From Modestobacter sp. L9-4 (GTDB lineage Bacteria > Actinomycetota > Actinomycetes > Mycobacteriales > Geodermatophilaceae), in NCBI RefSeq assembly GCF_019112525.1, contig NZ_CP077800.1:806001-870000 (forward strand): a stretch of 64,000 bases of DNA, given 5' to 3'. Position 1 is the stretch's first letter. Each line of letters opens with the position of its first letter. The translations under genes were made by a program, and so were the position numbers. Below the pieces are notes generated by a model. It ran no database searches. It had not been told where the DNA came from and was given only the letters and a program-made list of their open reading frames with translations. This document shows, piece by piece, positions 1 to 64,000 of this stretch.

Positions 1-1354
1 CGGCCACCGCGCCGTCCGGCGGTGCGGACGCCGGTGCGGACGACGGTGCCGCAGCTGCCGAGGACGACGCGGCGGCGTCCTCGGCCGGCGGGCCGACCGC
101 GGCGCGGACGGTCTCCTGCTGCAGCGGGTCGACCACCGAGGGGTCGTCGGCGCCGTAGCGGCCGGACGCGCCGTAGACCCGCGGGTCCGACAGCCCGGCG
201 ACGGTCAGCCCGAACGCGTCGACCAGCCCGGCGGTGACGGCGTACCCGCCACCGCCCACCGTCGTCTTGGTGCCCAGCACGGTGACCCCGGGGATGCCCG
301 CCATCACCTGCACGGTCGCCGGGGAGTCGTGGTTGCCGGCGATCCACAGCATCGGGGTGGTGGCGGTGAGCGCCCGGACGGCGTCGAGGTAGCTGGGGGT
401 GAGCTCGGCGGCGGTGCCGAACTCGCTCTCGTCGCCGGCGTTGACGATCAGGTCGACGCCGTAGTTGGCCGCGTACTGCCCCACCAGCGGGTAGTTCGCG
501 GCCAGGTGCATGTCGGAGATGGTCATGATCTGCAGTGCCGTCTGCGGCGTCTGCTCGTCCTCGATCTGGGCCTGCAGCGCCGCCTGGATGCCCACGACCG
601 AGCCGAGGACGTCGAGGGCCTTGGACTGCTGGGAGTAGTACTGGCTCAGCTCGCTGGGGAACAGCTGCGCGGCGGCCAGCGTGCCGGTGAGCCGGGACTC
701 CCGCACCCAGTTCGGGTCGTAGCTCAGCGCCCCGTACGCGGCCACGGCCAGGACGACGACGACCGCCGCCCCGGCCTGCCGCACCCGGCGGCGCAGCTCG
801 TGGGTGCGGCGCGGCTGACCGCGCAGGTAGCGCAGCGACATGTCCACCGCGGCGGCGGCGGCCAGGCCGAGGGCGACGCCGAGGACGAGCTCGGCGAGCA
901 GCCACCCGATGATCGTGGGCGCCTGCTCGGTCACGTCGGCCTGCAACCGCTGCACGAAGCGGGGCACGTTCCCGCCGGCCAGCCGGGTCAGCGCCAGCAC
1001 GTCGACGTCCTCGGGGCTGATGTGCACCCCGAACGGCACGCCGCTGACGGCGGGGAACTCCCAGCTGCCCAGTGTGGTGTCCGCGCTGAGGCCAGGGCGG
1101 GTGAACAGCGAGCCCCGCACCTCGAACGGCACGCCCTGCACGGTCGCGTGGTACGGGAACGCCTGCAGCAGCGCGGCCGCGCCGCCCAGCGGGAGCGCGA
1201 TCCGCAGCAGCCACCGGACGATCGCCCCCAGTGCGGCGGCGGCCAGGTCACCGGCCCGCCGGGCGGCGTGCTCGGCGCGCTGGCGCCGGGTCGCCGGGAA
1301 CGGCAGCGGCAGCTGCTGGACGTCGTGCCGGTTGTGCGCCATCGCGTCCATCAT
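1..1354 (-). CDS. Membrane-anchored metallophosphoesterase, 3' end outside window
   Basis: This frame is open from an ATG ATG pair at 1354 to the window edge, so the C-terminus is missing. The protein has about three hydrophobic segments near residues 40-60, 155-180 and 205-222. They are followed by calcineurin-like metallophosphoesterase motifs: ISDMHL (D-x-H), NAGDESE (the GDxxD block, with E in place of the last D) and GNHD. By family knowledge it would hydrolyse a phosphoester with a two-metal centre placed outside the membrane; the substrate is unknown. The visible C-terminal end becomes an Ala/Ser/Pro-rich linker. It is divergent from the gene at 1531, with about 175 bases between them for both promoters. 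The motifs make the family fairly sure; the exact start is less so. Confidence 0.8.
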   Translation of the reverse strand, partial: MMDAMAHNRHDVQQLPLPFPATRRQRAEHAARRAGDLAAAALGAIVRWLLRIALPLGGAAALLQAFPYHATVQGVPFEVRGSLFTRPGLSADTTLGSWEFPAVSGVPFGVHISPEDVDVLALTRLAGGNVPRFVQRLQADVTEQAPTIIGWLLAELVLGVALGLAAAAAVDMSLRYLRGQPRRTHELRRRVRQAGAAVVVVLAVAAYGALSYDPNWVRESRLTGTLAAAQLFPSELSQYYSQQSKALDVLGSVVGIQAALQAQIEDEQTPQTALQIMTISDMHLAANYPLVGQYAANYGVDLIVNAGDESEFGTAAELTPSYLDAVRALTATTPMLWIAGNHDSPATVQVMAGIPGVTVLGTKTTVGGGGYAVTAGLVDAFGLTVAGLSDPRVYGASGRYGADDPSVVDPLQQETVRAAVGPPAEDAAASSSAAAAPSSAPASAPPDGAVA

Positions 1355-1530
1355 CCCGTGCCGCAGTACCCGGCCGGGGCGACCACGAGGGTGGTCCCGG
1401 CGACATCGCCGGCGGCCCGTCCGGGTGGGCGCAGGGTCGCGGCCGACGGGCCGGGCGGCGATCCGTGGGACGCTGTGCGTGAACCGACGACGACGCACTC
1501 GCCGACTCGTCGCCGACGAACGGGGCTCCC

Positions 1531-2367
1531 TTGGCACTGATCACCTGCCCCACCTGCGATTCCGACGACATCAACGGCACGCCGCAGCCGGACAGCCGGC
1601 TGCTGATCCACTGCAACGACTGCGGCCACGAGTGGCTGCGCGGCGAGGCCCGCCGCGACCCGGCGCGACCCGCCGTCCAGACCTCGGAGTCGCTGCACGC
1701 GACGTTCCCGACCGTGGCCGACGTCCGTCCGGACGTGCGCGAGCGCGTGGCGCTGCTGACCTCGGAGTTCCTGATGGAGCGGCCCGAGGCCGACCCCGAC
1801 GTCGCCGCCTACCGGGAGCGCTACGCCGCGCTGTTCACCCGCGACGGCCTGTCCTCCGCGACGGCCGAGCAGCTGCTGCACTTCGCGAACTCCACGACCG
1901 TGGCCGACCCGGGCAACATCTCCGGGTTCAACCGGGCGTGGAAGACCGCCGGCCCGGACAAGGCCGCCACCCAGGTGCGCGCCACCATCGAGTACCTGCT
2001 GTTCGGGCCGGAGAGCCTCAAGCTCGAGGACCGCATGACCCACCTGGTCGACGGCACCAAGAAGGGGCTGGGCTTCCCCTCCTTCAAGGAGTCGCTGCTC
2101 ACCAAGGTGCTGTGCGTCGTCGAGCCCGAGCGCTTCCTGCCGATCGTGAAGTACACCGCTGCGGCCGGCGGCAAGAAGGAGCTGGCCAAGGCCGTCTTCG
2201 AGCTCGACCTCCCGCCGGTGGAGAAGTCCGCCTGGACGGTCGGCCGCCTCGCGGTCTGGAGCAACGACCTGCTGCGGTCGCTGGTCGGCAACGAGCTGCC
2301 CGACCTGCAGGAGGCCGCGAAGTTCCTCCAGTGGGCCCGCACCCAGCCGGTGCTCTCGCGCAGCTGA
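1531..2367 (+). CDS. Conserved protein with N-terminal zinc ribbon
   Basis: A 278-residue soluble protein with a TTG start. Cys6, Cys9, Cys28 and Cys31 form a CxxC...CxxCGHEW zinc ribbon at the N-terminus. The remaining 230 residues are mostly helical in appearance and I do not recognise a catalytic motif. Proteins with this ribbon plus an unclassified helical body are common in high-GC actinobacteria and have no assigned role that I know. It ends just before a strong bidirectional terminator, so it is probably monocistronic. The TTG start is chosen because the ribbon follows it immediately; no strong ribosome binding site is seen. Confidence 0.75.
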   Translation: MALITCPTCDSDDINGTPQPDSRLLIHCNDCGHEWLRGEARRDPARPAVQTSESLHATFPTVADVRPDVRERVALLTSEFLMERPEADPDVAAYRERYAALFTRDGLSSATAEQLLHFANSTTVADPGNISGFNRAWKTAGPDKAATQVRATIEYLLFGPESLKLEDRMTHLVDGTKKGLGFPSFKESLLTKVLCVVEPERFLPIVKYTAAAGGKKELAKAVFELDLPPVEKSAWTVGRLAVWSNDLLRSLVGNELPDLQEAAKFLQWARTQPVLSRS

Positions 2368-2380
2368 GCCACCGACGCAG

Positions 2381-2414
2381 AACGCCCCGCCCCGGAGACC
2401 GGGTGCGGGGCGTT
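2381..2414. terminator. Bidirectional hairpin terminator
   Basis: Arms AACGCCCCGC (2381-2390) and GCGGGGCGTT (2405-2414) are perfect complements, and three further C/G pairs can extend the stem. It lies between the convergent genes ending at 2367 (+) and 2428 (-) and can serve both. Confidence 0.8.
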
Positions 2415-2427
2415 CGTCGTCGGGGCG

Positions 2428-2931
2428 TCAGTTGCCGCTGTAGGCGCTGACCCCGAAGTGCTGGTCGCCCTTGTCGTCCTCCTGGACGAGCACGGTGGCG
2501 GCCTGGCCGCCGACGATGACCGCGCAGGTGTCGCCGGAGCAGTCGATGGTCTCGACCTGCAGGTTCTGCCCGGACAGGAACTGGGTCACGGCGGCCTCGG
2601 TGTCGGCGTTCGAGTCGTCGCGCTGGTTGCGGTAGAGCACGACCGCCGCGATGGCCAGCGCGGCCACGATGACCACCAGCAGCGCCGAGATCAGCAGGTT
2701 GGTGTTGCGGGAGACCCAGCCGGGCTCACCGGAGCCGCTGGTCTCCCCGGTCGTGCCGTCGCCGATCGTGCCCTCGCTGGTCGTGCCGTCGCTGGTCGTG
2801 CCGTAGGGGGCGGTGCCGTCGGTGCCGGGGGCGGGCGTGACCTCGGGGGTGCCCACGGAGGTGGCGCCGGCCGTGGGGACGTGCCCGGTCGAGCCCGGCT
2901 CGGTGGGGTGGGTGCTGCCGTCGGTGCTCAT
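2428..2931 (-). CDS. Small single-pass membrane protein with Thr/Gly-rich N-terminus
   Basis: A 167-residue protein starting at ATG 2931 (MSTDGSTHP). Residues 1-75 are low-complexity with repeated GTTSDGTTSEGT-like units. One transmembrane helix lies at about residues 79-100. The C-terminal 65 residues carry two cysteines (DCSGDTC) and would lie outside the membrane if the N-terminus is cytoplasmic. It sits downstream of the Ter cluster on the same strand but is separated from it by about 130 bases. I do not recognise a family; a DUF4333-like extracytoplasmic domain is possible. Confidence 0.7.
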   Translation of the reverse strand: MSTDGSTHPTEPGSTGHVPTAGATSVGTPEVTPAPGTDGTAPYGTTSDGTTSEGTIGDGTTGETSGSGEPGWVSRNTNLLISALLVVIVAALAIAAVVLYRNQRDDSNADTEAAVTQFLSGQNLQVETIDCSGDTCAVIVGGQAATVLVQEDDKGDQHFGVSAYSGN

Positions 2932-3064
2932 CGGGTGCGTGCCTCGCTCTGGTCGGGCGCCGCGGGGTCCGCGGCAGGGTGGTGGGGGTGGTGGGGGTCT
3001 GGGTGCTGGCGCGCGCACCGGCCGTCACGACACTGCCACAACGAGGTGTGTGCCGGGTCCCGGC

Positions 3065-3925
3065 CTACCGGACGGCGGTGCCGGCGCTGCGGTCGCGGGG
3101 CGCCACGCCCTGGGTGTGCGCGGCGAACCAGGCGACGATCTCCTCCCCGGCGGCCGCGCCGGTGCTGGTGAGCGCCTCGACCCAGGGTGCGGACCAGCCG
3201 CTGGCGGCGATCTCGCCGTGCCCGGGGTGCACCGCCCGGTCGGCGGCGGCGAGCAGGTCGACGTCGAGCAGGGAGTCCCCCGCGGCCAGGACGACCTCGG
3301 CGCCGACCCGGTGGGCCACCTCCAGGGCCGCCGCGGACTTCTGCAGCGGCAGGGGCACGAGGTAGACCTTGCGGCCCTGCACCGACAGCGACCAGCCGCC
3401 GTCCCGGGCCCAGGCGGTGAGCCGCGCGACGGCGGCCGGCGGCAGGGCCGCCCGGTCGACGACCATGTAGCAGAACAGGTCGGCCGCGACCCGGGGCGGC
3501 CCGGCCCACTCCGGTCGGCACACCTCGGTCAGCTCGGCCAGCGCCGCCGCGAGCGGGGCGACCCCGGCCACCGCGCGCGCGACCTGTCCGGCCCACGCGG
3601 GGTCGGGGACGCCGTCGACGAGCAGCACGCCGCCGTTCGCGGCGACCGCGTACCGGGGCGGCGGTCCGGGCAGCCGCACCCGGGCCAGCTGCGCCGGCGT
3701 GCGGGTGGTGACCGGGACGACGACCTCACGGGCGGCGAGCGCGGCCAGCGCGGTGGCGGCGGCAGGAGTCATGAACGACACGTCCCGGCCCTCGTGCCGC
3801 TCCACCACGACCAGGCCGGCGGTGCCCGGGCCCGCGGGGTCGGCGACCAGGCCGCCCGAGGGCGCGGCGGCGGCGGAGTAGACGAGCGTGCGGTCGAGGT
3901 CGCTGGCGATGAGCGTGCGGGTCAC
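3065..3925 (-). CDS. HAD-family phosphatase of the Ter biosynthetic module
   Basis: A 286-residue protein with a GTG start at 3925 that overlaps the upstream stop by 4 bases (GTGA). HAD motif I is SDLDRTLVY with Asp9 and Asp11; motif IV is GDSLLDVDLL near the C-terminus; the cap region lies between. HAD enzymes are magnesium-dependent phosphatases or phosphotransferases. In Ter-type stress gene clusters a HAD protein of this kind is consistently encoded beside two PRTase-like proteins and an HpcH-like TIM barrel, and these are proposed to make a nucleoside-like metabolite. It is the last gene of the tightly coupled four-gene module, so it is probably translated together with them. The exact substrate is unknown. 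Confidence 0.85.
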   Translation of the reverse strand: MTRTLIASDLDRTLVYSAAAAPSGGLVADPAGPGTAGLVVVERHEGRDVSFMTPAAATALAALAAREVVVPVTTRTPAQLARVRLPGPPPRYAVAANGGVLLVDGVPDPAWAGQVARAVAGVAPLAAALAELTEVCRPEWAGPPRVAADLFCYMVVDRAALPPAAVARLTAWARDGGWSLSVQGRKVYLVPLPLQKSAAALEVAHRVGAEVVLAAGDSLLDVDLLAAADRAVHPGHGEIAASGWSAPWVEALTSTGAAAGEEIVAWFAAHTQGVAPRDRSAGTAVR

Positions 3926-5058
3926 GCGTCCCTCCCGAGGGGGCGGATCAGGCCGACGCAGGCGTAGGGCATGTCGTCGACGAGCTCGACCGCGGCGCCG
4001 CGCTCGTCGGCCAGCAGCAGCACGTGGGCCAGGTCGGGCACCGCGTCCCGCCGGACGAGCACCTTCTCCGGCACCCGGCGCAGCAGCACCCGGGTGGTCT
4101 CCCCCACCCCGGGCTTGACCAGGTTCAGGTCGGCGACGCCGTGCTCGGCGGCCAGCCGCTGCACGGTCGCCCAGCCCGACCAGGTCGGCGTGCGGTCGGA
4201 GGCCCGCAGCGCGGGCAGGTCGGCCGCCACCCGGTCCGCGACAGCAGCGAAGGAGCCGCTGACGGTGTCCAGGAAGCGCGCCGAGACGTCGGCCGGTGCC
4301 AGGTCGGCGTAGTGCTTCGCGCCGTGGAACTGGCCGGGGCCGATCAGCCGGTCGGTGAGCACGGTGCGCGACACCAGCCCGGACACCGTGGAGTTCAGGC
4401 ACGCCGAGGCGATCAGGAAGTCGCGCCGGGTGCCGAAGGTGGCCGTGCAGGAGCCGGGGTCGGCCAGCACCGCCAGGTCGGGTGCGAAGCCCCGCCCGGC
4501 CGGCAGCGCGGCGTTCGCCTGCGCCACCGACGTGGCCAGCTCACGGCTGATCGCACCCTTGCCGGTCCAGCCGTCGACGAAGACCACGTCGCGCGGGTCG
4601 TGGTGGGCGGCCAGCCAGGACAGCGCCACCTGGTCGATGCCGCGCCCGCGCAGGATCGACAGGGCGGCGTGCGGCAGGTCCAGCCCGTGCGCCGCCTGCG
4701 CCCAGCGGCGCACCAGGATCCCGACCGGCGTGCCGGCCCGGGCCAGGGAGACCAGCACCGGCGGCCGCTCCCGCTCGGCGAGCACCAGCTCGGTGACCAG
4801 CCCGACGGCGTGCGCGAGCGTCTCGGCGGAGTCGGCCAGCGCCCGGTCGAACAGCTGCTGGTAGGCCGGCCCCGGCTGGTACTCCACCGGCAGCGACTCC
4901 GAGTAGTGCGCAGCGCCGGACTGCACGGCCTCCTCGCGCTCCTCGACCGGCGCCTCCAGGTCGGCCCCGGACAGGTCGGTGAGCAGCCAGCTGACCTCCT
5001 CGGCCCGGTAGGAGCCGAACGCCGGGCCGTGCAGCGGGTCGGGCAGGGCGCCGGTCAC
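3922..5058 (-). CDS. StiP-family PRTase-like protein with PELOTA RNA-binding C-terminus
   Basis: A 378-residue protein starting at GTG 5058, overlapping the upstream stop by 4 bases. The body matches the StiP family found in Ter gene clusters. It contains a PRTase-like core with VFVDGWTGKGAI in the position of the PRPP-binding loop and a conserved LIASACLNSTVSGLVSRT segment. The last 60 residues (from about LVRRDAVPDLAHVLLL) resemble the PELOTA RNA-binding domain. StiP has been annotated as a cysteine protease, but comparative genomics of Ter systems groups it with phosphoribosyltransferases. It probably acts with the TRSP-PRTase just upstream on a ribosylated intermediate. The family call is firm, the reaction is not. 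Confidence 0.85.
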   Translation of the reverse strand: MTGALPDPLHGPAFGSYRAEEVSWLLTDLSGADLEAPVEEREEAVQSGAAHYSESLPVEYQPGPAYQQLFDRALADSAETLAHAVGLVTELVLAERERPPVLVSLARAGTPVGILVRRWAQAAHGLDLPHAALSILRGRGIDQVALSWLAAHHDPRDVVFVDGWTGKGAISRELATSVAQANAALPAGRGFAPDLAVLADPGSCTATFGTRRDFLIASACLNSTVSGLVSRTVLTDRLIGPGQFHGAKHYADLAPADVSARFLDTVSGSFAAVADRVAADLPALRASDRTPTWSGWATVQRLAAEHGVADLNLVKPGVGETTRVLLRRVPEKVLVRRDAVPDLAHVLLLADERGAAVELVDDMPYACVGLIRPLGRDA

Positions 5059-6440
5059 CGGGCGCCCGGGCGGGAACCGGGGACGGTGAGCACCGTGACC
5101 GGCCCCGCGCTGACCGCGGCCAGCTGGGCGCGCAGGTCGCCGTCCCGGCCGGTGCTCGCGTCGTCGAGCACGAGCAGCACCGCGTCGAACGGTGCGGCGC
5201 CGGCGGGCGGGGCGACGTTGTAGGCGAACCGCGGGCCGGGCCCGTCGGCGGGGTCGTCGGAGGCGGGGAAGGTCAGCGCCGTGCGGATCGCGCAGCCGGG
5301 CTCGTCGACCGGGACGACCGGCGAGCGGGTGGTGCTGGAGAACACGACCTCGACGCCGTCGCCGGCCAGCAGCCCGGCGAGCTCGGCGGCGAGCCGGGTG
5401 GGCAGGTACATCAGCTCCTCGGTGCCCAGCACCAGCAGTCGCTCCCCCGCTCCTGCCGGCAGGCCGGGCCGCAGCTGCGCGGCGACGGCGGCCACCGCGG
5501 CGTCGAAGGCGGGCCGCTCGGAGTCGGGGAAGCCGTGCCGGCCGCCGTCCCGGACGCCGGCGGGCCAGCCGGTCACCGAGCGCACCTCCGCCGCGGCCGA
5601 GCCGGCCTCGACCGCCGGCCGGCCGTGCTGCTCGACCAGGGCCGCGCCCCGGGCCAGGGCGTCGGCGGGCAGCGCGATCGCACCACTGACCAGGGCGACC
5701 ACCTCGATCTGCACGCCGGTGCGCTCGGCGAACCCGGCCAGCGCGGCGCGGTCGGCGGCCGACCGCAGGTCGACCAGCGCGGCGACCAGGTACCGCGACC
5801 GGGGGGCGACCGCCTGCACGGCGCGGACCGTGTCCATGACGGTCGCGCCGGTGGACAGCTCGTCGTCGACCAGCACCAGCGGCCGCGGCCCGGCCAGCAG
5901 TGCAGGGTCCTCGGGCAGCAGCAGGTGGCTGGTGGCGTGCGAGTGCGACTCCTCGAAGGCGCCCACCGCTGCCACCCCGGGCACCGGACGGCGGGTGGAG
6001 TGCAGGTAGGGCGCGCGCAGCTGGTCGGCGACGGAGTGCCCGAGCCCGGTGGCGGTCTCGGCGTAGCCGAGCACCAGCGCGTCCGCGGTCGTGGCCGGCA
6101 GCTGCGCGTCGAGGGCGGCCAGCAGCCGGGACGACGCCGTGGGGTCCCCGCGCAGCGCCGCGGCGACCAGCGCGCCACCCTCCTCGGCCAGGCCGCCGGG
6201 GGTCCCGGTGAGCCGGTCGGCGACCAGGGCGCCGAGCAGCCGGCCGGCGCCGTGCACCAGCCGCGGGTCGGTGGGCACGTGCTTGCCCAGCACCCGGCTG
6301 ACCAGCAGGTGCGCGCGGCGCGGGTTGCGGCGCAGCGCCATCCCGACGAGGTCCTCGGCGACCAGGCCGCCCACCCCGGCGGTGGTGGTCAGCCGGGCGT
6401 CGAGGCGGTCGGCGGTCCACTGCCCGCTCCAGACCGTCAC
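5055..6440 (-). CDS. Orotate-PRTase-like protein with TRSP domain (Ter module)
   Basis: A 461-residue protein. The PRPP-binding signature LVLVDDELSTGATV sits at residues 188-201. The C-terminal domain carries the literal TTRSP motif at residues 370-374 and FAYNV further on, which define the TRSP domain of Ter-associated phosphoribosyltransferases. Such enzymes transfer a base to or from PRPP. Here the partner genes suggest a dedicated nucleoside-like product rather than pyrimidine synthesis. It overlaps both neighbours by 4 bases (6437-6440 and 5055-5058), so the module is translationally coupled. Confidence 0.9.
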   Translation of the reverse strand: MTVWSGQWTADRLDARLTTTAGVGGLVAEDLVGMALRRNPRRAHLLVSRVLGKHVPTDPRLVHGAGRLLGALVADRLTGTPGGLAEEGGALVAAALRGDPTASSRLLAALDAQLPATTADALVLGYAETATGLGHSVADQLRAPYLHSTRRPVPGVAAVGAFEESHSHATSHLLLPEDPALLAGPRPLVLVDDELSTGATVMDTVRAVQAVAPRSRYLVAALVDLRSAADRAALAGFAERTGVQIEVVALVSGAIALPADALARGAALVEQHGRPAVEAGSAAAEVRSVTGWPAGVRDGGRHGFPDSERPAFDAAVAAVAAQLRPGLPAGAGERLLVLGTEELMYLPTRLAAELAGLLAGDGVEVVFSSTTRSPVVPVDEPGCAIRTALTFPASDDPADGPGPRFAYNVAPPAGAAPFDAVLLVLDDASTGRDGDLRAQLAAVSAGPVTVLTVPGSRPGAR

Positions 6441-7591
6441 AGGGCCGCGCCGAGCAGGTCGACGAAGGACGTCGTCGGGTGGGCGACGCCGAACACCGCG
6501 GCCCGCTGCAGCGTCCGCAGCGCCCAGGCGGTGTGCGGCTTGGACTCGTTCATCTTGTTGCGGAACGCCGACGCGGCGGCCCCACCGGCGCCACCGGTGC
6601 CCAGCACGGCGAGCGCGTCGCTGTGCTCCTCGTGCGTGACCACCGACAGCGCGTGCACCGCGGCGACGTGCGAGGGGTGGATGACCGTCTTGCCAGACAG
6701 GCCGTTGGCCCGGTCGAGCACCACCTCGCGGATCAGCCCGTCGAGGTCGCGGCGGATCAGCTCGGTGCGCAGCGCGCGCTCCTGGTGCTCGTCGAACGGG
6801 GTCTGCCGCAGCTGGGGCTTGAACAGCCGCTCGGGGCTGGAGAAGTACTCCCAGACCGCGCCGGTGATGACGTGGCCGGTGCCGTCGGCGCGGCCGAGGA
6901 CGTTGACGATGTCGGCGATGGCGTCGGCCAGCACCCGCACGTCGTAGACGGTGAGCTCCCGGCTGCGGCGCAGCCCGTAGGTCGCCGACAGGTCGGTGGC
7001 GCCGATCCGGACGGCGAGCACGTGCTGCCGGTGGGCGGCGAGCAGGTCACGGATGCCCAGCAGCGCCGCCGCCCGCGTCTCGGTGTGCGCGATCTCCGGC
7101 GACTCCAGCACCGGCATGACCCGCAGCAGCCGGCCGGTGCGCTCGCTGGCGGCGACCACCTCGGCCAGGAACGCCGGGCCGGTGCGCGCGGTGAACTTCG
7201 GCAGCACGAAGCCGGTGAGCACGCCGACGTCCTCACCCAGCTCCGCCACCAGGGCCGGGACCTGCTCCGGAGACCGCACCCGGATGAACACCAGCGGGCC
7301 GTCGGGGGCGGTGGCCGCGTGCCGGCGCAGCTGGGCGACGACGTTCTGCTCGGCGGCGGGGACGTCGGCGTCGGCGATCGCGTCTTCCAGGCACAGGACG
7401 GCGCTGAGCACGCCGGCGGCCCGGTTGCGGGCGAGGTCGGCCGCCAGCGCGGGCCGGGTGGCCGGGCTGTACAGCGTGGCGCCGAGGGCGAGGCCGAGCA
7501 CGGCCGGGTCGTCGGCGGCGGTGAAGGGCTGGGGCGGCAGGGCGAACAGCCGCGCCTCGTCCGCGCCGGTCAGGTTGTCGAAGTGGCGCAT
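6437..7591 (-). CDS. HpcH/HpaI-citrate lyase-like TIM-barrel protein (Ter module)
   Basis: A 384-residue protein starting at ATG 7591 with GAGG placed just upstream. It shows the citrate-lyase beta/HpcH aldolase fold: PVLESPEIAHTETR, RIGATDLSATYG and a late KTVIHPSH segment that is typical of the family. Family members make or break C-C bonds in acyl-CoA or 2-oxoacid substrates using a divalent metal. In Ter clusters this enzyme is the first gene of the biosynthetic module. About 115 bases separate it from the TerA-like gene upstream, so it may have its own promoter; TAGCGT in that gap could be a -10 box. The specific substrate is unknown. Confidence 0.88.
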   Translation of the reverse strand: MRHFDNLTGADEARLFALPPQPFTAADDPAVLGLALGATLYSPATRPALAADLARNRAAGVLSAVLCLEDAIADADVPAAEQNVVAQLRRHAATAPDGPLVFIRVRSPEQVPALVAELGEDVGVLTGFVLPKFTARTGPAFLAEVVAASERTGRLLRVMPVLESPEIAHTETRAAALLGIRDLLAAHRQHVLAVRIGATDLSATYGLRRSRELTVYDVRVLADAIADIVNVLGRADGTGHVITGAVWEYFSSPERLFKPQLRQTPFDEHQERALRTELIRRDLDGLIREVVLDRANGLSGKTVIHPSHVAAVHALSVVTHEEHSDALAVLGTGGAGGAAASAFRNKMNESKPHTAWALRTLQRAAVFGVAHPTTSFVDLLGAAL

Positions 7592-7706
7592 GAGGACCTC
7601 GGGAGGACGACCACCGGTGGCTGGGTGGGTGCGGGTCAGGGACGGGCGGCCGACGCTAGTGCGGCTCAGCGGGCGCGGTCGCCCACCGCCGCGTGAACTC
7701 TCGGGT

Positions 7707-8960
7707 TCACAGGACGGGGGTGGCGCCGTCGGCCCAGGTGATCCGGTCGTAGCCGAACGCCTGGGCGACCTCGCGCACCGCGCCGGTGACCAGCTCGCGC
7801 TCGGCGCGCAGCACGTGCTCCCCGGCGATCGCGTACAGCGACAGCGCCGCGACCGGACCGGCGTGCCGCCCGACGTCCAGCGGCACCTCGACCCGCGCGC
7901 CGCCGAAGGTGGTCACCCGCAGCGTGCCGCCCCAGTCGAGCTCGCGGCCGGACTCGGAGAACGCGTAGACCAGCAGCCGGCGCAGCGCGCGGGACTGCCG
8001 CAGGTCGACCGTCAGCCTCTCGTGCGCGCCCTGCGCCCCGGTGACCACCGGACGGCGGGACTGCGGCGGGGCGGTGCCGATGCCGGTGGCCAGCTGCACG
8101 ATGCCGGAGGTGCCGTCGGCGAGTTCGTAGAGCGCACCGATCCGCACGTCCCCGACCGCGGCCGAGGCGATCGCCTCCACCGTCAGCGTGCCGACGCCGG
8201 ACTGCACCCGGGTCAGCGTCACCGTGGGGTCGCGGCGGGTCAGGATCACCCGGCCGCCCGGGGCGAGCCGGGGCACCGTCCGGCGGGCCGGCGGCTCGGC
8301 AGCCGCAGGCGCCCGGACCGGCGCCGCTGCTGCAGGCGCTGCCGATGCAGGCGCGGGCGTGAGGTCCAGCGGGTTCGACAGGTCCCGCGAGGCCGTGGGG
8401 ACGGCGGACGGCGCGGGCGCCGCCGGACCGGAGAGGTCGAGGGGGTCCGACAGGTCCAGCGGTGCAGACCGCTGGGCGGTCGACGCCGACCGCGGGGCAG
8501 CCGCCGGAGCGGCAGGCGGCCCGGAGAGGTCCAGCGGGTCCGGCCGCGGGGCAGCCGGCGCCGGGGTGGCCGGCGGGCCGGAGAGGTCCAGCGAGTCCGG
8601 CCGTGGAGCGGCCGGCGGCCCGGAGAGGTCCAGCGAGTCCGGCCGCGGTGCGGCCGGCGCCGGGGCGGCGGGCGGCCCGGAGAGGTCCAGCGACGAGGAC
8701 AGGTCCAGCGACGACGCCGGGCGGGCCGGTGACGGCGCGGACGCCGACAGGTCGAGCCCGGACGACGGCTCCGACAGGTCCAGCCCGACGGACCGGGCAG
8801 GCGAGGCGGCAGCCGGCGGAGCAGGCAGCGCGGCAGGCGTGGCGGCGGGCCGCGACGGCTCGGGTGCAGGGGCCGTGCCCGGGACCGGCCGCACCGTGCG
8901 GTGCCGCAGCCAGGCCAGGTCCGGCCGCGGCGGCGCCGACGCCGGCGGCTGCCCGATCAC
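7707..8960 (-). CDS. TerA/TerF-like protein with long LDLS-repeat linker
   Basis: A 417-residue protein; GTG 8960 is chosen because it lies 13 bases after the stop of the TerD gene upstream. The C-terminal 180 residues are TerD-superfamily-like and resemble the TerA-like protein at 12001 (RVILTRRDPTVTLTR, then YELADGTSGIVQLA and LDVGRHAGPVAALSLY). Before this lies a roughly 200-residue Pro/Ala/Ser-rich linker. It contains the tetrapeptide LDLS nine times plus RDLS and LDLT variants, mostly as SLDLSGPP. The same LDLS occurs at the very N-terminus of TelA in this cluster. Ter proteins are thought to form membrane-associated metal-sensing complexes; I infer the repeats are a docking array. Function otherwise unknown. 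Confidence 0.8.
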   Translation of the reverse strand: MIGQPPASAPPRPDLAWLRHRTVRPVPGTAPAPEPSRPAATPAALPAPPAAASPARSVGLDLSEPSSGLDLSASAPSPARPASSLDLSSSLDLSGPPAAPAPAAPRPDSLDLSGPPAAPRPDSLDLSGPPATPAPAAPRPDPLDLSGPPAAPAAAPRSASTAQRSAPLDLSDPLDLSGPAAPAPSAVPTASRDLSNPLDLTPAPASAAPAAAAPVRAPAAAEPPARRTVPRLAPGGRVILTRRDPTVTLTRVQSGVGTLTVEAIASAAVGDVRIGALYELADGTSGIVQLATGIGTAPPQSRRPVVTGAQGAHERLTVDLRQSRALRRLLVYAFSESGRELDWGGTLRVTTFGGARVEVPLDVGRHAGPVAALSLYAIAGEHVLRAERELVTGAVREVAQAFGYDRITWADGATPVL

Positions 8961-8973
8961 AGCGGCAGCCCGG

Positions 8974-9537
8974 TCACAGCGGCAGGCCGTAGTCGGCGGC
9001 GATGCCGGCGATCCCGCTGGTGTAGCCCGCACCCAGCACCCGGAACTTCCAGTCCCGCTGGTGGCGGTAGACCTCACCGAGCACCAGCGCGGTCTCCCCC
9101 GACAGCGCTGTGGCCAGGTTCTCCGAGCGCACCAGCTCCCGGCTGTCGGCTGCGTCGCGCACCACGACGGTGAGCTCGCGCAGCTGCCCGAGCGTGCGCC
9201 GCTGCGCCGTCCCGTCGTTGAGGTAGAGCACCACCACGACCCGGTTGACCTCGGCCGGGACGCCCGCCAGGTCGATCTCGACCTGCTCGTCGTCGCCCGC
9301 GAGCGCGGTCTCCCGCTGGGCGACCGACTCCTCCGGGGAGGTGAGCTGGTTGAAGAACACGAAGTGCTCGGCCGAGAGCGCCCTGCTGTCGGCGTCGCAC
9401 AGCACCGTGCCGAGCACCAGGTTGTCCTGCACCAGCCGCTCGGCCCCGGCGTTCCAGGAGACCCCGACGACGATCCGGGTCAGTCCCGGGATCTCCCGGG
9501 TCAGTGCGACGTTGGCACCGCGGCTCATCGCCGCCAT
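8974..9537 (-). CDS. TerD-family calcium-binding stress protein
   Basis: A 187-residue protein, ATG 9537 with AAGGA 7 bases upstream. It has the TerD fold signature: ANVALTREIPGL at the start, VGVSWNAG, SAEHFVFFNQLTSPEES, GDDEQVEIDL and a C-terminal DWKFRVLGAGYTSGIAGIAADYG. TerD domains bind Ca2+ through acidic residues of the GDDE region; here GDDEQ is kept but the fuller DGDDE seen in the paralogues is shortened. It is the most diverged of the three TerD paralogues. It lies between the XpaC-like gene (11-base gap) and the LDLS-repeat protein. Confidence 0.92.
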   Translation of the reverse strand: MAAMSRGANVALTREIPGLTRIVVGVSWNAGAERLVQDNLVLGTVLCDADSRALSAEHFVFFNQLTSPEESVAQRETALAGDDEQVEIDLAGVPAEVNRVVVVLYLNDGTAQRRTLGQLRELTVVVRDAADSRELVRSENLATALSGETALVLGEVYRHQRDWKFRVLGAGYTSGIAGIAADYGLPL

Positions 9538-9547
9538 CAGGCGTCCT

Positions 9548-10036
9548 TCACAGTTCGAGGTCCGATCGGGAGAACTTGGTGCGCAGGAAGCTGCCCTGGG
9601 TCATCAGCGCGTCGACGTCCTGGTGCTGCGCGGCGTCGCGCACCGCCAGCGCCGAGGTCTCCAGGGCGTCGAGCTGCTCGAGGAGCGACTCCGCCGGGGT
9701 CCGGCCGCTGGCCCGTGGCACGTCGACGAGGTCGTCGTCCACGGCCAGGTAGCTGCGCACCGTGGTGGGCAGGTAGTCCGTGGCCGTGGCCCGCACCGAG
9801 ATGACCGCGTAGACGTCCAGCGGGCGCACGTCGGCTGCGTCGACGACCTCGCGGAGCGCGTCGGTCACCCGCCGCGCAGCGACCACCGCGGCCAGCGGCA
9901 GCCGGCCGGCGGAGGCGTTGACCAACCGGTCGACGTCGGTGAGCGCCGCGCGCAGGGCCCTCGGGCTGTCCTCGGGCTCGGGGGTGAGCTCGGCGACCAC
10001 GCGGGAGGCGACCTCAGGGCGCTTGAACCACGCCAC
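9548..10036 (-). CDS. XpaC-like partner of TelA
   Basis: A 162-residue protein. GTG 10036 (VAWFKRPE) is chosen because GGGGGGAGG lies 7-8 bases upstream. The middle and C-terminus, with DYLPTTVRSYLAV, ESLLEQLDALE and a final QGSFLRTKFSRSDLEL, resemble the XpaC/5-bromo-4-chloroindolyl phosphate hydrolysis family. A gene of that family commonly precedes or follows telA in Bacillus and relatives. Here the gene follows telA with a 39-base gap, which supports the pairing. The similarity is seen by eye only and needs a profile search. The role of XpaC proteins is not established; they act with TelA in toxic-anion or envelope stress tolerance. Confidence 0.6.
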   Translation of the reverse strand: MAWFKRPEVASRVVAELTPEPEDSPRALRAALTDVDRLVNASAGRLPLAAVVAARRVTDALREVVDAADVRPLDVYAVISVRATATDYLPTTVRSYLAVDDDLVDVPRASGRTPAESLLEQLDALETSALAVRDAAQHQDVDALMTQGSFLRTKFSRSDLEL

Positions 10037-10075
10037 CGCCGTCCCTCCCCCCGCTGCCCGCACCGGTCAGTGCGC

Positions 10076-11305
10076 TCACCCGCCGGTGATCTCGTTCCGG
10101 CGGGTGCGCTCCAGGTAGGGCTGCGCCCGCTGGATCTGGCCCTCCAGCGCCTGCACCGTCTGCGCCATGGAGTCCACGGCCTGCGCGCGGAAGGTGTCGA
10201 CGGCGTCCATGGTGGCGAACACGTTGTCGAAGGCGGCCTGCAGCTTGGCCACGTCGATGGTCGCCGACGCCGCCTGCTGGTTGATCGCCCCGCCCTGGAT
10301 GCGCAGCTGCTCCGACGTGGACTCGATCAGGTTCGACGTCACCGTGTTCAGCGCGTTGATCTGGTCGAGCACCAGCTTCTGCCGGCTCAGCGCCTGCGAC
10401 ACGATGACCGCGGTGCGCAGCGCGGCGATCGTGGTGATCTGCGCCCGGTCGACCCCGCGGATGAGCTCCAGGTTGTTGCGCCGGATGAGGTCCAGGGCCA
10501 TGTAGCCCTGCACCGCGACCGCCAGCTGGGTCTGGATGTCCTGCCGCCGCTGGCGCACCGGGAACAGCGCGTCGGAGCGCACGGTGTTCGCGTCCTCGGT
10601 GCGGCCGGCGACCTCGAGCTCGGCGATCCGCTGCTCCAGGGCACCGTCGAGGGCGGCGGCGAGCTCGTTGTACTCGCGCAGGGTGCCCATCAGCGCCCAC
10701 ATGTTGGTCTTCTCGGTCTCGATGGCCGCGTTGTCCTTGCGCAGCTCGTCCTGACCGGAGTCCAGCGCCTTGATGATGGAGTCCAGGTGCGACTGCGCCG
10801 ACTGGTACTTGGCGAAGTAGCGGTCGACCTTGTCACCGCCGGGGATCCACTTGAGCACCTTCTTGACCCCGGTCAGGTCGGCCCGGTTGGGGTCCAGGTC
10901 GGTGACGGTGGTGCGCAGGTCGACCAGGGTGTTGGAGACCCGGGTCTGGGCGTCGGCGACCTTGCCGCCCTTGCCCATCGCCGCGGCCGGGCGCTCCAGC
11001 ATGCGGTTGGAGACCGCCGCGGAGGAGCGCATCTCCTTGTCGCCCATGTTCGTGATGGACGCGACCTTCTCGGCGAAGGCCGGCGACTTCGAGTCCAGCG
11101 ACACCAGGTCGGCGACGAAGGCGTCGGCCCGGCTGCGCAGCGCCACCGCCTTGCCGTCGTCGAGGGGGACGGCGCCGGCGGCCTGCTCCGGGGCCACGAC
11201 GACGACCGGCGCCGGCGGGGCGAGCACCAGCGCACCCGCCGCCGGCGCGGCGGCGGGGGTGGCCGTCGGGGTGCCCGACGACGCGCTGAGGTCCAGTTCG
11301 GACAC
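10076..11305 (-). CDS. telA: Toxic-anion resistance protein TelA
   Basis: A 409-residue, strongly helical and coiled-coil-rich protein of the TelA (KlaA) family. It has the conserved core VVDLRTT-like VSNTLVDLRTTVTDLDPN, KVLKWIPGGDKVDRYFAKYQSAQSH (read in two parts), VQGYMALDLIRRNNLELIRGV and ALRTAVIVSQAL. Residues 1-35 are an Ala/Pro-rich tail beginning MSELDLSAS, which carries the LDLS tetrapeptide repeated in the TerA-like protein at 7707. TelA proteins give resistance to tellurite and other stresses and are thought to act at the inner face of the membrane. The neighbours are TerZ-like (upstream) and XpaC-like (downstream). Confidence 0.9.
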   Translation of the reverse strand: MSELDLSASSGTPTATPAAAPAAGALVLAPPAPVVVVAPEQAAGAVPLDDGKAVALRSRADAFVADLVSLDSKSPAFAEKVASITNMGDKEMRSSAAVSNRMLERPAAAMGKGGKVADAQTRVSNTLVDLRTTVTDLDPNRADLTGVKKVLKWIPGGDKVDRYFAKYQSAQSHLDSIIKALDSGQDELRKDNAAIETEKTNMWALMGTLREYNELAAALDGALEQRIAELEVAGRTEDANTVRSDALFPVRQRRQDIQTQLAVAVQGYMALDLIRRNNLELIRGVDRAQITTIAALRTAVIVSQALSRQKLVLDQINALNTVTSNLIESTSEQLRIQGGAINQQAASATIDVAKLQAAFDNVFATMDAVDTFRAQAVDSMAQTVQALEGQIQRAQPYLERTRRNEITGG

Positions 11306-11339
11306 GGGGGTTCCTCCTACGACGGATCGGTCGGGTGGA

Positions 11340-11918
11340 CTACAGGGCGCTGGAGACCGCGGGCATGAGGTCGCGGAACGTGCGCCCGGACGCCGGGACG
11401 CCGAGCGCGGTCATCGACCAGCCGGCGCCGTCGCGGGTCACCCGCGCCATGATCTGCGCGTTGTGCGAGCCGGAGCCGGTGAGCTCGTAGCGGGCGATCT
11501 CGGTCTCGGTGGTCTCGTCGATGAGCCGGCAGAAGGCGTTGGCGATCGAGGAGAAGTCCTGGCCGGTGAAGGAGTTCACCGTGAACACGACGTTGGTGAC
11601 CGAGGCCGGCACGCGGGACAGGTCGACCTGGATCGCCTCGTCGTCGCCGTCACCGGCGCCGGTGCGGTTGTCACCGGTGTGCAGGACCGAGCCGTCGGAG
11701 CTGCGCAGCTGGCGGAACCAGACCTGGTCGACGAGGTTGCCGGAGGCGTCCAGCAGCAGCGCGGAGGCGTCGAGGTCGATCGACTGGGCCTTGCCGCCGC
11801 CGAAGAAGCCCTTCTTCTTGACCGCGTCCCAGCCCAGGCCCATGCGGACGCGGGTCAGCGAGCCGCCGTCCCGCTTGGACAGGCTGACCTTCTGGCCCTT
11901 GCTCAGGTTGACGCTCAT
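11340..11918 (-). CDS. TerD-family protein (TerZ-like)
   Basis: A 192-residue protein starting at ATG 11918 with AGAGGAG 8 bases upstream; an upstream in-frame GTG at 11927 lacks a ribosome site. TerD-superfamily features are [59 protein letters not shown] and RVPASVTNVVFTVNS. The Lys/Gly insert KKKGFFGGGKAQ and the changed C-terminus set it apart from the TerD pair upstream and fit TerZ-like members. The DGDDE Ca2+ site is intact. By family knowledge it contributes to metal or oxidative stress tolerance. Confidence 0.88.
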   Translation of the reverse strand: MSVNLSKGQKVSLSKRDGGSLTRVRMGLGWDAVKKKGFFGGGKAQSIDLDASALLLDASGNLVDQVWFRQLRSSDGSVLHTGDNRTGAGDGDDEAIQVDLSRVPASVTNVVFTVNSFTGQDFSSIANAFCRLIDETTETEIARYELTGSGSHNAQIMARVTRDGAGWSMTALGVPASGRTFRDLMPAVSSAL

Positions 11919-11980
11919 CGATGCCACTCCTCTGTGGTTGTCCCGTGCACGTGGTCCGGCCCGTCAGACGACGGCGGGGC

Positions 11981-11997
11981 GTCCGGGGTTCCCGGAC
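11981..11997 (-). other. Intercistronic hairpin in the Ter operon
   Basis: GTCCGGG (11981-11987) and CCCGGAC (11991-11997) form a 7-bp stem with a 3-base loop, 4 bases after the stop of the TerA-like gene. It may be an attenuator or an RNA-end stabiliser. Confidence 0.45.
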
Positions 11998-12000
11998 CGC

Positions 12001-12675
12001 TCACTTGCGACCCACGCCCCAGCGGATGCCCCAGTCGTAGGCCGCGTCGAGCTGGGCCTGGGTCCCGTCGACGTAGCGGACCTCGCGGCGCACCGCGAGG
12101 TCGCCGCCGGTGGGCGTGAGCAGCGCGATCGCGCAGGTCCGGGCACCGTCACGGGGCTCGTCGAGGTGCACCTCGATCGAGGGCCCGGACGCCGGGGTGA
12201 GGGTGACCAGGCCGTCGGCGCCGGCCCAGTTGGCCGAGCCCTTGTAGATGTAGGCGAACACCAGGACCCGCGAGATGGCCGCGGCCTGGCCGAGGTCGAC
12301 GTGGAGGTTCTCCCCCGCCGAGTTGCTGCCCGAGCGGTCGTCGCCGTCGAGCCAGATGGTCGGCGAGGCCGCACCCGGCGCGGTGACGGAGAAGGCGTTG
12401 CCGAGGGCCTGGACGACGCCCTTGCGCCCGCCGGTGAACTCGTAGAGGCAGCCGAGGTCCAGGTCGACGTCCGGCTCGCGCTTGCGCAGGAAGCCGCCGC
12501 TGGGGCGCGAGGTCCAGTTCAGGTTGACCCGCAGGACCCCGCCGCCGCCGGTGGACTTGGTCAGCGACACGGTGGGCGCGGACTTGGTCAGCGTCACCTT
12601 GCCCGGGGTCGCCGCGGGGGGCGCCGTCGCGGCAGGGGCCTGCTCGCGGGGCTTCTTGGTGTAGTCGATCGGCAC
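12001..12675 (-). CDS. TerA-like tellurium-resistance protein
   Basis: A 224-residue protein. GTG 12675 (VPIDYTKKP) has GGGAG 6 bases upstream. After a short Pro/Ala linker comes a TerD-superfamily domain with KVTLTKSAPTVSLTKS, LDLGCLYEFTGGRKGVVQALG and a GDDRSG acidic segment, then VEVHL-like VHLDEPRDGARTCAIALL and a C-terminal DWGIRWGVGRK. This arrangement matches TerA/TerF-type proteins, which accompany TerD paralogues in stress operons. The homologous domain in the gene at 7707 suggests a duplication within the cluster followed by gain of the LDLS linker there. Confidence 0.82.
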   Translation of the reverse strand: MPIDYTKKPREQAPAATAPPAATPGKVTLTKSAPTVSLTKSTGGGGVLRVNLNWTSRPSGGFLRKREPDVDLDLGCLYEFTGGRKGVVQALGNAFSVTAPGAASPTIWLDGDDRSGSNSAGENLHVDLGQAAAISRVLVFAYIYKGSANWAGADGLVTLTPASGPSIEVHLDEPRDGARTCAIALLTPTGGDLAVRREVRYVDGTQAQLDAAYDWGIRWGVGRK

Positions 12676-12694
12676 CTCAGGCTCCCTTCCGGAC

Positions 12695-12714
12695 GCGGGG
12701 CACCGGCGCCCCGC
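12695..12714 (-). other. Intercistronic hairpin in the Ter operon
   Basis: GCGGGGC (12695-12701) pairs with GCCCCGC (12708-12714) around a 6-base loop, between the second TerD gene and the TerA-like gene. There is no U tract, so it is more likely attenuation or mRNA processing than full termination. Confidence 0.45.
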
Positions 12715-12732
12715 GCGTGCAGCCAACCACGC

Positions 12733-13311
12733 TCATCCGACGTTGACGCCGAACTCCGTGGCGATGCCGGCGAGCCCGGAGGTGTAGCCCTGCCCGACCG
12801 CGCGGAACTTCCACTCCGTGCCGCGCCGGTAGACCTCGCCGAAGATCATCGCCGTCTCGGTGGAGGCGTCCTCGGACAGGTCGTAGCGGGCGAGCTCCGC
12901 GCCGTCGTCGGCGTCCACCACCCGGATGTAGGCGTTGCGCACCTGCCCGAAGGACTGCCGCCGGGTCTCCGCGTCGTAGATCGACACCGCGAAGACGATC
13001 TTGTCGACGTCGGCGGGCACGGTGGCCAGGCCGACCTTGATCGCCTCGTCGTCGCCGTCCCCGAGGCCGGTGGTGTTGTCGCCGGTGTGCTCGACCGAGC
13101 CGTCGGGCGAGGTCAGGTTGTTGAAGAACACGAAGTGCTCGTCCGACAGCACCCGGCCCACGCTGTTGACCAGCAGCGCGGAGGCGTCGAGGTCGAACGC
13201 GGAGCCCGACGTCGTCCGGGCGTCCCAGCCCAGGCCCACGACGGCGGCGGTGAGGCCGGGGGCCTCCTTGGTCAGCGAGACGTTGCCGCCCTTGGCGAGG
13301 CTGACGCCCAT
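12733..13311 (-). CDS. TerD/TerE-family protein
   Basis: A 192-residue TerD protein, ATG 13311 with AAGGAG 6 bases upstream. Conserved blocks are [63 protein letters not shown] in two parts, and [14 protein letters not shown] with a complete Ca2+-binding acidic cluster. The C-terminus reads [27 protein letters not shown]. It is very similar to the gene at 13387, so the two are a recent tandem duplication. TerD proteins bind Ca2+ and are linked to tellurite, oxidative and phage stress tolerance. Confidence 0.95.
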
Positions 13312-13353
13312 GTCGAGCTCCTTCTCTCTGTCCGTGTGGCACCCGCGGGGGGG

Positions 13354-13379
13354 GCCGGCGGCGGGTGACCGCCGCCGGC
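13354..13379 (-). terminator. Strong hairpin between the two TerD genes
   Basis: An 11-bp perfect stem, GCCGGCGGCGG (13354-13364) with CCGCCGCCGGC (13369-13379), closes a GTGA tetraloop 7 bases after the first TerD stop. It could reduce read-through into the rest of the operon. Confidence 0.6.
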
Positions 13380-13386
13380 TGCGACG

Positions 13387-13962
13387 TCAGACGTTGATGC
13401 CGAAGTCGCGGGCGATGCCGCCGAGGCCCGCGGAGTAGCCCTGGCCCACGGCGCGGAACTTCCAGTCGCTGCCGTTGCGGTACAGCTCGCCGAAGACCAT
13501 GGCGGTCTCGGTGGAGGCGTCCTCGGAGAGGTCGTAGCGGGCGATCTCGCGGTTGTCCGCGGCGTTCACCACGCGGATGAAGGCGTTGCGCACCTGGCCG
13601 AAGCTCTGCCCGCGCTCGTCGGCCTCGTAGACCGAGACCGGGAAGACCACGCGGTCCAGGGTGGCCGGGGCGCCGGCGAGGTCGACCTTGATCTGCTCGT
13701 CGTCGCCGCCGCCCTCACCGGTGAGGTTGTCGCCGGTGTGCTCGATGGCGCCGTCGGGGCTGCGCAGGTTGTTGAAGAACACGAAGTACTCGTCGGCCGG
13801 TGCCTTGCCGTCGGCGCCGAGGCCGATCGCGGAGGCGTCGAGGTCGAAGGGCTTGCCGTCGGTGGTGCGGGCGTCCCAGCCCAGCCCGACGATCACCGTC
13901 TTCAGCCCGGGGGCCTCCTTGGTGAGTGAGACGTTCCCGCCCTTGCTGAGGCTGACAGCCAC
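13387..13962 (-). CDS. TerD-family protein, first gene of the Ter operon
   Basis: A 191-residue TerD protein with a GTG start at 13962 and AAGGAG 6 bases upstream. It shows [59 protein letters not shown] and [24 protein letters not shown]. The acidic GGGDDE site matches the TerD Ca2+-binding region. It is about two-thirds identical by eye to its neighbour at 12733. As the first gene after the promoter region and before a strong hairpin it may be expressed at a higher level than downstream genes. Confidence 0.95.
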
Positions 13963-14028
13963 CTGGATCTCCTTCGATCGGTTGCGCGGGCCGCTCCGGC
14001 ACCTGCCGACCCGGCGTTCTCGGCTCCG

Positions 14029-14034
14029 ATACTA
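14029..14034 (-). promoter_or_regulatory. Possible -10 box for the Ter operon
   Basis: On the minus strand this reads TAGTAT, a good TANNNT -10 element, about 65 bases before the first TerD start. No convincing -35 hexamer is seen at the right spacing. Confidence 0.35.
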
Positions 14035-14127
14035 GGCAGGACGGCTGTGCAGGAGCTGGTCGTCGCCCACTCGGGTGGACGACCGGGAGCTCCCCTCCTC
14101 CCCCTCCCGCGGGGCTACCGTGCGGTG

Positions 14128-15024
14128 GTGTCCGCACCCGTCGCCACCGACCACCCGCAGATCGTCGCCTGGCTGGGGCTGGGCGCCATGGGCACCCCGA
14201 TGGCCGCGCGCCTGCGGGCAGCCGGGCACGACGTCCGGGCGTACGACCCCCACGGCGGTCCGGAGGTCGGCGCCGGGACCCCGGCGCTCGCCGCGGCCGG
14301 CTGCGACGTGCTGATGGTGATGGTCGCGACGCCGGAGCAGGCCACGCAGGCGCTGTTCGGCGAGCACGGCGCCGCCGCGTCCCTGCGGCCGGGCAGCCGG
14401 GTGGTCCTGCTCGGCACCCTCGGGCCCGACTGGGTGCGTGGGCTGCAGCTGCCCGACGGGGTCCGCGTCGTGGACGCGCCGGTCAGCGGCGGCGTCACGC
14501 GTGCGGCCACCGGCGAGCTGCTGGTCATGGCCGCCGGTGCACGGGCGGAGGACACCGCGCTGCTGGAGGTCTTCGGCGAGGTGGTCCCCGTCGGGGACGA
14601 GCCCGGGCAGGGCCAGGCGATGAAGCTGGTCAACCAGGTGCTGTGCGGGGTGCACATCGCCGCCGCCGCCGAGGCGCTGGCACTGGCGGAGCGACTGGGC
14701 ATCGACCCGCGGCTGGCCTGGGACACGGTCCGCCAGGGCGCGGCGGCCTCCTTCATGCTCGAGGACCGGGGCGCCCGCATGGTCGCCGGGCCGGACGGCA
14801 CCGTGCGCAGCGCCGTGCAGCTGTTCGTCAAGGACCTGCACCTGGTGCTGGACGAGGCCGACCGGACCGGCCTGCAGACGCCGGTCGCGGCTGCGGCGGC
14901 GCGGCTGTTCGCCGACGCGGGCGACGCCGGCCTGCTGCGGGCCGACGACGCCCGGCTGTTCGACCACGTGCGCTCCGGGTCGGGTGGCGACCGGCAGCCG
15001 CCACCCGACCCGCAGGACGACTAG
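14128..15024 (+). CDS. 3-hydroxyisobutyrate-type NAD(P)-dependent dehydrogenase
   Basis: About 298 residues from GTG 14128, chosen because the Rossmann motif WLGLGAMGTPMAARL follows soon after and upstream residues are low-quality. The domain order is the GLGAMG NAD(P) loop, the substrate-binding DAPVSGGVTRAATGELLVM segment and a helical domain containing GQAMKLVNQVL with the catalytic Lys, then FVKDLHLVLDEA. Members oxidise beta-hydroxy acids such as 3-hydroxyisobutyrate, tartronate semialdehyde or four-carbon sugar acids. Next to a DUF1537 kinase and an aldolase, an L-threonate-dehydrogenase-like role is the best guess. It is transcribed toward the rest of the locus and its stop codon overlaps that of the epimerase. 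Confidence 0.85.
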   Translation: MSAPVATDHPQIVAWLGLGAMGTPMAARLRAAGHDVRAYDPHGGPEVGAGTPALAAAGCDVLMVMVATPEQATQALFGEHGAAASLRPGSRVVLLGTLGPDWVRGLQLPDGVRVVDAPVSGGVTRAATGELLVMAAGARAEDTALLEVFGEVVPVGDEPGQGQAMKLVNQVLCGVHIAAAAEALALAERLGIDPRLAWDTVRQGAAASFMLEDRGARMVAGPDGTVRSAVQLFVKDLHLVLDEADRTGLQTPVAAAAARLFADAGDAGLLRADDARLFDHVRSGSGGDRQPPPDPQDD

Positions 15025-15908
15025 TCCTTGGGCAGCGCGCGCCCGTCGGCGTCCAGGTAGTCGCGCCACGAGCGCTTCGGGGTCCAGCCCAGCTTCTCCA
15101 TGGCCAGCTTGGAGCTGATGCCGGAGGCGTCGACCCGGTCGAGGGGCCGCAGCTCGATCTGGTCCCCGTAGTACTGGTGCAGGACGGCGGCGAAGTCGTG
15201 GCCGCCGACGTTGTCCGGTGAGGCGATGTAGAAGACCTCGTGGCCCGGCAGCTCGGACTTCGTGGACAGCACGATCGCGTCGGCCAGGTCGTAGGCGTCG
15301 ATGTAGCTCCACAGGTTCGGGCTGAGCACCGACGCGTCCCGGATCTGCGGGCCGAGGTTCCGCTCGTAGTTGTCCACGTTCTGCACCCAGCTGGGCCGCA
15401 GGGAGATGACCTGGATGTCCGAGCGCTGCACCGCGGCGTCCATCAGCTGCTCGCTGAAGGCCTTGGACAGCGCGTAGGGGTCCTGCGGGCGGACCGGGTG
15501 CAGCTCGTCGACGGGTGCGTACTCGGGCAGGAAGGGCCGCTCGGGGAAGAAGAAGCCCGGGACGGTCTCGCTGGAGATGTAGACGAAGCGCTTCACCCCG
15601 AACCGGATCGCGGCCTCCAGCACGTTGAAGGTGGCCATCAGGTTGGTCTGGAACACCACGTGCGGCGGGTTGCCGCCGGGCTCGGGGATGGCGGCGACGT
15701 GCACGACGGTGTCGGCGCCGCGCACGACGGCGAACGCCTCACCGGCGTCGGTGAGGTCGGCCTGGTAGTACCGGGCGGTGCCGGGCTCGCGGCGCTCGAA
15801 GCTGGAGCGGGTCAGGTCGGTCGCGAGGACGTCCTGTCCGTCGTCGAGCAGGGCCTGGACGGCGGCGCGCCCCACCTTGCCGTGCGCACCGGTGACGAGA
15901 GTGGTCAT
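15021..15908 (-). CDS. NAD-dependent epimerase/dehydrogenase (extended SDR)
   Basis: A 295-residue extended short-chain dehydrogenase. The Rossmann motif TGAHGKVG is at residues 6-13, the active-site pair is in DPYALSKAF (YxxxK), and VYISSETVPG supplies the Ser. The family includes sugar-nucleotide epimerases and uronate dehydrogenases. With no nucleotide-sugar genes nearby and a sugar-acid transporter and kinase upstream, a uronate or aldose dehydrogenase role is likelier than epimerisation. It is the last gene of the minus-strand run, 119 bases after the regulator. Confidence 0.85.
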   Translation of the reverse strand: MTTLVTGAHGKVGRAAVQALLDDGQDVLATDLTRSSFERREPGTARYYQADLTDAGEAFAVVRGADTVVHVAAIPEPGGNPPHVVFQTNLMATFNVLEAAIRFGVKRFVYISSETVPGFFFPERPFLPEYAPVDELHPVRPQDPYALSKAFSEQLMDAAVQRSDIQVISLRPSWVQNVDNYERNLGPQIRDASVLSPNLWSYIDAYDLADAIVLSTKSELPGHEVFYIASPDNVGGHDFAAVLHQYYGDQIELRPLDRVDASGISSKLAMEKLGWTPKRSWRDYLDADGRALPKD

Positions 15909-16027
15909 GGGGGTTCCTCTGCGGTTGGGAGGGAGCCGGGTCCCGGGAGGGACCGGCAGGAGGGATCGCTCGAGACCGGCCGAAGGGCGGCCGGTGCACG
16001 GGCTGACTGGTGGAGAGGGGGGACGGT

Positions 16028-16810
16028 TCAGCGGGTGGTGCGGGGGCCCACCGGGCCACCGACACGTCCGTCGCCGGCGCGGATGTCCAGCATCGCCGCA
16101 CCGGGGTCGAGCACGTAGGTGTCCATGTCGCGCTCGGTCTGCTTCATGTGGTCGCGCATCATCCGGCCGGCCGTGGTCGGGGTCCCCCGGCGCACGGCCT
16201 CGAGGATGCGCTCGTGGTGCTCGATGGCGTGTGCCCGGACCGGCGCGTGCGCGCTGGTCTGGTGCCGGGTGAGCTGGAGGATCCGGGCCAGCGGGTCGAA
16301 CAGCGAGGCCAGGAACGTGTTGCCCGCGGCGTCCATCACCTGCTGGTGGAAGGCGATGTCGGCGGCCACGAACGCGGCCGTGTCCTGCGCCTCGGCCGCT
16401 GCCCGCATGTCGGCCAGCGAGCCCTCCAGGAGCTGCACGTCCTCCGGCGACCGCCGCTCGGCGGCGAGCTCGGCGACCGCCACCTCCACCACCCGCCGCG
16501 CCTCGATCAGCTTGCGCGGCAGCGCCAGCCGGTCCTCACCCTGGGAGGAGCGGGCGACCAGCAGGACGGGGTCCAGGACCGACCAGTGGTCGGAGGGGTT
16601 CACGAAGGTCCCCCGACCGTGCTCGACCCGGACGACCGACTTGGCCGCCAGCGCCTTGACCGCCTCGCGCACCGTCAGCCGGCTGACCCCGGCCAGCTCG
16701 GCCAGCTCGGTCTCGCTCGGCAGCGGGGCGTGCGGTGGGTAGGTGCCGGCCAGGATGTCGTTGACGATCTCGTCGGCCAGGTCCTCGGCCAGAGCTCGTC
16801 GACTGCCCAT
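16028..16810 (-). CDS. FadR-type GntR-family transcriptional regulator
   Basis: A 260-residue protein; ATG 16810 has GGGGAGG 7 bases upstream. The N-terminal winged helix-turn-helix reads LADEIVNDILAGTYPPHAPLPSE and TELAELAGVSRLTVREAVKAL (in parts). The C-terminal FCD domain is all helical and contains the DIAFHQQVMDAAGN and HHERILEAV metal/ligand-binding segments. Such regulators usually repress a sugar-acid operon and are released by a pathway intermediate. It sits inside the locus, between the transporter and the epimerase, so it is likely the local regulator. A CCTCTGATG element lies just upstream of its own start and also upstream of the first operon gene at 23458. Confidence 0.9.
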   Translation of the reverse strand: MGSRRALAEDLADEIVNDILAGTYPPHAPLPSETELAELAGVSRLTVREAVKALAAKSVVRVEHGRGTFVNPSDHWSVLDPVLLVARSSQGEDRLALPRKLIEARRVVEVAVAELAAERRSPEDVQLLEGSLADMRAAAEAQDTAAFVAADIAFHQQVMDAAGNTFLASLFDPLARILQLTRHQTSAHAPVRAHAIEHHERILEAVRRGTPTTAGRMMRDHMKQTERDMDTYVLDPGAAMLDIRAGDGRVGGPVGPRTTR

Positions 16811-16825
16811 CCTCACGCCTCCCCA

Positions 16826-16838
16826 CCTCTGATGACTG
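16826..16838. promoter_or_regulatory. Candidate regulator-binding element upstream of the GntR gene
   Basis: CCTCTGATGACTG lies immediately before the Shine-Dalgarno of the GntR gene. The first nine bases recur at 23468-23476 upstream of the racemase, which supports a shared operator, but it is short. Confidence 0.3.
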
Positions 16839-16860
16839 ACCTGTGGAGCGTAGGTGCAAC

Positions 16861-17877
16861 TCACTTGCCCCGCCCGCGCGTCTGCCGCCACATGTTCAGC
16901 CCGACCGCGGCCACGATGACGACACCGCTGAAGACCTGCTGCCAGTAGGCGGAGATCCCGAGCAGGATCAGGCCGTTCTGGATGAGGGCGAGCAGCAGGG
17001 TCCCCAGGACGGTGCCCAGGATGCTGCCCTGCCCACCGAAGAGGCTGGCCCCACCGATGACCACGGCCCCGATCGCCACCAGCTCGTAGCCGTTGCCGGC
17101 CGCGGGCTGCCCGACGCTGAGCCGGGCCGTCTCGATGATGCCCTCCAGGCCGGCCAGCCCACCGGCGATGGCGAAGATGACCACCTTCGTGCGGCGCACG
17201 TGGATGCCCGACAGGGTCGCGGCCTGCTCGTTGGAGCCCACGAAGTACACGTTGCGACCGAACCGGGTGCGCGCCAGGACGAGGTGGGCGACCACGGCCA
17301 CGGCCACGGCGATCCAGATCGGGATCGGGATGCCGGCGAGCGAGCCCTGGCCCAGCACGAGGTAGTCCGCCGGCAGCCCGCTCAGGGTCTGGCCCTGGGT
17401 GATCCCCAGCGCCAGCCCGCGGGCCACGGCCAGCATGCCGAGCGTGACGACGAACGGTGGTATCGACGACGCCGCCACGATGGCCCCGTTGACCAGGCCG
17501 ACCACCACCCCGACGAGCACCGCGAGGACGGCGGCCAGCACGTAGTTCACGTGCATGTTCACCATGAACTCACCGGCCATGATGCTGACCAGCGCCACCG
17601 TCGAACCGACGGACAGGTCGATGCCCCCGGCCAGGATCACGAAGGTCATCCCGACCGCGATGATCAGCGACAGCGACGCCTGGCGCCCCACCACGATGAG
17701 GTTGCCGCTGGTCAGGAAGAAGGGCGCCCGCAGGGCGAGGAAGAGCACGACCACCAGCACGACGGCTGCGAGGCCTGCCTCGCGCGCCCCGAGCACGGCG
17801 CGCAGGCGGTTGCGGGAGCGGTCGCCCGCACCCTGGGGAGCTGTGGGGGGCGCGGAGGCCCCGATCACCGTGGACAC
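16861..17877 (-). CDS. ABC transporter permease, ribose (RbsC) family
   Basis: A 338-residue integral membrane protein, GTG 17877 with AGGAG upstream. It has eight to nine hydrophobic helices and the family hallmark GGIDLSVGSTVAL, then NGAIVAASSIPPFVVTLGM and FGGQGSILGTVLGTLLL. RbsC-type permeases dimerise and work with a double-domain ATPase and a periplasmic-type binding protein; all three are encoded here. The gene starts 19 bases after the ATPase stop, so they are in one operon. The imported solute is probably a sugar or sugar acid. Confidence 0.93.
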   Translation of the reverse strand: MSTVIGASAPPTAPQGAGDRSRNRLRAVLGAREAGLAAVVLVVVLFLALRAPFFLTSGNLIVVGRQASLSLIIAVGMTFVILAGGIDLSVGSTVALVSIMAGEFMVNMHVNYVLAAVLAVLVGVVVGLVNGAIVAASSIPPFVVTLGMLAVARGLALGITQGQTLSGLPADYLVLGQGSLAGIPIPIWIAVAVAVVAHLVLARTRFGRNVYFVGSNEQAATLSGIHVRRTKVVIFAIAGGLAGLEGIIETARLSVGQPAAGNGYELVAIGAVVIGGASLFGGQGSILGTVLGTLLLALIQNGLILLGISAYWQQVFSGVVIVAAVGLNMWRQTRGRGK

Positions 17878-17896
17878 GTCGTCGTCTCCTGTCTGG

Positions 17897-19405
17897 TCAC
17901 GAGGCCATCTCGTGGAGTCCGGTCGCAAGCGCCATCACCTGCTGCTCGTCCGCCTGCCCGTAGCCGAACTCGCCGACCAGGTGCCCCTCGCGCATGACGA
18001 GGACCCGGTCGGCCAGCCCGAGGACCTCGGGCAGCTCGGAGCTGATCATCAGCACGGCGACGCCATCGGCGGCGATCGTGCGGATGAGGCGGTAGATCTC
18101 GGCCTTCGCCCCGATGTCGACCCCGCGGGTCGGCTCGTCGAGGATCAGCACCTTCGGCTGGCGGGCCAGCCACCGGGCGAGGACCACCTTCTGCTGGTTG
18201 CCCCCGCTCAGCGTCCCGACGGCCACCTCGGGGGACGCCGCCTTGACCCGCAGGTCCTCGGACATGCGCTGGGCCAGCGTGCGGTCCTTGCGGCCGGACA
18301 CCACGCCCTTGCTGCACAGCTCGTCCAGGCAGGCGGAGGAGATGTTGCTGCGGATCGGCAGGCCCAGGAACAGGCCCTGCTGCTTGCGGTCCTCCGGCAC
18401 GTAGGCGATGCCCGCGGCGATCGCCTCCCGCGGGTTGCGCAGGTGCACCTGGACGCCGTCCACGTGCACCTGCCCACCGGTGACCCGGCCGTCGCCGAAG
18501 ACCGCCAGCGCCGTCTCGCTGCGCCCGGCCCCGATCAGCCCGGCCATCCCCACGATCTCCCCGGGGGCCACCGAGAAGCTCACGTCCTGCACCCGGGGGC
18601 CGGCGCACAGGCCGCGGACCTCCAGCACCGGGGTGCCGGCCGGCCGGGGGGCCGACCGCTGGCCGTACATGTCGACCAGGTCGCGGCCGACCATCATCTT
18701 CACGACCCGGTCGGGGGTGGTGTCGCTGACCGGGGTGACGCCGACCAGCTCCCCGTCGCGCATCACGGTGATCGCGTCGCAGACGGCGAACACCTCCCGC
18801 ATGCGGTGGCTGACGTAGACCACGCTCACCCCCCGGTCCCGCAGGCCGCGGACGACGTCGAGCAGCGTCTCGACCTCGTCCTCGGTGAGGGAGGACGTCG
18901 GCTCGTCCATCACGATGAGCCGGGCGTCCATCGACAGGGCCTTGGCGATCTCGACCATCTGCCGCCGCGCGACGTTCAGCCGGCCGACCTCCTGGGTGGG
19001 CAGGGCGTCGATCCCCAGCTCGGCCAGCAGCCGTGCGGTGTCCCGCCGCATGGTCCGGAAGTCGACCGTGCCGAAGCGGGTCATCGGCTCCCGGCCGGCG
19101 TAGACGTTCTCGGCGATCGACAGGTCCTCGGCGAGCATGAGCTCCTGGTAGATCACCGCCATCCCCGCCGCCTGGGCGTCCCGCGGGGAGCGGAAGTCGA
19201 CGGGCCGGCCCTCGACCTCGATCGTCCCCTCGTCGGCCGACACGGCCCCGGCGAGCACCTTCAGCAGCGTGCTCTTGCCCGCGCCGTTCTCCCCGACCAG
19301 GCCCATGACCTGCCCGGGGGCGACCACCAGGTCGACCCCGCGCAGTGCCTTGACACCCGGGTAGCTCTTCACGATGCCGCGCATCGCGATCTGTGGCGCC
19401 GTCAT
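17897..19405 (-). CDS. Double-domain sugar ABC transporter ATPase (RbsA/MglA family)
   Basis: A 502-residue protein with two ABC cassettes. The N-terminal Walker A is GENGAGKST, followed by the signature region VGRLNVARRQMVEIAKAL and Walker B LIVMDEPTSSL. The C-terminal cassette has the degenerate GLIGAGRSE loop typical of this family, then GTLSGGNQQKVVLARWLA and VLILDEPTRGVD. Thus one site is fully catalytic, as known for RbsA and MglA. It lies between the binding-protein gene (31-base gap) and the permease. Confidence 0.95.
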   Translation of the reverse strand: MTAPQIAMRGIVKSYPGVKALRGVDLVVAPGQVMGLVGENGAGKSTLLKVLAGAVSADEGTIEVEGRPVDFRSPRDAQAAGMAVIYQELMLAEDLSIAENVYAGREPMTRFGTVDFRTMRRDTARLLAELGIDALPTQEVGRLNVARRQMVEIAKALSMDARLIVMDEPTSSLTEDEVETLLDVVRGLRDRGVSVVYVSHRMREVFAVCDAITVMRDGELVGVTPVSDTTPDRVVKMMVGRDLVDMYGQRSAPRPAGTPVLEVRGLCAGPRVQDVSFSVAPGEIVGMAGLIGAGRSETALAVFGDGRVTGGQVHVDGVQVHLRNPREAIAAGIAYVPEDRKQQGLFLGLPIRSNISSACLDELCSKGVVSGRKDRTLAQRMSEDLRVKAASPEVAVGTLSGGNQQKVVLARWLARQPKVLILDEPTRGVDIGAKAEIYRLIRTIAADGVAVLMISSELPEVLGLADRVLVMREGHLVGEFGYGQADEQQVMALATGLHEMAS

Positions 19406-19436
19406 GACCCTCCTGCCTCTGCCTCGCTGGACCGGG

Positions 19437-20456
19437 TCAGTGCGGGCCGGTGGCCATGTAGTCGTCGAGGTTCGCGGGGGTGACCACCTCGACGCCGGTG
19501 TCGACGTTGAAGTCGGCGGGCTGGTCGGAGTTCCCCTCGTGCAGGCCCTTGAGGATGTCCAGGGCCTGCGCGGTCATCCCGTACGGCTTCTGCGCGATGG
19601 CCGCGTCGGCGCACTTCTCCTGCATGGCCGTGATGTTCTGCGGGACGACGTCGAAGCCGACGGCCTTGATGTCGCCGCACTTGCCGGCGGCCTTGAGCGC
19701 ACCGGCGATGCCGGGGAGGTCCGACCCGCTGATGCCGGCCATGCCGGTGAGGTCCGGGTGGGCCTGCAGCAGGGTCTCGGCCTTGGACTGGGCCCCGGCG
19801 ATCGACTCGTCGGAGGTCTCGGTGGCCACGATCTCGATGCCCGGGTGCGCGGCGAGCCCCTTCTTCAGCCCGTCCAGGCGCTGCACGAGGTTGGTGGCCG
19901 ACAGCGAGCCGGTGACGATCGCGATCTTGCCGGTCTCCCCCATCGCGGCGACCAGTGCCTCGGCCTGGCGCTCACCGGCGGCGACGTTGTCGGTGCCGAT
20001 GTAGCCCATCACCTCGCTGTCGGGCACGGGGCCGTCCCAGGAGATGACCGGGATCCCGGCGGCCCGGGCCTGGGAGACGATGTTGATGACGCTGGCCGGG
20101 TCGTTGGGCGAGACCGCGATGCCGGCCGGCTTCTGCGCGAGCACCGACTCGAAGATCTCGACCTGCTTGCCCGCGTCGTCGGTGTCCGGCCCGAGGAACT
20201 GGGCCTTCACACCCAGCTTCGCCGCCTCGGCCTCCATGCCCTTGCGGGCGTCGACCCAGTAGGGGTTGTTCAGCGACTTGGGCAGGAAGACGTAGGTGTC
20301 GCTCCCGACGTCGCTGGCCGACCCACCTTGCACCTGGGCCCCGGCTCCGGCCGCGTCGGCGCTGCCGGTGCCCGGGCTGCCTGCCCCGGAACTGCAGGCG
20401 GCGAGGGACAGGACGACGGCGGCGGTCAGAGATCCGCGGATGGCAACGCTGCGCAT
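19437..20456 (-). CDS. Sugar-binding lipoprotein of ABC transporter (RbsB-like)
   Basis: A 339-residue precursor; ATG 20456 has GAGGAG 5 bases upstream. A lipoprotein signal peptide ends in LSLAAC, with Cys at about residue 21 as the lipidated residue. The mature protein is a periplasmic-binding-protein type I fold of the RbsB/LacI type: YVFLPKSLNNPYW, GIAVSPNDPASV, ISWDGPVPDSEVMGYIGTDN (in parts) and KAVGFDVVPQ. It would capture solute at the outer face and deliver it to the permease encoded downstream. The ligand cannot be read from the sequence. Confidence 0.93.
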   Translation of the reverse strand: MRSVAIRGSLTAAVVLSLAACSSGAGSPGTGSADAAGAGAQVQGGSASDVGSDTYVFLPKSLNNPYWVDARKGMEAEAAKLGVKAQFLGPDTDDAGKQVEIFESVLAQKPAGIAVSPNDPASVINIVSQARAAGIPVISWDGPVPDSEVMGYIGTDNVAAGERQAEALVAAMGETGKIAIVTGSLSATNLVQRLDGLKKGLAAHPGIEIVATETSDESIAGAQSKAETLLQAHPDLTGMAGISGSDLPGIAGALKAAGKCGDIKAVGFDVVPQNITAMQEKCADAAIAQKPYGMTAQALDILKGLHEGNSDQPADFNVDTGVEVVTPANLDDYMATGPH

Positions 20457-20485
20457 GGCGACTCCTCGTGGAGAGTGGGGACGGT

Positions 20486-21349
20486 TCACGGACGTGCGGA
20501 CTCGGCACCGACGGCGTCGGAGAGGGCCGAGATCTTGGTGCGTACGACACCCTGGACGCCCTCACGGGCACGTCCCAGGGCACGGGCGACGTCTGCTCCG
20601 GGGGTGACCTCGGGCAGCGACTCGGTGAGGGCGGCCAGGAAGGCGACCCGCAGCTCGGTGTTGACGTTGACCTTGGCCACCCCGAGCGCCCGGGCCGCGT
20701 GCAGCTCGGGCACCGGCAGTCCCGAGGCGCCGTGCAGCACCAGCGGGACGCCCACGACGGCGCGGATGGCCGCCAGCCGGTCGAGGTCCAGCGGTGTCGG
20801 GCCCGCGGCCGTGCCGTGCACGTTGCCCACGGCCACCGCCAGGGCGTCGATGCCGGTGCGGGCGGAGAACTCCGCGGCCCGGGCGGGGTCGGTCAGCTCC
20901 CCGGCGGCGGTGGACTGCGAGACGTCCTCGTCACCGGGGACGGCCCCGAGCTCGCCCTCCACCCAGGCCCCGTGGGCCGCGGCCAGGGCCACCGCCTCGC
21001 GGGTCAGCGCGACGTTGTCCTCGAAGGGCAGGTGCGACCCGTCCACCATCACGGAGGTGTAGCCGGCCCGCAGGCACGCCTCGATCTGGGCCAGGTCCCG
21101 GGAGTGGTCCAGGTGGACCCCCACCGGCACGGTCGCGCGGTCGGCGGCGAGCACCGCCTGCGCGGCGAGCTCCTCCAGCCCGGCGTGGACGAAGGCGCTC
21201 GCGCCGGCCTGGACGACGACCGGTCGCCCGGCGTCCTCGGCGGCCCGGCAGATCGCCTGGGTGATCTCCTGCGTGTAGGTGGAGAACGCGCCCAGCGCCC
21301 AGCCCTCCCGGTACGCCCGGGTCAGGGTCCCCGTGCCCCGGTCACGCAC
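20486..21349 (-). CDS. Class II (zinc) ketose-bisphosphate-type aldolase
   Basis: A 287-residue protein of the FbaA/GatY/KbaY family. Zinc ligands are visible: VHLDHSRD (HxxDH type), VEGELGAVPG (Glu), AVGNVHG (His) and VLHGASG (His). The enzyme would cleave a phosphorylated ketose or keto acid into two short products. The GTG start at 21349 lies inside the kinase gene and overlaps it by 8 bases, so the kinase product is probably the aldolase substrate. Four-carbon acid-sugar pathways more often use an AraD-like decarboxylase, so the pairing with an FBA-type aldolase is a variant worth noting. Confidence 0.9.
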   Translation of the reverse strand: MRDRGTGTLTRAYREGWALGAFSTYTQEITQAICRAAEDAGRPVVVQAGASAFVHAGLEELAAQAVLAADRATVPVGVHLDHSRDLAQIEACLRAGYTSVMVDGSHLPFEDNVALTREAVALAAAHGAWVEGELGAVPGDEDVSQSTAAGELTDPARAAEFSARTGIDALAVAVGNVHGTAAGPTPLDLDRLAAIRAVVGVPLVLHGASGLPVPELHAARALGVAKVNVNTELRVAFLAALTESLPEVTPGADVARALGRAREGVQGVVRTKISALSDAVGAESARP

Positions 21350-22790
21350 CGGGCACCTGCCGCAGCACCTGCACCGCGTCGCGGAGGGTGGTGTCGTCGC
21401 CGACGTTGCCGGCGAACACGACGTAGGGCAGGCCGGCCAGGCGGTCGTCGCCGTCCGCGGCCGGCTCGGCCCGCCACACCGAGACGATCCCCGGGAAGAG
21501 CTGCCCGAGCACGGTGGCGCGGCGGATCTCCAGTCCCTCGGTGGCGACGTCGTGGGAGGTGATGCCGCCCTTGGCCACCACCCAGGCGAGCTCGGTGGCG
21601 CCGACGGCCCGGCGGGTCAGCTCGACCAGCCCGGCGGAGACCCTGCGCGCGCCGTCCAAGCTGGCCTCGCCGCCGGCCCCGACGAAGCGGGTGCGGCTGG
21701 TCATCAGGACGACGTCGCCCTCGGCGGCGAGCAGCGCGGTGCCGCAGCGCTCCAGCTCGGCGGCCCCGTCGTCGGTGAGCAGCGCCGGCACGTCGAGCTC
21801 GACGCTGACCAGGTCGGGCAGCTCCAGCAGCGCGTCGACCTGACGGGTGGTGAGCTGGACGTGCGAGCCGATGACCACCAGGCCCCGGCCCCCGCGGCCG
21901 GCCGCCATCTCGGCCGGCTCCAGCGGCGCGCGGCGGTCGATCCCGGCCCGCACCGGCACGAAGCCCGGACCCACCCGGCACACCGCCCGCCACCCGGTGG
22001 CCTCGGCGGCGCCCAGGGCGAGCACCACGATCTCGTAGTCGCTCTCCTCCAGGGCGTTGACGACGACGACCGCGCCGTCCCGCGCCTCGAGCAGCAGGTC
22101 GGTGACGTGCTCCACCCCGCCGGTGCGGATGTCGGTGAGGGAGATGCGGTGCACCAGCGCGGCGTCGACACCGGACTTCTCCTGGACCCACTCCAACAGG
22201 TTCGAGCTGGCGTAGCCGAAGGCGTCGTCGGTGGCGTAGTCGGTCTGCCCGACCGGCAGGAAGCTGTCGTCGACCCGGGCGTAGTGCACGTCGTCGACGG
22301 TCACGCGGCCGGCGTCGAAGTAGGCGGGGGCGAGCAGCACCGCGTCGTAGGGCGTGCCGCGGCGGGTGGCCGCAGCCTGAAGGACGTCGGTCTCCAGCGG
22401 GTAGTGACCGCGCAGGGTCGAGTCGCAGCGGCTGAGGACCACCACCTCGGTGCCCAGCTCGGCCGCGACGCGCTGCAGCCGGCTGTCGACGTCCTCGAGC
22501 AGGTCGCGGGTGGCCTGCTCGCCGAGGCTGCGGCTGTTGGTCAGCACGAAGAAGGTGCCGGCCGGCTGCGCGAAGGCCCAGCGCAGGTCCTCGTCGTCCC
22601 AGCTGGTGAGGACCGGGACGTCGTGCACGACCTGGCTGCCCGTCGGGTCGTCGTCCAGGACGACGATCCGGCGTCCGGCCCGGGCGTTCATCTCGCGGAT
22701 GCGCTGCCGGGCCCCCGGCACGGGCCGCGGGGCGGCCTGCCCCTCGGTGAGCTCGCGATGGCTCCGGGGGCGGAGGGCGGCTGCCGTCAC
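21342..22790 (-). CDS. DUF1537 sugar-acid kinase (OtnK/DtnK-like)
   Basis: A 482-residue protein with a GTG start at 22790 that overlaps the upstream stop by 4 bases. The N-terminal substrate domain begins IVVLDDDPTGSQVVHDVPVL, the DDxTG signature of the four-carbon acid sugar kinase family, and contains SRCDSTLRGHYPLE. The C-terminal nucleotide-binding domain has WVVAKGGITSHDVA and VFAGNVGDD. Known members phosphorylate D-threonate, D-erythronate or their 3-oxo derivatives. Together with the class II aldolase downstream and the dehydrogenase across the locus it supports a sugar-acid catabolic pathway. Confidence 0.92.
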   Translation of the reverse strand: MTAAALRPRSHRELTEGQAAPRPVPGARQRIREMNARAGRRIVVLDDDPTGSQVVHDVPVLTSWDDEDLRWAFAQPAGTFFVLTNSRSLGEQATRDLLEDVDSRLQRVAAELGTEVVVLSRCDSTLRGHYPLETDVLQAAATRRGTPYDAVLLAPAYFDAGRVTVDDVHYARVDDSFLPVGQTDYATDDAFGYASSNLLEWVQEKSGVDAALVHRISLTDIRTGGVEHVTDLLLEARDGAVVVVNALEESDYEIVVLALGAAEATGWRAVCRVGPGFVPVRAGIDRRAPLEPAEMAAGRGGRGLVVIGSHVQLTTRQVDALLELPDLVSVELDVPALLTDDGAAELERCGTALLAAEGDVVLMTSRTRFVGAGGEASLDGARRVSAGLVELTRRAVGATELAWVVAKGGITSHDVATEGLEIRRATVLGQLFPGIVSVWRAEPAADGDDRLAGLPYVVFAGNVGDDTTLRDAVQVLRQVPGA

Positions 22791-23458
22791 CGCACGGTCT
22801 CGCGGACCGTGGCAGCCAGCAGCTCGACACCGGAGCGCGGGCTGGAGAACACACGCAGCCCGGTCTCCTCCTCCAGCCGGCCGACCAGGCGACGCATCGA
22901 CGCCTGGGCGAGGACGATCACGTCGACCTCCCGGGCGAGCGCCGCGGCCTGCTCGGCGACCATGTCGTCGTGCGCGGCCCGGTCGCCGCCCATGAGGACG
23001 TCGAAGGCGCCGGGGCACAGCCGCTGCACGATCTGCGGGTCGCGGCCGGCCTCCCGGGCGCTGGCGGCGATGAGGTCGCTGGTCGGGCCCAGGGTGGTCG
23101 GGACGGTGGCCAGGACACCGATCCGGTCGAAGGTCGCCGCCTCCCGGGCCATCGCCTGGTCGATCTTCACGACCGGCACCCCGACGGCGCGCTGAGCGGC
23201 GTCCAGCGTGGGCCCCAGGGACGAGCAGGCGCTGAAGATGACGTCGGCGCCCGCGGCCTCGGCCGCCTGTGCCAGGTGCACCATCCGCGCCTCGGAACTC
23301 TCCGAGATGCCCTGCTCCCGGACCACCGTGGCCAGCACGTCGGAGTCGACGAAGTGCAGGATCTCGGCGTCCGGGATCAACTCCCCGATCAGGTCGGTGA
23401 TCACCGGCTCGACGGTCACGAAGACGAAGCTCGTGTGCAGCACGGCCACTTTCGGCAT
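22787..23458 (-). CDS. Asp/Glu/hydantoin racemase-superfamily protein
   Basis: A 223-residue protein starting at ATG 23458, with AGAGGGG upstream. It has the two catalytic-Cys neighbourhoods of the Asp/Glu racemase fold in part: VIFSACSSLGPT supplies the first Cys, while the second position reads VLAQASMRRL with Ala/Ser instead of Cys. CPGAFDVLMGG lies between them. One missing Cys argues against a simple racemase; the protein may be an isomerase or decarboxylase of an acid substrate. It is the first gene of the operon and is coupled to the kinase by a 4-base overlap. Confidence 0.8.
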   Translation of the reverse strand: MPKVAVLHTSFVFVTVEPVITDLIGELIPDAEILHFVDSDVLATVVREQGISESSEARMVHLAQAAEAAGADVIFSACSSLGPTLDAAQRAVGVPVVKIDQAMAREAATFDRIGVLATVPTTLGPTSDLIAASAREAGRDPQIVQRLCPGAFDVLMGGDRAAHDDMVAEQAAALAREVDVIVLAQASMRRLVGRLEEETGLRVFSSPRSGVELLAATVRETVR

Positions 23459-23467
23459 GTCCCAACC

Positions 23468-23495
23468 CCTCTGATGTGTTGCTCAGATGTCTGAG
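23468..23495. promoter_or_regulatory. Candidate operator upstream of the sugar-acid operon
   Basis: CCTCTGATG (23468-23476) is repeated from the GntR gene leader. It is followed by the dyad CTCAGA-TG-TCTGAG (23482-23495). Both lie within 40 bases of the racemase start and are the best candidate binding site for the FadR-type regulator. Confidence 0.4.
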
Positions 23496-23854
23496 GACTA
23501 TGACCCCGGTCATGCTCGTCGTCAAGGACTTTCTGTGGTCCACGCCACGAAACTGCCGGAGGCGACCGGGAGCAGCCGGCGCAGCCGACCGCGCGTCGCC
23601 CGCCTCGGGCCGTCGGGGTGTCCGGCCGGTCACGCTGTGTCGGCAACGCGCGCAGCGGGACGACAAGGCGTCTTCGTGCTCGGGACACCGCTCGCCGCGG
23701 AGCCACCCAGGTCAGCTCCGGCGAGTCGTCCGTCGGTCGGCGTGGCGGAGCCCCTCACGACGCTGCGCGTGCCCATGCGATCACCGGGAGTCCGCCATAC
23801 GTTCCGGGAACCCGCTGTGTTCCACCTGTCGCCGATCACGGCGACGAGCCGGCG
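23496..23854. other. Intergenic stretch without a recognised gene
   Basis: About 360 bases between the divergent racemase and NlpC/P60 genes. Reading all frames I see only short Arg/Pro-rich translations with no start context. The promoters of both genes must be here. Confidence 0.5.
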
Positions 23855-24012
23855 GGGACCGCCGAACCGGGCGGACGGCCGCGCAGCACCGGCGGCCGCG
23901 AGCCCGGGCCGGGGACCCATCGCAGTTCTGGGGTGAAGCGCGACCGGCACACGTGTGCCGCCGCGCCGGGCGAGTTCCCCGCCCGAACCCGTCAGCTAAC
24001 TCGGTAGGCGGT
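23855..24012 (+). ncRNA. ydaO-type cyclic di-AMP riboswitch
   Basis: The stretch contains the hallmark blocks of the ydaO/yuaA riboswitch in actinobacteria: GGGGACCCA and CTGGGGTGAA near 23910-23935, and CCCGAACCCGTCAGCTAAC followed by CGGTAGGCGG at 23980-24010. It sits directly before the ribosome site of an NlpC/P60 cell-wall hydrolase, the classic position in actinobacteria. Binding of c-di-AMP normally turns expression off. The 5' boundary is approximate. Confidence 0.85.
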
Positions 24013-24039
24013 TGCGGAGAACCAGGAGAAACGTCGTCC

Positions 24040-24552
24040 GTGACGACCATGCGCACTGCCACGTCCCGTCGCTCCACCCGGGCAGCGGCTCTCGCCCTGC
24101 TCACCGGCGCGGGCCTCATGCTCACCCCCGTCGCCGCCCAGGCCTCGGCTCCGGGCGGCGCCCCCGCGGTGTCGGCCCCCAGCCACGTCGTCGCACCGAA
24201 CTGGGCCGCCCAGAAGATCGTCGACACCGCACTCGCCCAGCAGGGCACCCCCTACGCCTGGGGCGGGTCCAGCCCGCGGGGCTTCGACTGCTCCGGCCTC
24301 GTCCAGTACGCCGCGCGGGCGGCCGGCATCTCGGAGCCGCGCACCTCACGGGCGCAGGCGACCGTGGGCACGCCCGTCTCCAAGGCCGACCTGCGCCCCG
24401 GTGACCTGGTGTTCTTCTACAACCCGGTCGGCCACGTGGGCATCTACATCGGCGACGGCAAGATGGTGCACGCGCCGACGACCGGTGACGTCGTCCGCAT
24501 CGCCAGCGTCGACCGGATGTGGGGCTTCAACTCCGCCCGCCGCATCGCCTGA
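24040..24552 (+). CDS. Secreted NlpC/P60 peptidoglycan hydrolase
   Basis: A 170-residue precursor. GTG 24040 has AGGAG about 11 bases upstream; ATG 24049 is the alternative. A signal peptide spans about residues 1-36 (cut after AQA). The catalytic domain has Cys84 in GFDCSGLVQY, His132 in GHVGIYIGDG and a third polar residue, His144, in MVHAP. Such enzymes cut the D-Glu-diaminopimelate bond in peptidoglycan stem peptides outside the cell. Control by the c-di-AMP riboswitch upstream ties it to turgor or cell-wall homeostasis. It is followed by a strong terminator. Confidence 0.92.
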   Translation: MTTMRTATSRRSTRAAALALLTGAGLMLTPVAAQASAPGGAPAVSAPSHVVAPNWAAQKIVDTALAQQGTPYAWGGSSPRGFDCSGLVQYAARAAGISEPRTSRAQATVGTPVSKADLRPGDLVFFYNPVGHVGIYIGDGKMVHAPTTGDVVRIASVDRMWGFNSARRIA

Positions 24553-24557
24553 CCCCC

Positions 24558-24607
24558 GCTGATGGAGTCCCAACGCTCGCTTTCTGCAGCGCTGGGACTC
24601 CATCAGC
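24558..24607. terminator. Long hairpin terminator between convergent genes
   Basis: Arms GCTGATGGAGTCCCA (24558-24572) and TGGGACTCCATCAGC (24593-24607) are a perfect 15-bp match, with a further CGCT/AGCG inside. It lies between the NlpC/P60 stop at 24552 and the glycosidase stop at 24611. Confidence 0.9.
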
Positions 24608-24610
24608 CGG

Positions 24611-27403
24611 TCAGCCGGCCCAGCGGGGGTCGGGTGGGAGCCGCGGGTTGAGCAGGTGCGCGACCAGCGCCGTCCAGCCGGTCTGGTGGGTGGCGCCCAG
24701 GCCCTCGCCGGTGTCGCCGTCGAAGAACTCGCTGAACGTCGGGTGCTCGCGCCACAGCGGGGAGTCGCTGGACTCGATGCGGTCGCCGTCGGCCGGGCGC
24801 TTGCCGTCGACCGGGCGGAACAGCCGGGTGAGGCTGGCGTCGATGAGGTCCGCGGCGTCGACCAGCGTGCAGCGGTTGCCCGAGCCGGTGGGGATCTCGA
24901 TGGTGAACGTGTCGCCGTAGTGCCTGCCCAGGGTGCGCAGCTTGTCGGCCAGCAGCACGTTGACCGGGAACCACACCGGCCCGCGCCAGTTGGAGTTGCC
25001 ACCGAACAGCCCGGTGCGGGACTCCCCAGGTTCGTACTCGATCGAGGCGTCGCGGCCGCCGACCTTGGCGATCACCTGCCCCGTCGACTTCGACAGCGAG
25101 CGGATGCCGAACGGGGAGAGGAACTCCTCGGTGTCGAACATCCGCTGCAGGATCCGGGCGAGGCGGTCCCGGTCGACCAGCGACAGCAGGATCTTGCGGC
25201 CCTCGGGTGCCGACCGGCTGCGCAGCGGGCCCATCAGCTGGGGACGGCGCTTCTGCAGCCACCGCACGCGCTCGGCGACGTCGGGAACTTGGGTACTCAC
25301 CCACGCCGGGATGTCGGTGGCGCCCAGGATCGGCAGCAGCCCGACCATCGACCGCACCCGCAGCGGCTCCGCCGTCCCGTCGGGGGCGACCAGCACGTCG
25401 TAGAAGAAGCCGTCGTCCTCGTGCCAGAGCTTGACCTCCTGCGACCCGAAGGCGTTCATCGCCTCCGCGATGGCGAGGAAGTGCTCGAAGAACTTGGTGG
25501 CGACGCCGTCCCAGGCCTGGTTCTCGCGGGACAGCTCCAGGGCGATCTTGAGCATCTGCTGGCAGTAGAACGCCATCCAGCTCGTCGCGTCGGACTGCTC
25601 CAGCCGGTAGCCCGGGGGCAGCGGCGCGGAGCGGTCGAACAGCGCGATGTTGTCCATGCCGAGGAAGCCGCCCTCGAACACGTTCGAGCCGTCGGCGTCC
25701 TTGCGGTTGACCCACCAGGAGAAGTTCAGCAGCAGCTTGGTGAAGACGCGGATGAGGAACGCGCGGTCGCGGTAGCCGTCGATCCGGTAGACGTGCCAGG
25801 CGGCCCAGGCGTGCACCGGCGGGTTGACGTCACCGAAGGCCCACTCGTAGGCCGGCAGCTGACCGTTGGGGTGCATCGCCCACTCGCGGCACATCAGCAC
25901 GAGCTGTTCCTTGGCGAAGTCGGGGTCGACGTGCGCCAGCGGCAGGGTGTGGAAGGCGGTGTCCCACGCGGCGAACCACGGGTACTCCCACTCGTCGGGC
26001 ATGGAGATGACGTCGGCCAGCGCCAGGTGCCGCCAGCTGGTGTTGCGCCCGCCCCTGCCACGCCGGGACTCCGGGGCCGGGACGTCGGGGTCGCCGTCGA
26101 GCCACTGGGCGACGTCGAAGCGGTACAGCTGCTTGGTCCACAGCAGCCCGGCGTAGGCGCGGCGGGCCACGTGCCGGTCGTCGGCGGACAGCTCGGGGTG
26201 GATGACGTTGGCGTAGAAGTCGTCGGCCTCGGTGCGCCGGGTGCGCAGCACGCGGTTGAACTCGGCGCCGAACATCTCCGTGTCGGGCTCGGCCGGGCGC
26301 AGCCGCAGCTTCACCGTCACGGTCTCCCCCGGCGCGACGGCGTCCCAGGAGTACCAGAACGCGGCCTTGGTGCCGGTGTCGGCCGGGTTCACCGCGGACT
26401 TCTCACCGTTGACGACGCGGCGGTTGATGCCGTCCTTGGGGTAGCGCGTGGTGTTGCTGCGCGCGCCGAACAGCGCGACGGCGTTGGTCTCGTTGTCGCA
26501 GAACAGCACCTCGGGGGTGCCCTCGGCGGTCAGCACGTAGCGGCCGAGGTAGCCGTGCTCGGCCTCGACCGCCTCCACGCCGTTCACCGTCAGCGTGGGC
26601 GCGAGCAGCTGGGTGAGCGTGCCCTGCCGCTTGTCGTGGCCCCAGGACCAGGTGTTGCGGAACCAGACCTGCGGCAGCAGGTGCAGCGGGGCGGCGTCCG
26701 GGCCGTGGTTGGTGGCGCTGACGACGATGCAGACGTCGTCCGGGGCGTTCTTGGCGTAGGTGACCTGGACGTCGAAGAACCGGTCCTCGTCCAGGACACC
26801 AGTGTCGGACAGCTCGTACTCCCGCTCCAGGCGGGTGCGCTCGGCGTTCTCCCGGCGCAGCTGGGCGTAGGGGTACTCGGCCTGCGGGTAGCGGTAGAGC
26901 CACTGCATCCAGGAGTGCGTCGGCGTGCCGTCGACGGCCCACCAGTGCTCCTTGGCGTCCTCGCCGTGGTTGCCCTCGGCGTTGGTCAGCCCGAAGAGCC
27001 GCTCCTTGAGGACCGGGTCCTTGCCGTTCCACATCGCCACGGAGAAGTTGAGGAACCCGTAGCGGTCGCAGATGCCGCCCAGCCCGTCCTCACCCCAGCG
27101 GTAGGCGCGGGCCACGGCGTGGTCGAAGGGGAAGGACGCCCAGGCGTCACCGTCGGCCGAGTAGTCCTCACGGACGGTCCCCCACTGGCGGCCGGCGAGG
27201 TAGGGACCCCACATGCGCCAGGGTGCGGACATCTCGGCGGACTCGGCCAGCCGGGCGTGCTCGGCGGATCGGGGGGTGTCGGCGTCCTGCGGACCCGGGG
27301 GGCTCGTGGACTCGTCGTACCCGGAGGTGGCGGCAGACACGACGTCCACAGTGCCATGTGCCGGCTCGGGCCTCTCGGTGGCGGGGCGGTCGGAGACCAG
27401 CAT
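24611..27403 (-). CDS. GH63/MGH1-type glycoside hydrolase
   Basis: A protein of about 930 residues. It resembles the actinobacterial GH63-like glucosidase family. The N-terminal part has WGPYLAGRQWGTVREDYS and GICDRYGFLNFSVAMWNG; the C-terminal (alpha/alpha)6 barrel contains EYPWFAAWDTAFHTLPL, GGFLGMDNIALFDRS, GNSNWRGPVWFPVN and the closing HQTGWTALVAHLLNP. Conserved acidic residues in WDTAF and SNWRGPVW regions fit inverting glycosidases. Related enzymes act on glucosylglycerate or mannosylglycerate, so compatible-solute turnover is a fair guess. The first 58 residues are poorly ordered and MSAPWRMW at residue 59 is an alternative start. It follows the GGDEF-EAL gene by 12 bases. Confidence 0.85.
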   Translation of the reverse strand: MLVSDRPATERPEPAHGTVDVVSAATSGYDESTSPPGPQDADTPRSAEHARLAESAEMSAPWRMWGPYLAGRQWGTVREDYSADGDAWASFPFDHAVARAYRWGEDGLGGICDRYGFLNFSVAMWNGKDPVLKERLFGLTNAEGNHGEDAKEHWWAVDGTPTHSWMQWLYRYPQAEYPYAQLRRENAERTRLEREYELSDTGVLDEDRFFDVQVTYAKNAPDDVCIVVSATNHGPDAAPLHLLPQVWFRNTWSWGHDKRQGTLTQLLAPTLTVNGVEAVEAEHGYLGRYVLTAEGTPEVLFCDNETNAVALFGARSNTTRYPKDGINRRVVNGEKSAVNPADTGTKAAFWYSWDAVAPGETVTVKLRLRPAEPDTEMFGAEFNRVLRTRRTEADDFYANVIHPELSADDRHVARRAYAGLLWTKQLYRFDVAQWLDGDPDVPAPESRRGRGGRNTSWRHLALADVISMPDEWEYPWFAAWDTAFHTLPLAHVDPDFAKEQLVLMCREWAMHPNGQLPAYEWAFGDVNPPVHAWAAWHVYRIDGYRDRAFLIRVFTKLLLNFSWWVNRKDADGSNVFEGGFLGMDNIALFDRSAPLPPGYRLEQSDATSWMAFYCQQMLKIALELSRENQAWDGVATKFFEHFLAIAEAMNAFGSQEVKLWHEDDGFFYDVLVAPDGTAEPLRVRSMVGLLPILGATDIPAWVSTQVPDVAERVRWLQKRRPQLMGPLRSRSAPEGRKILLSLVDRDRLARILQRMFDTEEFLSPFGIRSLSKSTGQVIAKVGGRDASIEYEPGESRTGLFGGNSNWRGPVWFPVNVLLADKLRTLGRHYGDTFTIEIPTGSGNRCTLVDAADLIDASLTRLFRPVDGKRPADGDRIESSDSPLWREHPTFSEFFDGDTGEGLGATHQTGWTALVAHLLNPRLPPDPRWAG

Positions 27404-27415
27404 CACCGGCCGGGG

Positions 27416-29173
27416 TCAGCCCCGGCAGTCGACCTCGGCGCGCTGGGAGACGGCGGGTGAGGCGAGCAGCTCGGCGATCGGCACGGGGCGACCGTGGAAC
27501 CAGCCCTGGGAGAACGCGCAGCCGATCCGGGCCAGCGCCGCGGCCTGCCCGGCGGTCTCGACGCCCTCGGCGGTGACGTCCAGGCCCAGCCCGCGGCACA
27601 TGGCGGCGAGGCTGCCGACCATCTGCTGGCGGCGCGGCGAGGAGTCGATGCTGGCCACCAGCGAGCGGTCCAGCTTGATGACGTCGGCGGGCAGGGTGTC
27701 CAGGCGGCTCAGCGAGGAGAAGCCGGTGCCGAAGTCGTCGATGGCGACCTTCAGGCCCGCGGCGCGGAGGGTGTGCAGCGCGGCGACGGCGATCGAGGAG
27801 TCGGCCTCGATGAGGGTCTCGGTGACCTCCAGGACCAGGTGCTCGGCCGGGAAGCCGGTCTCGGCCAGCAGCGCCTGCAGCCGGGCCGGGTAACCGGGGT
27901 CGGACAGCTCGAGGCCGGAGACGTTGACGCCGAGGGTGAGCTGCTCGCCGCGGGTGGTGCGGACGCCGGCCAGGGACGCGCACGCCGTCCGGACGACGTG
28001 CGCATCCAGGACGGCGATCAGGCCGCTCTGCTCGGCGGCGGCGACGAACTCCGTCGGCGGCACGGGGCCGCGCTCGGGGTGGGTCCAGCGGGCGAGGGCC
28101 TCGACGCCGACGACGGCGCCGTCGGTGGTGTCGGCGATCGGCTGCAGGTGCACCTGCACCTCGCCGGCGGCCAGGGCGAGCGCGAGGTCGCCGGCCAGCG
28201 GGGAGCCGCCGTCGCCGTCGAGCTCGCAGCGGCCACGACCGGCGGCCTTGGCGTCGTAGAGGGCGCGGTCGGCGCGGCGCATGAGCTGGGCGGCGGTCTC
28301 ACCGCGCTCGTGCTGGGCGACGCCGCAGGACATCGAGATCTCCGGGTGCAGGGGGACGATCCGCCGCACCAGGGCGAGGGCGTCGACGCCGCGGACGCCG
28401 GGCAGCAGCAGGGCGAACTCGTCGCCGCCCTGCCGGGCGAAGAACGCGCCCTCGGGGAGCTCGCGCTGCCAGACGTCGGCGACCCGGCACAGCACCAGGT
28501 CACCGGCCTCGTGGCCGCGGGCGTCGTTGACCTGCTTGAAGAAGTCGAGGTCGAGCAGCACCGCCGACAGCCGGTCGCCGCTGCGCGACGTGGCCGCGAG
28601 CAGCTCCTGCAGCGAGTCGTCGAAGCCGCGCCGGTTGGCCAGCCCGGTGAGCGGGTCACGGCTGGCGCTGGAGGCCCGGATGACCAGGCCGCGGGTGACG
28701 CTGCCGAGCGCGATGATGATCGGGACCAGGGTGAGCGTGACGAACGCCGGGACCTCGCCGCGCACCAGCAGCGCGACGGTCATGCCGCCGAGGGCCAGCA
28801 CCATGTGCGCCCAGGCCAGCGGCAGGCTGAAGAAGAAGCACGCGTCGACGGCGATGAAGGACATGAGGGTGGCCGCAGCCATGGCGGTGGCCGGGTCGGG
28901 GCTGACCAGGATCGCCACCACGATCAGCACCGACGCCGAGGCGACGGCGACGTGGAAGGCGTTGCGCGGCCAGCGCGGCCCCCAGCGGACGGCGATGCCG
29001 GCGCAGGCCAGCACGCTCGCCGACAGCGCGACCATCGACCAGCGGACCTGCACGGTGAAACCGGTGTTGAGCGCAGCCAGCAGCCCCGCGACCGCGGCGA
29101 AGACGTAGAACGTCGCCAGGGTGCGGGTCATCATGCGGGGTGTCGCCACCGCAGGCGCCGTCGACCAGCTCAC
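27416..29173 (-). CDS. Membrane GGDEF-EAL c-di-GMP turnover protein
   Basis: About 585 residues from GTG 29173 (VSWSTAPAVATPR). The start is placed upstream of the first helix because ATPR is conserved in the two paralogues nearby. An N-terminal region of about six hydrophobic helices is followed by a GGDEF domain with intact RQGGDEFALLLPG and an EAL domain with VVGVEALARWTHP, LGVNVSGLEL and DDFGTGFSSLSRLDTLPAD (catalytic Asp pair). The residues before GGDEF read PEGAFFARQ, so the RxxD product-inhibition site is absent. It could both make and break c-di-GMP. It is probably co-transcribed with the glycosidase. Confidence 0.9.
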   Translation of the reverse strand: MSWSTAPAVATPRMMTRTLATFYVFAAVAGLLAALNTGFTVQVRWSMVALSASVLACAGIAVRWGPRWPRNAFHVAVASASVLIVVAILVSPDPATAMAAATLMSFIAVDACFFFSLPLAWAHMVLALGGMTVALLVRGEVPAFVTLTLVPIIIALGSVTRGLVIRASSASRDPLTGLANRRGFDDSLQELLAATSRSGDRLSAVLLDLDFFKQVNDARGHEAGDLVLCRVADVWQRELPEGAFFARQGGDEFALLLPGVRGVDALALVRRIVPLHPEISMSCGVAQHERGETAAQLMRRADRALYDAKAAGRGRCELDGDGGSPLAGDLALALAAGEVQVHLQPIADTTDGAVVGVEALARWTHPERGPVPPTEFVAAAEQSGLIAVLDAHVVRTACASLAGVRTTRGEQLTLGVNVSGLELSDPGYPARLQALLAETGFPAEHLVLEVTETLIEADSSIAVAALHTLRAAGLKVAIDDFGTGFSSLSRLDTLPADVIKLDRSLVASIDSSPRRQQMVGSLAAMCRGLGLDVTAEGVETAGQAAALARIGCAFSQGWFHGRPVPIAELLASPAVSQRAEVDCRG

Positions 29174-29348
29174 CTGTCGATCATCGGCTCGACCACCGAC
29201 AACTTGATCGTGTCCCGCCCGTCGGCTCCCCCACTCACCCGGCGGAGCTACGCACGGGCTGCGCGCCCGAGGGCAATGCGTTGGATCGTGTCGGTGCCGG
29301 CACGTACGTTCCAGCGGCTCCCCTCCCCGCCCCGAACGGAGACCTGCC

Positions 29349-30449
29349 GTGACGATGCCGAGCACCGGCCCGGCCCCGCACGTCCTCGTGCCACGGCTGT
29401 CGCTGGACTACCTGGACGACGTCGCCACGGCGCTGATGGTGCAGGCCCAGTGGACCGGGGCGATGCCGTACCACCGCGCCGACTCCGTGCCCGGCGCCGT
29501 CGAGGACCTGGCCGCGCTGGTGCCCGAGGGCGCCGTGGTGCGGGTCGACCAGCGGTTCGACCACCACGCCTCGCTGTGCGTCGAGCTGCCCGGGGTGCTG
29601 CTGGAGCTGGAACGGCGGGGCAACGTCACGCGGGTGCGGGCGGTGGGCGCGACCGCGACCGGTGTCGAGTCGGTGGTCGCCTCGGCGATCGCGGCGGCCC
29701 GCACCGCGGTGACGGTGCCGGAGGACACGGTGCGCATGCGCTTCTGGTCCGCGTCGAAGGACGGCGACGGGTCGATGTCCTCCCGTGAGGTGACGGCGCC
29801 GGCGTGGTCGGAGGTCGCCGGCAACTACGCCGCGCGCACCGCTGCCCGGCTGGGTGGGCTGATGGGCTTGCCGGACGTGTCCGGGCGGGCCGGCCGGCTG
29901 GTGCTGTGGCACGGCGAGCCGGGCACCGGGAAGACGACGGCGGCCCGGGCGCTGAGCCGTGAGTGGTCGGGGTGGGCCGACGCCCACTACGTGACCGACC
30001 CCGAGCGGCTGTTCGAGGACCCCGGCTACCTGCTGGAGGTGGCCGGCGTCGACCAGGACACCCGGGAGCGCAGGGACGACAAGCGGTGGCGGGTGGTGAT
30101 CGCCGAGGACTGCGACGAGTACCTGCGCACCGATGCGAAGCTGCGGGCCGGGGCGTCGCTGGGCCGGCTGCTCAACCTCTGCGACGGGATCCTCGGCCAC
30201 GGTCTGCGGGTGGTGGTGCTGCTGACCACCAACGAGGACGTCGGCAGCCTGCACCCGGCGATCACCCGGCCGGGACGGTGCCTGAGCAGGGTGGAGTTCG
30301 CCCGGCTCGCGCACGCCGAGGCGCAGGCGTGGCTGGGTGCGGCCGCCACGGCACCGCCCGGGTCGGCGACCCTGGCGGAGCTGTACGCGCTGCGCGAGGA
30401 GCGCGCCGACCACAGCGACCGGGCACCGGACATCGGCGGCTACCTCTGA
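29349..30449 (+). CDS. AAA ATPase with DUF5925-like N-terminal domain
   Basis: A 366-residue protein, GTG 29349 with GGAG upstream. Residues 1-150 form a domain common to actinobacterial AAA proteins of this type (VLVPRLSLDYLDDVATALM). The AAA module has Walker A GEPGTGKTTA near residue 190, Walker B VVIAEDCDEYL with Asp-Cys in place of the usual DExD, sensor LLTTNED and the Arg-finger-like ITRPGRC. It resembles BCS1/ClpX-like AAA proteins, which remodel protein complexes. The target is unknown. It ends at a strong terminator. Confidence 0.85.
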   Translation: MTMPSTGPAPHVLVPRLSLDYLDDVATALMVQAQWTGAMPYHRADSVPGAVEDLAALVPEGAVVRVDQRFDHHASLCVELPGVLLELERRGNVTRVRAVGATATGVESVVASAIAAARTAVTVPEDTVRMRFWSASKDGDGSMSSREVTAPAWSEVAGNYAARTAARLGGLMGLPDVSGRAGRLVLWHGEPGTGKTTAARALSREWSGWADAHYVTDPERLFEDPGYLLEVAGVDQDTRERRDDKRWRVVIAEDCDEYLRTDAKLRAGASLGRLLNLCDGILGHGLRVVVLLTTNEDVGSLHPAITRPGRCLSRVEFARLAHAEAQAWLGAAATAPPGSATLAELYALREERADHSDRAPDIGGYL

Positions 30450-30460
30450 CCGGAACGACG

Positions 30461-30492
30461 ACGCCCCGCTCCCGTGTCCGGGAGCGGGGCGT
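30461..30492. terminator. Perfect 14-bp hairpin terminator
   Basis: ACGCCCCGCTCCCG (30461-30474) and CGGGAGCGGGGCGT (30479-30492) flank a TGTC tetraloop. It lies between convergent genes ending at 30449 and 30507. Confidence 0.9.
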
Positions 30493-30506
30493 CAAGCCGG
30501 TCTCGG

Positions 30507-31037
30507 TCAGACGGCGCCCATGCTGCGCCAGTAGGCGTTGAGCGCACCGTTGGTCTTGATCAGCCAGACCAGCGGGCCGATGAGGATGAAGGAGCCGAGC
30601 AGCACCCAGAGTCCGGTCGTGGCGCTGACCGGACGGGGGCGGCCCTGCCGGGCGTAGAGGTTGCCGACCTCGTTGGGCAGCACGAAGGGCGTGACGAGCC
30701 CGAAGGTGAAGAGGGCCAGGACCAGGCCGATGGCGCCGCCGACGCCCTCGCCGGAGTGCTGCTTCATCTCCTCGTGCGTGGCGAAGTAGTAGTACAGCGA
30801 GTAGAGGCCGAAGGTGATGATGCTCAGCCCGATGACGGCCCAGGTGCTGCGGACCTTGCCCACCGGGCCGAGCGGGCGGCCGTAGGGCGCGACGCCGTGC
30901 TGCATCGGCTGCGCCGGGACCATGCCGTACGGCTGCTGCCCGTAGCCGGCGACCTGCTGCTGCGGCGCGTAGTGGGCGGGCGGCGGCGGGGCCGGCGCGT
31001 AGGCCGGCTTGGTCGGCTGCTCTTCCATCGCGGACAT
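30507..31037 (-). CDS. DUF4234-family membrane protein
   Basis: A 176-residue protein starting at ATG 31037. The first 60 residues are Pro/Gln/Tyr-rich (PAPPPPAHYAPQQQ). Three to four transmembrane helices follow, with the DUF4234 pattern RSTWAVIGLSIITFGLYSLYYYF, in which a short Tyr/Phe-rich motif follows a TFG turn. NLYARQGRPRP lies in a loop. The family has no known function; Pro/Tyr-rich tails often mediate membrane association in actinobacteria. It is probably monocistronic. Confidence 0.82.
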   Translation of the reverse strand: MSAMEEQPTKPAYAPAPPPPAHYAPQQQVAGYGQQPYGMVPAQPMQHGVAPYGRPLGPVGKVRSTWAVIGLSIITFGLYSLYYYFATHEEMKQHSGEGVGGAIGLVLALFTFGLVTPFVLPNEVGNLYARQGRPRPVSATTGLWVLLGSFILIGPLVWLIKTNGALNAYWRSMGAV

Positions 31038-31173
31038 CGTGGAACCCCCGTTCGAGCCGCCGGCACGTCCGGCAGCGGTCGCAGACGCTAGGCGTCGACC
31101 GGCCGCTCGGACCCATTTCCGGACGCATTCGTCCCGCGTCCGGCACATCCGCCCCACCCGTCGCTCGCGCGCG

Positions 31174-31191
31174 GCCCGGCCGGAGCCGGGC
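31174..31191 (-). terminator. Short GC hairpin downstream of the DUF222-HNH gene
   Basis: GCCCGGC (31174-31180), CGGA loop, GCCGGGC (31185-31191), 46 bases beyond the stop of the DUF222-HNH gene. Confidence 0.5.
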
Positions 31192-31237
31192 ATGCCGACG
31201 CGATCGTCCCGCTCGTCGCCCCGGGGCGCGCAGGACG

Positions 31238-32443
31238 TCAGACCTGCAGGGCAGGACCGATGAGGATCTGCGAGCCGTCGGGGCGGTAGGTGCGCCATCG
31301 GCCGTCCGGTGGTCGTTCGACCCGGAACCCGTGATGGACCTTGGTGTGGTGGCGTTCGCAGAGAAGTGCGGAGTTCTCCAGGCTGGTGTCGCCGTGGTCG
31401 CGCAGCCACTCGAGCTGGTGGTGGACGTCGCACCAGTGCGTGGGCGCCGAGCAGCCGGTGAAGACGCAGTGCCGGTCGCGGCGTTCCACCGCCCGGCGGA
31501 TGTGCGCGGGCACCAGCCGCTTGCTGCGCCCGACGTCCAGCGGCAGCCCGTCTGGGTCCAGCACCATCCGGGAGACCTTGGCGTCGCACGCCGCCCACCG
31601 GGCCGCCGCCGCGGACATGGTGGCGCCGAAGCCGGTCTCGGCTGCGTTCGCGCCGGTGCTCGAGTCGAGCAGATCGTCGATGCCGATGGTGACGACGAGG
31701 TGCGGCTTCTCGCTGCGCAGGAACGGCAGGTCACCACTGGCCAGCTGGTTGTCGCACAGCTGCACGAAGGCGTCGGCGTTCTGCTGGGCGCGGGTGCGCT
31801 CGTCGCCCTTCGGCCGCGACGCCTGCACGATCGACTCCAGCGCCGCCTGCACCTTCTCCCCGCCCACCGCGTCGAGGTCGAACCGGCCGGACACGCTGCC
31901 GTCAGCGTGCTTCGCGATGCTCAGCCGACGCCCCTCGGTCGGGTCGGGCTCCGGCCCGTCGGGATCGAGTGCGGCGAGGACGAGCTCGACCACCTCCCAC
32001 AGCCGGGCCGGTGAGTTGATCGCCGCCTCGGCCAGCGCCTCGTCGAAGCCGCCCAGGTCGACGCCCCGCTCCGCTGCCTGCGCCAGCCGTGCGGGCGTGG
32101 CGACCTGGGCTGCGACAGCGACCTGGTCGGCGGTGATCGCGCCGGTGGCGAAGCCGGTCGCGACGGCCGGCAGGTGCTCGAGCGCACGCCCGTTCGCGAC
32201 CAGCTGGACCGCACTGCTCTTCGACCAGCGGGCGTGCCCGCGCAGCCAGGACTGCATCGTCTTCAGCCCGTCGTGCTCGGCAGCGCCGGTCCTCTCGCAC
32301 TCCCGCACGGTGCGGGTGATCGCGGCGACGAGCGCGGTGTGCGCTCGCAGCAGCGGCGTGAGGCGCTCGAGCAGCTGCGGCCCGAACACCGACGTGAGGT
32401 CGTCGGAGACGAGGGCGTCGACCGCCGACTGCAGCTCGTCCAT
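31238..32443 (-). CDS. DUF222/13E12-family protein with C-terminal HNH nuclease
   Basis: A 401-residue protein. ATG 32443 has GGGAGG 4 bases upstream. The N-terminal DUF222 (13E12 repeat) region is helical and contains QSWLRGHARWSKSSAVQLV. The C-terminal HNH nuclease reads RRDRHCVFTGCSAPTHWCDVH in parts, then HHQLEWLRDHGDTSLENSALL and CERHHTKVHHG, with the metal-binding HH and closing HH present. A perfect LexA box lies 18 bases upstream of the start. The actinobacterial SOS regulon is known to include 13E12 proteins, so this one is probably DNA-damage induced. Confidence 0.92.
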   Translation of the reverse strand: MDELQSAVDALVSDDLTSVFGPQLLERLTPLLRAHTALVAAITRTVRECERTGAAEHDGLKTMQSWLRGHARWSKSSAVQLVANGRALEHLPAVATGFATGAITADQVAVAAQVATPARLAQAAERGVDLGGFDEALAEAAINSPARLWEVVELVLAALDPDGPEPDPTEGRRLSIAKHADGSVSGRFDLDAVGGEKVQAALESIVQASRPKGDERTRAQQNADAFVQLCDNQLASGDLPFLRSEKPHLVVTIGIDDLLDSSTGANAAETGFGATMSAAAARWAACDAKVSRMVLDPDGLPLDVGRSKRLVPAHIRRAVERRDRHCVFTGCSAPTHWCDVHHQLEWLRDHGDTSLENSALLCERHHTKVHHGFRVERPPDGRWRTYRPDGSQILIGPALQV

Positions 32444-32460
32444 CACACCTCCCGACCCGT

Positions 32461-32476
32461 TCGAACGCTTGTTCGA
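32461..32476. promoter_or_regulatory. LexA (SOS) box
   Basis: TCGAACGCTTGTTCGA matches the actinobacterial LexA consensus TCGAAC-N4-GTTCGA at all 12 defined positions. It overlaps the promoter region of the DUF222-HNH gene. Confidence 0.92.
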
Positions 32477-32627
32477 ATCCTACCGTCAGGCGACCAGGCC
32501 AGCAAGACAAAAGTGCTGCTCAGAGGGCCTGATCCGATGTCCGGCGGCACGCCGGACAGGGCGCCGGCCATCCGCACACAGCGCCGTCCAAGACGCATCG
32601 TCCGTCGGCAGGTGCGAGGCTCCGGCC

Positions 32628-33713
32628 ATGACCGACGCCGCTCCCCCGCCCGTCGACCAGGCTGTGCTCGACGACCTCCGTCACCGCCTGCAGCGCTGGC
32701 GCCGCGTCGAGCTGACCGGCACCGCCGGCTGGGACCGCGGCACCGAGCCCGGCTACCTCGCCGACCTCCTCAACGACTGGGCCACCGACTACGACTGGCG
32801 TCCGCACGAGGAGCGCATCCGCGCCCTGCCGTGGGAGCCGACCGCCCGCATGCGGCTGGTGCACCAGCGGGCGGCGGACCCCGGTGCGACCGCCGTCGTC
32901 CTGCTGCACGGCTGGCCGGACTCGGTGCTCCGCTACGAGCGGGTACTGCCGCTGCTGACCGACCTGCACGTCGTCGTCCCGGCGCTGCCCGGCTACCCGT
33001 TCGCCGCATCCCTGCCCGAGCGCGATCTCTCCTCGGCCGACATGGCGGCGATGGCCGAGGCGATGGCCGAGCTGGGGCACGAGCGGTACGTCGTCTCCGG
33101 TGGCGACATCGGCCGCGGGGTGGCCACGGCGCTGGCCGCACAGCACCCCGACCGGGTGGCGGCTCTGCACCTCACCGACGTCCCGACCGGCACTGTGCTG
33201 GCCGGTGAACCGGCGGCGCTGACCGACGACGAGCGCGACCTGCGCCGGCAGGTCGAGCGGTGGCGCGAGGCGGAGGGCGCGTACATGCACGAGCAGTCGA
33301 CCCGGCCGCACACGCTGGCGGTCGCGCTCGGCGACTCCCCCGCCGGACTGGCGGCCTGGATCGTGGAGAAGCTGCGCGCGTGGAGCGACTGCGGCGGCGA
33401 CGTCGAGTCGGTGTTCCCGCGCGAGGAGCTGCTCACCTGGGTCACCGCGTACTGGGTGACCGGCGCGATCGGGACGTCGTTCGCGCCCTACGCCCGGCAG
33501 GCCCCGCCGCTCGGGCGGATCGACGTCCCGACGGTGGTGAACCAGTTCCCGCACGACCTGGTGCAGGCGCCGCGCTCGGTGGCCGAGGGGCTGTTCGACC
33601 TGCGTGTGTTCGAGCACGGCAGCGCCGGTGGGCACTTCGCCGCGTGGGAGTGCCCCGACGAGTTCGTCGGGTTCGTCCGGACGGCGGTGGCGCTGGGCGC
33701 CTCGGCCGGCTAG
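32628..33713 (+). CDS. Epoxide hydrolase (alpha/beta hydrolase with EHN domain)
   Basis: A 361-residue protein. The N-terminal segment (WRPHEERIRALPWEPT) is typical of the epoxide hydrolase N-terminal domain. The core has the oxyanion loop LLHGWPDSV, nucleophile Asp in SGGDIGRGVA and a late His in HGSAGGHFAAWE, a standard Asp-His pair with Glu or Asp as third member. Enzymes of this kind open epoxides to diols in detoxification or in juvenile-hormone-like compound metabolism. It is monocistronic and its stop codon overlaps the stop of the protease gene on the other strand. Confidence 0.88.
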   Translation: MTDAAPPPVDQAVLDDLRHRLQRWRRVELTGTAGWDRGTEPGYLADLLNDWATDYDWRPHEERIRALPWEPTARMRLVHQRAADPGATAVVLLHGWPDSVLRYERVLPLLTDLHVVVPALPGYPFAASLPERDLSSADMAAMAEAMAELGHERYVVSGGDIGRGVATALAAQHPDRVAALHLTDVPTGTVLAGEPAALTDDERDLRRQVERWREAEGAYMHEQSTRPHTLAVALGDSPAGLAAWIVEKLRAWSDCGGDVESVFPREELLTWVTAYWVTGAIGTSFAPYARQAPPLGRIDVPTVVNQFPHDLVQAPRSVAEGLFDLRVFEHGSAGGHFAAWECPDEFVGFVRTAVALGASAG

Positions 33714-34648
33714 AGACCGGGCTCGCACGCCCCGGCGCCGAGACGCGCGAGTCCCTCGAGGTCTCCGGCGGCGAAGTCGAACACGGACGACGCCTCGGGG
33801 TACATCAGCTGGGTCGGGTCGCTGACGTGCCCGAGCCCGACCGCGTGACCCAGCTCGTGCAACACGATCGCGCGGGCGACGTCGGCGCCACCGGGCTGGG
33901 CCAGGATGTCGGTGAACTGCGCCGCGTCCAGCGCCACCGACCCGGTCACGTAGACCAGCGGACCGCCGGCGCGCCCCACCGGCGTGCTGCCGCCCAGTCC
34001 GGCGACGTCCGCGGCGAGGTCGGCGTTCTCGGACACCTCGTCCCAGGTGATGAGCAGCGGAGCCCAGCGGTCGCCGTACCGGTCGGGTTGGAAGAGGTCC
34101 CGCGGCTGGCTCGGGGCCTCGTCGGTGGACCCGTCGTAGACGAACTGCAGGCCGGTGACGGCTGAGACGCGGGCGACGGCGTCCGGCACGAGCTGGTCGG
34201 CACCGAACGGCGCGTTGTCCGGGCGGACGACGTAGTGCACCGGGCGGCAGGGGTCGTAGGCGACCGGGGTGACGCCGTCGTCCTGCACGGCCAGGAAGTC
34301 GTACGCGCCAGCGCCCACCGGCGCGAGGGGCGGTGTGCCGAGCGGGTCGTCGGCGGCGTCGACGCCCGGGGTGGGCATGTCGGCCGAGGCGGCCGGCCGC
34401 GCCCCGGGCAGGAGACCGTGGTGGTCGGCCACGACGCCGAGGCTCACCACCGCCACGACCAGGACGGCGGTGCCCAGGCCGGTCCAGTTCCGTCGCCGCC
34501 GCTGCCGGGGCGGTGGGGCCGGTGTCCAGCTCCGCCACTGCTCGACCGCCGGCGCCCGGCCGTCCGCCTCGTCCAGGACCCACTGCGGCACGCGGCCGCT
34601 CGGCGACGTCCGCAGACCGGCCGGCGCCCGTCCTCCCTGCTGCTGCAC
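33710..34648 (-). CDS. Membrane-anchored matrixin-like zinc protease
   Basis: A 312-residue protein, GTG 34648 with GGGGGG just upstream. Residues 1-50 are basic and Pro-rich; one transmembrane helix follows (TGLGTAVLVVAVVSLGVVA). The external domain carries the zinc-binding motif HELGHAVGLGHV and the Met-turn LMYPEAS, as in matrixins (peptidase family M10). Conserved prefixes such as HYVVRPDNAP fit the actinobacterial group of this family. It would cleave an extracellular protein; the substrate is not known. Confidence 0.88.
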   Translation of the reverse strand: MQQQGGRAPAGLRTSPSGRVPQWVLDEADGRAPAVEQWRSWTPAPPPRQRRRRNWTGLGTAVLVVAVVSLGVVADHHGLLPGARPAASADMPTPGVDAADDPLGTPPLAPVGAGAYDFLAVQDDGVTPVAYDPCRPVHYVVRPDNAPFGADQLVPDAVARVSAVTGLQFVYDGSTDEAPSQPRDLFQPDRYGDRWAPLLITWDEVSENADLAADVAGLGGSTPVGRAGGPLVYVTGSVALDAAQFTDILAQPGGADVARAIVLHELGHAVGLGHVSDPTQLMYPEASSVFDFAAGDLEGLARLGAGACEPGL

Positions 34649-34694
34649 GTTCCCCCCGTGGTCGATCGTCTGCGTCGTGCGGACTGCGTGGCGC

Positions 34695-36476
34695 TCAGCC
34701 GGCGGCGGCGAGCGGCCGGGGGGCGAGCGGCTGCAGGCCGAGCGACCGGGCGGCGAGCGCTGCGGCCAGCTGGGGCAGCGGCACCGGACGGCCGTGCAGC
34801 CAGCCCTGGCCGAAGGTGCAGCCCACACTGCGCAGCAGGTCGTCCTGCTCGGCGGTCTCGATGCCCTCGGCGACGACGTCGAGGCCGAGCGCTCCGGCGA
34901 GGCCGACGATGCTGCGCAGCATCTGCCCACGGCGCGCCGAGCTGGTGACGGTGGCGGTGAAGGACGAATCGACCTTGAGGACGTCGACGGGCAGGGTGTC
35001 GAGCCGACTGAACGACGAGTAGCCGGTGCCGAAGTCGTCCAGCGCGATCCGGATGCCCAGGGCGCGCAGGGCGTGCAGGGTGGCGACGGCGACCTCGGAG
35101 TCGGCCTCCAGCAGGCTCTCGGTCACCTCGAGCACCAGCTCCTCGGCCGGCCAGCCGGTCTCCTCGAGGACGGCGGCGACGCGTGCGGGGTAGCGGGGGT
35201 CGCAGAGCTCGAGCCCGGACACGTTGACGCCCAGCCGCAGCTGCCGGCCGCTCTGCCGACGCAGGGCGGTGAGCTGGGCGCAGGCCGCGCGCAGCACGTG
35301 CTCACCGAGCGCGCCGATGAGGCCGTGCTGCTCGGCGACGGTGATGAACTCCAGCGGCGGCACCGCACCCAGCTCGGGGTGGGTCCAGCGGGCCAGCGCC
35401 TCGACACCGACGACGTCGCCGGAGCCCAGGTCCACGATCGGCTGGAAGTGCACGGCGATCCTGCTGGCGGCCACGGCCGCGGCCAGGTCGCGGGCCAGGT
35501 CCCAGTCGGAGTCGACGCCGTCTAGCTCGCATCGGCCACGTCCGGCGTCCTTGGCGGCGTAGAGCGCCTGGTCGGCGCGGCGCATGAGCTGGGCGGCGCT
35601 GTCGCCGACCCGGTGCTCGGCCACCCCGACCGACATCCGGACGCCGGGGTGCTCGGCGCACAGCCGGCGGACCAGCTCCAGGGCGGCCGGACCGGCGAGC
35701 CCGGGCAGCAGCAGCGCGAACTCGTCGCCGCCGTGCCGGGCGAACACGGCGCGGGAGGGCAGCGCCCGGGTCCAGGCGTCGGCGACCTGGCACAGCAGCG
35801 CGTCACCGGCGCCGTGGCCGCGGGTGTCGTTGACGGCCTTGAAGTGGTCGAGGTCCAGCAGCGCCGCGGACAGCCGGTCACCGCTGCGCGGCAGGTCGGT
35901 CAGCAGCTGCTGCAGCGCCTCGTCCAGGCCGCGCCGGTTGGCCAGCCCGGTGAGCGGGTCGCGGCCGGCGTCGGCGGCGCGCAGGACCAGGACGCGGGTG
36001 GCCACGGCGAGCGCGACCACGACGGAGTCCAACGCCAGCGCGGTCGGCAGGCTGACGCTGTCCTGCACCATCAGCGCGACGGTGACCCCGGCCAGCCCGA
36101 GGAGCATGTGCGCCCCGGCGACGACGAGGTTGAACAGCAGGACGGCGTCCATGACGGTGAAGGCGATGATCGCGGCGCAGGCCACGGCGGTGCCGGAGTC
36201 CGGGGACAGGAACACGCCGGTGCTGATGAGCCCGGCGGCCGAGCCGATGGGCAGGTGGAAGGCGTTGCGGCTCCAGCGCCGGCCCCACCGGAAGACGACG
36301 CCCGAGGACAGCAGCGCGCTGACCGACATGCCGATCAGCACCGCCCGCGGCGTCCCGACCAGGTGGCCGCCCCAGGTGATGAGCAGCCCGGCGAGCCCGC
36401 CGACCAGGTAGAAGACGGCGACCATGGCGGCCAGCGATCTCGGCGTGGCTCCCTCGGGGGCGCGCAGCAGGTTCAC
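34695..36476 (-). CDS. Membrane GGDEF-EAL c-di-GMP turnover protein (paralogue 2)
   Basis: About 593 residues from GTG 36476 (VNLLRAPEGATPRS). The layout is the same as the protein at 27416: six or so N-terminal helices, GGDEF with RHGGDEFALLLPG, and EAL with VVGVEALARWTHP and DDFGTGYSSFSRLDTLPVD. The PSRAVFARH stretch before GGDEF lacks the RxxD inhibitory site. Both catalytic domains look intact. The membrane domain differs enough from its paralogues that it probably senses a different signal. Confidence 0.9.
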   Translation of the reverse strand: MNLLRAPEGATPRSLAAMVAVFYLVGGLAGLLITWGGHLVGTPRAVLIGMSVSALLSSGVVFRWGRRWSRNAFHLPIGSAAGLISTGVFLSPDSGTAVACAAIIAFTVMDAVLLFNLVVAGAHMLLGLAGVTVALMVQDSVSLPTALALDSVVVALAVATRVLVLRAADAGRDPLTGLANRRGLDEALQQLLTDLPRSGDRLSAALLDLDHFKAVNDTRGHGAGDALLCQVADAWTRALPSRAVFARHGGDEFALLLPGLAGPAALELVRRLCAEHPGVRMSVGVAEHRVGDSAAQLMRRADQALYAAKDAGRGRCELDGVDSDWDLARDLAAAVAASRIAVHFQPIVDLGSGDVVGVEALARWTHPELGAVPPLEFITVAEQHGLIGALGEHVLRAACAQLTALRRQSGRQLRLGVNVSGLELCDPRYPARVAAVLEETGWPAEELVLEVTESLLEADSEVAVATLHALRALGIRIALDDFGTGYSSFSRLDTLPVDVLKVDSSFTATVTSSARRGQMLRSIVGLAGALGLDVVAEGIETAEQDDLLRSVGCTFGQGWLHGRPVPLPQLAAALAARSLGLQPLAPRPLAAAG

Positions 36477-36561
36477 CTGGTTGCACTCGGTGTCTGCGCG
36501 GTGCTGCTTGACCGTCCGGGGCGGGACGGCGGGCGCGACTGGCCCGTCCGGGTGAGACCGG

Positions 36562-37545
36562 TCAGGAGGTGGCGCGGCCGGCGCGGTCGCCGTCGAGCAC
36601 GCTGCGCCCGCGACCACCGGCCTTGGCGGCGTACAGCGCACGGTCGGCGCGGCGCATGAGCTGCGAGCCGGTCTCGCCGGGGCGGTGCTCGGCGACGCCG
36701 ACCGACAGCCCGATCCCGGGGTGCAGCGTGCTGACCCGGCGCACCAGGGCCAGGGCGTCGGCGCCGCTCATCGCGGGCAGCAGCAGTGAGAACTCGTCGC
36801 CGCCGTGCCGCGCGAGGACGGCGTCCGTGGGGAGCTCGGCGCGCCAGACGTCGGCGACCTGGCAGAGCATGCGGTCCCCGGCCTGGTGCCCGGCGGTGTC
36901 GTTGATCTGCTTGAAGTGGTCGAGGTCCAGCAGCGCCGCGGACAGCTGCGCACCGCCGCGGGCGACGGCGGTCATCAGCTCGTCGAGCGCCTCGTCGAAG
37001 CCCAGCCGGTTGTGCAGCCCGGTCAGCGGGTCGCGGCTGGCGCCGGAGGCCCGGAGCACCAGCGCCCGGGCGACGTAGGCGAGAGCCAGCACGATGACGT
37101 CCAGGGCCAGCGCGGTGCGCGGATCGACCTCGGGGTGTGAGACCAGCGCGGCGGTGACCACGGTGAGGGCGAATGCCAGGTGACCGAGGGCCTGCGGGAG
37201 CTGGAAGAAGTAGCAGGCGTCGACCGAGACCAGCGTGATGAGGGCCGCGGCGAGGACGGCGGTGGGGGCGTCCGGGCTCGCCAGGACGGCGATGCCGATC
37301 AGCCCGGCCGCCAGCCCCACCGGGAGGTGGAAGAGGTCGCGCGGCCAGCGCGGGCCGAAGAAGCCCACCACCGCCGCGGCGGTGAGCGCGATGAGCGAGA
37401 GCGCGAAGAGCACGCCGCGCCCGGTGCCGTGCGTGGCGCCCGAGGCGCCCAGCAGACCGGCGACGCCGCCGGCGAGGTAGAAGACGCTGAGGACGTTGGC
37501 CATCACGCGCGGGGTCGCCACCGCCGGCGCCACAGTCCTGTCCAC
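36562..37545 (-). CDS. Membrane diguanylate cyclase (GGDEF only, paralogue 3)
   Basis: About 327 residues from GTG 37545 (VDRTVAPAVATPR). The membrane domain and GGDEF domain match the two neighbouring paralogues (RHGGDEFSLLLPA), but the protein stops after the GGDEF domain at DRAGRATS, where the others continue into an EAL domain. No degraded EAL remnant is seen in the 86-base gap to the next gene. LPTDAVLARH precedes the motif, so the RxxD site is absent. It is probably a dedicated c-di-GMP synthase. Confidence 0.88.
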   Translation of the reverse strand: MDRTVAPAVATPRVMANVLSVFYLAGGVAGLLGASGATHGTGRGVLFALSLIALTAAAVVGFFGPRWPRDLFHLPVGLAAGLIGIAVLASPDAPTAVLAAALITLVSVDACYFFQLPQALGHLAFALTVVTAALVSHPEVDPRTALALDVIVLALAYVARALVLRASGASRDPLTGLHNRLGFDEALDELMTAVARGGAQLSAALLDLDHFKQINDTAGHQAGDRMLCQVADVWRAELPTDAVLARHGGDEFSLLLPAMSGADALALVRRVSTLHPGIGLSVGVAEHRPGETGSQLMRRADRALYAAKAGGRGRSVLDGDRAGRATS

Positions 37546-37686
37546 GGGACGATCATCGACCTGCGCCGCCGCGCGCACGACCTGTGGAACTCGGGAGTGC
37601 CGTTGTCTCACCCGCCTGGGCGACCCCGGGTCCGCCACCGACCAGTCGCTCCCCTCATTGGGCAGTCGTACGGTGCTCCAGCTCAC

Positions 37687-37723
37687 CTCCCGGTGGCCGA
37701 CGTCGTCGGCCGGCCACCGGGAG
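37687..37723 (-). terminator. 12-bp hairpin terminator
   Basis: CTCCCGGTGGCC (37687-37698) and GGCCACCGGGAG (37712-37723) lie just after the DUF1524 gene stop at 37727 in its direction of transcription. Confidence 0.8.
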
Positions 37724-37726
37724 TCC

Positions 37727-39574
37727 TCACTTCTCGCAGGCCACGCCGTCACCGTCGCGGTCGAGCTTCCTGCTGTAGCCGGGCTCGCCGGCGTAGATCG
37801 GCGCGGCACCCGCGGCCTTTACCTCGCTGCAGTTGGCGTACGAGGTGCTCACCGGCTCGGGGTCCTCGACCGGCTCGGGCTCCACGACGGGCTCGGGCTC
37901 GGGCGCCGGCTCCGGCTCGGGCGTGGGGGCCGGAGCGGGGGCGACGATGACCGGCGCCGGGGCGGGAGCGGGCGCCGGCTTGGGCGCGGGCTGAGCGCTC
38001 GTCCTCGGCGCAGGAGCCGGAGTGGGCGTCGCGACCGGAGCCGGCGCGGCCGTCGTCCGGGCTGGGACGTTCGCGACGACGCCGCCGGGCAGCGGCTCGG
38101 CCGGGCAGGAGGACAGCACGGTCGCCATGGCGTTGTGCTCGGCCTGCGTCGTCCAGAGCCCGTAGCTCACCTTGACCGCGACCTGCCGGGCGACATAGGC
38201 GCAGCGGTAGCTCTTGTTCGGTGGCAGCCAGGTCGCGGCGTCGCCGTCCCCCTTCTGCATGTTCAGCGGGCCGTCGACGGCGAGCAGGTTGAGCGGGTCG
38301 TTGGCGAGGGCGGTGCGCCGGGCGGCGTCGAGCGCCTGCGCGCCGGTCTGCCAGGCGTTGGAGAGCGCGACGACGTGGTCGATCTGCACGGCGGCGCTGG
38401 TGTCCTGGCCGCGCACGAAGCTGATGGCCTTCCCGGAGTACGGGTCGGCGAGCTGGCCGGAGACGACGACGCAGTCGTGGGTGCCCGGCTTGAACGCCTC
38501 CGCCGTCAGGTCGCGCCCGAGCACGTCGTTGCGGGTGTCGCAGCCGTTGCGGTCGACGTCGGTCCAGGCGGCGCCGAACTGGTCGCGGCTGTAGCCGGTC
38601 TTCGGTGCGCGTCCCTTGACCGGGACGGCGGCCAGTGCGGCGAGGGCGGTGGTGGGCTGAGCGGTCTCGACGGCGGTCTGGGCCGCTGTGTCGCCGAGGA
38701 GCCCGGTCGCGAGGTCCGACGCCGCAGCAGGCGTCGCCTCCTCGGTCTCGGCGACGAGCAGCTGCGCCTCGGCGGCCATGGTGGCGGCCTCGGTGTCGAG
38801 GGCCGGTGCGGCGACCAGCGCGCTCGGCGGCGGGGCGGCGACCGTGGTCACCGGAGCCTCGGCCGGGAGCGTGGCGCCGCCGATCATCAGGGCCACCAGG
38901 CCCGCGGCAGCGACGATCCCACCGACGCGGCGGGAGGCGATGTGCGCCCAGTGGGCGCCGCCACGGACGGCCGCCAGCACCCCGACGACGAGGACCGCGA
39001 GACCGAGCACGGACATCGCTCCGCCGAACCCGCTGTCGACGGCGCCGAAGACGACGAGCGCGAGGACCAGGGCTGCGATGACGGCAAGCCGGGTCGACGG
39101 ACGCCGCGTGGTGCCCACGGCGGAAGCCCCGGCCGGCGGCACCGGGTACTGCACCGTCGCCTGCTGCGGCATCGGGTACTGCACCGTCGCCTGCATCGGC
39201 ACCACGGGCGGCGGGCCGGCCGGTCCGCCGGTCACGCCACGGCGGAAGGAGTCGAGAAGCGCCATCGGGTCCGTGGCGTCGAACGGGAGCCGGACGTCCC
39301 GGGAGCGGACGACGGCGCCCGGCATCGCGGCCGTCAGCTCCCGCGTCGACGCGCTGGCGGCGGTCAGGCCGAAGTTGTCGACGTAGAGGGTGGCGCCCCG
39401 GCCGGCGGGGGTGTCGAGGACCAGCCGCAGGTACTTGGCGTCCCCCTCGGGCGCCAGCACGACGTAGCCGAGCTGGACGGCGTGGTCGACGACCGCGCCG
39501 ACCGGGCTGGCCGGGTTGTTCTGCGCCCAGCGGGCCAGGCGCTCCTCGACCGCTGATGGACGTGCTGACGACAT
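37727..39574 (-). CDS. Membrane DUF1524 HNH-type nuclease with C-terminal Excalibur domain
   Basis: A 615-residue protein. Residues 1-100 form an unrecognised N-terminal domain (WAQNNPASPVGAVVDHAVQLGY). Three hydrophobic segments follow at about 155-225. The DUF1524 domain has SGKAISFVRG, QIDHVVALSNAWQTGAQ, and NDPLNLLAVDGPLNMQKGDGD, with the DHV and N-N pattern of His-Me nucleases. A long Pro/Ala/Glu linker leads to the Excalibur calcium-binding domain: YANCSEVKAAGAAPIY then DRDGDGVACEK. DUF1524-Excalibur proteins are usually secreted or surface nucleases of actinobacteria. The start ATG 39574 has GGGGG upstream. Confidence 0.88.
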   Translation of the reverse strand: MSSARPSAVEERLARWAQNNPASPVGAVVDHAVQLGYVVLAPEGDAKYLRLVLDTPAGRGATLYVDNFGLTAASASTRELTAAMPGAVVRSRDVRLPFDATDPMALLDSFRRGVTGGPAGPPPVVPMQATVQYPMPQQATVQYPVPPAGASAVGTTRRPSTRLAVIAALVLALVVFGAVDSGFGGAMSVLGLAVLVVGVLAAVRGGAHWAHIASRRVGGIVAAAGLVALMIGGATLPAEAPVTTVAAPPPSALVAAPALDTEAATMAAEAQLLVAETEEATPAAASDLATGLLGDTAAQTAVETAQPTTALAALAAVPVKGRAPKTGYSRDQFGAAWTDVDRNGCDTRNDVLGRDLTAEAFKPGTHDCVVVSGQLADPYSGKAISFVRGQDTSAAVQIDHVVALSNAWQTGAQALDAARRTALANDPLNLLAVDGPLNMQKGDGDAATWLPPNKSYRCAYVARQVAVKVSYGLWTTQAEHNAMATVLSSCPAEPLPGGVVANVPARTTAAPAPVATPTPAPAPRTSAQPAPKPAPAPAPAPVIVAPAPAPTPEPEPAPEPEPVVEPEPVEDPEPVSTSYANCSEVKAAGAAPIYAGEPGYSRKLDRDGDGVACEK

Positions 39575-39694
39575 TCCGGACCCCCGTTGGCGATGCAGTG
39601 AACCGGCTCATCGTGTGCCGGATCGCGGCGTCCACCAGCGAGGACATGCGGGTCACCGCTCCGCCGTCCGCTGCGCCGTCCCACCCGTCTCCCG

Positions 39695-39729
39695 GGCCCC
39701 ACCAGGGACGGGTCCGCCCTGGTGGGGCC
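39695..39729 (-). terminator. 13-bp hairpin terminator of the permease gene
   Basis: GGCCCCACCAGGG (39695-39707) pairs perfectly with CCCTGGTGGGGCC (39717-39729), 10 bases beyond the permease stop at 39739. Confidence 0.85.
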
Positions 39730-39738
39730 AGTAGGCGA

Positions 39739-41232
39739 TCAGGTCATCGGCGTGCTCACGGGCTCGCCGGTCTCGGCGACCGCACCGTGCAGGCCGCCGG
39801 TCATCGCGTACTCCTCCTCCGGGCTCAGCACGAGCCGGTGCCGCCCGAAGCGCGCGAATCCGATCAGCCCGAGCAGGAAGACGACGAGGATGGCGACGAT
39901 CGCCGGTCGGTAGTCCTCGTTGGTCATGACCCCGATGAAGATCAGCGTCGCGATGACCCCGGCGAACACCGCCCCCGGGACGCCGACCGGGCTCTTGTAC
40001 GGCCGCTCGGCGTTCGGGTACTTCCGGCGCAGGAGCACGTAGCTGACCATCTGCAGCACGTAGGCGATGACCGCGCCCCAGACGGCGATGTTGAGCACGA
40101 TGCTGCCCGCGGCGTCCCCACCGAACTGGACACCGAGCAGGGCCACGAAGCCGATGACGGCGCCGACGAGCAGGGCCGCCCACGGGGTCTTGCGGGTGCC
40201 GGTGACCGACAGCGCCTTGGGGTAGTAGCCGGCGCGGGAGAGCGAGTAGATGTTGCGGCCGTAGGCGTACATGATCCCCTGCAGCGAGGCGAGCAGCCCG
40301 ATCAGCGCGAAGGCCGACAGGACGGCCGCGACGTCGCTGTTGGGCAGGATCGCGCGAAACCCGTCGAGCAGCGGCTCCCCGGACTCCCCGATCGCGGCCG
40401 ACCCGGTGACGGCGGGGTTGAGCACGATGACGACGGCGCCGCTGGCGATGAGGGTGAACATCCCGCACATGCCGGCCCTGGGGATGTCGCGGGCCGGGGT
40501 GTGCGCCTCCTCGGCGGTGAGCGGCAGCTCCTCGATGCCGAGGAACAGCCACATCGCGAACGGCAGCGCGAGCACGACCTGCCACCAGCCGTGCGGCAGG
40601 AAGGTGGAGTTGCCCGGGTCGGGCTCGATGTCGAAGAGGCTGCCGAAGTCCAGCGCCCCGGAGAACAGCGCCATCACGCCGAAGACGGCGATCACGCCGA
40701 GGGACAGGACGGCGACGACGGTGGCGACCTTGAACGACAGCTCGGCGCCGGAGACGTTCACCGCGAGGAAGACGGCGTAGAGGATCACCCACCAGATCCA
40801 CGCGGGCATCGACAGCCCGAAGAGCTCGTCGGTGATGCCGTCGGCGTAGGTGGCGGAGAAGTAGACGACGACGCCGGTGGTGGCGACGTACTCGATGGTC
40901 TCGGCCAGGCCGGTGATGAACCCGCCCCACGGCCCCATCGCGGCGCGGGCGAAGGAGTAGGCGCCGCCGGTGTGCGGCATCGCGGCCGACATCTCGCTGA
41001 TGCTGGCGATCATCGCCAGGTACATCGCCGTGACGATGACGCAGGCGACGAGGAACCCGCCCCACCCGGCACCCAGGACGCCGACGTTCCAGCCGGAGAA
41101 GTCACCGGAGATGACGGCGGCGACGCCCATCCCCCACAGTCCCCAGAACCCGGCGGTGCGGCCGAGGCCGCGCTTCTCGAAGTAGCCCTCGTCCGCGGCG
41201 GCGTAGGTGACGCCGTTCTTGGCACTGGTCAT
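39739..41232 (-). CDS. APC-family permease, ethanolamine (Eat) type
   Basis: A 497-residue protein with about 12 hydrophobic helices. ATG 41232 has GGGAG 5 bases upstream. APC hallmarks are GMGVAAVISGDFSGWNVG at helix 1, EMSAAMPHTGGAYSFARAAMGP in two parts, and GLAETIEYVATTGVVVYF. The last segment with the Glu-Tyr pair and the helix 1 sequence fit the ethanolamine/amino-acid permease subgroup. There are no eut enzymes nearby, so substrate assignment is inference. It is monocistronic with its own terminator. Confidence 0.88.
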   Translation of the reverse strand: MTSAKNGVTYAAADEGYFEKRGLGRTAGFWGLWGMGVAAVISGDFSGWNVGVLGAGWGGFLVACVIVTAMYLAMIASISEMSAAMPHTGGAYSFARAAMGPWGGFITGLAETIEYVATTGVVVYFSATYADGITDELFGLSMPAWIWWVILYAVFLAVNVSGAELSFKVATVVAVLSLGVIAVFGVMALFSGALDFGSLFDIEPDPGNSTFLPHGWWQVVLALPFAMWLFLGIEELPLTAEEAHTPARDIPRAGMCGMFTLIASGAVVIVLNPAVTGSAAIGESGEPLLDGFRAILPNSDVAAVLSAFALIGLLASLQGIMYAYGRNIYSLSRAGYYPKALSVTGTRKTPWAALLVGAVIGFVALLGVQFGGDAAGSIVLNIAVWGAVIAYVLQMVSYVLLRRKYPNAERPYKSPVGVPGAVFAGVIATLIFIGVMTNEDYRPAIVAILVVFLLGLIGFARFGRHRLVLSPEEEYAMTGGLHGAVAETGEPVSTPMT

Positions 41233-41384
41233 GCGCACTCCCTGGTCAGCGACTCGTGGCCGCGGACGCTAGGGCTGCGCCGTCCCGCGTTGGTGTCAGC
41301 TGTGCGACGCCGGAGGAACGTCTCCGTGTCCGGCGACGCACGCCGCGGCCCTCCGCAGTGGGGGCGCGTGCACCCGTCGTCCGG

Positions 41385-42008
41385 TCACCGCTCGAGACCG
41401 TGGTGGCGCTGCGCGCAGTCGGCGCAGACCCCGCGATACCCGGCGAACTCCTCGGGTGGGTGCGGCTCCCGGCAGACCGGGCACCAGCGGAAGCTGCGCC
41501 GGCGCGCACGGGCGATCTCGTCGGCTGCCTGGGCCAGCCAGTCGGGGGCGCACAGCAAGTCGTCCCGACTGAACACCCGGCCCTCGTCATGGACGTCGGG
41601 GAGCTCGCCAGCGGTGACCGCGCGGAGCACGACCATCCCGCCCCCGACCCCGAGCGCGACCTGGGCGGGGCGGCCGCTGACGAACCAGGCCATCCCGCCA
41701 TCCGCGTCGTCCGCCCGCCGCCAGCCCGTGCCCACCGCCGCGACGACGTCCTCGGGGCGGACACCGATGAGGTCGGCGAGCTCCTGCTCGTCGGTGGTCG
41801 GGTCGTCGGGAGACCCTCACTCGTACGCACATGCCCGGCAGCGGAACTCCGGCTGACCGTCGACCACCACGCACCCGCAGAGCACGACCAGCCCGCGCTC
41901 GGCGGCCCGGAGCAGCCCGGGGTCCGGCAGGCCGGGGACGACGCGGACCGCGTCCTCCATGCCGCACTTCGGGCACACCTGTCCGCGGACCACCCCGACC
42001 TCGCCCAC
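41385..42008 (-). pseudogene. Zinc-ribbon protein interrupted by an in-frame TGA
   Basis: GTG 42008 has AGGAGG 5 bases upstream. The frame encodes a zinc ribbon (CPKCG ... CRACAYE) and then stops at TGA (41817-41819). The same frame continues without a start codon through GSPDDPTTDEQELADLIGV, a plausible helix, down to RSFRWCPVCREPHPPEEF and a second Cys pair at 41385. If the TGA were TGG, the first ribbon would end CAYEWG, the canonical form of such ribbons. A single G-to-A change is therefore likely; two genes (41817-42008 and 41385-41735) are the alternative. A truncated relative of the C-terminal part lies at 47772. Confidence 0.6.
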
Positions 42009-42090
42009 CCGTACCTCCTGCCGAGATCGCCCCCGTTACCGTGCGCCCCGCGAACCTGGCACGGGCGTCCGACAGTTCCGCCGATGCGGT

Positions 42091-42963
42091 TCAGCCGGCG
42101 ATGCGCTGCACGATCCGCCGCGTCGCCGCGCGGCCCTCCGGCGTCGGGGTCAGCGGGTAGACGTGGACGGCGCCCTCGCACACCTCCGCGTGCCCGAGGA
42201 CGCCGGCGGCCCGAGCCCGCTCGATGAGCAGCCGGCCGTCGGGCAGGCCGATCTCGTGCGTGCCGACGTAGACGTCGATCGGTGCGAGCCCGGCGAGCTG
42301 TCCGTTGCCCGGGCTGAGCCGCGGCTGCGTCGGGTCGTCACCACCGGCCCACGCCTCCCCCGCCACCCGCAGCCCCACGCTGGACAGCCACGGGTCGTGC
42401 GCCTCGACGGCCGGGAGGCCGGAGTGGCTCAGCGTCAGGTCCAGCCACGGGGATAGCAGCACGATGCGCTCGGGCTGCGGCAGGCCGGCGTCGGGCAGCG
42501 TCTGCGCCAGGCCGAGCGCGAGCCCCCCACCGGCGGAGTCACCGGCGATCGTCACGCCGTCCGCGTCGTCCAGCAGTTGGCGGTAGACCTCGGTGACGAA
42601 CGGATAGGCGTCCCGGTGGGTGTGCTGCGGGGCGAGCCCGTAGTGCGGCACCTCGACCCGCAGGCCGGCATCGGCGAGCGCGCCGATCAGCGCCCAGTGC
42701 TGCGGGGCGATGCCGCTGACGTACGAGCCGCCGTGCACGTAGAGGACGGCGCGCTGCGGCGTCCGGCCGCGCGGCAGCACGGTGTGCACCTCGAAGCCGT
42801 TCAGCTGCCGGCTACGGACGTCGCGCTGCTTCCGCAAGCGGGCCGGCGGCTCGGTGCTCGCCTTCGGGGCGGCGAGCCGCTTCCGGGCTCGGGCCACCGT
42901 GGCCATCCGCGGCTTGAAGGCCAGCCGCATGGCGACCTCGAGCGCACGCATCAGCAGGCTCAC
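42091..42963 (-). CDS. HSL-family alpha/beta hydrolase (esterase/lipase)
   Basis: A 290-residue protein, GTG 42963 overlapping the upstream stop by 4 bases. It has the hormone-sensitive-lipase motif HGGSYVSG as oxyanion hole, nucleophile Ser in IAGDSAGGGLALG, acid in THEIGLPDG region and a late His in VHVYPL. The substrate would be a short- to medium-chain ester. It forms a two-gene operon with a VOC-fold protein, which suggests a shared detoxification or catabolic task. Confidence 0.88.
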   Translation of the reverse strand: MSLLMRALEVAMRLAFKPRMATVARARKRLAAPKASTEPPARLRKQRDVRSRQLNGFEVHTVLPRGRTPQRAVLYVHGGSYVSGIAPQHWALIGALADAGLRVEVPHYGLAPQHTHRDAYPFVTEVYRQLLDDADGVTIAGDSAGGGLALGLAQTLPDAGLPQPERIVLLSPWLDLTLSHSGLPAVEAHDPWLSSVGLRVAGEAWAGGDDPTQPRLSPGNGQLAGLAPIDVYVGTHEIGLPDGRLLIERARAAGVLGHAEVCEGAVHVYPLTPTPEGRAATRRIVQRIAG

Positions 42964-43412
42964 GGCGCCGCCGTGTCGTCGGTCCGGAGGGCGGGCCTCC
43001 GCCACACCTGGGACTGGGCCGTAGATCGGTCAGCGGGGATCTGCTGCAGCGCCCACCCATTGCCGTCGGGGTCCGACAACGCGGCGTACAGCACCCCGCC
43101 GCCGACGTCGACGACGTCGCTGACCTCCACGCCACGGCCGACCAGCTCGGCGCGGGCCTGCTCGATGTCGGCGACGACCAGGTGCAGCCCGCTGACCGGA
43201 CCGGGCGGAGTCGCGTACACCGGCAGCCCAGTGCCGAAGCCGACCGAGCAGGCCGAGCCCGGCGGGGTCACCTGCACGAAGCGGAACCCGTCACCCGGGC
43301 GCAGGTCGAGGTCGACGGTGAACCCGAGCTGGTCGGCGTAGAACGCCTTGGCCCGGTCGACGTCGGCAACCGGGATCGGCACGAGCTCCAGCTTCATGTC
43401 CACGCGAGGCAC
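42960..43412 (-). CDS. VOC-fold glyoxalase/bleomycin-resistance-like protein
   Basis: A 150-residue protein. The domain runs VDMKLELVPIPVADVDRAKAF, the first metal-site strand, to DPDGNGWALQQIP. GTG 43412 is chosen because its MP(R/V)VDMKLEL start is conserved in the paralogue at 43502. It contains FVQVTPPGSACSVGFG. VOC proteins can be dioxygenases, glyoxalases or drug-binding proteins, and I cannot tell which. The C-terminal 20 residues extend beyond the fold. It is coupled to the esterase by a GTGA overlap. Confidence 0.85.
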   Translation of the reverse strand: MPRVDMKLELVPIPVADVDRAKAFYADQLGFTVDLDLRPGDGFRFVQVTPPGSACSVGFGTGLPVYATPPGPVSGLHLVVADIEQARAELVGRGVEVSDVVDVGGGVLYAALSDPDGNGWALQQIPADRSTAQSQVWRRPALRTDDTAAP

Positions 43413-43501
43413 CCTGCCACTCTCGGGGCCGTAGACGCGGCCCCGGTCGCGGCACGTCAGTCATCGCCCAGCCGGACGACGACGAGATGGCGACGCGCTG
43501 G

Positions 43502-43903
43502 TCAGAAGGCGTCGCCGGTGCGCCAGGGCATCTCCTGCAGGGTCCAGCCGTTGCCGTCGGGGTCGGCGAACCCGGCGTAGCGCACTCCCCCGCCGACGTC
43601 GGTGACCTCACCGACGTCGACCCCGCGGCCGACCAGCTCGGCACGGGCCGCGTCGATGTCGGCGACGACCAGGTGCAGCCCGCGGACCGACCCAGGCTCG
43701 GCCGCGTAGACCGGCAAGCCGGTGCCGAAGCCGATCGAGCAGGCCGACCCGGGCGGGGTCAGCTGGACGACGCGGACGCCGTCGGCCGGCTGCACGTCGA
43801 CGTCGGCCGTAAAGCCGAGCCGGTCGACGTAAAACGCCTTGGCGCGGTCGACGTCGGTGACAGGGATTGGCACGAGCTCGAGCTTCATGTCCACGACTGG
43901 CAT
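43502..43903 (-). CDS. VOC-fold protein, tandem paralogue
   Basis: A 133-residue protein from ATG 43903. It is about 70 percent identical by eye to the protein at 42960: the same DMKLELVPIP, LTPPGSACSIGFGTGLPVYA and DPDGNGWTLQEMP blocks. The pair arose by tandem duplication. Lengths fit a single two-module VOC monomer that dimerises. Its upstream gap of 77 bases to the gene at 43981 is too short for an independent promoter on that side, so it may be transcribed with either neighbour. Confidence 0.85.
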   Translation of the reverse strand: MPVVDMKLELVPIPVTDVDRAKAFYVDRLGFTADVDVQPADGVRVVQLTPPGSACSIGFGTGLPVYAAEPGSVRGLHLVVADIDAARAELVGRGVDVGEVTDVGGGVRYAGFADPDGNGWTLQEMPWRTGDAF

Positions 43904-43980
43904 CTTGCCGTCCAGCCGGTCGGTACGACGGGGTTCCGGGCTGATCAGCGCACCGGTCACTGCGGGCCGGTCCCTACAGG

Positions 43981-45252
43981 TCAGCGCATCGTCCCCTGGC
44001 GCGCGAAGTGCTCGGGGACCGTGATCAGCTCGACGTCGAAGGCGTCGCACACCCGCTGGAGGCGGTCCCGCCAACGCTCCTGGTCCGGTTGGAACTCCGG
44101 GACCACGACAGCCGCACGACAGGCCGCATGGTCCAGACCGAACCGCTCGAACCACGGCGCGAGGTACGTGGCGTGCCGGATGAAGTGCCTGTACAAGACG
44201 GCCTGCTTGACGCCGTGCCGGTAGTACCCGGCCACCCCGGCGCTGCCATCGACCTTCAGTTCCAACGCCCAGGGCGTCCGACCGTCCCGGAGGAGGACGT
44301 CGAGGTAGCGACCGCTGTTGGACTTGGTCAGCCCCCAGCGAGTCGGGAACTGACTGCCCCAGCTCACCCGCTGCTCCTCCGGGGATCGCAGGAGCGTCAA
44401 GGCACCCTCCGACGTCCGGACCGGCACGATGCCACGGAGGATCCGTGACTCGAGCACGTGCTCGTTGTGCTTGCCGGTGGCCGGGACCTCCCCGTCCCAG
44501 GCGTCGGCGAAGGCGTTGATGGCCCCGGCAGCCCTAGCCACGGACGAGTCGTCGTCCGTGATGTCCAGCCGTCCCTCTGGGACGGCGGTCAGCCAGGCAG
44601 CCCGTTCGGGGCCGCGACGCCCGTCGTAGTCCTGACCGACGTCGACACGACCTTGCTGCGCGCCGACCTGAGCGACCTCCAGGCCCTCGAGCCGCAGGGA
44701 CCACCAGTTCTTACGCGTCAGCATCGGATAGGCGCGGAACTCGGGGCGCGTGACGCCGGCCAGGACACGGTTGACCAGCGTCGGAGGACGATCGCCCAGG
44801 TCCATGAGGTAGCGCAACCATTCGGTGTAGCGGTACTTCTCGTGATCGCCGATGTCGTCGAGACCGCTGGCGCTGATGGGGAGCAGGTCACCCCGACTGT
44901 TCAGCCGGCGCAGCAGCACCCGGACAGGAGCCCGTAGCTCGGCCGCGAGCGTCCGTAGCGCGCCCTCTGCCTCGGTGTCCCACGCGTCCTGGACCAGGAG
45001 CAGCACGACCTCATCCGCGACCACCGCGGTGTCGCCGACGACGCCGGCGCCGTGCAGGTGCAGGTCGACCAGGTCGAGCAGTGCATCGATCTCCGTCCTG
45101 CCGTCAGCACCGACGGCGACTGCTCGTCTGCCGTCGTACACGCACCGCACGACCGTGTTCCCGATCGAGTTGACCCGGTCGCTGGTGGCGTCGACCTGCG
45201 AGACGCCGGGCAGTTGCTCGAGCAGCGTCACGAGGGAGTTGGACGTCGGCAT
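43981..45252 (-). CDS. Uncharacterised protein with PD-(D/E)XK nuclease-like motif
   Basis: A 423-residue protein from ATG 45252 (GAGAGG 7 bases upstream). I do not recognise a named family. Near residues 315-335 it has RYLDVLLRDG followed by WALELKVDG, the Asp...Glu-x-Lys pattern of PD-(D/E)XK nucleases, and then GYYRHGVKQAVLYRHFI, where helices of that fold usually carry a Gln. The N-terminal half looks like an unrelated alpha/beta domain. A DNA-related or defence role is possible because it lies at the edge of the accessory region, but nothing else shows this. Confidence 0.7.
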   Translation of the reverse strand: MPTSNSLVTLLEQLPGVSQVDATSDRVNSIGNTVVRCVYDGRRAVAVGADGRTEIDALLDLVDLHLHGAGVVGDTAVVADEVVLLLVQDAWDTEAEGALRTLAAELRAPVRVLLRRLNSRGDLLPISASGLDDIGDHEKYRYTEWLRYLMDLGDRPPTLVNRVLAGVTRPEFRAYPMLTRKNWWSLRLEGLEVAQVGAQQGRVDVGQDYDGRRGPERAAWLTAVPEGRLDITDDDSSVARAAGAINAFADAWDGEVPATGKHNEHVLESRILRGIVPVRTSEGALTLLRSPEEQRVSWGSQFPTRWGLTKSNSGRYLDVLLRDGRTPWALELKVDGSAGVAGYYRHGVKQAVLYRHFIRHATYLAPWFERFGLDHAACRAAVVVPEFQPDQERWRDRLQRVCDAFDVELITVPEHFARQGTMR

Positions 45253-45619
45253 ACGTGCACCTCTCGTCTGGGGCGCTGTCGCGTCCCTCACGTGCCACCG
45301 TCCAGACGGACAGCCCAGGTGGCGGCGGGGCGCTCGTCCGCGCCTCACCAGGTGTATCGGCACCACGAGCACCGCACCGCACGTCGGGCACGACTCCGCG
45401 ACTCACTACCCGACAGCGCCGCGCCGCGCCGCGCTCACGGTGGACGACCCGCAGGTCATGCCATCGGCTGGCTCGGTCGTCGCCCGGCCACGATGCTCGA
45501 GAAACGTCGAGCGGCTGCCTCTCCGTGTCCGACCGCCCGACTGCGACTTGGAGCTGTCTACGTGCGCGGCCTCGTGACCAGCGACTGACGACCACACACG
45601 GCACCGGCCAACCGTGGCG
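45253..45619. other. Non-coding gap
   Basis: About 370 bases with no credible ORF. The only structure I see is a weak GCTCGA-gaaacg-TCGAGC dyad at 45495-45512. Confidence 0.4.
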
Positions 45620-46195
45620 TCAATGGCCGCCTACTGACGAAGGCTTGTCGGTGACGCCGCAGAGCGACCAGAAGTGGCTGCGCCGGGCTCCGTGCTGTCC
45701 CTCCCCCGGCACTCGACTCAGCGCACGGTCGAGGCGTGACCGAAGTGCCGGGTCTGCCACCAGCCGCGGCAGGTCCTCCATTCCGAGGACGCCGTGCGTG
45801 ACCAGGGTGCGCGCGTAGCGCAGTGCGGCGTCCGCCTTGGTCACGCCGCCGCGGGTCGACGTCCGCTGCCTGTTCTGCGCGGCCGCCTCCAGCGCCTGCT
45901 CGTCCGGGAAGCGGGTGAGCAGCCGCGGCAACGGGTGACTGTCGACCTCTGGCAGGGAGTCCGCGAGCAGCGGCCCGGTCGCGCCAGACGTCAAGACCCG
46001 GTGTACCAGCGGCACGACCACTCGGTCGTGGTCGGCGCCGACGCTCCACACGGCGTCGAGGACGCACGCGGACAGGCTGGTCCACCGCTCGACCGGCGTC
46101 GGCACCGGCGGCCGCTCGGTATCGGGGATCCGCCGGACGTGGTCCGGTGCTGGCTCGACTGCTTCGTCGAACAATGACGGTGACGCAGCGTCCAC
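45620..46195 (-). CDS. Truncated uncharacterised actinobacterial protein
   Basis: About 191 residues from GTG 46195, which has GGGAAGGA 6 bases upstream. It has a regular helical pattern: RWTSLSACVLDAVWSVGADHDRVV, TSTRGGVTKADAALRYARTLV and SRVPGEGQHGARRSHFWSLCG. Proteins of this type, as I recall them, continue after the FW-L-G motif with a Lys-Pro-Asp block. Here the frame ends at GVTDKPSSVGGH, so the C-terminus is probably lost. I infer a decayed gene but cannot prove it from one copy. Confidence 0.5.
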   Translation of the reverse strand: MDAASPSLFDEAVEPAPDHVRRIPDTERPPVPTPVERWTSLSACVLDAVWSVGADHDRVVVPLVHRVLTSGATGPLLADSLPEVDSHPLPRLLTRFPDEQALEAAAQNRQRTSTRGGVTKADAALRYARTLVTHGVLGMEDLPRLVADPALRSRLDRALSRVPGEGQHGARRSHFWSLCGVTDKPSSVGGH

Positions 46196-46289
46196 TCGCG
46201 ATCCTTCCCTCGGCATCGCTGGCACCAGCGAGCCAACTCAGGGTTGCAAACGGGTAGGCGGACCCGCGACTGCCACACCAGCGATTCTC

Positions 46290-46960
46290 ATCAACGGTGG
46301 ACCGGCCCCACCTCGACCGGCTCCCCCATCGGCAGCCAGCGGAACCGACGCCGGGCGTCTTCGGAGTCTGCGTCGACTCCCGCTCGCCCGCGGCGGAGAC
46401 CTGCAGGAAGTCGCTTCACCCTTCCTAGGGCACCGGGACGACGACCGGGGCGGCCAGCCGAGCCGCCTGTCGGCCGGTCATCGAGTACCGCAGCGGCCCG
46501 GTGACCGGATAACTGCACACCGCCCAGATCTAGGTCGGCGACGGCGACCTGCAGCCGCTCGATGACCTCCCGCTACCCGCGGAACGGCGAAGTGTCGCCG
46601 AAGACCCACAGCGAGCCGCCGTCCCACCGCAGTGCGAGCCGACAACGTCCCCGACGACCGGGCGGTCAGCGGTGGACCGTGCCGCGCGGAGATGGCCGTC
46701 ACGTCGACGTCCGGGCGCCCGGGGGCGGTGAGCAGCGTCGACTTACCCGGCCGCGGCCCGCGTGCGCCCGAGCGCCGCCCACCGGACGGCGTCGTCGCGA
46801 CCACCGGCACCGACGACAGGAACGCGACAAAACGACGAGCACACCGGCTCCAGCCACCCCGACCAACTCGTCCACCAGCTCCTCGACGCCGTGACCAGTG
46901 ACGACGTGACCCGAGTAGAGCGGACAGCACTGACACGACCACCGCCACGGCGAAGGGCCC
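46290..46960 (-). pseudogene. Degraded coding region, possibly P-loop protein
   Basis: No intact ORF covers this stretch, yet several minus-strand frames read as protein in turn: a GPRPGKSTLL segment near 46740 that looks like a damaged Walker A loop, WDGGSLWVFGDTSPFRG just before a stop at about 46575, and REVIERLQVAVADLDLGGVQ after it. The C-terminal piece ends RRFRWLPMGEPVEVGPVHR at 46291. I infer a frameshifted and stop-containing remnant of an ATPase or GTPase. The frames are judged by eye only. Confidence 0.35.
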
Positions 46961-47122
46961 GGCTGACAGCGCCGCCCGCCGCGCCGGCTGGGGCGCCGAG
47001 GCACGGGACAGCCGTCACCACGCGGGCCGCTCACTCGGTCCGGTGACACGGCGGACTCTCGACCACGCACCACCGGCCCGGCGTGCTGCCATGACGCCTC
47101 GACCGAGTGGTGAGGAGGACAG

Positions 47123-47707
47123 GTGGCCAGGTCCATCGGTGACTGGTTCGATGATCATGCCGACGGCTCGCTCGGTGATCGCCTCGACGACGAGGTCGTC
47201 GAACGGCAGGCTCCCTGGGACCTGCAGGCGCTCGGGCGGTCGACGGCTCGTGCTGACCGTAGGACCACCCGGTCCGGCACGTGGCCGAGCCGCCGTGGCG
47301 CCGGGGGGCAGCCCCGACCCGCGGATCGACCCGTGGTTCCGGCACCGCGCGGACCTGCGACGAGCGGATCAGGTCGGCCGGGAACACCACGTTCCACCCT
47401 GCCGGCAGGGGTGCAGGCACGGGTGCGCCAAGCCGCCGAGACCCACCCGGGAGTCGGGTACAAGCAGCTCGCCCGGACACTAAAAGCGGACGGCCTCAAC
47501 ATCACGAGGGCGCAGGTCGCCGACGTCCTGGCCCACCCGAACTCGGGGTGGAAGCGCAAGGTGGCACCGGCCCCGCTGCCTCGTAAGCCGGCCACGGTGT
47601 TCCGCCTCCCCGCGGATGCCCAGCGGAGCCGGATCGTCCCGGCGACGGATCTGTGTCCCTCGTGCGAGATGCGGCTGACACTCACCAGCACATGCCGCTG
47701 CTCCTGA
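47123..47707 (+). pseudogene. Small HTH/zinc-finger-like protein with probable internal frameshifts
   Basis: A GTG start at 47123 has GAGGAGG just upstream. The N-terminus (MARSIGDWFDDHADGSL) and the C-terminus look genuine. The C-terminal part reads ARVRQAAETHPGVGYKQLART then ITRAQVADVLAHPNSGWK, a helix-turn-helix-like pattern, and ends in CPSCEMRLTLTSTCRC. The middle (about 47270-47400) has poor third-position GC in this frame but good values one frame over, where PRIDPWFRHRADLRRADQ is read. Two compensating frameshifts are likely. An intact gene with a low-complexity linker is the alternative. Confidence 0.45.
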
Positions 47708-47771
47708 CGCGGGTACAGAGAGCCAGGGTCCGTCAGCCTGTCGACGGACAGTCGCCTGCGCTGACGTCGGG

Positions 47772-47960
47772 CTAGTAACGGACGCCGCGGTGGTCGGCCG
47801 CGCAGCCCATGCAGTCGCGCCGGTCGTGCATGTGCTCGGGCCGGTGGAGGGTGCGACACGTGCGGCACCACCGGAACGTCCGACGGCTCCGACGCGCCAT
47901 CTCCTCGACCGTCTCGGTCAGGAGTTCGACCAGGTCCCCCGGCAGTTGAGCCGCGGCAGC
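47772..47960 (-). pseudogene. 3' remnant of a zinc-ribbon gene
   Basis: The minus strand encodes a clear C-terminus: LPGDLVELLTETVEEMARRSR, then RTFRWCRTCRTLHRPEHM and CMGCAADHRGVRY, stop at 47772. This matches the C-terminal half of the zinc-ribbon gene at 41385 (RSFRWCPVCREPHPPEEF). Upstream of about 47960 the plus-strand gene takes over and no start is available. It is a truncated duplicate. Confidence 0.5.
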
Positions 47961-47966
47961 ACCACC

Positions 47967-48544
47967 ATGCCACTGCGGGGCGTCTCGCTCGACCCGGGTA
48001 TCGCGACCAGCTTCGGCACCCGCTTCCCGCTGGAGATCGTCGGCGACTTCCCGGCCGTCCCGGCGTGGGTGGCGTCGGGCTTCAAGGCCTGCGAGCAGGA
48101 ACTCATCGCCGGCGGCGAGTACCGGCTGCTGTCGGTGGACGAGGTCGGCGGGACGACGCACGCGCGGCTGCAGTGCATCGGTGCGATAGGTGACCGGGTC
48201 GGCTCGGACGACGTCCTGCTCGACGTGCTCGCCGCTGTGGACAGCGTCGGAGGGAGCGAGCTGGGGCGGGTCGGCGGCCAGTCCGAGACGCTCACCGTCC
48301 ACCTGCCCGGCCGGGGCAACTGGGCGGAGGTCATCCGCGAGTCCAGTGCTGCCGAGGAGGTCGAGGTACGGCGGTACTACCTGCCGGACGACGACCCGGA
48401 CGCCTTGACGACTCGGAGTACGCGATGGAACGCCGGATCCTGGCCGCGTCGCCCTCGTCGACGGGTGCTGCCCGGAGCGCCGACACTGGCCGCCATCGCG
48501 GCCCCACGTTCCTGACACCACCACGACGAAGGGACACCACATGA
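47967..48544 (+). pseudogene. Frameshifted uncharacterised gene before the HD hydrolase
   Basis: From ATG 47967 the frame has strong GC third positions and reads MPLRGVSLDPGIATSFGTRF to RRYYLPDDDPD. Near 48401 coding moves by -1: the other frame continues RLDDSEYAMERRILAASPSS and ends ACA TGA at 48542-48544, overlapping the ATG of the next gene (ATGA). The original frame instead drifts into Arg-rich sequence and stops at 48515. A one-base loss, or a sequencing error, is likely. No family is recognised. Confidence 0.55.
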
Positions 48545-49236
48545 CGGCTGCCGCACTCGAGGCACGCAAGACGACGGGCGCCGGGCCGCTGACCGAGCGG
48601 TTCGACGAAGCGCTGGCATACGCCTCGCGGCACCACCGGGAGCAGCTGCGCAAGGGATCGCGGGTGCCGTACATGTCGCACCTGATGAGCGTCAGCGCGA
48701 TCATCCTGGAGCACGGCGGAAGCGAGGACCAGGCGATCGCCGGCCTGCTGCACGACACCGTCGAGGACGCACCTGACGGCGAGGGCCCGCGCGTGCTGGC
48801 AGAGATCCGCGAACAGTTCGGCGAGCCGGTGGCCGCCATCGTCGAAGCGTGCTCGGACGGACTCGACGCGGCCGGCAACCGGAGTGGTACCTGGGCGGAG
48901 CGCAAGATGCCGTACGTCGAGGGCCTGCTCGACCCGGCGAAGAAGTCGAACGAGGCACTGCTCGTGACGGCCGCCGACAAGATCCACAACGGATCGCGGA
49001 TCGCCGCCGACCTGCGCAAGTTCGGCCCGGAGTTCTGGTCGACCTTCAACGCCGGCGCGGACCAGTTGCTCTGGTACTACAGGAGCGTCGACGCCGCGGT
49101 GTCCGATCGGCTGCCCGGCAGCACCATCGCCGAAGCGCTCCACCGCGTGGTCGCTGATCTCGTGACTTCGGCGGAATTCGACCCGGTGCCAGCCGCCCCG
49201 ACCAACCACTCGCCCCGGGTGAAAGACGCACCGTGA
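48541..49236 (+). CDS. Mesh1/RelA-like HD-domain hydrolase
   Basis: A 231-residue protein. The HD domain shows the SpoT/Mesh1 pattern: LRKGSRVPYMSHLMSVSAI with His47, LLHDTVEDA with His71-Asp72, and VTAADKIHN with Asp146. There is no synthetase domain. Small alarmone hydrolases with this layout remove the pyrophosphate of (p)ppGpp or act on related nucleotides or NADPH. The ATG overlaps the stop of the frameshifted gene upstream and its own stop overlaps the small ORF downstream, so it is the middle gene of a three-gene operon. Confidence 0.85.
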   Translation: MTAAALEARKTTGAGPLTERFDEALAYASRHHREQLRKGSRVPYMSHLMSVSAIILEHGGSEDQAIAGLLHDTVEDAPDGEGPRVLAEIREQFGEPVAAIVEACSDGLDAAGNRSGTWAERKMPYVEGLLDPAKKSNEALLVTAADKIHNGSRIAADLRKFGPEFWSTFNAGADQLLWYYRSVDAAVSDRLPGSTIAEALHRVVADLVTSAEFDPVPAAPTNHSPRVKDAP

Positions 49237-49376
49237 CGGAGGAATGGCGCCCGTTGGACTCCTACGCGGGGCCGGTCGATGAGATCGAGCCACTGACCGG
49301 CCGAGCGCTGCAGGACGAGGTCGCCTTCCGCAAGCACACCGCCGACGCAAACGGCGAGCCGTACGACCCCGAATAG
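49233..49376 (+). CDS. Small 47-aa acidic protein
   Basis: GTG 49233 overlaps the HD-hydrolase stop by 4 bases (GTGA). The product begins MTEEWRPLDSYAGPVDEIEP and ends DANGEPYDPE. It is acidic, without Cys or helix-turn-helix. The tight coupling is the main reason to believe it; no family is recognised. Confidence 0.55.
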   Translation: MTEEWRPLDSYAGPVDEIEPLTGRALQDEVAFRKHTADANGEPYDPE

Positions 49377-49385
49377 GACCGCTGG

Positions 49386-49417
49386 TTGGAGGAGGACCGG
49401 ACTGGCAAGTCCTCCAA
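49386..49417 (+). terminator. Hairpin after the HD-hydrolase operon
   Basis: TTGGAGGA (49386-49393) and TCCTCCAA (49410-49417) are complementary 10 bases after the small ORF. The 16-base loop is long, so confidence is limited. Confidence 0.45.
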
Positions 49418-49559
49418 TCGGCCCGATCATCCTGGGGCCTGGTGGCGGTCCAACCTTGCCAGCTGGGAGCTTCACGGGACGATCACTTGCTCTGCCACCG
49501 GGGCGCCATCACGGCAGCCGCCGCGGAAGCGTCGCCGATCCGCTGCTGGGTGCCTTGAA

Positions 49560-50705
49560 TCAGGCGTTGAGCCGACCAGCGACAGCCGCCGCCACAGCCG
49601 CAGCGAGCGGGGGCGGAACAGCATTACCGATCTGGCGGGCGATGGCAGCCTTGGATCCGCACCACAGGTGACGCTCATCGAAGCCCTGAACGACAGCCGC
49701 CTCGGCATGCGTGAGGGCACGGTTCACTTGAAGGCCACCGTTTTCCCACTGCGGGTGCAGGAAGCGCCCCTTCTCCGGTCGGAAGAACTCGGTGCGGATG
49801 GTCACCGACGGTTGATCCCAGCGCAGACGACCCAAGACGTCTCCCGCGCCGCTTGAGTGGCGCCGCCAGCACGGGTATTGGAGCTCCTCGGGGAGCTGGA
49901 AGCGACCTTGCCCAGGCGCGATGTGTGCATAACGGATCTCCGAGAGCACGTCATAGTGCCGCGTGACGTGCAGGTCGCGAAGCTTGAACGGTCCCGCGAC
50001 CGGCACGCCTTGAAAGTCGATGGCGCTCTCGGGAAGCCAGACGTCGCGAACGTCGGGCTCCAACACCACAGGCCCCTCCAAGAAGGCTTGGCGCAGGCTG
50101 CGCCAAGCTTCGAGGCCGGCGCCTGGATTCTTACCGTGCGTCATCACGGGATCTACCACCGGACCGATTCGCGAACCGACCACGACCGTCCGGACACGCT
50201 TCTGAGGTGCCCCGAAATCTGCGGCGTTGAGCCGGAACACCTGTGAACGGAAGTCAGACAGCTCCCCGCCTTCATCAGCTGCTCGTCGCAGGAGCTGGAA
50301 CTCGGGCGTGCGAGCAAACCGGTCGACGTTCTCGAACACGAACATCTGCGCGCCAGACTCGCGTACGACCCTGACGAACTCGCGCCACAGCTGATTTCGC
50401 ACGTCGGCAGGGTCCCGCCGGCCGAGCGCCGAGAAGCCTTGACAGGGAGGCCCGCCGACAACGACGTCCGCCGGTGGCACGTCGACGAAGGCCGCTATGT
50501 CGCCGGCGAAGGTGTGCTGGCCCGCGGTGTCGAAGTTCACCGCATAAGTCGCCGCAGCCGACACATCCCGCTCCACGGCGGCAGCCACGCGGAAGTGCCC
50601 CTCATCCAGGAACCCCCGCGTGAGCCCCCCGCAGCCGGCGAAGAGATCTAGCATCTGAAAACTCGGCGCCAGCACCGACCCCACGCTAGTCAGTCGTGAA
50701 CTCAT
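49560..50705 (-). CDS. DNA (cytosine-5-)-methyltransferase
   Basis: A protein of about 381 residues from ATG 50705; the frame stays open further upstream. The C5-methylase motifs are in order: I (LDLFAGCGGLTRGF), IV with the catalytic Cys (VVVGGPPCQGFSALG), VI (FVFENVDRF), VIII (FGAPQKRVRTVVVGSR), then a target-recognition region of about 130 residues and motifs IX-X (PSVTIRTEFF ... CGSKAAIARQIGNAVPPP). It transfers a methyl group from SAM to C5 of cytosine; the target site is not readable. The start lies 20 bases inside the vsr gene. It is a clear paralogue of the methyltransferase at 62707. Confidence 0.93.
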   Translation of the reverse strand: MSSRLTSVGSVLAPSFQMLDLFAGCGGLTRGFLDEGHFRVAAAVERDVSAAATYAVNFDTAGQHTFAGDIAAFVDVPPADVVVGGPPCQGFSALGRRDPADVRNQLWREFVRVVRESGAQMFVFENVDRFARTPEFQLLRRAADEGGELSDFRSQVFRLNAADFGAPQKRVRTVVVGSRIGPVVDPVMTHGKNPGAGLEAWRSLRQAFLEGPVVLEPDVRDVWLPESAIDFQGVPVAGPFKLRDLHVTRHYDVLSEIRYAHIAPGQGRFQLPEELQYPCWRRHSSGAGDVLGRLRWDQPSVTIRTEFFRPEKGRFLHPQWENGGLQVNRALTHAEAAVVQGFDERHLWCGSKAAIARQIGNAVPPPLAAAVAAAVAGRLNA

Positions 50706-51174
50706 CACCAGCGCCGACCCGGCAGGTGGCGCGTGATGAAGTTCCACGCACCCCTTGAAGCGCCTCGAGGACCCGACCGAGGGCCACGTCGGGGGGCTCG
50801 TGCTCCCAGATCTCCAGGACAGTCCATCCCAGGTCCTCGAGGTGCCGCCGCGTCTGCGCGTCGCGAACCTTGTTCTGATCGATCTTCTGCTTCCACCAAA
50901 CGGCGTTGGCTACCGGCCAAGTTCCGTGTTCCGGGCAGCCGTGCCAGAAGCAGCCGTGCACGTTGACGGCCACTCGGGACCGCGTGAAGGCGATGTCGAT
51001 CGTCCTCCGCCTGAGTCCCGGGACAGGCCAGGAGACGCGATAGCGCTTGCCCCGACCATGCAGCATCCGTCTGAGCGCCATCTCGGGTGCGGTGTCCGCA
51101 CGTGCCTGACGACTCATCCGCGCTGCCACGGCTGGGGAGCTCGGCACCGGCGGTTGCAGAGATTTTCCAGTCAC
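50686..51174 (-). CDS. vsr: Very short patch repair endonuclease (Vsr)
   Basis: A 162-residue protein from GTG 51174. It has the family features DTAPEMALRRMLHGRGKRYRV, catalytic Asp60 in TIDIAFTRSRVAV, HGCFWHGCPEHG with zinc and active-site residues at 73-83, and WWKQKIDQNKVRDAQT. Vsr nicks DNA 5' of the T in T:G mismatches that arise when 5-methylcytosine deaminates. It is encoded ahead of and overlapping the C5 methyltransferase gene, the normal partner. No clear ribosome site is seen before the GTG. Confidence 0.93.
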   Translation of the reverse strand: MTGKSLQPPVPSSPAVAARMSRQARADTAPEMALRRMLHGRGKRYRVSWPVPGLRRRTIDIAFTRSRVAVNVHGCFWHGCPEHGTWPVANAVWWKQKIDQNKVRDAQTRRHLEDLGWTVLEIWEHEPPDVALGRVLEALQGVRGTSSRATCRVGAGDEFTTD

Positions 51175-51179
51175 CGTCC

Positions 51180-51187
51180 GACATCGT
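51180..51187. promoter_or_regulatory. GACATCGT half-site next to vsr start
   Basis: GACATCGT lies 5 bases before the vsr start (minus strand ACGATGTC). The same word forms one arm of the dyad at 51363. It could be a shared operator in the divergent promoter region. Confidence 0.3.
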
Positions 51188-51362
51188 AAGCAGGTGGAAC
51201 TTCTGCGGCCTCCTGCTCCCGCGGATCATGATCCACTGAACTGGAGCCGCTCACCTGCAATCCTGGCGCATCGGGGAAACGCCGACCGTGCCGCCGCCCG
51301 GAGTCGACCGCCGTCGGACAGAGCTGCGTCGACGCCTGTGCCGCAATCGCAAGCAGCTATCT

Positions 51363-51377
51363 GACATCAACGATGTC
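51363..51377. promoter_or_regulatory. Dyad in the divergent vsr/helicase promoter region
   Basis: GACATC-AAC-GATGTC, 6-bp perfect arms, 53 bases before the start of the large ATPase-helicase gene. The whole gap (51175-51430) holds no gene and must contain promoters for both directions. Confidence 0.35.
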
Positions 51378-51430
51378 CTCATTCGCACGCCTTCCACCGT
51401 GTCGTCAGACCTACCGGGATACTGCATCTC

Positions 51431-54400
51431 GTGACGGACCCCACACGGTGGAAGCAGCCCGACGCCTCACTGAACAGGTGGCTGACGACTCACCGCGAGA
51501 ACGCCCTGCAGTCGTACCGCGCCAACCCTCTCCTGGTCTCGGAGCACGGACGACAAGAAGACAGCTTCCGGACAGGGGGCTACGCGAATCGGCAGGTCCT
51601 CGAACTGATCCAAAATGCTGCGGACGCTCAGCAACGCAGCGGCCGACGCGGTCGGATCGAGCTTCGTCTGACTTCCGACGCGCTCTACTGCGCGAACGAC
51701 GGGGAACCCTTCACACAACGTGGACTCGAGGCAGTGTGTCAGGCGTACATGAGCGACAAGCGCGCCGACGAGATCGGCCGTTTCGGACTCGGCTTCAAGT
51801 CGGTCCTGGCGGTGACCGACAGACCCGCTGTGTTTAGCACGTCGGTGAGCTTTGGCTTCGACGCGGGCACGTCCGCGCGGGCCCTGCGATCAATCCAGCC
51901 CAACGCCTCCCTCTATCCGGTGTTACGCCTGCCCGTGCCGCTGGACGTCCAAGCCGAGTTCGCCGCCGATGAGGTGTTGGCTGAGCTCGCCGAGTGGGCA
52001 GTCACGGTGATCCGACTTCCTCTCGCGTCAATTCCTGACCGACTGTTCACGGATCTGTACAAGTTCCCTCACGAGTTCCTGCTCTTCGCACCGAGTGTCG
52101 AACGGCTCCGCATCGAGGTCAGTGGCCAGCACGGCAGCGCCTCGATCGAACATGCCTGCGTCGCACACGACGACAACCGCATGACACTCGTCAGTGAGGA
52201 CGGGCAAGAAGCCGACTGGCTCGTCTGGCATCGACAACATCACCCGAGCGAGCTCGCGCTCGCTGAGTTGGGGGAAGCTCTGCGGCGAGACGAGGTGCGG
52301 GTCTCATACGCAGTACCACTCGACGACGCATCCTCACTGGGCCGGTTCTGGGCCTACTTCCCGCTGCAGGACGTGACATCCGCCCGAGGCATCCACAACG
52401 CGCCCTGGCGTATCAACGACGACCGCACGAACTTGCTGGACGGACTGTTCAACGAGGAACTGCTCGATGTCCTCGCAGACATGATCGTGGCTGGGCTGTC
52501 CTCACTCACCGATCCCGACGACCCCGCCCGCCACTTCGACTACCTGCCCGCTCGTGGTCGCGAAGCGCCGAACGGGGCCGACAAGTACCTCGCGGACGTG
52601 GTGCCACCCAGGGCGCGAGTGACGGCATGCATCCCGGACGCGATCGGGACCCTGCAACGACCGAACAGACTCTTCTACCCGGCCGCCGACCTGCGCCTCG
52701 ACCTCCAGACCTTCGGCCTGTGGGATGCAGCGCCCCAGCGCCCTACCGATGCACCGCACTGGACCTGCTACAAGACGCCGACTCGGCGAGCTCGGCTGAG
52801 GAGTCTCATCCGGGTGGACGACTCGAAGACGTCCGATCGAGAGCTCGGTGCCGCCGAGTGGGTCGAACGCATTGCCGGCGATGGTCGAGACGACAAGGTC
52901 GACGCGGCCCTGAAGACGGTGTTCTCCGTCAGCGATGACGCCGTCAGGCGCGACATGTTGACGGCCAGGATCCTCCCGGACACGACGGGAGTTCTCCACC
53001 GACTGAACGCGACCAGCACCCTCTATCTGCGGGGGAACCTGCTCAGCTCGGCGGCCGGCCTCGCGCTTCTGCGTCCTTCTCTCCTGGCGCTCGGTAAGGT
53101 CGCCGAACGGCTGGAGGCCATCGGCTTCAAGGACGTTGAGCCCCAGGAGGAACTGCGGAAGCTGGCAACGGCGGCGGCCCGGAAGTGGTCGGCCACCGAA
53201 TGGACCGCCTTCTGGGGGTTGGTGGAGGAGGTCACGGTCACCGAGGCCGAGAAGATCCTCGTGGACCACGTCGCGGCAGGCGCGCCCCTGAAGGTCCGCT
53301 CGGCAGGTGGTCGCTGGCAGGACGTGGGAACCGTCGTCGTCCCAGGCCTGGTGGAGCCGATGGACTCATCCCTTGCCCTCGATGTCGAGTTCCACGAGTT
53401 CCACCTCAGCCTGCTGAAGTCTCTCGGCACCGCGGTTCGGCCCGTCGTCTCCCGGGCGAACTCGCAGGACATGACATTGCTCGAGTACCTGCGGATTCAG
53501 CGTTCTGCAGCGCTGGACGGTCTTCCGCCGCGCGGGAGGCCCGAGGCATCGGCACTCCACTTCCAAGAACCCGCCGCACTCGGGCCCCTGCACGTCCTCC
53601 GGCGCTTCGGCGATACGGGGGACGTCGCTTCACAGGTCGTGTGGACCACGGAGCTGCTCGAGGCGCAGGCGCCGAGCCGCTGGCACTTGGGCCACATTAA
53701 CCCCCGGGTGTTTGAGCCTCGGTCGGTTCTCGCGCCGCATCTGTGGGCAGCCGAGAGGTACGGGCTCCTCGAGTCGTCGTGGGGACCCCGACCGCCTGCC
53801 GGATGCCTGAGTCATGAGCTCACCCGATACGCGTCTCTGCTGCCGGTTGCCACGCGCTCCTCCTCCTCCCAGGTGCGGACCATCAGCTCTTTGAACGAGG
53901 TGCCACTGGACCTGTGGCGCGAGTTCCTCGGCAGGACGAGCCAGAGCGATGACGCGTGGTTGTTGGGCGACCTACTGGTCGAGGCGTGCCGCCGACTGCC
54001 GACTGAGGAGTCGCCGGTCGCTCTTCCCCACGTTGGCGGGGACCTCAGACTCGTACCCACGCGTGAGCTTCTGCTCGCCAGGACGGAGGAGGAGCAGCGC
54101 GCCCTCTCAGCGCGCGGCCTGCCCCATGTGGGCATGAGGAGCGATGAGGCGGAGACCCTGCTGACGGGGCGGTGGGGGTGCACCGTCGCATCCACGGTCC
54201 TGCGTGTCGAGATCGCAACGGAGACGCCTGGTGAGCCGATCGTCCTGCTCGACCGATTCCGCGGCCTTCGTGCGCTCGCAGGCGGTCAGCTGGACGGTGT
54301 GGAGCTGATCGAGTGCTCCGACTTGGCTCGGCAGGTGACAGGGCCCGACGGTCTGCACTCCCAGGCTGCGGACTTCGCCCGGCGTGGGAAGACGGTGTTC

Positions 54401-56083
54401 TACGTCAGCACCGTGCATGACGACGAGCTGTTGGGACGACTGTCGGACGAGTTCGGCCTTGATTTGACCGCCACGGTCATCCAGCGCGTCCTCGATGATG
54501 CTCAGGACGAGCAGGTCAACGGTCGGATGGCGGCCTGTCGGGCCGCCATCACACCTTCCCGCAAGCTCCTCGCACTCCTCCCGGGGCCGGTCCTGGAGTC
54601 CCTCCTTCCGTCGGGCCTGCTGGTCACGGTGCGGAGGATCGGGGAGGACACTGGCCCTGAGCAGGTCGCAGAACTGTTGCTGCACGTACACGGCTACAAC
54701 GTCCTCTCCGAGTTGCGTCATGTCCTGGAGTCGGCGGGCTATCCCGTGCCCGACCGATGGGCCGGGTCGTCGCCGGCGGTCGCCTTCGTCCGTCGTCTCG
54801 GCTTTCCGAGCGAGTACGCCGGCATCCGGGGCGCCTCCTTGGATCCCGACCTCACGGTCTTCGGTCCGCCCCGACTCGACCCCCTCCACGGATATCAGGC
54901 CGAGCTGGCCGACCAGATCCGGGACCTCGTGAGCGCAACTGCCTCACCGGATCGCGCGATGCTCTTCCTGCCCACAGGCGCAGGGAAGACCCGCGTCACC
55001 GTCGAAGCGTTGACCAAGGCGTTCATCGAGGACGGCTTTCAGGGACCGCTCCTGTGGATTGCGCAGACGGAGGAACTCTGTGAGCAAGCGGTCCAAACCT
55101 GGAGTCTCGTGTGGCGCGAGTTCGGTGATCGGCCGCTACGCGTGTGCAGGCTCTGGAGCACCAACGAGGTGGCCAGGAGTGATGAGGCACTGACCGTCGT
55201 GGTCGCGACCGACGCGAAGTTGGACAAGCTGAACCGCGATGAGTACGACTGGCTTCGGCAATCGGCGGCGGTTGTTATCGATGAGGCGCACACGGCCACA
55301 GGGGCAGGGATCACTGAGACCCTGGCGTGGCTCGGTATCGAGCAGGGGAAGACCGCCCGCCCGCTGCTCGGCCTGACGGCCACCCCCTTCAAGGGGACCG
55401 GTACGGAGGCGAACAAGCGCCTGGCAGTTCGCTTCGGGAAACGCCAACTGGACGTTCTGGGCGACGACCCGTATGGCGAGTTGCAGCGCCTCGGCGTTCT
55501 CGCCGAGATCGAACACGAGGTTCTCGATGGGGTCTCGATCACCCTCAAGTCTGGTGAAGCGAAGCAGGTCGAGACCTTCGGAGCGATCCCTCAGGCGGTC
55601 CTGGAGCGTGTGGGGCAGGACGAAGAACGGACGCGACGTCTGCTCGACCACATCACGGGACTGCCCGATGACTGGCCGGTTCTCGTGTTCACAGCGTCCG
55701 TCCTCTCATCGCAGACGCTCGCAGCACTGCTGCGGGTACGGGGGATCGAAGCAGCTTCGGTGAGCGGTACGACGCGCATGTACGACCGCCGTCGGAGCAT
55801 CGACGCATTCCGGAAGGGGGACATCAAGGTCCTGACCAACTGCAACGTCCTGACTCAGGGCTTCGACGCCCCGGCTGTGCGCGCCCTGTACATCGCCAGG
55901 CCGACGTTCAGCCCTAATGCCTACATTCAGATGGTCGGCCGCGGGCTCCGCGGCCCGGCCAATGGCGGCAAGGAGAAGTGTCGGATTGTCAACGTTGCCG
56001 ACACCTTCGACCAGTTCGGTGACAAGCTGGCGTACAAGGAGTTCGACTACCTCTGGCGCAAGCAGGGTGGGAGGCTCCGATGA
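51431..56083 (+). CDS. Sacsin/HSP90-type ATPase fused to DEAH SF2 helicase
   Basis: A 1550-residue protein; GTG 51431, no ribosome site seen. The N-terminus is a GHKL ATPase of the sacsin type: SEHGRQEDSFRTGGYANRQV, N-box LELIQNAADA (residues 57-66), G1 ANDGEPF (88-94), G2 GRFGLGFKSV (116-125). The middle 1000 residues match nothing I know. The C-terminus is an SF2 helicase: LPTGAGKT (about 1179-1186), DEAH (about 1284), GLTATPFKG (about 1315) and QMVGRGLRG (about 1499). GHKL-helicase fusions occur in defence islands. The stop overlaps the next start (ATGA). I infer a sensor and motor subunit. Confidence 0.88.
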   Translation: MTDPTRWKQPDASLNRWLTTHRENALQSYRANPLLVSEHGRQEDSFRTGGYANRQVLELIQNAADAQQRSGRRGRIELRLTSDALYCANDGEPFTQRGLEAVCQAYMSDKRADEIGRFGLGFKSVLAVTDRPAVFSTSVSFGFDAGTSARALRSIQPNASLYPVLRLPVPLDVQAEFAADEVLAELAEWAVTVIRLPLASIPDRLFTDLYKFPHEFLLFAPSVERLRIEVSGQHGSASIEHACVAHDDNRMTLVSEDGQEADWLVWHRQHHPSELALAELGEALRRDEVRVSYAVPLDDASSLGRFWAYFPLQDVTSARGIHNAPWRINDDRTNLLDGLFNEELLDVLADMIVAGLSSLTDPDDPARHFDYLPARGREAPNGADKYLADVVPPRARVTACIPDAIGTLQRPNRLFYPAADLRLDLQTFGLWDAAPQRPTDAPHWTCYKTPTRRARLRSLIRVDDSKTSDRELGAAEWVERIAGDGRDDKVDAALKTVFSVSDDAVRRDMLTARILPDTTGVLHRLNATSTLYLRGNLLSSAAGLALLRPSLLALGKVAERLEAIGFKDVEPQEELRKLATAAARKWSATEWTAFWGLVEEVTVTEAEKILVDHVAAGAPLKVRSAGGRWQDVGTVVVPGLVEPMDSSLALDVEFHEFHLSLLKSLGTAVRPVVSRANSQDMTLLEYLRIQRSAALDGLPPRGRPEASALHFQEPAALGPLHVLRRFGDTGDVASQVVWTTELLEAQAPSRWHLGHINPRVFEPRSVLAPHLWAAERYGLLESSWGPRPPAGCLSHELTRYASLLPVATRSSSSQVRTISSLNEVPLDLWREFLGRTSQSDDAWLLGDLLVEACRRLPTEESPVALPHVGGDLRLVPTRELLLARTEEEQRALSARGLPHVGMRSDEAETLLTGRWGCTVASTVLRVEIATETPGEPIVLLDRFRGLRALAGGQLDGVELIECSDLARQVTGPDGLHSQAADFARRGKTVFYVSTVHDDELLGRLSDEFGLDLTATVIQRVLDDAQDEQVNGRMAACRAAITPSRKLLALLPGPVLESLLPSGLLVTVRRIGEDTGPEQVAELLLHVHGYNVLSELRHVLESAGYPVPDRWAGSSPAVAFVRRLGFPSEYAGIRGASLDPDLTVFGPPRLDPLHGYQAELADQIRDLVSATASPDRAMLFLPTGAGKTRVTVEALTKAFIEDGFQGPLLWIAQTEELCEQAVQTWSLVWREFGDRPLRVCRLWSTNEVARSDEALTVVVATDAKLDKLNRDEYDWLRQSAAVVIDEAHTATGAGITETLAWLGIEQGKTARPLLGLTATPFKGTGTEANKRLAVRFGKRQLDVLGDDPYGELQRLGVLAEIEHEVLDGVSITLKSGEAKQVETFGAIPQAVLERVGQDEERTRRLLDHITGLPDDWPVLVFTASVLSSQTLAALLRVRGIEAASVSGTTRMYDRRRSIDAFRKGDIKVLTNCNVLTQGFDAPAVRALYIARPTFSPNAYIQMVGRGLRGPANGGKEKCRIVNVADTFDQFGDKLAYKEFDYLWRKQGGRLR

Positions 56084-57663
56084 AACTGATTCCCTCACTG
56101 GCGCAATTGGGACAGATCGAGAGTCGCGGCGAGTTCCGCGTCGCTGAGCTGATCGCCCAGATGGTCCCGGGCCGACCGGCCACGTGCTTGTACTCCGTCC
56201 ACCTCCCGCGGCACGAGTACAAGCGGATGTCGGAGATCGACTTCCTCATCGTCTACGACGACATTGTGCTGGTCATTGAGGTGAAGGGTGGCCGACTGAG
56301 TCGCCGCGCGGGTGCCTGGACCTTCACGGACAGGTACGGCGAGACATCCGAGAAGCGCGAGGGTCCGTTCGAACAAGCCCGAACCGCCATGCACGCTCTT
56401 CGGGACGGCCTGCGGACGAGACTTCCGGCGCTGGACGTGGCCTTCGGCTATCTCGTCGTAACGCCGGACCAGGAACTGGGGCGCGACCTGGAGTGGGATC
56501 CGCAGGTCCTGGCAGGTCCGCGTGCGATGTCGGTCAGCGGGCTGGAACGTGCGCTTGAGGCAGCTCGTTCTTACTGGCTCGACAAGGAGTCGCGGCGTCC
56601 GGTCGGCAACGCACACCGTGACCTTCTGTCTGTGTTGCGTCCTGACTTCGATCGGGTGCCGTCGATGGCGAGCCGAATTGCCAGCCTCGAGAACGAGTAC
56701 GTGAGATTCGCGGATCGACAGTACGAATTGCTTCTCGTGGCCGAGCGCAATCGCCGGATCGTCTGCCTCGGGGGGGCAGGGTCGGGTAAGACGCTGCTCG
56801 CCGTCGAGACGGCGCGACGAGCGGCCGTCGGCGGCGATCGCGTTCTGCTGACGTGCCGCTCGAAGGCGCTGGCCAGCGTCCTCCAGCATGCCCTGGCAGG
56901 ATCGAGCGTCACCTGCCTGCCCTTCGAGAGCATCTCCGATACAGAACCCGTCGACGTTCTCATCGTCGATGAGGCCCAGGACTTGATGGACCTCCAGTCC
57001 TATGCGCAGCTGGACGCGCTCGTTGTTGGAGGATGGGAGAGGGGCCGGTGGCGCCTGTTCTGCGACGCCAACAACCAGGCAAACGTCGACGGGACCTTCG
57101 ATCGATCAGTCTTCGATGAGCTGGCCGCCACGGCGACGGTCGTCGAACTCCCGTTCAACTGTCGGAACACCGCGACGATCGTGCACCAGACCCAGATGAT
57201 CACCGGTGCTGACATCGGTGTCGCACGGGCTGGTCAAGGGCCCCCTGTCGAGTACAAACAATGCCCTGACGATGACGCCACCGCCCGCCTCCTCGACGCT
57301 CATCTCAAGCATCTCCGCCAAGCCGAGGTGGACGAAGGGGACATCGTGGTGGTCACGGTTCGCGACGCCATTGCGGACAGCGCAGCCCAGGAGTCGAAGG
57401 CTTTTCGCACCGGTCGACTCCTACCGGTCCTCGATCCTGCTGCGGAGACAGCCGGCAAGATCCGACTGACGACCGCCACCCAGATCAAGGGCCTCGAGGC
57501 AGCTCACGTGTGTGTCGTCGACGTGGAGGACGTCGAGGACCCTCACGCGCGAGCGCGGCTCTACGTGGCCATGACCCGGGCTCGGATCAGCCTGTGGATC
57601 GGCCTGAGTCCCACTGCATGGAGCCAGATCGCAAGCGGATCGCAGACGGGAGCACAGACATGA
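56080..57663 (+). CDS. NERD-domain nuclease fused to UvrD-like SF1 helicase
   Basis: A 527-residue protein. Residues 15-150 form a NERD (PD-(D/E)XK-like) domain: EIDFLIVYDDIVLVIEVKGG holds Asp54 and Glu67-x-Lys69, the expected metal and catalytic residues, and a later FGYLVVTP segment fits. An SF1 helicase core follows: Walker A CLGGAGSGKTLLA (residues 231-238), motif II LIVDEAQD (297-301), LPFNCRNT, TATQIKGLEAAHV and YVAMTRAR. The NERD domain has cleavage potential and the helicase would move on ssDNA. The ATG overlaps the stop of the preceding gene and its own TGA overlaps the next ATG. Confidence 0.9.
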   Translation: MKLIPSLAQLGQIESRGEFRVAELIAQMVPGRPATCLYSVHLPRHEYKRMSEIDFLIVYDDIVLVIEVKGGRLSRRAGAWTFTDRYGETSEKREGPFEQARTAMHALRDGLRTRLPALDVAFGYLVVTPDQELGRDLEWDPQVLAGPRAMSVSGLERALEAARSYWLDKESRRPVGNAHRDLLSVLRPDFDRVPSMASRIASLENEYVRFADRQYELLLVAERNRRIVCLGGAGSGKTLLAVETARRAAVGGDRVLLTCRSKALASVLQHALAGSSVTCLPFESISDTEPVDVLIVDEAQDLMDLQSYAQLDALVVGGWERGRWRLFCDANNQANVDGTFDRSVFDELAATATVVELPFNCRNTATIVHQTQMITGADIGVARAGQGPPVEYKQCPDDDATARLLDAHLKHLRQAEVDEGDIVVVTVRDAIADSAAQESKAFRTGRLLPVLDPAAETAGKIRLTTATQIKGLEAAHVCVVDVEDVEDPHARARLYVAMTRARISLWIGLSPTAWSQIASGSQTGAQT

Positions 57664-60600
57664 CACTCAAGGATGAACTCGCAGGGGTACGCGAGGACCT
57701 CGTTCACTATCTCCGCAGGCAGTACCTGGGGCCCGCCAACGGTGAGTTGGAAGTACTTCAGGATCGGCCGGACCGGATCTATCTGGTCGGCACCCTCTTC
57801 CCCCGTGGACAGAGTGCGACTCGGCTCGACGGCGACGAGCTGGGCGAGGTCGCACATGACGACGAGCTCGACGAACCGGTTGAACTCGCCAACGCGTGGC
57901 AACCCGCCTCAGCCGCCATCTCGTTCTTCCACGACGGCGACAGCCTCTCGTGCACCCTGACGGCCGGCGTCTATGCCAGTGAAGGCGCCGATCACAGTTG
58001 GGCGCGGGAACCACTGGTCCATGACGACATCACCGTCACGTCGGACGACACAGAGCCCCACGACGTTTTTGATGGTCGCGCACGCTTGGTCGTCGTCTGG
58101 CGCCCTCTCGATGGCAAGTGGCTGGTCACCGCGGCCCTCGAGAACAAAGCAGTACACGATGATGCCGAATCGCAGGTCTCGATCGAGGACTGCCTCTTCC
58201 AGGTCCACATGTCCTGCACGGTGCGCAACGGGGTCGCTCTCCCCTACCCCACGAGCACCGACCTGAGTGACGATCCCGAAGACCAAGAACTGCGGCTCCT
58301 GTACCGAGACCGTCGTTCCTACGGCACCGGCCACGGGTGCTCCGTGAGCTGGCGACTTGCCGAGGACGGCACCGTGCGCACAGTCACGACCGACATGCTC
58401 CCGACCACCGTTGTCCCGGCAGTGCGAGCGGCTGGGCTGGACCTACCTGTACTGCGCCTGGAACGGTTGGCCGACGAAGCGCTTCCCGCGGAGATCCTCC
58501 TGGGGGAACTCCGCGACTTCGTGCACGTCTACGGCACATGGGTGCAGGGGCAGGCGGAGGACGCCGAAGGGCTCCAGACATCCGACCGGCCTGCTGCCGA
58601 GCGGCTCGTCGGTCGTATGCGGTCGGCGCTGCGCCGAATGCTGAGCGCAGTCGACCTGCTCGGCGATGATGCTGACTCGCTGTTGGCCTTTCGCCTGGCC
58701 AATGCCGCGATGCGAGAGCAGATGCTCCAGAGCAGGCACGTCCGAGACAACGTGGGCCGGCGTGGCCAAACGCTGGCCGCGCGCGCGGCTGCTGCACCAG
58801 AGCCTCGGTGGCACCCGTTCCAGCTGGGCTTTCAGCTGCTCTCACTGGCATCGACTGCCCAGGCGGAGCACGTCGATCGCCAGACGGTCGACCTGCTGTG
58901 GTTCCCGACCGGCGGTGGCAAGACCGAGGCGTACCTCGGGCTCGCTGCATTCGAGATGATCCGCAGGAGGCTGACTCGAGGCGTCAAGGGCGGGGGTACC
59001 GCCGTCCTCACCCGCTACACCCTGCGGTTGCTCACCACACAGCAGTTCCAGCGGTCCGCAACCCTCATCTGCTCGCTGGAGCGGTTACGCCATCGCCACC
59101 CGGCGTTGCTCGACAGTTCCCCGTTCAGCATCGGCATGTGGGTCGGCGGAGACACGACGCCGAACAACTTGGCGACAGCCCACAAGCGCGTCCTGGAGCT
59201 CCGGCGAACGCAGACGCCGGAGAGTCCCTTCCAGATCCAGTCATGCCCCTGGTGCGGCACCCCGCTGCTGCCTCGCCGCCGAGTCAATGACGCAGGCGCA
59301 TATGGCGTCAGGTCGACCCAGCACAGCTTCGAGCTGTTCTGCACCCATGATCAGTGCCCATTCCATCCAGCGCTCCCAGTCAGCGTCGTGGACGAACAGA
59401 TCTTCGCGGAGCCACCGACGCTCCTGGTGGCGACCGTCGACAAGTTCGCTCGGCTGCCATGGGTGTCGAGCGCCGGCTCCCTCTTCGGCCAGCACAACGT
59501 GTCGTACGACCCGCCCGGCCTCGTGATCCAGGATGAGTTGCATCTCTTGTCCGGCCCCCTGGGCACCACCGTTGCGTTGTACGAGTCAGCGGTACAGAGC
59601 CTCATCGGCTGGGGCGGTCAGAGGCCCAAGATCGTAGCGTCGACAGCGACCATCCGAGCTGCCGATCACCAGATCCGCAGCCTCTACGGAGCACCCGTCA
59701 ATCTCTTCCCTCCGAGTGGGCTGACGGCCGACAACAGCTTCTTCGCAGAACCCGATCCTGCAGCACCTGGGCGGCTCTACCTAGGGCTGATGCCGCAGGC
59801 CCACAGCCCCTCGTTCGCCACAGTGCTGGCCTGTGTGGCCCTACTGCAGGGACCGTTGGCGCTCGGTGTCTCAGCCAGATCGCTGGATGCCTACTGGACG
59901 CTCGTCGCCTACCACAACAGCCTGCGCGAGCTCGGTCGAACCGTGACGATCGCGCGAGACGACGTCGAGAGCATGCTGCAGGCGCGTGACCGCGGTGACA
60001 TGGTCGCCCGGAGCCTGCGCCGCGACGGGGTGATCGAGTTGACGAGCAACGTCTCCGCCAGCCAGTTGCCCCGCATCCTCGAGCGGCTCGAACACGGGGT
60101 GGAGCGCGATGACACGGTGGACGTCGTCGCGACCACCAACATGCTCAGTGTCGGGATCGACATCAGTCGGCTCGGGCTGATGCTCATGAACGGGCAACCG
60201 AAGACCACATCCGAGTACATCCAGGCCACGAGTCGTGTCGGCCGTTCTGACGTCCCCGGGTTGGTGGTGACGCTGCTACGTGCCAGCAAGCCGCGTGATC
60301 GTTCACACTACGAGGGCTTTCTGGCCTACCACCAGGCTCTCTACCGACATGTCGAACCGACCAGCGTCACCCCGTGGTCCCTGGCTTCCCGGCGGCGGTC
60401 GCTCCATGCCGCTCTGACCTTGCTGGTGAGGCACGGGGTAGGCCTCCGGCAGAACGATCAGGCGGGCGACTTCCGAGCTGAGGATCCCGGCGTGCAGCGA
60501 GCCGTGGCACAGCTCAACTCATGGGCCCAGCGATCGGATCCCGATGAAGCGCCAGGCGTGGCTGCCGACCTACAGCGGCTCGTCGGCGAATGGGACGACC

Positions 60601-60776
60601 GAGCGCGCGCAGCCGAAGCGTTGGGCATGCGTCTCAAGTACGAGTCGTCGAGCAAGGACGGCCCAGCGTTGCTCTGTGACTTCGGGGAGAAGAAGGAAGG
60701 CTGGGAGACCATGCACTCAATGAGATCAGTCGACCGACAGGTCCGCGTCCTCGCCATCGGGGAGACCCTGCGATGA
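57660..60776 (+). CDS. drmA: DrmA-like DISARM helicase
   Basis: A 1038-residue protein from ATG 57660, overlapping the preceding stop. The N-terminal 400 residues are an unassigned domain. The helicase has Walker A WFPTGGGKTEAYLGLA (about 413-425), a zinc-binding insert CPWCG ... FCTHDQC, DELH in place of DEAH (about 625-628), STATIR and the motif VI-like YIQATSRVGR. GGGKTEAYLG, DELHLLSGPLG and TSRVGR are hallmarks of the DISARM protein DrmA. DISARM DrmA works with DrmB (DUF1998), and that gene follows with an ATGA overlap. The symbol is given by similarity in motifs and context, not by a search. Confidence 0.82.
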   Translation: MTLKDELAGVREDLVHYLRRQYLGPANGELEVLQDRPDRIYLVGTLFPRGQSATRLDGDELGEVAHDDELDEPVELANAWQPASAAISFFHDGDSLSCTLTAGVYASEGADHSWAREPLVHDDITVTSDDTEPHDVFDGRARLVVVWRPLDGKWLVTAALENKAVHDDAESQVSIEDCLFQVHMSCTVRNGVALPYPTSTDLSDDPEDQELRLLYRDRRSYGTGHGCSVSWRLAEDGTVRTVTTDMLPTTVVPAVRAAGLDLPVLRLERLADEALPAEILLGELRDFVHVYGTWVQGQAEDAEGLQTSDRPAAERLVGRMRSALRRMLSAVDLLGDDADSLLAFRLANAAMREQMLQSRHVRDNVGRRGQTLAARAAAAPEPRWHPFQLGFQLLSLASTAQAEHVDRQTVDLLWFPTGGGKTEAYLGLAAFEMIRRRLTRGVKGGGTAVLTRYTLRLLTTQQFQRSATLICSLERLRHRHPALLDSSPFSIGMWVGGDTTPNNLATAHKRVLELRRTQTPESPFQIQSCPWCGTPLLPRRRVNDAGAYGVRSTQHSFELFCTHDQCPFHPALPVSVVDEQIFAEPPTLLVATVDKFARLPWVSSAGSLFGQHNVSYDPPGLVIQDELHLLSGPLGTTVALYESAVQSLIGWGGQRPKIVASTATIRAADHQIRSLYGAPVNLFPPSGLTADNSFFAEPDPAAPGRLYLGLMPQAHSPSFATVLACVALLQGPLALGVSARSLDAYWTLVAYHNSLRELGRTVTIARDDVESMLQARDRGDMVARSLRRDGVIELTSNVSASQLPRILERLEHGVERDDTVDVVATTNMLSVGIDISRLGLMLMNGQPKTTSEYIQATSRVGRSDVPGLVVTLLRASKPRDRSHYEGFLAYHQALYRHVEPTSVTPWSLASRRRSLHAALTLLVRHGVGLRQNDQAGDFRAEDPGVQRAVAQLNSWAQRSDPDEAPGVAADLQRLVGEWDDRARAAEALGMRLKYESSSKDGPALLCDFGEKKEGWETMHSMRSVDRQVRVLAIGETLR

Positions 60777-62578
60777 GGATGATGCGTTTGAGTCAGACGA
60801 TCTCGCCGTTCGGGGTCGGAAGCGTCCTGGATGTACTGGGTGAGTCGTTGATGGGCGCGGACATCAGCGAATGGCCGTATGAGAAGACTGAACGAGTCGA
60901 GTCCGCGCGCCTCGAACAGGCACTGGGCGTACGCGAGTTGCGATCCGCACCCAGCGTTCCGTCGTATCCGTCCACCAACACCCCCGGCATCTACTACCAG
61001 CGGTTCCCCCGTTGGCTCTTCTGTCAGGACTGCCGCCTGATGCGGTTCGTGTTCGGGAACGAGGAGACCGGCGAGGCACCGACGTGCAAGGAGTGCCGAG
61101 GGAAGCTGGTGCCGATGCGTTTCATCGCGGTCTGCACGACGCGCGGTCATGCAATGGACGTGCCGTGGGACAGGTGGGCTCACTCGTCACACGAGAACGC
61201 CGACCAGGACAGGTGCAGATCGCCGCGTCTCCTGTTCGAGACCAGCCGCGGCGGCTCCGAAGGGCTGTCCAGCCTCGTCGTTCGCTGCACGACTTGTCGG
61301 GCGAGCCGGCACCTCGGGGACCTGCCGAGCCGAGAGTCGTTGAAGCGCATCGGCGTCCGGTGCTCGGGAAAGCAACCTTGGCAGCGGAGTACGGCAAATC
61401 CCTGCGACGAGCGCATTGAGGTGTTGCAGCGCGGCGCCACGAACGTGACGCTGAGTGAGACGACTACGGCGCTCGACATTCCCGAACCGACGAGTCAGTC
61501 GCGAGACCTGGATGCAGAGATCCGACAGCACCGGAACTTCGAGGACGTGAGCACCGCCCCTGGCGGCCCGCGGGCGACGATGCTCATGGAGTTGATAGCC
61601 GAAGACCTGAAGGTGTCGGAGGACCTGGTTCGCCGTGTGGTCGCCTCGAGCGCGGAGCAGAACGACGGGTTGGAAACTGCTCGCACCGGACTCCTGACAG
61701 CGGAGTGGCAAGCGTTCATGCAGGCCGTCGATCATCCGGGCGAGCCCACGGGGACGCCTGACTTCGTCGTGTCGGCCACCGATCTTGCGACCGAACTGGA
61801 CGGCGAGGTCTACAGGTCGCTGGAGGCACGCGTCAGGAACGTCGTGCTCGTTCATCGACTTCGAGAAGTCCGGGTCCTCCACGGCTTCCGCCGTTACGAT
61901 CTTGAAGCGAGTCTCGTGGACGTCGACCTGGGTCCCCGAGGTCGCGAACGGTGGTTGCCTGCCGTGGAGTCCTTCGGGGAGGGCGTCTTCATGACGCTCG
62001 ACCCGGAGAGGCTCGCGGATTGGGAGGAGGACGAGGACGTCCTCAAGCGTGTCAGGGTCATCGAAGGTCGACGCCGAGACAGTCTCATCGGCTCTCGGTT
62101 CGCTGAGGCAACACCGCGGCTGGTCCTCCTCCACACCCTGGCCCATCTGCTGATGAGGCGACTGGCCTTCACATCGGGTTACTCGGCAGCGTCGATCCGG
62201 GAACGCGTGTATGCAGGTACTGGATCCGCGCAAGAGGCGGGCGTCCTTCTCTACACCGCAGCTGGGGATGCCGAGGGCACGCTCGGGGGCCTCGTCAGAC
62301 AAGGCGAGCAGCCTCGCCTGGCCAACACCCTGCTCGGATCACTGGAAGACGCTGCTTGGTGTTCCGCCGACCCGGTCTGTCGCGAGAGTCGCGGACAGGG
62401 CCTCGGCAGTCTCAACCTCGCAGGCTGCCACGGTTGTTGTCTAGTGGCCGAGACGTCGTGCGAGCGCTCGAACGTCCTGCTCGACCGGGTCCTGGTCATC
62501 GGCGATCAACGGACCCCTGGCTTTTTCGCGCCGACCCTCACGGCCATGAGAGACGCCGCTGCAGCAGCAGTGAAGTGA
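60773..62578 (+). CDS. drmB: DUF1998 (DrmB-like) protein
   Basis: A 601-residue protein starting with an ATGA overlap on drmA. The N-terminal part begins SQTISPFGVGSVLDVLGES, and a zinc cluster follows: CQDCRLM and CKECRGK, then CTTCRASRHLGDLPS. The C-terminal DUF1998 domain has LLHTLAHLLMRRLAFTSGYS, GVLLYTAAGDAEGTLGGLV, and Cys-rich CSADPVC, LAGCHGCCLVAETSCE. DrmB is the DISARM partner of DrmA; the pair forms a DNA-loading complex. The Cys clusters look complete. The protein is somewhat shorter than some DrmB proteins I know. It is the last gene of the coupled run. Confidence 0.85.
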   Translation: MRMMRLSQTISPFGVGSVLDVLGESLMGADISEWPYEKTERVESARLEQALGVRELRSAPSVPSYPSTNTPGIYYQRFPRWLFCQDCRLMRFVFGNEETGEAPTCKECRGKLVPMRFIAVCTTRGHAMDVPWDRWAHSSHENADQDRCRSPRLLFETSRGGSEGLSSLVVRCTTCRASRHLGDLPSRESLKRIGVRCSGKQPWQRSTANPCDERIEVLQRGATNVTLSETTTALDIPEPTSQSRDLDAEIRQHRNFEDVSTAPGGPRATMLMELIAEDLKVSEDLVRRVVASSAEQNDGLETARTGLLTAEWQAFMQAVDHPGEPTGTPDFVVSATDLATELDGEVYRSLEARVRNVVLVHRLREVRVLHGFRRYDLEASLVDVDLGPRGRERWLPAVESFGEGVFMTLDPERLADWEEDEDVLKRVRVIEGRRRDSLIGSRFAEATPRLVLLHTLAHLLMRRLAFTSGYSAASIRERVYAGTGSAQEAGVLLYTAAGDAEGTLGGLVRQGEQPRLANTLLGSLEDAAWCSADPVCRESRGQGLGSLNLAGCHGCCLVAETSCERSNVLLDRVLVIGDQRTPGFFAPTLTAMRDAAAAAVK

Positions 62579-62617
62579 CTGGACCCGACTCAGGAAGCAC
62601 GTCGAATCAGGGGACTT

Positions 62618-62662
62618 AGGACACACTCGGTGTTGCGGCTACCGACACGCCGAGTGTGTCCT
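62618..62662 (+). terminator. Hairpin after the DISARM-like operon
   Basis: AGGACACACTCGG (62618-62630) and CCGAGTGTGTCCT (62650-62662) form a perfect 13-bp stem, 40 bases after the DrmB stop. There is no U tract. It may terminate the operon or mark a processing site before the methyltransferase gene. Confidence 0.6.
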
Positions 62663-62673
62663 GGGCCCGACCC

Positions 62674-62688
62674 AGGACTGTCAGTCCT
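62674..62688. promoter_or_regulatory. Palindrome upstream of the methyltransferase gene
   Basis: AGGACTG-T-CAGTCCT, two 7-bp arms around one base, ends 18 bases before ATG 62707. It overlaps the likely promoter. It is a candidate operator for autoregulation or for a control protein. Confidence 0.4.
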
Positions 62689-62706
62689 GCCCCCTAGTCT
62701 GACGGC

Positions 62707-63798
62707 ATGCCGGTAGCCAGCGTGATCGATCTCTTCGCCGGGTGCGGCGGCATGAGCCAGGGTTTCCACCAGGAGGGCTTCGAGTCGACCCTCGCGGTCG
62801 AGTGGAACCTGCACGCTGCCGCCACTTATGCCGCGAATTTCGGCGAGGAGCACACCTACTGGGGCGACATCGAAGCTCTACCGACCTCAGACATCCCCGA
62901 GGCAGACCTGGTCATCGGGGGCCCCCCCTGCCAAGGCTTCTCCAATTTGGGCAGTCGTGACATCGAGGACCCGCGGAACAAGCTCTGGAAGCAGTACCTC
63001 CGGGTCGTCAAGGCCGCCAACCCCAAGATCTTCATTCTCGAGAACGTCGAGCGTTTTCGACGTAGCAGCGAGTTCGAGTTGTTGCTGTCCGAGGTGGACG
63101 GAGGCCTGCTCTCTGGGTACAAGTTGCACCACGGCGTTCTGCTTGCAGCTGACTACGGGGTAGCGCAGCGCAGGCCACGCACCATCGTCATCGGTAGTCG
63201 TATAGGCGATGTGCCCCTACCCCCGCCGACTCACGCCAAGCAGCCCATGCTCGGCCTTGAGATGTGGGAGACCGTTCGCTCACGCATTGAGGGCTACCCC
63301 GCCGAGCCGCTCACGACCGCGCTGCCCGCGAGCACCGCCAACTTCTTCGGCCAGAAGGTGCCGGGCGTCTTCAAGTCTGAGGACCTCCATCTCGGACGGC
63401 AGCCGCAGCCTCGGAGTCTGCTCCGTTACGACGCCATTCCGCCGGGTGGCGGCCGATTCGACCTTCCCGATGACCTCCTGCCGGCTTGCTGGGCGAACAA
63501 GCCCACCGGGACGACAGATGTCATGGGTCGGATGAAGTGGGACGCCCCCTCCTTGACCATTCGCACCGAGTTCTTCAAGCCCGAGAAGGGGCAGTACCTA
63601 CATCCCCAGTGGGAGCGGGAGGACTCCACGGCTCGCGTCAACCGTCCGATCACGCATCTCGAAGCCGCTCGCCTCCAGGACTTCCCGGAGAGCTTCGTCT
63701 GGTGCGGATCGAAGATCGAGATCGCCCGCCAGATCGGCAATGCGGTGCCGGTTGGTCTCGCTGCCGCTGTGGCCAGGCACGTCAAGCAGTACCTGTGA
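62707..63798 (+). CDS. DNA (cytosine-5-)-methyltransferase, DISARM-associated
   Basis: A 363-residue protein with motif I VIDLFAGCGGMSQGF, motif IV VIGGPPCQGFSNLG, motif VI FILENVERF, motif VIII YGVAQRRPRTIVIGSR and motifs IX-X RQIGNAVPVGL. The target region lies between about residues 175 and 285. The end of the protein and the stretch TIRTEFFKPEKGQYLHPQW closely match the methyltransferase at 49560, so they are paralogues and may read similar targets. In class 2 DISARM a 5mC methyltransferase (DrmMII) marks self DNA; that role is likely here. No ribosome site is seen, and translation may be leaderless. The stop lies 15 bases inside the HNH gene on the other strand. Confidence 0.93.
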   Translation: MPVASVIDLFAGCGGMSQGFHQEGFESTLAVEWNLHAAATYAANFGEEHTYWGDIEALPTSDIPEADLVIGGPPCQGFSNLGSRDIEDPRNKLWKQYLRVVKAANPKIFILENVERFRRSSEFELLLSEVDGGLLSGYKLHHGVLLAADYGVAQRRPRTIVIGSRIGDVPLPPPTHAKQPMLGLEMWETVRSRIEGYPAEPLTTALPASTANFFGQKVPGVFKSEDLHLGRQPQPRSLLRYDAIPPGGGRFDLPDDLLPACWANKPTGTTDVMGRMKWDAPSLTIRTEFFKPEKGQYLHPQWEREDSTARVNRPITHLEAARLQDFPESFVWCGSKIEIARQIGNAVPVGLAAAVARHVKQYL

Positions 63799-64000
63799 AT
63801 CCCGGAAGCCATCCCTGATCGCCGGAACGGGCGATCCGCCGTTGACGGTGCGAGTCGTTGGCCGCCTGGCGGTGACACGTCCGACAGTAGGTCGCCAGCT
63901 GTGCACGGTCATTGAGTTGCTCGACGGGCAGTCGGTCCAATGCTTCCCCGACAGCCTCGAGGTGGTGCAGCTCAAGATGGAAGCCTGCATCGCCTTCCCG
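63782..64000 (-). CDS. HNH endonuclease, 5' end outside window
   Basis: The minus-strand frame is open from the window edge to TGA at 63782-63784 and gives 72 residues. It reads GFHLELHHLEAVGEALDRLP, then LATYCRTCHRQAANDSHRQR: an HH pair followed by C-x-x-C-H, as in the C-terminal half of HNH nucleases. The last 17 bases overlap the 3' end of the methyltransferase gene. Placed against a 5mC methyltransferase, a restriction or modification-dependent nuclease is likely, but the start is not visible. Confidence 0.7.
   Translation of the reverse strand, partial: REGDAGFHLELHHLEAVGEALDRLPVEQLNDRAQLATYCRTCHRQAANDSHRQRRIARSGDQGWLPGFTGTA

Follow-up and report, generated by a model that had tools for sequence, protein, structure and literature searches.

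A DISARM-like operon in Modestobacter sp. L9-4 that couples a sacsin-type ATPase–helicase fusion to DrmA and DrmB

Introduction

Class 1 DISARM systems consist of drmD, drmMI, drmA, drmB and drmC, and class 2 systems have drmE and drmMII. TmtA, the protein of Tiamat, begins with a sacsin/Hsp90-type ATPase, and the Nhi and reverse transcriptase-associated NERD-helicase proteins combine a NERD domain with an SF1 helicase. According to the main text of PMC12458937, the multi-gene systems ARMADA, BRIGADE, TALON and Druantia have a YprA-family helicase at their base, ARMADA II carries a UvrD-family helicase, TALON carries a NERD nuclease, and only in DISARM are the helicase and DUF1998 parts consistently split into two genes; that main text makes no mention of HATPase, GHKL or Tiamat. 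A 2025 survey speaks of 'many uncharacterized DISARM-like' classes.

The operon described here lies in a 64,000-nucleotide stretch of the Modestobacter sp. L9-4 genome, referred to as the window. It encodes DrmA and DrmB, preceded by TmtHel (a name coined here for a fusion of a sacsin/Hsp90-type GHKL ATPase with an SF2 helicase) and by NERD-SF1, in which a NERD nuclease domain is fused to an SF1 (UvrD-like) helicase. With class 1 DISARM it shares homologues of DrmA and DrmB in the same order and a nearby DNA methyltransferase, but the window has no DrmC next to DrmB, DrmD and DrmMI are not among its listed matches, the operon includes TmtHel and an SF1 helicase, and its DrmA falls outside the canonical clade. 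The presence of a C5 cytosine methyltransferase together with DrmAB is reminiscent of class 2, whereas DrmE and DrmC are not among the window's listed matches and DrmMII fits the methyltransferases less well than DruM2 or type II enzymes do. TmtHel resembles TmtA in its N-terminal ATPase, but it ends in an SF2 helicase and is part of a DrmAB operon. Similarly, NERD-SF1 has the architecture of the Nhi and reverse transcriptase-associated proteins, but it is coupled to DrmAB and TmtHel, and none of the operon genes encodes a reverse transcriptase. Like ARMADA, BRIGADE, TALON and Druantia, the operon is a multi-gene assembly with a YprA-family helicase; unlike them, it has no BrxHII-like or PglX-like genes among its main PADLOC matches, and it shares with DISARM the split of helicase and DUF1998 into two genes.

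No already named system with the same gene order was found in the model libraries scanned or in the literature searched. In that literature, which included the main text of PMC12458937, the TmtHel-SF1-DrmA-DrmB set has no published name, and no paper was found that combines DrmA with sacsin, DISARM with sacsin, or drmA and drmB with HATPase; two papers contain DISARM, drmA and Tiamat together.

Results

Layout of the locus

The genes of the locus are listed in Table 1. All three junctions in the run from TmtHel through NERD-SF1 and DrmA to DrmB are ATGA overlaps, in agreement with an earlier sequence-only reading of this DNA, which had also placed vsr and a second 5mC methyltransferase on the other side, where profiles now identify both (PF03852 and PF00145). 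DCM2 starts 128 bp past the end of DrmB and is thus uncoupled from the four-gene run. Mza-type genes follow as neighbours of the operon. The G+C content of the operon region is 64–66%, compared to 70–77% in the left flank. Promoter and terminator scans at the locus gave no signal above that of shuffled sequences.

Table 1. Genes of the DISARM-like locus, in window coordinates. The last gene crosses the end of the window; its full extent was taken from the genome.
Feature	Coordinates	Strand	Description
DCM1	49560–50747	-	C5 cytosine DNA methyltransferase, 395 aa; PF00145 149.9 bits
Vsr-type mismatch nicking endonuclease	50686–51174	-	162 aa; PF03852 48.9 bits (cut-off 27)
TmtHel	51431–56083	+	1550 aa; NF047352 P_loop_sacsin 82.7 bits (cut-off 50), ResIII, Helicase_C
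NERD-SF1	56080–57663	+	527 aa; NERD PF08378 39.8 bits (cut-off 22.1), PF13538
DrmA-family YprA-type SF2 helicase	57660–60776	+	1038 aa; NF038325 878 bits (curated cut-off 950)
DrmB-family DUF1998/MZB zinc-binding partner	60773–62578	+	601 aa; NF038324 430.8 bits (cut-off 240)
DCM2	62707–63798	+	C5 cytosine DNA methyltransferase, 363 aa; PF00145 204.5 bits
Tandem-wHTH/HNH gene, C-terminal part	63782–64000 in window	-	Full gene 63782–64858 (782–1858 in locus L058)

DrmA, DrmB and the missing DISARM components

The DrmA/DrmB core proposed in the sequence-only reading is confirmed by profile matches. The best families for DrmA are NF038325 and PADLOC DrmA, although the NF038325 score stays below the curated cut-off, and DrmB is well above its own. 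The window DrmA matches the solved DrmA (7s9v_A) with 484 bits vs a weak 29 bits for YprA (6znp), and the window DrmB matches the solved DrmB (7s9v_B) with 206 bits. Motifs I and II are identical in all 38 TmtHel-linked DrmA copies, and canonical copies have ~16 residues more in the trigger-loop stretch than those of the TmtHel+NERD group. In a tree of 79 DrmA rows (built with a quick method and midpoint-rooted, with long branches flagged and class 2 not marked separately), the 22 canonical rows form a separate branch with a support of 99, and the window copy groups outside it with the TmtHel/NERD copies. PMC9142583 describes Serratia DrmAB as binding ssDNA or 5'-overhang DNA, not dsDNA.

DrmC is found beside DrmB in none of the 38 TmtHel loci, compared to 20 of the 22 canonical-clade loci, which serve as a positive control (adjacency was worked out by hand from gene coordinates). 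The DrmC_I model NF038319 has no match anywhere in the host genome, and a canonical DISARM with its DrmC located elsewhere is rejected on this basis. Models of DrmC, DrmD, DrmE and DrmMI are absent among the listed PADLOC and NCBIfam matches of seven window proteins, and the first reading had likewise seen no DrmC, DrmD or DrmE. For the two C5 methyltransferases these PADLOC matches are the best 25 of 59 and the best 25 of 63, among which DrmMII models score below DruM2/type II models. TmtHel and NERD-SF1 have no DISARM assignment in any model set scanned, which upholds the earlier view that neither is a canonical DISARM part. With DrmC missing throughout and its DrmA outside the canonical clade, the locus is DISARM-like rather than DISARM. 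The earlier description of a DISARM-like island with a non-canonical gene set holds, and the set described is one of three versions (see below).

TmtHel

TmtHel consists of an N-terminal GHKL (sacsin/Hsp90-type) ATPase, a long middle region and a C-terminal SF2 helicase, which an NCBIfam profile identifies as RadD-like; profiles therefore bear out the predicted ATPase–helicase fusion, as they do the NERD–SF1 fusion downstream. The N-terminal domain is related to sacsin by sequence profile, and a Foldseek search with an AlphaFold2 model of residues 1–1140 (pLDDT 86.8) returned sacsin, Hsp90, SMCHD1 and MORC with moderate similarity (target TM-scores below 0.5). The best 50 of 499 rows (E up to 10, listed without model ranges) are all GHKL-type ATPases and so gave no recognisable match to the middle region. 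The PADLOC TmtA/Tiamat models align to TmtHel only inside residues 9–551: the best one places residues 12–417 on positions 7–415 of its 1538, and the next one aligns over 12–577 of 1782. TmtHel is therefore not the TmtA of Tiamat, whose models match its N-terminal part only. A BrxHI/HII model matches the helicase part with 25.5 bits (PADLOC).

The aligned TmtHel residues contain conserved motifs. They supersede a count over the 38 proteins with strict patterns, which were too narrow (GHKL N-box 17/38, G2 box 32/38, Walker A 36/38, DE[AC]H 31/38). TmtHel also exists without DrmAB, in locus L057 and as a relative of 1096 residues with Mza-like genes on plasmid p2MP.

The middle gene

The gene between TmtHel and DrmA comes in three states: across the 38 TmtHel-DrmA loci it is NERD-SF1 in 15, a UvrD-type SF1 helicase in 21, and missing in two (L031 and L049). 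In NERD-SF1, residues E52, D54, E67, K69 and Q99 and those of Walker A and B are invariant in all 16 aligned sequences, and PADLOC matches the protein to RTasNERD-Hel (75.7 bits) and Nhi (27.3 bits). Four of the 21 loci of the UvrD version have NERD-SF1 placed after DrmB, and 17 show no NERD within the stretch examined. These 17 loci and the two without a middle gene indicate that NERD is not a family-wide nuclease. A NERD gene with no TmtHel nearby accompanies eight of the 79 DrmA rows.

Conservation and distribution

Of the 37 loci found with TmtHel alone as the query, 34 have DrmA-DrmB downstream of TmtHel and on its strand. This contradicts the notion that DrmA/DrmB and the two upstream genes never occur together and agrees with the earlier proposal that the four large genes are one unit. 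The junctions are tight in other loci too: those measurable in the 38 loci fall within -20 to +30 bp in 32/35, 35/36 and 37/38 cases for the three junctions. TmtHel and DrmA distances correlate with r of 0.959, a value inflated by shared ancestry, compared to a maximum of 0.346 in 2000 Mantel permutations. Full-length TmtHel is patchy, being present in four of 396 genomes of the phylum, and all four carry a DrmA-type gene, vs 29 of the 396 overall. Best-segment TmtHel identities among loci with DrmAB are 34–69%, which argues against one recent transfer as the source of all loci. TmtHel, the middle gene, DrmA and DrmB are one conserved unit.

Methyltransferases, Vsr and the wHTH-HNH gene

Vsr is a repair enzyme that mends T:G mismatches left by deaminated 5mC; the window protein scores 94 bits with TIGR00632, slightly below the cut-off of 97.85. 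DCM1 has counterparts in L026 and L027 that are 77–78% identical to it, and the one in L026 adjoins an MzaC gene. DCM2, which is 60–71% identical to the methyltransferases of L021, L023, L024, L041 and L073, is the probable cognate self-marking enzyme of the operon. A C5 methyltransferase is found near 29, vsr near 25 and a tandem-wHTH gene near 18 of the 38 TmtHel-DrmA loci; near canonical DISARM loci the methyltransferase and vsr are found in 4/22 and 5/22, a comparison biased towards TmtHel loci by queries taken from the window. Methyltransferase families and positions differ from locus to locus. By the count used, nine of the 38 loci have no C5 methyltransferase, which leaves room for systems that do not mark by 5mC.

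The gene that had been read as an HNH nuclease facing the methyltransferase is indeed convergent with DCM2, but neither Pfam nor PADLOC reports an HNH family in its product, and the HNH label is our own, taken from the sequence and what we take to be a CxxCH motif. The window protein and L041 have the histidine that ends CxxCH, which L021–L023 lack; in L022 and L023, arginine replaces the first of two histidines. With this signature eroded in relatives and the wHTH part conserved, HNH as a conserved nuclease is rejected. The wHTH part is related to a stand-alone gene of ~220 residues that precedes TmtHel where the middle gene is of the UvrD type. Its recurrence in 18/38 loci makes the tandem-wHTH/HNH gene probably an accessory of the DISARM-like system. 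Foldseek with the wHTH-HNH model gave no row at E ≤0.001 (best 5.9e-3).

Discussion

The locus is best read, with somewhat better than even confidence, as a conserved multi-gene DISARM-like system with a gene set of its own, probably directed against phages by a mechanism that we infer. The constant order, coupling and parallel divergence of the genes, the lack of DrmC, the invariant NERD residues, the frequent methyltransferase and vsr, the GHKL kinship of TmtHel, the DNA binding of Serratia DrmAB and the Mza neighbours speak for this reading; the loci that lack a methyltransferase, a middle gene or NERD, the cases of TmtHel without DrmAB and of NERD genes without TmtHel, and the moderate fold similarity of TmtHel speak against it. 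The most serious competitor, which we consider rather unlikely, is that two systems lie side by side, a four-gene operon without a modification part and ordinary type II restriction-modification cassettes made of DCM2 with the HNH gene and DCM1 with Vsr. The gap between DrmB and DCM2, the convergence of DCM2 with the HNH gene, the variable methyltransferase families and positions and the nine loci without the enzyme fit this explanation. The enrichment of methyltransferase and vsr at TmtHel loci over canonical ones speaks against it, with the query bias noted above, as does the fact that what recurs of the HNH gene is its wHTH, a gene by itself in the UvrD version.

A DNA repair or genome-maintenance operon, in which YprA/MrfA-type, RadD-like and UvrD-type helicases, Vsr and methyltransferase deal with methylation-induced damage instead of phages, would account for the RadD-like end of TmtHel, the faint resemblance of DrmA to YprA and the known role of Vsr. 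This is improbable given the patchy distribution, the lowered G+C, the Mza-type neighbours and the far stronger match of DrmA to the solved DrmA. Least probable is a DISARM remnant, DrmA-DrmB stripped of DrmC and helpers, that came by chance to lie next to Tiamat-like and NERD-helicase single-gene systems. PADLOC does assign TmtA to the TmtHel N-terminus and NERD-helicase families to the second gene, and defence genes do cluster at the locus, where Mza-type genes follow. However, the order and near-overlapping junctions are constant over 38 loci, DrmC is missing throughout yet DrmA motifs I and II are intact, the TmtA models span just the first third of TmtHel, and the TmtHel identities speak against one recent transfer behind the synteny.

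In the DISARM-like system favoured here, the 5mC methyltransferase would mark host DNA as self, and Vsr would repair the T:G mismatches that arise from deaminated 5mC. The DrmA-DrmB helicase complex would engage unmarked or structurally abnormal phage DNA, with the preference for ssDNA or 5' overhangs taken from the measurements on Serratia DrmAB. TmtHel may use ATP to close its GHKL domain like a clamp or gate, and its SF2 motor may load or move on DNA. NERD-SF1, in the place of DrmC, would unwind and cut DNA; its slot in the middle is taken by a UvrD-type SF1 helicase in the sister version. The wHTH(-HNH) gene may be a DNA-binding accessory or regulator. A bolder version, offered tentatively and with doubt, sees in these operons a third major class of DISARM-like systems: a GHKL clamp of the MORC/SMCHD1 kind, fused to a helicase motor, might close on unmarked DNA and pass it to DrmAB in a clamp-gated relay of helicases, with interchangeable NERD-SF1 and UvrD-SF1 effectors and DrmC replaced by NERD.

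With DrmC beside DrmB in none of the 38 loci and NERD-SF1 built into one version, these operons are a natural test of what cuts. TmtHel ties Hsp90/MORC-type ATPases to DrmAB, and annotators gain a set of genes that can be defined together; current models divide it among DISARM, Tiamat and generic helicase families.

Gene content of the putative island

The seven genes that the sequence-only reading had named are all real and were confirmed in the window. Two leftward genes, for a C5 cytosine DNA methyltransferase (DCM1) and Vsr, are followed by a rightward run of TmtHel (our working name for the 1550-residue fusion of a sacsin/Hsp90-type GHKL ATPase and an SF2 helicase), NERD-SF1, DrmA and DrmB, and then by a second methyltransferase, DCM2. 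Each junction within the run is an ATGA overlap, DCM2 begins after a gap of 128 bp, and a converging HNH gene extends past the window end (host genome 4.22 Mb, one contig). The region looks like an acquired island because G+C (2-kb steps) falls from 70–77% up to 48 kb, through 69% at 48–50 kb, to 64–66% beyond 50 kb; by third-position G+C, the low-G+C stretch ends ~7 kb past the window. An HD_4-domain protein (PF13328) lies at its left edge.

Coordinates of the genes in the window and of features in related loci (L-numbers)
Feature	Location	Position	Strand
HD_4-domain protein	window	48541-49236	
DCM1	window	49560-50747	-
Vsr	window	50686-51174	-
TmtHel	window	51431-56083	+
NERD-SF1	window	56080-57663	+
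DrmA	window	57660-60776	+
DrmB	window	60773-62578	+
DCM2	window	62707-63798	+
HNH gene	window (L058)	63782-64858	
End of low-G+C stretch	L058	~8400	
Second sacsin-type ATPase ORF	L104 (G000 C1 ~932152-935799)	7153-10800	
Second TmtHel-like ORF	L043	11913-14800	
TmtHel in two frames	L025	9968-14655	
C5 methyltransferase, then TmtHel	L057	8572-14593	
1560-residue ORF	L031	2104-6789	opposite to TmtHel
1560-residue ORF	L049	2123-6805	opposite to TmtHel
TmtHel-less DISARM-like arrangement	L064	6046-9296	
TmtHel-less DISARM-like arrangement	L083	5461-9233	
TmtHel-less DISARM-like arrangement	L090	3257-6522	
TmtHel-less DISARM-like arrangement	L093	14414-17637	
898-residue ORF	L077	9050-11746	

TmtHel and DrmAB form a conserved unit

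With TmtHel as the only query, 84,980 species genomes were searched by a pattern-based method, which gave 37 loci. The four-gene order proposed from the sequence holds in its outer part, since DrmA and DrmB lie downstream of TmtHel on the same strand in 34 of them, and is too narrow in its middle part. Among 38 TmtHel–DrmA loci (these 34, the window, and L073, L076 and L089 from its phylum or order), the middle gene is NERD-SF1 in 15, a UvrD-type SF1 helicase in 21 and missing in two; NERD-SF1 also follows DrmB in four of the 21 UvrD-version loci (L034, L040, L056, L073). Record titles place the loci in Actinomycetota, with L034 and L040 in Acidobacteriota and L056 in Chloroflexota. The three exceptions are L050 (partial TmtHel on a short contig, with DrmAB absent from the 4.3 kb that follow), L051 (contig stops 0.9 kb past TmtHel) and L057 (no DrmAB found with 10 kb examined). 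In L057, a type IIG enzyme is encoded further downstream.

Junctions fall inside −20 to +30 bp in 32/35, 35/36, 37/38 and 2/2 measured cases, as given by a script that picks the start codon nearest the preceding stop and so favors short distances, failed in L056 (hundreds of bases) and returned +2 in the window despite the visible ATGA. TmtHel and DrmA protein distances correlate across the 38 loci (r 0.959), to which shared ancestry contributes. Upstream of TmtHel, both loci with no middle gene (L031, L049) carry a 1560-residue ORF, in L031 an Eco57I-type methyltransferase; many canonical DISARM loci have weak relatives upstream of DrmA.

In an unbiased look at co-occurrence, samples of 396 genomes of the phylum contain a DrmA-type gene (>200 bits with NF038325) in 29 genomes and full-length TmtHel (>1000 bits; next score 162) in four. 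All four hold a DrmA-type gene (hypergeometric chance ~2e-5, calculated by hand), so the two do occur together, which the sequence-only reading had left to be established. They are adjacent in three; the fourth genome, G369, has TmtHel at 2.5 kb from a contig end, with UvrD-SF1–DrmA–DrmB ~27–29 kb off on the same contig (L075, L103). The sample includes 30 DrmA loci, and three of these (window, L073, L076) have TmtHel next to DrmA.

Structure of TmtHel

NCBIfam models place a sacsin ATPase domain at TmtHel residues 54–134 (55–137 by sequence profile) and SF2 helicases, of which RadD is the best match, at residues 1155–1526. Residues E58, N62, D65, G116, G119, G121, K123 and S124 are invariant in a 26-sequence alignment (the window protein and 25 relatives), helicase motif I contains GKT in 36/36 aligned full or long proteins, and motif II reads DE[AG]H in all 30 sequences listed. 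The AlphaFold2 model of residues 1–1140 has a mean pLDDT of 86.8 and a pTM of 0.52. Sacsin, Hsp90, SMCHD1, MORC and type II topoisomerase ATPases are among its Foldseek matches listed, with target-normalized TM-scores of 0.45–0.46 for sacsin, 0.36–0.39 for MORC and 0.34–0.35 for SMCHD1; the predicted fold kinship is moderate. The PADLOC models of TmtA, from Tiamat, resemble TmtHel only within residues 9–551 (best match 12–417).

The window's genome encodes a second sacsin-type ATPase ORF (at most 1215 residues) ~64 kb downstream, with the other operon genes absent from the 20 kb examined around it. After DrmB, L043 carries another TmtHel-like ORF, which is at least 962 residues long and reaches the locus end. 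The TmtHel of L025, split into ORFs of 1161 and 440 residues, is either a pseudogene or an assembly error.

Relation to DISARM

The genomes that contain the 38 TmtHel loci, and those with the 22 loci of the canonical DISARM DrmA clade, were searched with the NCBI DrmC_I model, and DrmC was counted if over the cut-off and at most ~100 bp from DrmB (adjacency assessed by hand). DrmC adjoins DrmB in 20/22 canonical loci (exceptions G134 and G354), but in 0/38 TmtHel loci, which bears out the DrmC absence noted from the sequence; four of the 38 genomes carry DrmC outside the examined stretch (L029, L039, L042, L046). The window system is not DISARM in the usual definition.

In a DrmA tree built by a quick method (79 rows, none dropped), the window copy and six other TmtHel+NERD copies form a group (support 100) nested in a 21-row branch (100), which also includes four copies with no TmtHel in the stretch examined (L078–L081). 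L075 is the only other member of a second branch (100), that of the TmtHel+UvrD copies, and the 22 canonical copies make up a third (99). Depending on the deep order of this tree, the TmtHel link had either one origin or two.

There is also a DISARM-like arrangement with no TmtHel in the stretch, in which an ORF of 507–690 residues precedes NERD-SF1, DrmA and DrmB. Its DrmAs (L064, L083, L090, L093) form their own branch (support 98), and neither Pfam nor PADLOC matched the two upstream ORFs scanned (L064, L093). The same scans gave no match for the 898-residue ORF upstream of NERD–DrmA–DrmB in L077.

Accessory genes were counted up to 12 kb from DrmA, less at stretch ends. C5 methyltransferases of at least 40 bits occur in 29/38 TmtHel vs 4/22 canonical loci (at least 200 bits, 18/38 vs 0/22), vsr in 25/38 vs 5/22 and a wHTH gene in 18/38 vs 0/22, counts that are biased by queries drawn from the window or TmtHel loci and by canonical stretches of ~20 kb or shorter vs up to 25 kb, and whose E limit missed a weak methyltransferase visible in the locus comparison of L029. 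Best methyltransferase identities among loci are 26–78%, as would be expected if specificities were exchanged. The wHTH gene (~220 residues) stands alone upstream of TmtHel in 12/21 UvrD-version loci and is fused to an HNH domain in the window, L021–L023 and L041; the HNH signature is partly eroded in L021–L023.

Possible mechanism

A system of such a kind has been anticipated already; its gene set, its versions and the GHKL ATPase link appear undescribed in the literature searched. The terms HATPase, GHKL and Tiamat are absent from the main text of PMC12458937.

E52, D54, E67, K69 and Q99 of NERD-SF1 and its SF1 Walker residues are invariant in 16/16 aligned sequences, and all 38 TmtHel-linked DrmA copies share identical motifs I and II. 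PMC9142583 reports binding of Serratia DrmAB to ssDNA and 5'-overhang DNA and none to dsDNA, and states that DrmC does not co-purify and appears non-essential. Beyond motif conservation we can only infer, and the simplest reading is that self DNA would be marked by methylation, unmarked or abnormal phage DNA would be engaged by DrmAB, and TmtHel would act as a gate or loader. NERD-SF1 would then do the cutting in the NERD version, and the UvrD version would need another nuclease or might act without one.
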